A DNA stretch of 24,571 nt, from positions 1 through 24,571 of IMG/VR virus record IMGVR_UViG_3300024273_001473. One strand, written 5' to 3'. This document shows, in pieces, positions 1 to 24,571 of this stretch (position 1 is the stretch's first letter; each line of letters starts with the position of its first letter). Source of the DNA: a virus. The position numbers and the translations under genes were made by a program. The notes under the pieces were generated by a model, which ran no database searches, was not told the DNA's origin, and worked only from the letters and a program-made list of their open reading frames with translations.

Positions 1-1
1 A

Positions 2-433
2 TTTAGAACAATACATGTTAGACGCAATTGGACAATTCCAGCTTCGGAAGATTATCCTTTGTGGCAGCGTCCTGCACCTCTTAGCGGTGTTCGGTTAAGT
101 CCTGTTGCCGCAACGTACTTGGATTCTGCAGGAAACGATACAGGAATACCAGTGGTAACCGACAACCTCAGTACCGACACATTAATTTACAATGCTGGAC
201 AAGCTATTAATTCTGTAGAGGCTGTAGAGGCTGCATCGCCGGCACCTAGGCCTACAAGTAATGCTGTTGTAGCAAACAACGGAACTGGTGATTTCTATGA
301 TGGTATTCGGCAAGTGAGTCTTTTTGAATCATCAAGGGGCCCGCACGATCCCCAGAAAAAACTTGAACTGAAAAATCGTGTTATAGCCGAGTATAACCAC
401 CTTACATCGCCTAGACGAATCGGTCCAAGGTAA
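2..433 (+). CDS. C-terminal part of an unrecognised phage structural protein (5' end outside window)
   Basis: The reading frame is open from base 2 to the TAA at 431-433, giving 143 visible residues; the real start lies upstream of the window. A TTG at base 59 sits inside the open frame and is not a convincing start. The visible part has a mixed N-terminal stretch rich in W, R and P, an Ala/Pro-rich linker (AASPAPRPTSNA), and a charged, probably helical end (DPQKKLELKNRVIAEYNHL) followed by a basic tail. I recognise no family. In T4-like phages the genes just upstream of gp25 often encode baseplate hub, spike or wedge parts such as gp5 or gp53, so a virion role is likely from position alone. 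The next gene starts 7 bases after the stop. Confidence 0.6.
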   Translation, partial: FRTIHVRRNWTIPASEDYPLWQRPAPLSGVRLSPVAATYLDSAGNDTGIPVVTDNLSTDTLIYNAGQAINSVEAVEAASPAPRPTSNAVVANNGTGDFYDGIRQVSLFESSRGPHDPQKKLELKNRVIAEYNHLTSPRRIGPR

Positions 434-440
434 ATACGTT

Positions 441-887
441 ATGAGTAGCTTAGAAAAAAATCTTTACAAAAATTTAAAAATACAATCTCTAAAGAGAGAA
501 GCGCCTCTGGTAACCCAGGGCACTTACCGAGGTATTAGCACTGTAAATCCCGACAGTAAAGAATTTAGATTATATGATTTAGCACTTATTAAACAAGATA
601 TTGTGAATCATTTTCATATAAGACTTGGCGAAAAATTAGAAAATCCAGGTTTTGGAACAATAATATGGGATATACTTTACGATCCGCTCACTGACAATCT
701 CAAGGACATTATTGTACAGAACGTAACTCAGATTATTACTATTCATGAAAAACGTGTAAGAGTCAATAACGTGTCTGTTAGCAGCTACGAAAGCGGCATA
801 CAAATTGAGTGCGACTTAACATATTTAGAGTACAGTATTAGCGAAAAACTAAGGTTTAGTTTTGACCAGCAAAACGGCTTAATTTAA
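441..887 (+). CDS. 25: gp25-like baseplate wedge protein
   Basis: The 148-residue protein fits the GpW/gp25 family, slightly longer than T4 gp25 (about 132 residues). This family forms part of the inner baseplate wedge next to the sheath and is related to TssE of type VI secretion. Visible support is the order of elements: a charged N-terminal helix, LALIKQDIVNHFHIRLGE (near residues 48-65), the NPGFGTIIWD segment that is the family's best signature (near 68-77), a helix, then E-K-R at 103-105 followed by VRVNNVSV and a final beta strand. The usual E-P-R triad therefore reads E-K-R here. The ATG at 441 has a weak AAGG about 10 bases upstream. The gp6-like gene follows, as is usual in marine T4-like phages. 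Family assignment is strong; the role is inferred from the family. Confidence 0.9.
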   Translation: MSSLEKNLYKNLKIQSLKREAPLVTQGTYRGISTVNPDSKEFRLYDLALIKQDIVNHFHIRLGEKLENPGFGTIIWDILYDPLTDNLKDIIVQNVTQIITIHEKRVRVNNVSVSSYESGIQIECDLTYLEYSISEKLRFSFDQQNGLI

Positions 888-908
888 TATACGCACTTTT
901 TAAATATC

Positions 909-915
909 ATAAATA
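909..915 (+). promoter_or_regulatory. candidate T4-type late promoter core (ATAAATA) before gp6
   Basis: The gap between the gp25 and gp6 genes contains CATAAATA at 908-915, one base off the T4 late consensus TATAAATA. A weaker TTTAAATA lies at 899-906. Transcription would begin near 921, followed by an AAGGAAG ribosome binding site at 927-933 and the ATG at 939. The placement makes sense for a late leader. The call is inferred from motif and position only. Confidence 0.55.
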
Positions 916-938
916 TTAGATAAATTAAGGAAGTGTAA

Positions 939-3900
939 ATGTCATCTACTGATAGACAAAACAGACTATTACTAGCTGAAGATTGGAAAACAATCTATCA
1001 GAGTTTTAAGTATGCAGATTTTAAAAGTTACGACTTTGACAATCTTCGTCGTACAATGATCGAGTACCTGCGTACCAACTACCCAGAAGACTTTAACGAT
1101 TATATCGAGTCGAGCGAATACCTTGCACTCATAGATATGATTGCATTTCTTGGTCAGAACATCAGCTTCCGTATAGACTTAAATGCAAGAGAAAACTTCC
1201 TTGAGTTAGCAGAACGTAGAGAGTCTGTACTTCGTCTTGCTCGTTTAATATCTTACAATGTTACTAGGAACCAATCAGCAAACGGACTATTAAAATTTAC
1301 CGGCGTCAAAACCAGTGAACAAATTATTGACAGCAACGGTGTAAATCTTGCCAACAGCAATATCAATTGGAATGACACTACAAACCCTGATTGGTATGAG
1401 CAGTTCACTAAAGTATTAAATGCTTCGTTGCCAGTAAACAACACTGTTGGCAGACCTTCTAAATTAGAAAACATTGACGGCATTGCAACTGAGCAATACA
1501 GATTAAACAACCTAACTAGTGCTAGCAGCATTTTTACGTTTTCCAAAGCAATTAACAGCAAAACACTTAATTTTGAAATTGTCAGTACAAACATTGTTGG
1601 CGGCGAAATTTTAGAAGAACCACCTTTACCTGGAGGCCAGTTTGCATTTATCTATAGGGACAACGGCCAAGGCGCAGGCAGCTCAAGTACAGGATTTTTT
1701 GCACATTTTAGACAAGGTACAATTCAAAAAGGCGACTTTGCTATTGATTCTCCTGTGCCAAATCAAAAAATTGATATCAACAGTGCAAACATCAACAACA
1801 GCGATGTCTGGCTTTACAAATTAAACTCAAACAATACCGAAGAAGAGTTGTGGTCAAAAGTTGATGCTGTTGAAGGAAACAATGTTGTTTACAACAGTCT
1901 TAGCAAAGGCATTAGAAGCATTTATAGCGTACTTACTAGAACACAAGACAGAGTTAGTCTGATGTTTAGTGACGGTATTTTTGGAACTCTTCCAAAGGGA
2001 TCGTTTAGAGTTTATTATAGAACCAGTGCTAATGCAGATTATATAATAACTCCTGCTAGTATGCAAGGTATTTCTATGCGTATTCCGTATCTAAGTAGAA
2101 CCGGACGAACAGAAACCCTTACAGTATACTTGGATTTACAAACACCTGTTGACAATGCCAGTGCTACAGAAACAACAGAAAGTGTTAAAACAAATGCACC
2201 CAGCACCTACTATACTCAAAACAGACTTATTACAGCCGAGGATTACAACCTAGGTCCTTTGGGAATTAGTCAGCAAATTATTAAAACTAAAAGTGTAAAC
2301 AGAACTGCCAGCGGCATTAGTAGATATTATGATATTTTAGATGCCACAGGAAAATACAGTAAAACAAACCTGTTTGGAACTGACGGCGTACTATACAAAG
2401 AATATTTAGATAAAATAAAAAACTTTAAGTTTATCACAAGAACTGATATTGCAAAAAATATTAACAATACTATTGTTCCTATACTAGCAGAAATTGGAAC
2501 AAGAAATTTTTATCTCAACGAGTTTCCAAGCCAGGATTATTCCGAATTAAATTTACGCTGGGATCAAGCAACAGCTGATACTAATATAAGCACAGGTCGA
2601 ATTTACGATGAAAATTCAATCTATTATACAGTTGGAAGTTTCACCGAAGGTCCGTTGAGATTCTTGGAATCTGGTGCCCTTGCAAAATTCGTTGCACCTG
2701 CCGGTTATGCATTTTTAAATAATAAGATAGTAGTAGCAAAAGGCGTAAAAACAGAATCTACTTATATCTGGTCAAAGGTTGTAAGCACCTCGGGCACAGG
2801 TAAAGAACTGAATTCAGACGATTCGGGCCCTATAACTTTTAATGACATTATACCAACAAACGCAATCTTGCAATCTATCACTCCTAAATTTGTTAGAGAT
2901 TTATCACCTGACATACAAACGCAAATAATCGACAACGTATTTGCATACAGAACTTTTGGTCTACGTTATGACAGACAGTTGAGAGTATGGGATATTATTT
3001 CGCAGGACGACTTGGATTCAAATTCTAAGTTTAGCTTGGGATTAACCGGCGATACATCTGGACAACAATTAGACAGCAGCTGGATATTACTTTTTGAAAC
3101 CAACGGAGTTTCTTACAATATCACACACAGAGTTCTTCGCTATATATTTGAAAGTGATGCCGAAGTTAGATTTTACTTCGACAACAATAAAAAAATATAC
3201 GATAGTAAAACAGGAGAAATAGTCAAAGATAAAATTTCTGTTTTAAACATTAATAATGACATCAATACAGGCAGCGGCACCAGTCCTTATACTGTTGATT
3301 TTGACTGGGGAATAGCTAGCGAATATAGAGATGCAGCTGGATATGTTGACAGTAAAAAAGTCGAAGTGACTTTTTATGACAGCGACGATGACGGCGTTAT
3401 TGATAACCCAGAATTGTTTGATGAATTAGTTGATACTACAAATTATATCTTTACTAAAAAGACAGTTCTTAATAATACAGAATTTCAAATCTATGTAGAT
3501 ACTAATGAAGAAAACATTCAAACTATTAATATTGGCGAATCGCCAAACATGCTAGCAGAAAACAATCCTATATTTTATATTGTAGCAGACGATGTATTTA
3601 AACAACTCAACAGTACCACAAGATCTCTTACTGAGCTTTATGTTTATAATGCATACATCGGAAGAAGCGGAATCAAATTCCAGTATGTACATGCTGCTGA
3701 CGAAAACTCTCGTATTGATCCTAGCAGTACAAATATTATTGACACATACATATTGACAAAATCTTATGATACTACTTTTAGACAGTTTGTCTCAGGTGCT
3801 ATACCAACTAGACCACTGCCGCCAAGTTCAGACCAATTGTTTAGAAGTTATGGATCAGAAATTAACAAAATTAAAAGCATCAGCGACGAAGTAATTTATC

Positions 3901-4373
3901 ATCCGGTAAAATACAAAAGTTTATTTGGAAGCAACAGCGACTTGGATTTACAAGCAGTATTTAAAATAGTTAAAAATGAAAATAGAGTAGTAAGCAACAA
4001 CGATGTTAAAGCAAGAGTTATAACTGCAATTAATGAATTTTTTGCATTAGACAATTGGGACTTTGGCGAAACATTTTATTTTAGTGAGTTGTCAGCATAT
4101 ATCATGAAAAAAGTATCACCTGATATTGTAAGTATTGTGATAGTACCAAGAAACGCTTCTCAAAATTTTGGAAGTTTGTTTGAAGTAAAATGCGAAGTTG
4201 ACGAAATTTTTATTAGTAATGCAATTGTAGATGATATTGAAATCATTACAGCACTTACAGAAGAAAGATTAAGAGCTGGAGGCGCGATAACAACTAGTGT
4301 TTCGTCTTCAAATGCAGGCATACAAAGTTCACCACCTACTAGTTCAACACCCACCGGAGGAATTATTTACTAA
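939..4373 (+). CDS. 6: gp6-like baseplate wedge protein
   Basis: The 1,144-residue protein is a long version of T4 gp6 (about 660 residues), which dimerises around the baseplate and ties the wedges into a ring. The N-terminus carries the pattern I know from marine T4-like gp6 proteins: LLLAEDWKTIYQSF (about 10-23), DFDNLRRTMIEYLR, a YPEDFNDYIESSEYLALIDM segment, and a long helix ending RRESVLRLARLISYN. A baseplate-J-like part includes NRLITAEDYNLGPLG (about 428-442). The C-terminal region (about 1006-1117) has VKARVITAINEFFAL and FYFSELSAYIMKKVSPDI, typical of the gp6/J family end. Residues 814-825 form a perfect EF-hand-type loop, D-S-D-D-D-G-V-I-D-N-P-E. The last 30 or so residues are Ser/Thr/Pro/Gly-rich. 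A strong AAGGAAG lies 5 bases before the ATG. The stop overlaps the next start (TAATG), suggesting coupled translation. Confidence 0.92.
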   Translation: MSSTDRQNRLLLAEDWKTIYQSFKYADFKSYDFDNLRRTMIEYLRTNYPEDFNDYIESSEYLALIDMIAFLGQNISFRIDLNARENFLELAERRESVLRLARLISYNVTRNQSANGLLKFTGVKTSEQIIDSNGVNLANSNINWNDTTNPDWYEQFTKVLNASLPVNNTVGRPSKLENIDGIATEQYRLNNLTSASSIFTFSKAINSKTLNFEIVSTNIVGGEILEEPPLPGGQFAFIYRDNGQGAGSSSTGFFAHFRQGTIQKGDFAIDSPVPNQKIDINSANINNSDVWLYKLNSNNTEEELWSKVDAVEGNNVVYNSLSKGIRSIYSVLTRTQDRVSLMFSDGIFGTLPKGSFRVYYRTSANADYIITPASMQGISMRIPYLSRTGRTETLTVYLDLQTPVDNASATETTESVKTNAPSTYYTQNRLITAEDYNLGPLGISQQIIKTKSVNRTASGISRYYDILDATGKYSKTNLFGTDGVLYKEYLDKIKNFKFITRTDIAKNINNTIVPILAEIGTRNFYLNEFPSQDYSELNLRWDQATADTNISTGRIYDENSIYYTVGSFTEGPLRFLESGALAKFVAPAGYAFLNNKIVVAKGVKTESTYIWSKVVSTSGTGKELNSDDSGPITFNDIIPTNAILQSITPKFVRDLSPDIQTQIIDNVFAYRTFGLRYDRQLRVWDIISQDDLDSNSKFSLGLTGDTSGQQLDSSWILLFETNGVSYNITHRVLRYIFESDAEVRFYFDNNKKIYDSKTGEIVKDKISVLNINNDINTGSGTSPYTVDFDWGIASEYRDAAGYVDSKKVEVTFYDSDDDGVIDNPELFDELVDTTNYIFTKKTVLNNTEFQIYVDTNEENIQTINIGESPNMLAENNPIFYIVADDVFKQLNSTTRSLTELYVYNAYIGRSGIKFQYVHAADENSRIDPSSTNIIDTYILTKSYDTTFRQFVSGAIPTRPLPPSSDQLFRSYGSEINKIKSISDEVIYHPVKYKSLFGSNSDLDLQAVFKIVKNENRVVSNNDVKARVITAINEFFALDNWDFGETFYFSELSAYIMKKVSPDIVSIVIVPRNASQNFGSLFEVKCEVDEIFISNAIVDDIEIITALTEERLRAGGAITTSVSSSNAGIQSSPPTSSTPTGGIIY
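4356..4361 (+). promoter_or_regulatory. ribosome binding site for the giant gene, inside the end of gp6
   Basis: GGAGGA lies 11 bases before the ATG at 4373 and is embedded in the last codons of the gp6 gene. With the TAATG stop/start overlap it implies that the giant gene is translated from the gp6 message. No separate late-promoter core was seen at this junction. Confidence 0.6.
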
Positions 4374-7300
4374 TGGCATACGATAAAGATCAAAACGAAT
4401 CTGCCTTACCTGTTAACGGCACTGGCGACACCAGCGCATCAAATTTCCTTCCGAAGTATTTTAGAACAGATACAAATAAGAAATTTATTAATTCTACTAT
4501 AGACCAAATGATTAAGCCTGGTGTAGTTGAAAAAATAAACAGCTTTGCCGGACGTCGATATGCAAAAGCAGCATCTGCATCTGATAGCTATTTGGCAGAT
4601 GTAAGTGCAACTAGAGAAAATTACCAATTTGAACCAGCAATGGTTTACAAGGACGAACTTGATAATGTAGAATTCTTTAAAGACTATACTGACTTTTTGG
4701 GACAATTATCTAATTTTAAAGGTAATACTAGTAACCACAGTGTGCTGAACAGCCAGGAATTTTATGCATGGAACCCTCATATCGATTGGGATAAGTTTAC
4801 AAACTTCCGTGAGTATTATTGGCTACCTATGGGCCCGACTCCGATTGCCATTGCCGGTCAAACAAAAGATATCGTTAGCACTTACACCGTTGGACTAGAG
4901 TGGGATGGCGACAACTATGCATTTGTCTTCTCTCCAAACGGCTTTACAAGAAATCCAAGATTAAAATTATACAGAGGACAAACATATCGTTTTGAAATCA
5001 GTGCAGTTGGGCATCCTATGGCATTTGCTCTTAGCAGAGTGTTTAGTGATCAAGATACTACACCTGCGTACGATCCTTTAAATGTAAGCACGTTGTATAA
5101 AAATGGTATTAAAAAATACGAATATGATGCCGAAGGAAAACTTGTAGAAACAACAAATGACTATATTGAAAACGGCGTAATTGAGTTTACAGTTTCTGAA
5201 ACTTCGCCCAACACTCTTTATTATATCAGCCAAAACGATATCAATGTTAGTGGTATTGCATCAACTTACGAAATTACAGAAGCAACTGAATTTAACGTAG
5301 AAGAAGAACTACTAGGTAAAAAAACTTACAAAACAGATGCAGGAATTGATATCAGTAACGGTATGAAACTGTCTTTCCAAGGTACTGTAACCCCTGCCGA
5401 ATACCGTACAGGATACTGGTATGTTGAGGGTGTAGGCAGTGCAATCAAACTTGTGCCCGAAGCAAGTTTAGAAGTTCCTGCAATCTTTACAAGCAATTTT
5501 AATATTCCGTTTGATAATTATGGATTTGATAATTACCCATTTGAGGATGCAACCAGCTATCCTGGCACCGTTGATTATATTGTTATTAATCGTAGCAGCG
5601 CAGACCGAAACCCCTGGAGTAGATACAACCGTTGGTTTCACAAAGATGTTGTCGAAGCTAGTGCGCTAGCTAATGGACAGCCAGTTGACTTTGATCAAAA
5701 CGCCAGAGCCAAGCGTCCTATTATTGAATTTGAAGCAGGACTAAAACTGTATGATCACGGCGCCAAATCAAAACAAAATGTGCAATTAGTTGATACATTT
5801 ACAACTGATGTGTTCAGTACAATCGAAGGAAGTATTGGCTACAACGTCGACGGCGTTGATTTAGTTGACGGCATGAGAGTGCTGTTTACTGCTGACACCG
5901 ATATATTAGTTAATGGAAAAATCTATCAAGTTAAGTTTATTACACATAATTCGCGTAGACAAATTGCACTAATTGAAACAGATGATTCAGTTCCTGCAAT
6001 CAACGACACTGTACTAGTTTTAAAAGGAAACAATTTTGCTGGAAATATGTTCTATTACAACGGAACAAAATGGACAGCATCTCAAGATAAAACTTCAATA
6101 AATCAGTTTCCGCTGTTTGACTTGTTTGACGAAAATGGAAATAGCTATTCTGATTCAGTTCATTATCCTGCTAGTAACTTTAGCGGAAGTATGCTTTTCA
6201 ATTACAAGGTTGGTACAGGAACAAATGATACCGAATTAGGGTTTCCATTAAGCTACAGAAACATCTCGAATGTTGGAGATATTGTATTTGATTTTAGCTT
6301 ACTGTCTGAAGCAATTCGCTATCAAGATAATAATAATGATGTGTTGGTTAGTACTGACATTGCTTTCTTAAAAAAGTATAACTCAGCTGGCAATGATTTT
6401 ATTTACGAAAATGGCTGGAAAAAAGCTATTGCAAAAAGCAAACAAAGCGTTATTAGAAATAGAATTATCGTTACTCAGTTTAACAACTTTCCAATTGATG
6501 TTTATGACAACAGTGCTGGTTTAACTGATCTAATTGTCAACGTATGGGTCAACGGAGCAAGAAAATACGAAACAACTGATTATGTTATTTCAAGAAACAA
6601 CGGAGTTGCATACGTTGTCTTTAATTCTCAGTTATCAGTAGATAATATTTTATTAATTAAAACACATAGTAGTGCAAGCAAAAACGCCAACGGACTGTAC
6701 GAAATTCCAATCAACTTTGAAAAGAATCCGTTAAACGACAACATCACAGCAGTTACACTTGGTGAAATTAATGATCACGTTGATAGTATATCTGACAATC
6801 ACCCGGAGTTCAACGGCGTATTTCCTGGCACTGGCAACCTAAGAGACATTGGCAATCTCACTGCATACGGCAGACGCTTTGTACAACACAGCGGCCCGTT
6901 CAATCTGGCATTATATAACTTAACTGACAAAAATGCAAACTTAATAAAATCTCTTAAATTTGCTAGAAAAGAATATGCAAAATTTAAAAGGCAGTTTATC
7001 TACGAAGCAAATCAAACAGGTTTCCATGGTAGTGCTAAAGATCACGTCGACCTAGTATTGAAAAAAATTGCAGAATCTAAAACTGCATATAGACCGTTCT
7101 ATTTTAGCGATATGGCGGGTGTAGGAGCGTCTACTAAAACTGTGCATTCTGTAGAGTACAATGGCCCTGCGTATTTTGCTCTAAGTAGATCGTTTGATTT
7201 GGAAACACTATCAATTAAAGCAGTTAGCGTATACCTAAATGGTATTCAACTAATGCATAATAAAGATTATATATTCTCGGATAGCTTTGTATATGTTTCA

Positions 7301-10300
7301 CTTGATTTAGTAGATAGTGACATTGTTGAAGTTTATGAATACGAAAGTACAGCAGGATCTTATATTCCGCCTACTCCGACTAAATTAGGACTGTATCCAA
7401 AATTCCAACCAATGATAATTTCTGATAACACCTACTTAGAAACAGTCAACATGATTCAAGGTCACGACGGTAGTTTAGTAAAAACCTTCGGCGACTATAG
7501 AGATGACTTGATTCTTGAATTAGAAATGAGAATCTTCAATAATATTAAATGCAACTACAATACCGATTCTCTTAATATCTTTGATTTCGTTCCTGGAATC
7601 AACAGAGAAACTGGAATTACTAAAAGCAGTATTGACACTATATTATTAGCAGACTTTGCTCAATGGCTAGAACTTGCAGGCTCGCCTGATTACAGTAGTA
7701 ATATATCGTGGAGTGAACTCAACGGGTTTACTTTTAATTATTCCGAGATGGGCGATCTTGCAGGTAATGCATTATCAGGCTACTGGCGTTCTGTTTACAA
7801 GACTTATTTTGATACAGACAGGCCACATACTCATCCTTGGGAAATGATAGGATTTACAATCAAGCCAACATGGTTTGAAAATGTGTACGGACCTGCACCA
7901 TACACAAAAGACAATACCATACTATGGACAGACCTGTCAGAGGGTATAATCAGAGAACCTGGACAGCCACTTATAAGAGACACTAAATTTATACGTTTGT
8001 CACTGTTGAATAATATTCCAGTTGACGAATATGGTAGATTACAGAATCCTCTGGATTGCGGATTAGCACAGTATTTTTCTTTAGTACCAACAAAAGATAA
8101 TTTTGCATTTGGCAACGAAGCACCTGTTGAAACTGCATGGAGACGCAGCAGCGAATATCCGTTTAGCTTAATTACTGCGTGGGCTATTTTACAGCCTGCA
8201 CAATTGCTGGGTCTTGGATTTGATTGTTCGAGAATCAAACGAGATATAGTTGGCAATTTGGTATATACGCCAACAAACAAACGTATTAGATTAGAAGATT
8301 TGGTATTTCCGTCAATCAGCACAACCCAGCCTCTTGTTTTAACCAGTGGACTGGTTAACTATATTGCCAATTATATGGTAAACAAAGTAACCACAAAATA
8401 CGAAACATACAAAACTCAACTTGCTAATAGTAAAAATCAACTAGCTGTTAAGCTGGGCGGCTTTGCAGACAAGACTAAACTGAAATTAGTTCTTGACAGT
8501 CGCAGCCCATTAAACAAGTCTAGTGTGTTTGTGCCAGATGAAAACTATCAAATTTTCTTTAATGTAAGCAGCCCGTTAGCAACTCCGGTGTTTAGTGGAA
8601 TTATGATTGAAAAAAGTTCTACTGGTTATATTGTAACCGGCTACGACAAAGAGGATCCGGTTTTTAATTACAATGCACCAATTATTAGACAAACAGACAG
8701 TGCAATCACAGTAGGCGGAATAAGCGAATCATATGTAAATTGGGATACCGATACACAATATGTTTCTGGCACTGTGGTATTTAATAGTGGAAAATATTAC
8801 AGAACAGTTAGTACTCATGTTAGCGGAATATCGTTTGATGCAACAAAATTCTCAACATTGCCATCACTGCCAATCACAGGCGGAGTAACTTCTCTGTTAC
8901 GTAACGAATTTTTTAATGAGGTTAGTTCATTACCATACGGAACTGTTCTTACTTCGGTCCAAGCAATTTCAGACTTTATGTTAGGATACGAAAACTACCT
9001 AGTTAATCAAGGATTTGAATTTAGTTTTTACAATAAAAATACCGAAGCACTCGAAGACATGAAGTTATGTCTAAAAGAATTTATGTTTTGGGTAACACAA
9101 AATTGGGATATTGGAACAGTATTAACTATTAGCCCGGCAGCAAATCAACTTAAATTTACTAGAGACTATTATATAGTTGACGACATTTATGATGGATTCT
9201 ATGATGTAAGTGTTCTTAGTGGGTCGGGTACACGCCTAAAATCAGAGTTTAGTAATATATTTAGATCTGACCAAAATGAATTTGGTATTAAGCCACAGAA
9301 TACCGACGACGGAATTTATCTTGCTAAACTTCCGTTGGTTCAAAAAGAACATGTTATTTTAATTGACAACCAAACAGTGTTTAATGATACTATCTATGAT
9401 GTTGCTCCTGGATACAGACAAGACAGAATTAAACTTGTTGGATATAGAACTGACAACTGGACAGGTGGATTGCACATACCGGGATTCTTCTACGATGATG
9501 CAAAAGTTTCACAATGGGCTATCTGGACAGATTATGCAATTGGAGCTGTTGTAAAACAAAACGAGTTTTATTATGCAGCAAACACCAAGCATTCTAGTAC
9601 AGATGTGTTTGATTCTAGTAACTGGAATATTCTAGCAGAAAAACCACAGCCTGCATTATATCCAAACTGGGACTATAAAGTAAATCAGTTTACAGATTTT
9701 TATGACCTGGATACTGATAACTTTGATACAGAACAGCAACGCCTTGGACAGCATTTAATCGGATACCAACCACGCGAGTATCTTAAAAATATTATTACTG
9801 ATAGTGTAAGCCAGTATAAATTTTATCAGGGCTTTATACAAGACAAAGGTACAACAAATAGTTTAACAAAGCTGTTTGATGCATTAAGTAGCGCTGACAA
9901 AGATAGTCTAGAGTTTTACGAAGAGTGGGCATTTAGACTTGGCCAGTATGGCGCAGTTGAAAACACTTACGAAGTAGAATACGAATTAGACGAAAATAAA
10001 TTTAAAATTGAGCCGCAATTATTTGAATTAAACAATTCAATAAGCAGTTCTAGAACAGACTTGGTATACGAAATTGCTCCACACCAGGCGCTATTAAAAC
10101 CGTCTGATTATACTCACTCAATCTTTATTGAAAAATCAGATACAGAAGTTATAGGATTTGACAGCGGATATGTTCGCAACAGCGATGTTGACTATGTTGC
10201 AATAGTAAAAGAGCAACTTACATTTCTTCCTATTAATGATGTAAATATTGGAAACTTTATCTGGGTACAAAAAGAAAATCAAGACTGGACTGTTTACAGA

Positions 10301-13300
10301 AACGTTGCAACTGATAACCCGGTTATTGATATTATTCCTGCGTTGCCTGAAGATAGAGGAATTACTTTAGAGGCCGGTGAAACAAATACAGGATTTACAA
10401 TTTACTTTGAACACAATGTAACAGATTTTGTTGATGAGGATATTATTGGCATACGTTCCGGAGTTGCGTCAATTAACGGATTCTTTAAGATCAAGGACGT
10501 ATTCTTAAATCAAGTAGTAGTACTAACTACAGTGCCTATTAGTAACGAAGAATATAACGACAGTTCTGTGGCTGGAATTAGTAAATTTGTTGAAAGACGT
10601 TTTGCCGATGCAACGGATTTAAACAGTAATATTAAAAACATTGTTAATAACATTGACGATAAAGTTTGGATCGACGACACTGGCAACGGAACCTTTGGCG
10701 TGTTTACAAACAAAAGTGTATTCTCAATTCAAGAAGAATTATTAAATCCAACTGGCAATGACGACAACTTTGCTTCGAGCTTTGATGTAAACAAGTCCAA
10801 CACTGTGATGGTAGTAAATGCTGTTGGCAACGAATCGGTTTATGTATTCAAGCGTAACGCTGAAAGTTTTACAAAAACACTATCGCAGACGTTTATTCCT
10901 GACAACACAATTGACGTAAACTCTGAATTTGGTTTTGATGTTGCAATTAGTGCCGATGCAAGATACGTTGCTGTTGGTGCTCCTTTTGCTAGTAATGTTA
11001 AAACAAAACTTGTAGGTATATTGTCGCCAACTGGAAATTATAATACCGGCGATGTTGTAAGTGACAGAGGAACACTATGGCGTGCAAAAGTAGATGTCGC
11101 AGGTGACAACAGTACAATTACCAATCTAACTCAGGATTGGGAACCAGTTTATTTGCTTGAAGCAACTGATGCCGGCACTGCAAGTGGATTGGCAACCCAG
11201 GGCGTTGTTTATCTTTATAAATTAAACTTAACAACCAACACTTATAATTTAGAACATGTTGTAGTAAGCCCTATTCCTGCCGCAGAAGAAAGATTTGGTT
11301 ACAAAATTGAATTAAGACAAACGTCTTACGGTACTACCAAGTTGTTTGTTGGTGCCCCCGGCGAAAATAATATTGACCAAGGCCGCATTTATTTCTTTGA
11401 AACTGATAACAGCGGAGCATGGACTCACAGTAAAGATCGTAATTACAAAGGCGAATGGTCTCTAAGTGGTGCGTATAACGAAAATGAAATTGTGTTCTTA
11501 GACGGAGTATTATATCAGGCAACAACAAATGGTGTAACAGAAAATCCAAACTCTAGTATAAAATGGAAACTTGCAGAGGTAGCAGAATATACTGGACATA
11601 TTCCACACAATCTTTATCTTGATACCGACACTGACAATAATACTGTATACAACCTGTCTACAAATATCGGTGTAAAGTTTGATGTTAACGAAACTGGCGA
11701 TGTTATTGCATTATCAGCAAGTGCAGATTACGGATTACTTGCACAGGATGTAACAATAAAAACAGAAAGAGTTTCAATTTTTGAAAATCAAACCGGACGT
11801 TGGACATTCTTACAGTATGTTGATGCAGAGGATAGCGTTGATGGATTTGGGTATGTTGTAGCACTTAATGAGTCAGGTAACGCCCTTGCAATCAGCGCAC
11901 CGGTAAACGATGACAGAGGAATAGACCAAGGCGTGGTTTACATTTACCAAAGAACCACAGTCGACAATATTTCTTCATATAATTTATCACAAACTTTACA
12001 AAGTCCTTTTGCAGAAGAAAACGAAGTGTTTGGCACAGGCATTAGCTTTAGCAACAACAAACTTGCCATCAGTGGAAAAAATACTGATGCAAGAATTACA
12101 ACAACGTTTGATCGTTATTCTCAGATTGAGTTTACAATGGTAGCAAGAGACACTCTTGGCAATCCTGTGTATTCTCGATATGTGTTAGATGAAACAAGTA
12201 CAGAAACTACTTTAAAAACTACGTTTGACGGAAACAACACAAGTTTTATCACAGTAGAAAAAGATACTGGAAGAATAGCAGTGTTCCAAGAAATTGGCAA
12301 TGCATTTGTTTATGGTGAAGATTTAGAATACAACAGAAATACAAAGTACAACGATATTTCTAATTTTAAAATAAACAACAACCACTTGTACATTGGATTC
12401 CCTGAATTAAATCCTGCTACTGCATCAACCACTGTGTTGCAGCCCGGTTACCTTAGTACTGAGGATAGTTCTCTTGGAATGTTGGTTGATATGCGTTCTG
12501 ACATAAATGTTGATAGTTGGGAAGAACTATCTGCCGAGTCAGGCAAAATAGATTTAAATAAAATTTCCAAAGTATTCTTGTACAGTAAAACAACCAATGA
12601 TATTATTGCCAATCTTGATTTAATTGATCCACGCCAAGGTAAAATACCTGGCATAGCAGAACAAGAACTATCGTTTAAAACATTTTATGATCCTGCGGTA
12701 TACTCTGCTAATCAAAATAGTTTAAGCGGAGTAACAGTTGATAATTCTGCAAACTGGACAGAAAATTATGTAGGTAAACTTTGGTGGTCAATTGTTTCTG
12801 CAACATGGATGAATCCTTATCAGGGCGATGTTCAGTATAGAGCAGCAACTTGGAATAGACTAGCGGACAGCGGCAGCATTGAAGTTTATGAGTGGGTTAA
12901 GACTACGCTAACTCCGACTCAGTGGAGAGCACAAGCAGATACATCTGAAGGATTTGCAAAAGGCATAAGTGGTACGCCAAAGTATGACGATTCTGTTTTC
13001 AGCGCTGATATTAGTGTAGATGCAATCAGCGGAAGACCAACAACAAACTATTTTTACTGGGTAAGAAACAATAGAATTATTCCTCGCGGTATTAGAAGAC
13101 GCATCAGTTGTTATGATGTGGAACAAATAATTAGAAATCCTGCTGCAACTGGCTATAGATACATTGCACCACTTGACACAAACAAGTTTGCATTGTATAA
13201 TGTACAGAGCCTAATTGAAGGAACTGATACAGTATTGCATATCTCGTTTAAGCGAGACGAAAAACTACAAACAAATGTTCACAGCGAATATCAACTTCTA

Positions 13301-16300
13301 ACTGAAGGACTAGACGTTTCTATTCCAAATGCAGAAATTGAGCAAAAATGGATTGACAGTTTAGTGGGTTATGATTTAGCAAACAATCCAGTACCTGACA
13401 CTGATTTATCTCCTAAGCAAAAATACGGAATATTAAACAGTCCACGTCAAGGAATGTTTGTTAACAGACTTGAAGCAGTTAAGCAGTTTGTTGAACGAGT
13501 CAATATTGTATTATTGGCCAATCAAACAGTTGATAACTATATTCTTGATCAGTTGCTTTTAGTTGACGAAGCACCGTTGTTGATTACAGGAAAGTACGAT
13601 CAGGCAGTAGATTTAGTAAGCGACCTTGATTTTGTGGGTGTAGCAAAAGTAGAACAAGCTATACTAACTCCGGTTATCGAAAACGGCAAAATTATCAGTG
13701 TCACTATAACCAAGCCAGGCAGAGGTTACAAAGTTGCTCCGGTGATTGATATAAACACCAACACAGGCACCGGAGCAATATTAATATCAGCAATAAACAA
13801 TCTTGGTCAGATTACTAGTGTAACTGTAAAAAATCAAGGTAAGAAGTATGACCCAAGTACTAATTTACAAGTTCGCAAGTTTAGCGTTCTTGTTAACGCC
13901 GACGCTGATATTGGCGGACGTTGGGCAATATACTCTTGGTCATTTGCTGCTCAGGTATGGGAAAGAAATGATATACAATCATTCAATACAACCAATTACT
14001 GGGAGTATGCAGATTGGTATGCAACAGATTATAGCGAACTAACTGCAATAGATCAAGTTATTGATCAAAGCTATCAGCTGTTTGGAATTAGTGATTCCAT
14101 TGGGGATATTGTAAAAATCAATACAATCGGCTCGGGCGGATGGTTACTACTTGAAAAAATTGACAGTCAACTTACAGAAGATTACACAGTTAATTACAAA
14201 ACAATCGGTCGCCAAAACGGCACAATACAGCTTTTGACAAGATTGTACGATTATGCAACTGTAACAAGCGGTTACGATGCAATGATATATGATAATACAT
14301 TCTATGACAGAGAGCCTATTGCCGAACTAAGAAACATACATGCAGCACTTAAAAACGACATTTTTGTTGGCGACCTAGCAGTTGAGTATAACAACTTGTT
14401 CTTTGCTGGTATACGTTACGCATTTAGCGAGCAGTCAAATATTGACTGGGCATTTAAAACTAGCTTTATTAGAGCAAAACACAACCTTGGTGGCCTTTCA
14501 CAGAAAGTTACATTCCAAAATGATAACTTAGAAAACTACGAAGAATATGTAAATGAAGTTAAGCCATACAGTTCAAAAATAAGAGAATACATCAGCGCTT
14601 ATAATCAAATTGAATCAACGGTTAGTTTAACAACTGACTTTGACGTTCCGCCTAGTTATAACACTACAACCAAAGAAATTGAAACAATCGAAGCAAAACT
14701 TAATAATGATACAATTTCTAACATTGTTGACAAGTACATGGATTATCCGTACAAGAGCTGGGTTGACAACAACGGCTACGATGTTGTTGAAATCAGAATA
14801 GCAAATGGCGGATCTGGTTATAAAGAAACTCCTGTTGTAAATGTATCTGGAAACAACGGCACTACTGCACAGGCATATTTGAGCCGTGGCAGAGTATCGG
14901 TTATCAAGATTACAAACACTGGCGGAAAGTATTACACAGCCCCGGTAATTACTATAGACGGAACACTTGAAGAAGGTGCCACCCCAGCAAAAGCAGTTGC
15001 AATTTTAGGCAACGGCGTTGTAAGAAAAGCACACTTAACTATCAAGTTTGACAGAGTTAAAGGAACTTATCTTCTTACTGATCTTAATGTTACCGAAACA
15101 TTTACAGGCACTGGCGCAAACCAAGTGTTTAATTTAAAATGGCCAATGAGTATTAGAACAGACAGCTTTAGCTTGTATGTCGATAATAAACTACAACTCA
15201 GCAGCGAATATAAAGTATCCAACACATTGGATACAAGTAAAGGCTACGACAGATATTTAGGCAAAGTTGAGTTTACAAATGCTCCTGCAACCGGCAGCGT
15301 AGTTACTATAAACTATAAAAAAGATGTGTCTATGCTTGATGCAGCTGATAGAATTTATTCTTTCTATAACCCAACTGCCGGAATGCCTGGTAAAGATTTA
15401 TCTCAACTAATGGACGGTGTAGAATATAGCGGAGCCATTTACAACAGTATTGACTTTGGTACTACACAAGGGTGGGATCCAGATTCGAGATTCGACCAAG
15501 GGTTTGGATCAACTCCGTGGGATACATTTGATAACACATACCAAGACGAAATTTTTGTGTTAGACGAAAGTACTACTGTATTTGAACTGGCCGCACCGCT
15601 TGAAGCCGGCGTTGCATATAACGTTTATTTAAACAACGTTCGTTTAGACGACACGGGCTATGACGGAAGTAGTGCTGTTACTAATCCAAATGCAGTAATG
15701 CAAACAATCATCGGCGACGGTGTAACAACTGTTGTTATATTTAATGAAGAAAACATATCAACTTCTGCAAACGATGTTGTTATTATTAGAAAATCAACTA
15801 GCGACGGTAGCTTTACACCTACAGAAAACAGCTACGATACTGCACTTGGCGGAGGCAACTTAACATACACAACTGCAACTGGTCTATCAAGTGCAGATAT
15901 TACAGTAGACGGCGACGGCTTTGTTACTCCTACTACAAGCGCAGGCCCAGAAGAACTTGTCCCGGGTCAGTTAGTCGACACACTTGATATCAGAGTTTAT
16001 CACAGACCTAGCAACGGCGTAGGAATTATTGGCGTTGCAAGTTATAAACTTGGCGTTGGCATAACAGAATTTGCTCTTCCACAAATACCTCACACTGGTG
16101 ATAGTGCAATTATTAAAATTGACGGAGAAATTTTAGATTCGTCATTGTATACAATAAACTGGAAAGCAGGCACACTAACAATTGATGACAGCAGCCTGGG
16201 TGATAACTTATCTATTGTAACAATAGGCACAAATGGTATAGATATCATTGACACAGGTTCGTCAGTATTTGATGGTAGCACATTAAACTATAAAACTGCT

Positions 16301-18229
16301 GCAATTTACAGTGAGGCAATATCAGCTCTTGTAACTATAAATGGAAGAGTCCTGGCTGCCGGAGCAGAATACGAATTAGTAGAAGGCAGCGATCTTCGTG
16401 CTGAAATTTTGTTAACAACACCTGCTATAGAAGAAGGAAATTTAATACAGTATACAGTTTATGACTCACTTCTTCAGACATACAGTAGAATACAAATTGA
16501 CAATACTTTTGAATCAAATGGTGAAAATAAGTATCATACATTCAATGCAGAAGGTCCTATTCCGTTTACTGAGAGACCTTTCTCCCACAAGACTTTGGTC
16601 AAGAGTAACAATCGTATTCTAAGTCCGGGTTACAGTATTTCGTACACTGCAACTACTGAAAGAGACTACGACATCGAAGCATGGCAGTTTGCCAACATTT
16701 CATACATTCCGGCAGCAGAAGTTTTAGTTTATGTTGACGGTGTAAGACTTACAACTGAACAAGTTACTTACGATCCTGTAAATTCTAGAATAAGAATACT
16801 TAGAAATGATATTGCAACTATAGGTAGCAAAATTGAAATTTATGTTATCAACGGCGCAGATTATTTCTTTGTAGACACTCAAATAGATTTTGCAAGTGTG
16901 GATAGCAGTGTGCTAAATATTGAAAGTTATGTAACTGTCGGCGCAGAAATTAGAATGATTTCTACAATAGACAGTAATGTATACACTGGAACAGTGAAAT
17001 CTGTTAATGGAAACAGTGTTGTTATTGAAACATATCGTCCTGATATACGAGATGCATTTGTATTAGATCCAGAATTTATGGTTGATATATCAGACGGTGA
17101 CAGTTCTCTGTTGTTAGTCACTGATGTATTGTATATAGAAAGCGATAGCTTGACATTTGCTGTTCCACCAAGCAGTGGCGAAAATATTGAAATCTATACC
17201 TTCAGTAATCACGATGTTAACAACTTTTCTCGTATGACATATGATGTAGTTTCAAAAACTGTAGTTGCAGCAGGAGCAGATGATTACGTTAAAAGAAACT
17301 TGTTAACACGCGGCATACTAAAGTTAAGAGAAGCTGTTTACGGAACTCCTTATGTTTGGGTTGCAGTAAACGGAGAACTGTTAACTCCGTATGTTGATTA
17401 TACAGTAGTAGATTCGTTGGATGCTGTACAATTAAAAGTTGTTCCGCAAGAAAACGATCGCATTGATGTATTGCAGTTTGGTGCAGCACCTATTACGCCA
17501 AAATATGGATATCGTATATTTAAAGATATGCTAAACAGAACGCACTACAAGCGCCTTAACCAAGACAACAGCTATACTCTAGCATCTCCGCTTAATTACT
17601 ACGATGCTAGAATTTTATTAGATGATGCAACTGGAATTTTCCAACCAAGTCGTTCTAAAAATATACCTGGTGTGTTATTCATCGAAGGAGAGCGTATTGA
17701 GTACTTTGAGGTCAGAGGAAACGCATTGTTACAACTAAGAAGAGGTACATTGGGTACTGGTGTCCGAACTGTATACGCCGAAGGCATGTACTTATACGGA
17801 CAGGGTCCTGAAGAAACGGTTACCTATCAAGACAGAGTTCTTAGACAAACAATGACAGCAGATGGCATTAGCCTAGCTTATTCGTTGGACTTTATTCCTG
17901 GTAGCATTAACGAAATTGATGTATTCTTAGGCGGCACTAGATTGAGAAATACTTCTATTGAAGTATATCAGCCTAACATAGCACAAGACAGCAATGAAGG
18001 CAATATTACTATTTCTGCAGAATTTAGAGTTGTTGGCAGCACTCTTTATATAGAACCTAGAGATACAACTACAGGTGAAATAATTACGCCTGCCCTTTGG
18101 GAAGATCAGCGTATTGAAGTAGTAAGAAAAATTGGAAAAGTTTGGAATGAACCAGGCAAAACATTAGCAGAATCAAATAATGAGATTAGCAATTTCTTAC
18201 GCAAAGCAACAATTCGCTTACCAAAATAA
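4373..18229 (+). CDS. giant multidomain baseplate/virion structural protein (4,618 residues)
   Basis: One intact frame of 13.9 kb. Residues about 24-156 (FLPKYFRTDTNKKFINST to EYYWLPMGP) match, from memory, the N-terminus of the large structural protein that follows gp6 in marine T4-like phages. Domains seen by eye: cupredoxin-like fold at about 195-300 without metal ligands; NPWSRYNRWFHKDV near 413; wedge-type core at about 799-1315; two carbohydrate-binding-like modules near 1455-1490 and 1712-1757; conserved QYKFYQGF segment near 1815; FG-GAP-type propeller at about 2130-2580 with two more binding-like modules near 2223-2259 and 2368-2402; LWW...YRAATWNRL near 2803; two G-x-G-Y modules near 3098-3160 and 3472-3528; about ten V-x-V-N-G beta-sandwich repeats, mostly after 3570; GERIEYFEVRGN and RRGTLGT near 4443-4463; and a final SNNEISNFLRKA. 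By eye there are only five cysteines. By position it probably replaces T4 gp7 and perhaps gp8-gp10. Structural role is likely; exact function is unknown. Confidence 0.85.
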   Translation: MAYDKDQNESALPVNGTGDTSASNFLPKYFRTDTNKKFINSTIDQMIKPGVVEKINSFAGRRYAKAASASDSYLADVSATRENYQFEPAMVYKDELDNVEFFKDYTDFLGQLSNFKGNTSNHSVLNSQEFYAWNPHIDWDKFTNFREYYWLPMGPTPIAIAGQTKDIVSTYTVGLEWDGDNYAFVFSPNGFTRNPRLKLYRGQTYRFEISAVGHPMAFALSRVFSDQDTTPAYDPLNVSTLYKNGIKKYEYDAEGKLVETTNDYIENGVIEFTVSETSPNTLYYISQNDINVSGIASTYEITEATEFNVEEELLGKKTYKTDAGIDISNGMKLSFQGTVTPAEYRTGYWYVEGVGSAIKLVPEASLEVPAIFTSNFNIPFDNYGFDNYPFEDATSYPGTVDYIVINRSSADRNPWSRYNRWFHKDVVEASALANGQPVDFDQNARAKRPIIEFEAGLKLYDHGAKSKQNVQLVDTFTTDVFSTIEGSIGYNVDGVDLVDGMRVLFTADTDILVNGKIYQVKFITHNSRRQIALIETDDSVPAINDTVLVLKGNNFAGNMFYYNGTKWTASQDKTSINQFPLFDLFDENGNSYSDSVHYPASNFSGSMLFNYKVGTGTNDTELGFPLSYRNISNVGDIVFDFSLLSEAIRYQDNNNDVLVSTDIAFLKKYNSAGNDFIYENGWKKAIAKSKQSVIRNRIIVTQFNNFPIDVYDNSAGLTDLIVNVWVNGARKYETTDYVISRNNGVAYVVFNSQLSVDNILLIKTHSSASKNANGLYEIPINFEKNPLNDNITAVTLGEINDHVDSISDNHPEFNGVFPGTGNLRDIGNLTAYGRRFVQHSGPFNLALYNLTDKNANLIKSLKFARKEYAKFKRQFIYEANQTGFHGSAKDHVDLVLKKIAESKTAYRPFYFSDMAGVGASTKTVHSVEYNGPAYFALSRSFDLETLSIKAVSVYLNGIQLMHNKDYIFSDSFVYVSLDLVDSDIVEVYEYESTAGSYIPPTPTKLGLYPKFQPMIISDNTYLETVNMIQGHDGSLVKTFGDYRDDLILELEMRIFNNIKCNYNTDSLNIFDFVPGINRETGITKSSIDTILLADFAQWLELAGSPDYSSNISWSELNGFTFNYSEMGDLAGNALSGYWRSVYKTYFDTDRPHTHPWEMIGFTIKPTWFENVYGPAPYTKDNTILWTDLSEGIIREPGQPLIRDTKFIRLSLLNNIPVDEYGRLQNPLDCGLAQYFSLVPTKDNFAFGNEAPVETAWRRSSEYPFSLITAWAILQPAQLLGLGFDCSRIKRDIVGNLVYTPTNKRIRLEDLVFPSISTTQPLVLTSGLVNYIANYMVNKVTTKYETYKTQLANSKNQLAVKLGGFADKTKLKLVLDSRSPLNKSSVFVPDENYQIFFNVSSPLATPVFSGIMIEKSSTGYIVTGYDKEDPVFNYNAPIIRQTDSAITVGGISESYVNWDTDTQYVSGTVVFNSGKYYRTVSTHVSGISFDATKFSTLPSLPITGGVTSLLRNEFFNEVSSLPYGTVLTSVQAISDFMLGYENYLVNQGFEFSFYNKNTEALEDMKLCLKEFMFWVTQNWDIGTVLTISPAANQLKFTRDYYIVDDIYDGFYDVSVLSGSGTRLKSEFSNIFRSDQNEFGIKPQNTDDGIYLAKLPLVQKEHVILIDNQTVFNDTIYDVAPGYRQDRIKLVGYRTDNWTGGLHIPGFFYDDAKVSQWAIWTDYAIGAVVKQNEFYYAANTKHSSTDVFDSSNWNILAEKPQPALYPNWDYKVNQFTDFYDLDTDNFDTEQQRLGQHLIGYQPREYLKNIITDSVSQYKFYQGFIQDKGTTNSLTKLFDALSSADKDSLEFYEEWAFRLGQYGAVENTYEVEYELDENKFKIEPQLFELNNSISSSRTDLVYEIAPHQALLKPSDYTHSIFIEKSDTEVIGFDSGYVRNSDVDYVAIVKEQLTFLPINDVNIGNFIWVQKENQDWTVYRNVATDNPVIDIIPALPEDRGITLEAGETNTGFTIYFEHNVTDFVDEDIIGIRSGVASINGFFKIKDVFLNQVVVLTTVPISNEEYNDSSVAGISKFVERRFADATDLNSNIKNIVNNIDDKVWIDDTGNGTFGVFTNKSVFSIQEELLNPTGNDDNFASSFDVNKSNTVMVVNAVGNESVYVFKRNAESFTKTLSQTFIPDNTIDVNSEFGFDVAISADARYVAVGAPFASNVKTKLVGILSPTGNYNTGDVVSDRGTLWRAKVDVAGDNSTITNLTQDWEPVYLLEATDAGTASGLATQGVVYLYKLNLTTNTYNLEHVVVSPIPAAEERFGYKIELRQTSYGTTKLFVGAPGENNIDQGRIYFFETDNSGAWTHSKDRNYKGEWSLSGAYNENEIVFLDGVLYQATTNGVTENPNSSIKWKLAEVAEYTGHIPHNLYLDTDTDNNTVYNLSTNIGVKFDVNETGDVIALSASADYGLLAQDVTIKTERVSIFENQTGRWTFLQYVDAEDSVDGFGYVVALNESGNALAISAPVNDDRGIDQGVVYIYQRTTVDNISSYNLSQTLQSPFAEENEVFGTGISFSNNKLAISGKNTDARITTTFDRYSQIEFTMVARDTLGNPVYSRYVLDETSTETTLKTTFDGNNTSFITVEKDTGRIAVFQEIGNAFVYGEDLEYNRNTKYNDISNFKINNNHLYIGFPELNPATASTTVLQPGYLSTEDSSLGMLVDMRSDINVDSWEELSAESGKIDLNKISKVFLYSKTTNDIIANLDLIDPRQGKIPGIAEQELSFKTFYDPAVYSANQNSLSGVTVDNSANWTENYVGKLWWSIVSATWMNPYQGDVQYRAATWNRLADSGSIEVYEWVKTTLTPTQWRAQADTSEGFAKGISGTPKYDDSVFSADISVDAISGRPTTNYFYWVRNNRIIPRGIRRRISCYDVEQIIRNPAATGYRYIAPLDTNKFALYNVQSLIEGTDTVLHISFKRDEKLQTNVHSEYQLLTEGLDVSIPNAEIEQKWIDSLVGYDLANNPVPDTDLSPKQKYGILNSPRQGMFVNRLEAVKQFVERVNIVLLANQTVDNYILDQLLLVDEAPLLITGKYDQAVDLVSDLDFVGVAKVEQAILTPVIENGKIISVTITKPGRGYKVAPVIDINTNTGTGAILISAINNLGQITSVTVKNQGKKYDPSTNLQVRKFSVLVNADADIGGRWAIYSWSFAAQVWERNDIQSFNTTNYWEYADWYATDYSELTAIDQVIDQSYQLFGISDSIGDIVKINTIGSGGWLLLEKIDSQLTEDYTVNYKTIGRQNGTIQLLTRLYDYATVTSGYDAMIYDNTFYDREPIAELRNIHAALKNDIFVGDLAVEYNNLFFAGIRYAFSEQSNIDWAFKTSFIRAKHNLGGLSQKVTFQNDNLENYEEYVNEVKPYSSKIREYISAYNQIESTVSLTTDFDVPPSYNTTTKEIETIEAKLNNDTISNIVDKYMDYPYKSWVDNNGYDVVEIRIANGGSGYKETPVVNVSGNNGTTAQAYLSRGRVSVIKITNTGGKYYTAPVITIDGTLEEGATPAKAVAILGNGVVRKAHLTIKFDRVKGTYLLTDLNVTETFTGTGANQVFNLKWPMSIRTDSFSLYVDNKLQLSSEYKVSNTLDTSKGYDRYLGKVEFTNAPATGSVVTINYKKDVSMLDAADRIYSFYNPTAGMPGKDLSQLMDGVEYSGAIYNSIDFGTTQGWDPDSRFDQGFGSTPWDTFDNTYQDEIFVLDESTTVFELAAPLEAGVAYNVYLNNVRLDDTGYDGSSAVTNPNAVMQTIIGDGVTTVVIFNEENISTSANDVVIIRKSTSDGSFTPTENSYDTALGGGNLTYTTATGLSSADITVDGDGFVTPTTSAGPEELVPGQLVDTLDIRVYHRPSNGVGIIGVASYKLGVGITEFALPQIPHTGDSAIIKIDGEILDSSLYTINWKAGTLTIDDSSLGDNLSIVTIGTNGIDIIDTGSSVFDGSTLNYKTAAIYSEAISALVTINGRVLAAGAEYELVEGSDLRAEILLTTPAIEEGNLIQYTVYDSLLQTYSRIQIDNTFESNGENKYHTFNAEGPIPFTERPFSHKTLVKSNNRILSPGYSISYTATTERDYDIEAWQFANISYIPAAEVLVYVDGVRLTTEQVTYDPVNSRIRILRNDIATIGSKIEIYVINGADYFFVDTQIDFASVDSSVLNIESYVTVGAEIRMISTIDSNVYTGTVKSVNGNSVVIETYRPDIRDAFVLDPEFMVDISDGDSSLLLVTDVLYIESDSLTFAVPPSSGENIEIYTFSNHDVNNFSRMTYDVVSKTVVAAGADDYVKRNLLTRGILKLREAVYGTPYVWVAVNGELLTPYVDYTVVDSLDAVQLKVVPQENDRIDVLQFGAAPITPKYGYRIFKDMLNRTHYKRLNQDNSYTLASPLNYYDARILLDDATGIFQPSRSKNIPGVLFIEGERIEYFEVRGNALLQLRRGTLGTGVRTVYAEGMYLYGQGPEETVTYQDRVLRQTMTADGISLAYSLDFIPGSINEIDVFLGGTRLRNTSIEVYQPNIAQDSNEGNITISAEFRVVGSTLYIEPRDTTTGEIITPALWEDQRIEVVRKIGKVWNEPGKTLAESNNEISNFLRKATIRLPK

Positions 18230-18232
18230 ATA
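18226..18232 (+). promoter_or_regulatory. candidate late promoter core (ATAAATA) overlapping the giant gene's stop
   Basis: AATAAATAC covers the TAA stop at 18227-18229 and lies 17 bases before the next ATG at 18250. It differs from TATAAATA by one base. Transcription would start near 18238, just at the GAGGTG ribosome binding site (18239-18244), so the leader would be very short. Motif-based inference. Confidence 0.5.
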
Positions 18233-18249
18233 CAGTATGAGGTGTAACA

Positions 18250-18861
18250 ATGACAGAGATTAATGAACTAAACGGAATACATGTAGAAGGTCATATCAAA
18301 ATTCATGATCCTTCTACAGGTGAAATTTTTATAAACAAGCGTAATGCAATACATTACGAAAATATGAGTTTGGCATTAGCCGAGAGTCTTGCTAACCAAG
18401 GACAAGGATTTATATACGAAATGAGTTTTGGTAATGGAGGAACAAGTGTTGATCCTACTGGAATTATTACGTACCTAACTCCTAACACCACTGGCACTAA
18501 TGCAAGTCTTTACAATCAAACTTATACAAAAGTAGTTGACGATACTAGTGTTAACAACACTGACCCTACTAGGAATAAAACTGAAATTAGGCACGTTAGT
18601 GGTACTAATTATACTGACATTGTAGTAAGTTGTTTGCTGGATTACGGCGAACCAGACGGCCAAGATGCATACGATACTGCAAGCAATACTGAGCAGTTAT
18701 ATGTATTTGACGAACTAGGATTGCGTAGTTATAGCAGTTCTGGTGCCGGAAGATTAATAACACATGTTATTTTTCACCCTGTACAAAAAAGTTTAAACAG
18801 ATTGATTCAAATTGACTATACTGTAAGAGTACAAAGTCTAAGTGGATTTAATGAGGTATAA
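18250..18861 (+). CDS. conserved phage virion protein of unknown role (203 residues)
   Basis: The protein starts NGIHVEGHIKIHDPSTGEI near residue 8, continues with the striking NAIHYENMSLALAESLANQ near 27-45, then MSFGNGGTSVDPTGIITYL, LLDYGEPDGQ and VFDELGLRSY. I associate this pattern with an unnamed structural protein near the baseplate and fibre genes of marine T4-like phages; it does not resemble T4 gp8, which is longer. No signal peptide, membrane segment or catalytic motif is visible. The start ATG has GAGGTG five bases upstream. Only two bases separate its stop from the next start (TAATAATG), and the GAGG for that gene is inside this one, so the two are probably co-translated. A wedge-periphery or fibre-attachment role is a guess from position. 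Confidence 0.75.
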   Translation: MTEINELNGIHVEGHIKIHDPSTGEIFINKRNAIHYENMSLALAESLANQGQGFIYEMSFGNGGTSVDPTGIITYLTPNTTGTNASLYNQTYTKVVDDTSVNNTDPTRNKTEIRHVSGTNYTDIVVSCLLDYGEPDGQDAYDTASNTEQLYVFDELGLRSYSSSGAGRLITHVIFHPVQKSLNRLIQIDYTVRVQSLSGFNEV

Positions 18862-18863
18862 TA

Positions 18864-20909
18864 ATGGCATATGAAATAAATTTTACCGACAGTGTTAACA
18901 AAGGAAGCATTACAGTCGAGGATCAAACAGCTAACACTGAAACTAGCTTGACTCTTCCTGGACGTAACCTTACTGATTACGGAACCAAAATATTAGAAAA
19001 CTTTTTGCACTTGTTGGAAAATTTTGCCAATACTTCAAGCCCTGAAAATCCAGTAGAAGGTCAGCTATGGTATGATAATACAAGTGGTATTGATCAACTA
19101 AAGCTGTATGACGGAGCCAACTGGGTTAGTGCAGGCGGACTTAAAAAAGCAAGTAGTGCTCCGGCAGCAGAGCAAAGTTTGATAGGTGATCTTTGGGTAG
19201 ACACTAGTAATCAACAAGTTTATTTGTACAGCGGCAGCGGCTGGACTCTTGTAGGCCCTGCCTTTGCCGAAGGTGCTGGTACCGGATCTAGATTTGAAAA
19301 TATTATTAGTACAACAAACAGCGAAGTTCCATGCATTTTAAATTATGTCAACAACATTGTTGTGAGTATTATTAGTTCGGTTCAGTTTACACCTAAACTT
19401 ACTATATCAGGATTCGGAACAATATATCCTGGAAATAATCTTTCTAATAATATCAATGGCTCTGCCGGAAAATACTACGGCATGGCACAGAAAGCAGAAA
19501 CATTGTATGTTAACGATACAGTAGGTTCGGTTGCAGGTAGTCAGTTTGCAAGATTAAATGCAACAAATATTTTCTTACAGCCAATCCGCGTACGAAACAA
19601 CGGCGGCATTGATATAGGGGAAACACAAACATTAGTGCTTAGTGTTACTGGCAGCAACGCATTAATTACAAACAAATCCACTGATGGCTATATAGGTTTT
19701 AAAGTACAAAACAATATCACTGCTCTTAGAATAAGAAACGATGGAAAAATTGGCATCTTAAATGAGTCTCCTCAAGAGGCACTTGATGTAACTGGAAATA
19801 CGTTAGTATCCGGTACTATTATTAATAATGACACAACTCAGAGTACCAGTATAAGCACAGGTTCGTTGATCACAGCTGGCGGCCTTGGCGTTGCTAAAAA
19901 TTTAAATGTAGGCGGAAATTTTGCAGTAATAGGCAGCATTACTGGTACAAATATAATACCGGATGTTACTAATTCTAGAAATATCGGGTCATCCAATTTA
20001 ACATATAATAATATTTACGCTCAGACATTTAGAGGTTCAGTAGTCGGCGATGTAGTAGGAAATATAACAGGTACATCTTCGTCTGCTGGGAAATTAAACA
20101 GTACAACAACATTTACAATCACCGGCGATGTTATAACAACTGCTCCTGTAACATTTGATGGACAAACCGGCGGATTAACAAAAGAATTTAATGTTACATT
20201 AGACGAATCGTTTTTTACAGGAAAGACAGAATATCTTGATGATATTTCTGGAACAGAAAAAATACTTATTCGTAAAACTACTACAGAAATTGGCGATAGT
20301 CAACCTATTAATGATTTTTACATTAGCACAGTGGACGCAATCACTTCCACTGTTCCTACTTTTGCTCCTGGCATGATAATGCCTTATGCAGGAACAACTG
20401 CACCTAGTCGTTGGAGAATGTGCAACGGCAATCCTATATCGCTAGGTGATACACAGTATGCTACATTATATAGTCTTATTGGATTTACATACGGCGGCAG
20501 TATAGGGTTGGGCTATTTTAACTTGCCAGATATGAGAGGCAGACTTCCAGTCGGTCGTCTTGACGGCGCAACTAGATCGTTGTCTACAGACGAAGATAGA
20601 ATTTATGACGACGGAGCAGCATCAATCTTAGGTGCTGTTGGCGGCGCACAACGTAGAACTATCTCAATTTCAAACTTGCCAGATCACGGACACTCGTTAA
20701 TGGGAGACGCCGGTACACAATTTTATGCAGTAACTGGTGTTACCGGAGTATCTGACAGTAATATAACTGGTATAAGTATTACTGGCGGTGCTATCGGAAC
20801 AGGGTTAACAGTATCAGGCAGCATTGACGGCTATACAACGCAAGACGAGCTTGTAACAGTACCACCGTTCTTAACACTTAATTATATCATCTATACAGGA
20901 GTCGTTTAA
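18864..20909 (+). CDS. tail-fibre-like protein with C-terminal tail-collar domain (fibre paralog 1)
   Basis: A 681-residue fibre-like protein. Residues about 1-133 form the region shared with the next two genes (LLENFANTSSPENPVEGQLWYD and a second copy-like GDLWVDTSNQQ). A second shared stretch follows, then a shaft of short beta repeats (VTGNTLVSGT, ITAGGLGVAKNLNVGG, SRNIGSSNLTYNNIYAQTF). The C-terminus is a phage tail-collar domain like that of T4 short tail fibre gp12: PSRWRMCNGNPI with Cys520, then FNLPDMRGRLPVGR, and LPDHGHSL giving an H-x-H at 608 and 610. In gp12-like tips such histidines bind a metal on the trimer axis. A likely role is receptor binding or irreversible attachment. The gene is joined to the next by a TAATG overlap with AGGAG at 20897-20901. 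Full gp12 equivalence is not shown. Confidence 0.85.
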   Translation: MAYEINFTDSVNKGSITVEDQTANTETSLTLPGRNLTDYGTKILENFLHLLENFANTSSPENPVEGQLWYDNTSGIDQLKLYDGANWVSAGGLKKASSAPAAEQSLIGDLWVDTSNQQVYLYSGSGWTLVGPAFAEGAGTGSRFENIISTTNSEVPCILNYVNNIVVSIISSVQFTPKLTISGFGTIYPGNNLSNNINGSAGKYYGMAQKAETLYVNDTVGSVAGSQFARLNATNIFLQPIRVRNNGGIDIGETQTLVLSVTGSNALITNKSTDGYIGFKVQNNITALRIRNDGKIGILNESPQEALDVTGNTLVSGTIINNDTTQSTSISTGSLITAGGLGVAKNLNVGGNFAVIGSITGTNIIPDVTNSRNIGSSNLTYNNIYAQTFRGSVVGDVVGNITGTSSSAGKLNSTTTFTITGDVITTAPVTFDGQTGGLTKEFNVTLDESFFTGKTEYLDDISGTEKILIRKTTTEIGDSQPINDFYISTVDAITSTVPTFAPGMIMPYAGTTAPSRWRMCNGNPISLGDTQYATLYSLIGFTYGGSIGLGYFNLPDMRGRLPVGRLDGATRSLSTDEDRIYDDGAASILGAVGGAQRRTISISNLPDHGHSLMGDAGTQFYAVTGVTGVSDSNITGISITGGAIGTGLTVSGSIDGYTTQDELVTVPPFLTLNYIIYTGVV

Positions 20910-22729
20910 TGAGTTATAAAATTAATACAACTGATGGAACACTATTAGTTGACTTGGTAGATGGTAACATTGATACCGATACAACTAATTTAACATTAGT
21001 AGGAAAAAACTACACAGGGTACGGAGAGTACTTTAACGAGAACTTTGTAAAATTATTAGAAAATTTTAAAAACGTCTCGGCACCTTCAACTCCTCTTACT
21101 GGGCAGTTATGGTACGATACCAGCGAAGGTCGTCTGCGAGTATTCGACGGCGAGCAATGGAAATCAACTGATACTACTGTTGTTGCTGCTTCTCGACCAA
21201 GTTTACTGTCAGGAGACATCTGGATTGATAGTGCAAACAATCAAATCTGGTTTAACGATGGCACTGATACTACTTTAGCTGGACCTGGTTATACTGCTGA
21301 CCAAGGAGAAACAGGCTGGTCAGTGATTACACTTACTGACATATTTGGCATTAACAAGACTGTTTCTCGTTTGATGATTGGCGGCTCACCGGTTGCAATC
21401 TACAGTAAAGAAACATTTACCGCAGCAAGTATCTCAGACAATCTGCAATACCTTGAAGGGTTTGCGTCGGCAATAAAAATTGGAATAAACATCAACACTG
21501 CGTATAGTGACTTTAGTTTTTATGGACCCGCTGATTACACCTACAGATTTTTAGATAGCGGTGACAATCCATTTACTCCTGACGATTTTCTTAAAGTTGC
21601 ATCCAACAATACAACAACAGGCACATTGCATGTTAAAAACGATAATGGGTTGATTGTTGGGGATGACAGTGACTTTTTAATAAACGTATTAGGAACTGAT
21701 GTAGTACTAAGAAATCAATTAAGTAATACTGACTTTAAAATTCAAGTTACTCAAGGCGGCGCACCTGCTGATGCTATTACAGTTAAAACACAATCTAACA
21801 GAATTGGAATATGGCAATCCTCGCCTCAGTACGATGTTGATTTAAACGGCGACGTTAGAATTACAGGAAACTTAATTGTCGAAGGTGATACCACAAGTTT
21901 AGATGTGTTGACATTAAGAGTTGAAGACAAGCTAATTGAATTAGCAGTGACATCCGACAGTACATTGTTAACCGACGTTGAAGTAGATGGCGCCGGAATT
22001 TCTGTTAGGGTATCTGGCAACGACAAGACAATAACATGGAATAATACCTACAACAGCTGGGATCACAGTTGCAATGTTAATGTGCCAGAAGGGTTTGCCT
22101 ATAAAATTGCAGATACCAACATATTAACTTCCACAGTACTTGGCGCAACTGTTTCTAGTGCAGTCGGTCTAACACAAATTGGTACATTAACTAACCTTGA
22201 TGTTGACAACATTAATTTAAATGGTACAACAATTACAACAACTGGTTCTCTAACTATTAATAGTGGCGGCGACATAAACATCTCCAACAATAGAAAAATT
22301 ATTGGTGTAGGATCACCGGATACCAGCGACGATCCAGATGTAGTTGCAACCAAAGGATATGTCGACGACATATATTTAGATAGAGATGAATATCTCTCTT
22401 TGGATATCACAGGACTGAGCAATGCACAAGTTGCAGCAGTAGTCGGCGATCTTATTCCAGAAACAACTAAAAATACCGGCGTGTATTGTTTAGTTCACGG
22501 TACTTACTACAGTGGAACATACGATTACAATGCAGCAGACGGGCTAACAAAAAGTTTTGTTGCAGTTGATAAAAACGGTTCGGAAAACCAGTCGGTAATA
22601 CAGGACTTTAGTTTTGTTGCACAAACTGCACAACCGGTTACTTTAACAGTAACTAGAAGTTTAAAAAGATTTATTATCAATGGCGTAGGACAGTGGGTAC
22701 ATGAGTCCGATCTTGTATCAAGCGTTTAA
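20909..22729 (+). CDS. tail-fibre-like protein with unrecognised C-terminus (fibre paralog 2)
   Basis: A 606-residue paralog of its two neighbours. Residues 1 to about 126 carry the shared N-terminus: NENFVKLLENF, PLTGQLWYDTSEGRLRVFDG, SGDIWIDSANNQ. A shared middle part begins at WSVITLTDIF. The shaft includes LNGDVRITGNLIVEGD and LTLRVEDKLIEL (about 311-345), a pattern common in marine phage fibres, and VATKGYVDD near 479-486, which in fibres usually marks the junction between the shaft and the C-terminal part. The last 110 or so residues (from LSLDITGLSNAQVAAVVGD to GVGQWVHESDLVSSV) match nothing I know. The start overlaps the previous stop (TAATG). A fibre or fibre-adaptor role is inferred from the shared N-terminus and position. 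Confidence 0.8.
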   Translation: MSYKINTTDGTLLVDLVDGNIDTDTTNLTLVGKNYTGYGEYFNENFVKLLENFKNVSAPSTPLTGQLWYDTSEGRLRVFDGEQWKSTDTTVVAASRPSLLSGDIWIDSANNQIWFNDGTDTTLAGPGYTADQGETGWSVITLTDIFGINKTVSRLMIGGSPVAIYSKETFTAASISDNLQYLEGFASAIKIGININTAYSDFSFYGPADYTYRFLDSGDNPFTPDDFLKVASNNTTTGTLHVKNDNGLIVGDDSDFLINVLGTDVVLRNQLSNTDFKIQVTQGGAPADAITVKTQSNRIGIWQSSPQYDVDLNGDVRITGNLIVEGDTTSLDVLTLRVEDKLIELAVTSDSTLLTDVEVDGAGISVRVSGNDKTITWNNTYNSWDHSCNVNVPEGFAYKIADTNILTSTVLGATVSSAVGLTQIGTLTNLDVDNINLNGTTITTTGSLTINSGGDINISNNRKIIGVGSPDTSDDPDVVATKGYVDDIYLDRDEYLSLDITGLSNAQVAAVVGDLIPETTKNTGVYCLVHGTYYSGTYDYNAADGLTKSFVAVDKNGSENQSVIQDFSFVAQTAQPVTLTVTRSLKRFIINGVGQWVHESDLVSSV

Positions 22730-22731
22730 TA

Positions 22732-22739
22732 GATAAATA
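22732..22739 (+). promoter_or_regulatory. candidate late promoter core (GATAAATA) before fibre paralog 3
   Basis: GATAAATAC begins three bases after the TAA at 22727-22729, one base off TATAAATA. Transcription would start near 22745, leaving a leader of about 23 bases with AAGGGTG before the ATG at 22768. The spacing is good for a late promoter. Motif-based inference. Confidence 0.55.
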
Positions 22740-22751
22740 CTAATGTTGCAT

Positions 22752-22758
22752 AAGGGTG
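22752..22758 (+). promoter_or_regulatory. ribosome binding site that decides the start of fibre paralog 3
   Basis: AAGGGTG lies upstream of two in-frame starts: a GTG at 22756, which is part of this motif, and an ATG at 22768. Because the GTG overlaps the binding site and the ATG gives MAYTIN, matching MAYEIN and MSYKIN in the paralogs, the ATG is preferred. Confidence 0.65.
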
Positions 22759-22767
22759 ATTTCAAAA

Positions 22768-24222
22768 ATGGCATATACTATTAATAGATATAACGGCACT
22801 GTTCTAACAACAGTTGAAGACGGTACGGTAAACACCGCCACTGAATTAAAACTCATTGGTAAAAATTACGCAGGATATGGCGAGGCCCAAAACGAAAACT
22901 ATTTGTTTTTGTTAGAGAATTTTGCTAATTCGGCTTCTCCTACTAAACCACTTAGCGGAATGCTATGGTATGATAGCGGAAATGCAAAGTTGAGATTTTA
23001 CGACGGCGCAGCATGGAAAACCACAGGCGGCGCTGAAGTTTCTGCCTCTGCTCCTGCCACGGCTGTCGAGGGCGATTTTTGGTGGGATACTACATCAAAC
23101 CAATTAAAAGCAAAAAATGCTGCCGGCGAATGGGTACTTATTGGTCCTCAAAGCGCAGGTACTGGGTTAACACAAATGACAAGTATTACCCTTACTGACA
23201 CACTTAGTACTACTCATGCAGTAATTGCCGCAACAATCAACGATGAAGTTGTATATATTATCAGTGATTCCGAATTTACAATTGCCGCAGCAGATGCAAT
23301 TGATGGCTTCGACGTTGTTAGAAAAGGATTAACTCTTGTTAATACAACAGCAGCAACCGCAGGTGTTACCACTGGTGATTTTTATTACTGGGGAACATCA
23401 AGTAACGCATTAAAACTCAACGGGTTTGCATCATCTGCGTTTGTTCAAACAAGCAATCCTTCTTTTGAAAATCTAGTGTCGTTTGATGACACCGGCTTAA
23501 CAATCGGCAACGATGTAGATTTAACAATTAACATTGACACTGATGACCAAACGCCAGTTGTTAAACTTGAAAGAAACTTGTTGAGAATTAAAGACAGTTC
23601 GAATGCAATTATTACAACTTTTGAAAGCACCGGTATTCTTCCAGGAACCACTAACTCTTACAATTTAGGATCTGTATCTAAAAATTGGGCAACTGTATAT
23701 GCAACTACGTTTAACGGTACAGCAACAAAAGCAGATCAACTAAAACTAGGTGCTTCGTACGTTTCGTCATCTACTGCTGCAATCGTTAGCACCATTGCAG
23801 CTAGGGATTCAAACGGTGACTTAACAGCAGTAGTATTCAATGGTACTGCAACCAAAGCACGTTATGCTGATTTAGCAGAAAAGTATTCAACATCTGAAGA
23901 ACTACCCTTTGGTACAGTAGTTGCAGTATGCGGCCACGAAGACCACGAAGTAGCACCTGCAAACCGCGGCGCTATTGCAATTGGTGTTGTATCAACTGAT
24001 CCTGCTGTTATGATGAACAGCGAAGCAGAAGGACAATACATTGGTCTTAAAGGACGCCTGCCTGTTCGTATTATTGGCGCTGTCAAAAAAGGACAAGCTG
24101 TTTATGTTGACGACAATGGATGTGCAAGCACATCAATCAACGGCGGTTGCATAGTAGGAATTGCATTAGAAACAGACTTGAACGAGGCCGAGAAGCTAGT
24201 TGAGTGCGTACTTAAAGTATAA
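22768..24222 (+). CDS. tail-fibre-like protein with YADLAEKY-type C-terminal domain (fibre paralog 3)
   Basis: From the ATG at 22768 the protein has 484 residues. The shared N-terminus is clear: MAYTINRYNGTVL, NENYLFLLENFANSASPTKP, MLWYDSGNAKLRFYDG, GDFWWDTTSNQ, followed by the shared middle part from SITLTDTLSTTHAV. The shaft contains NLGSVSKNWATVYATTFNG, a common phage-fibre pattern, and the segment FNGTATKA occurs twice. The C-terminal domain (about 366-484) begins YADLAEKYS and includes LPFGTVVAV, IAIGVVSTDPAVMMNS, GRLPVRIIGAVKKGQAVY. This type is frequent at fibre ends of large phages and is loosely like the G2/IMC-type C-terminal domains; whether it self-cleaves cannot be told. It carries four cysteines (388, 452, 461, 480) and C-x-H-x-x-H at 388-393. 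An own late promoter lies upstream. Confidence 0.82.
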   Translation: MAYTINRYNGTVLTTVEDGTVNTATELKLIGKNYAGYGEAQNENYLFLLENFANSASPTKPLSGMLWYDSGNAKLRFYDGAAWKTTGGAEVSASAPATAVEGDFWWDTTSNQLKAKNAAGEWVLIGPQSAGTGLTQMTSITLTDTLSTTHAVIAATINDEVVYIISDSEFTIAAADAIDGFDVVRKGLTLVNTTAATAGVTTGDFYYWGTSSNALKLNGFASSAFVQTSNPSFENLVSFDDTGLTIGNDVDLTINIDTDDQTPVVKLERNLLRIKDSSNAIITTFESTGILPGTTNSYNLGSVSKNWATVYATTFNGTATKADQLKLGASYVSSSTAAIVSTIAARDSNGDLTAVVFNGTATKARYADLAEKYSTSEELPFGTVVAVCGHEDHEVAPANRGAIAIGVVSTDPAVMMNSEAEGQYIGLKGRLPVRIIGAVKKGQAVYVDDNGCASTSINGGCIVGIALETDLNEAEKLVECVLKV

Positions 24223-24225
24223 ATA
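24218..24225 (+). promoter_or_regulatory. perfect T4-type late promoter core TATAAATA
   Basis: TATAAATA is an exact match to the T4 late consensus. It covers the TAA stop (24220-24222) of fibre paralog 3. Transcription would start near 24231, followed by AGGAG at 24241-24245 and an ATG at 24252. This is the best promoter candidate in the window. Confidence 0.7.
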
Positions 24226-24251
24226 AAAGTAGTATATTACAGGAGACTCAA

Positions 24252-24571
24252 ATGGCAGTCGGCGAAATCATATCCGTTGCACGTTACAATGCAATGCAAG
24301 TAAAAATTAGGAATGTGCTGGCCGGTGTCGGCACTTCCGGTCAATTTGGATATGGCCAAGACCCTATAAAGAGTAGTCCAGTTGCATCTACTAATACTGT
24401 AAATGCAACTCACATGCAAAACTTAAAATTAGATTTAATTGATGCATATGTACACCAAACTGGATCTATCCCAGGATTAACAAATATTGTTACTTCTGAG
24501 GATATTACAGATGCAGTTTATATAGAATACGAAAATATTGTAAATTTAGTATACAATAATAAAACTGATAT
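24252..24571 (+). CDS. N-terminal part of a phage structural protein (runs off the right edge)
   Basis: The frame is open from the ATG at 24252 to the window end, giving 106 complete codons. AGGAG lies six bases before the ATG and a perfect late-promoter core lies further upstream, so the start is well supported. The protein begins MAVGEIISVARYNAMQVKIR, then NVLAGVGTSGQFGYGQ and a helical stretch NATHMQNLKLDLIDAYVHQ. A leading Y-N-x-x-Q/R-x-K-I followed by a Gly-rich G-Y-G-Q is a pattern I associate with structural or fibre-associated proteins in marine T4-like phages. It does not have the N-terminus shared by the three upstream fibre paralogs. The rest of the gene is outside the window, so size and function are unknown. 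Confidence 0.75.
   Translation, partial: MAVGEIISVARYNAMQVKIRNVLAGVGTSGQFGYGQDPIKSSPVASTNTVNATHMQNLKLDLIDAYVHQTGSIPGLTNIVTSEDITDAVYIEYENIVNLVYNNKTD

Follow-up and report, generated by a model that had tools for sequence, protein, structure and literature searches.

The 24.6-kb IMG/VR fragment analysed here (from here: the window) contains on its plus strand a gene for a protein of 4,618 aa (4373..18229), which belongs, as an ordinary member, to a known and widespread family of giant tail-baseplate proteins in large and T4-like phages. This giant protein is probably a wedge organiser of the gp7/gpI/TssG class, the insertions and C-terminal extension of which would have become docking and display modules.

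The giant gene is a single open reading frame with an ATG start and zero internal stops, and the coordinates given in the initial annotation for one unbroken frame were exact. The ATG and the gp6 homologue's stop codon overlap by a single base (TAATG), a coupling similarly tight to that in T4, where the gp6 and gp7 genes overlap by 4 bases. The start is conserved in the relatives, the N-terminus of which reads MAYxxDQN. In related viral contigs the giant gene was one stop-free frame in all cases tested (24/24). Moreover, the dN/dS ratio against the nearest relative was 0.05-0.13 in every 400-codon block; hence, the entire length is maintained as protein. A chance or artefactual reading frame, or a fusion generated by misassembly, is therefore already refuted and practically out of the question: no supporting point was found for it, and it is contradicted by the intact relatives, by the low dN/dS in each block and by the presence of homologous peptides in virions (PMC5259590).

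The gene set around the giant gene is the baseplate wedge cluster of a contractile tail, encoded entirely on the plus strand. Upstream lies a gp25-like wedge protein or sheath initiator (441..887; PF04965, phrog_261), followed by a gp6-like wedge protein (939..4373; phrog_10646, E 1.3e-291; phrog_219, E 3.8e-25) that has 1,144 aa compared to about 660 aa of T4 gp6. Its gp6 counterpart in Vibrio phage 2.275.O carries a CBM5/12 annotation, so the same add-on modules may invade gp6 too. Downstream of the giant gene, a conserved 203-aa partner protein with no assigned function (phrog_11259; 18250..18861) precedes three fibre/collar paralogues in tandem (18864-20909, 20909-22729 and 22756-24222) with a common N-terminal anchor. 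The N-terminal 200-340 residues of these paralogues are 30-41% identical and their C-termini differ, suggesting one anchor with different tips. The phrog_11259 protein is the best conserved among the downstream proteins compared, with 74-96% identity in environmental relatives versus roughly 42-78% for the giant protein. Its homologues adjoin the giant gene in PA5oct, where the product was detected by MS, and in Atu_ph07, SCTP-2, Phosso and Vibrio phage 2.275.O.

The giant protein matched the profile of phrog_10938 (E=0, 1067 bits; 3,324 columns), annotated as ‘virion structural protein’, and tblastn homologues were found only in jumbo phages (PA5oct-like phages, Atu_ph07, Phosso, SCTP-2, RaK2, GAP32, CBB, 121Q and others). 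As in the window, the gene directly follows the gp25 and gp6 homologues in the phrog_10938 jumbo phages, namely in PA5oct (gp355, 3,857 aa), Atu_ph07 (gp180, 4,449 aa), Phosso (4,555 aa), RaK2 and GAP32 (gp230 in the latter; about 3,330-3,340 aa) and Vibrio phage 2.275.O (3,771 aa), while CBB_236 (3,340 aa) adjoins the baseplate-wedge gene 237. This shared order of gp25, gp6 and giant genes supports the assignment as wedge organiser. Two points stand against it here: in Salicola phage SCTP-2 the gp6 homologue is located elsewhere, about 100 kb from the giant gene gp140 (3,807 aa), and PHROGs places phrog_10938 in the category ‘head and packaging’. SCTP-2 also possesses a second giant gene, gp141 (3,096 aa; 4627-13917 of the SCTP-2 stretch analysed), immediately before gp140.

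Together with the phrog_10938 match, virion proteomics of homologues supports the wedge-organiser assignment. In purified CBB virions, gene product 236 was identified by 21 peptides covering 7.7% of it (PMC5259590), and the PA5oct record for gp355 carries the note ‘ESI-MS/MS’. Judged by these homologues, absence of the giant protein from virions is unlikely.

A scan of IMG/VR yielded at least 595 confirmed matching stretches, and 20 full-length relatives ranged from 4,451 to 5,609 aa. T4-type Gp23 capsid genes were present in five of the nine longer related contigs searched. Megablast among phages returned zero matches, and a sequence search of the PDB found no relative (best E 0.13, an unrelated cupin). 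Foldseek searches with the fold of residues 1-1200 gave viral matches with E values down to 0 (Atu_ph07, E 4e-73). In cyanophage S-SM1, the same slot after gp25 and gp6 is occupied by SSM1_102 (phrog_701), a protein of 6,180 aa; its gene (822-19364 of the S-SM1 stretch analysed) is annotated just as hypothetical (T4-like GC 969). The size and domain variety that the initial annotation had considered notable do not set the protein apart: in view of its uncultured relatives, the Phosso and Atu_ph07 homologues and the S-SM1 protein, such a length is normal for this slot in large or marine phages of the T4 superfamily.

An alignment of 28 family members was used to map conservation. Conservation reaches into the RaK2 group for residues 1-160, 401-900, 1001-1900, 2711-3080 and 3200-3450. 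In RaK2, GAP32 and the Vibrio phage, residues 151-380 and the greater part of 1991-2703 are either absent or reduced in length. The conserved N-terminal region (residues 1-160; 4373..4852), with the motif LPxYFRTxxNKKFLxST, has a putative wedge-core role. It is followed by a family-specific core common to the jumbo phages (residues 401-1700; 5573..9472) and by the most conserved segment (residues 1768-1930; 9674..10162), which contains a helix-KGT-helix as a candidate gp7/gpI-class element. Two further core blocks comprise residues 2711-3080 (12503..13612) and 3200-3450 (13970..14722), the latter with the motif SEQxxVDWxFKTSFIKAKHN. This contrast between a conserved core and variable, indel-prone module regions argues for the wedge-organiser assignment. 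By our own estimate the modules make up roughly one third of the length, and the remainder is core sequence, conserved within this family and specific to it.

The description of the protein as a chain of many unrelated modules was borne out in part: most of the named modules are real, yet they belong to only about five types, three of which are repeated (13 copies). Structure models were obtained for residues 1-1200 (mean pLDDT 80, 65 sequences) and 1640-2760 (mean pLDDT 68), the latter being confident over about 1930-2760 and low before. These models show distinct folds, such as a cupredoxin and a propeller, consistent with the separately folded modules proposed at the outset. One repeated fold over most of the length was ruled out by repeat counting; the largest repeat family has seven copies of about 45-75 residues.

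The cupredoxin-fold module (residues 165-303; 4865..5281) aligned over 97 residues (VIA Z 9.8, rmsd 2.2) and matched rusticyanin with a Foldseek probability of 1.00. The ligand set of a type-1 copper site (His, Cys, His, Met) is missing: residues 161-310 lack Cys and the single His214 is unconserved. A copper protein was therefore rejected, and the missing ligands suggest a scaffold use of the fold. The second large module is a β-propeller of the FG-GAP type (residues 2114-2710; 10712..12502; Z about 24), which aligned with integrin alpha-M and WD40 propellers over 295-360 residues at an rmsd of about 3. FG-GAP_2 (PF14312) scored 24.4 bits against a cut-off of 23, and 38.2 bits when the segment was searched.

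The CBM5/12-like, G-x-G-Y and β-sandwich copies were located with HMMs built from the giant protein itself, which gave zero matches in the reversed sequence. There are four CBM5/12-like modules, at residues 1454-1496 (8732..8860; found by Pfam and our own HMM), 1712-1754 (9506..9634), 2214-2259 (11012..11149) and 2359-2401 (11447..11575), the last three found by our own HMM and the last two nested in the propeller. The Pfam score for CBM5/12 was 24.6 bits, just below the curated cut-off of 26.2, so we use the label ‘CBM5/12-like’ only. Two G-x-G-Y modules occupy residues 3097-3160 (13661..13852), shared with the S-SM1 giant protein, and 3467-3545 (14771..15007). A fibre-type β-sandwich repeat with the consensus VyVnGxxLxxxxDYxv occurs in seven copies, at residues 722-767 (6536..6673), 950-992 (7220..7348), 3598-3651 (15164..15325), 3911-3952 (16103..16228), 3984-4032 (16322..16468), 4116-4160 (16718..16852) and 4327-4371 (17351..17485). 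The region of the first copy (residues 692-764) aligned with chain 8i4m_M of the tail complex of cyanophage P-SCSP1u (Z 8.6, rmsd 2.2, 68 residues).

Variation within the family has its hot spot in the propeller. Most of the longer environmental relatives carry an insert of about 0.5-0.7 kaa inside CBM-like module 3, itself inside the propeller; in six relatives it was placed around residue 2200-2900 of the giant protein. An insert within a module within the propeller amounts to nested insertion at one hot spot.

The relation to T4 gp7 was addressed by profile and fold comparisons. The T4 gp7 family phrog_964 was absent among the profile matches at E<=0.1, and aligning T4 gp7 with the window family by hhalign gave P 0.55 at full length and no match in sliding segments. 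The missing profile match counts against a wedge organiser; the positive control, P2 gpI versus T4 gp7, was likewise unmatched (P 0.17), and the profile-profile method is thus insensitive here. The N-terminus had initially been described as wedge-type. It yielded no gp7 profile match and only short low-confidence helices in the model (residues 1-110), so that this designation can be used only in a putative sense. Neither T4 gp7 nor TssG was among the fold matches listed, where propellers fill the list for residues 1640-2760 and cupredoxins that for 1-1200. For the helix-turn-helix that would contribute to the core bundle of this class, the models show low-confidence helices, and the trifurcation fold was likewise absent among the matches listed.

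The helix-KGT-helix at residues 1817-1835 reads FYQGFIQDKGTTNSLTKLF, compared to FYSTKGIEASYKFLF in T4 gp7 and HCHKGTIGAIRRV in P2 gpI, and a helix-KG(T/I)-helix pattern is also found in the S-SM1 and Melnitz-3 proteins. When gpI was aligned with residues 1726-1925 and the neighbouring segments, the two KGT motifs coincided in three segments that overlap one another (P 0.0034-0.0056; no correction for the 60 segments). An unrelated segment ranked slightly above these with P 0.0025 and the KGT match was not significant after correction; the alignment is therefore suggestive only. T4 gp7 matched the S-SM1 protein at the KGT motif with P 4.5e-6, and a combined KGT HMM gave sub-significant matches, mostly at the KGT site. 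The KGT region is modelled with low confidence in the monomer, and this, like the low-confidence N-terminus and the loss of significance upon correction, weighs against the wedge-organiser assignment. In its favour are the helix-KG(T/I)-helix segment as such and the fibre-like genes that follow directly. The position of the giant gene directly after the gp6/gpJ/TssF homologue also agrees with the gp7/gpI/TssG class.

According to the mechanism that we propose, the phage would be a contractile member of the T4 superfamily with the giant protein in the gp7 position of the wedge. A discontinuous core, consisting of the N-terminus and residues 401-1930, 2711-3080 and 3200-3450, would pair with two copies of gp6 and with gp25, and core, (gp6)2 and gp25 would together build each of the six wedges. 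The insertions between the core parts (cupredoxin, CBM-like, FG-GAP propeller, G-x-G-Y) would radiate outwards, as would the C-terminal β-sandwich tail, and these outward modules may provide docking sites for the fibres encoded just downstream as well as surface modules. The pairing with gp6, the stoichiometry, the outward display and the docking of fibres are features that we infer.

Alternatively, the giant protein could be a peripheral protein of the baseplate or of a fibre network, encoded after gp6 by coincidence, with the true gp7-class core residing in another gene, e.g. within the large gp6 homologue. The undetected homology to T4 gp7, the many fibre-type modules, the unusual length of the gp6 homologue and the separation of gp6 and giant gene in SCTP-2 would all fit such a peripheral protein. 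We nevertheless consider it unlikely, given that the gene order points to the giant gene and the window holds no other gp7 candidate, that the KGT motif is present, and that blocks in which clade members show an identity of 0.5-0.7 are kept into RaK2-like phages.

The modules might also be active binders of receptors or polysaccharides, which would make the giant protein the main adsorption protein and the determinant of host range. Such a function and a wedge role are compatible. The CBM5/12-like modules and the FG-GAP propeller, which has insertions nested in it where the protein varies most, are what one would look to as such binders, yet three dedicated fibre/collar paralogues are encoded just downstream, the CBM5/12 scores lie under the Pfam cut-off and the cupredoxin without metal ligands suggests scaffold use; on the sequence evidence we regard a main adsorption function as improbable. 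A combination of both roles is conceivable, if only tentatively: the wedge organiser may swap surface-recognition modules by nested insertion at the hot spot, where an extra domain sits in a CBM-like module that in turn lies in a propeller blade, and the wedge core may thereby share in host recognition besides the separate fibres.

A wedge-organiser function would tie a giant and usually unannotated protein of uncultured phage genomes to a definite position in the baseplate. The residue map divides its conserved core from exchangeable modules. It can now be tested how many extra domains a wedge protein is able to bear and whether these domains contribute to adsorption.

Among the known systems close to the giant protein, its relatives in uncultured phages of IMG/VR have the same gene and modules at 42-78% identity. 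To the phrog_10938 proteins of jumbo phages it is homologous over most of its length, with the same conserved blocks, but identity is 24-33% where aligned and the module complement differs: in RaK2 and GAP32 the homologue has no cupredoxin and is missing most of the propeller region, and the first G-x-G-Y region is absent from the PA5oct homologue. With S-SM1 SSM1_102 it has G-x-G-Y modules in common (P 4e-11) and similar β-sandwich repeats, whereas the cyanophage protein is longer, has modules of its own and shows no detectable core homology beyond the short KGT pattern. The pairs gp6/gp7, gpJ/gpI and TssF/TssG are considered to correspond to each other (PMC6300606), and T4 gp7 and P2 gpI are likewise encoded directly after gp6 and gpJ. 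T4 gp7, P2 gpI, XM1 gp17 and TssG differ from the giant protein in their size of about 176-1,032 aa and have no significant profile match to it. TssG of the type VI system has two inserted loops, each of which anchors a TssK trimer (PMC6300606), and inserted parts of XM1 gp17 bind the tail spikes (PMC10457771). By analogy, these small members may provide the precedent for modules carried on a wedge protein (PMC6300606, PMC10457771).
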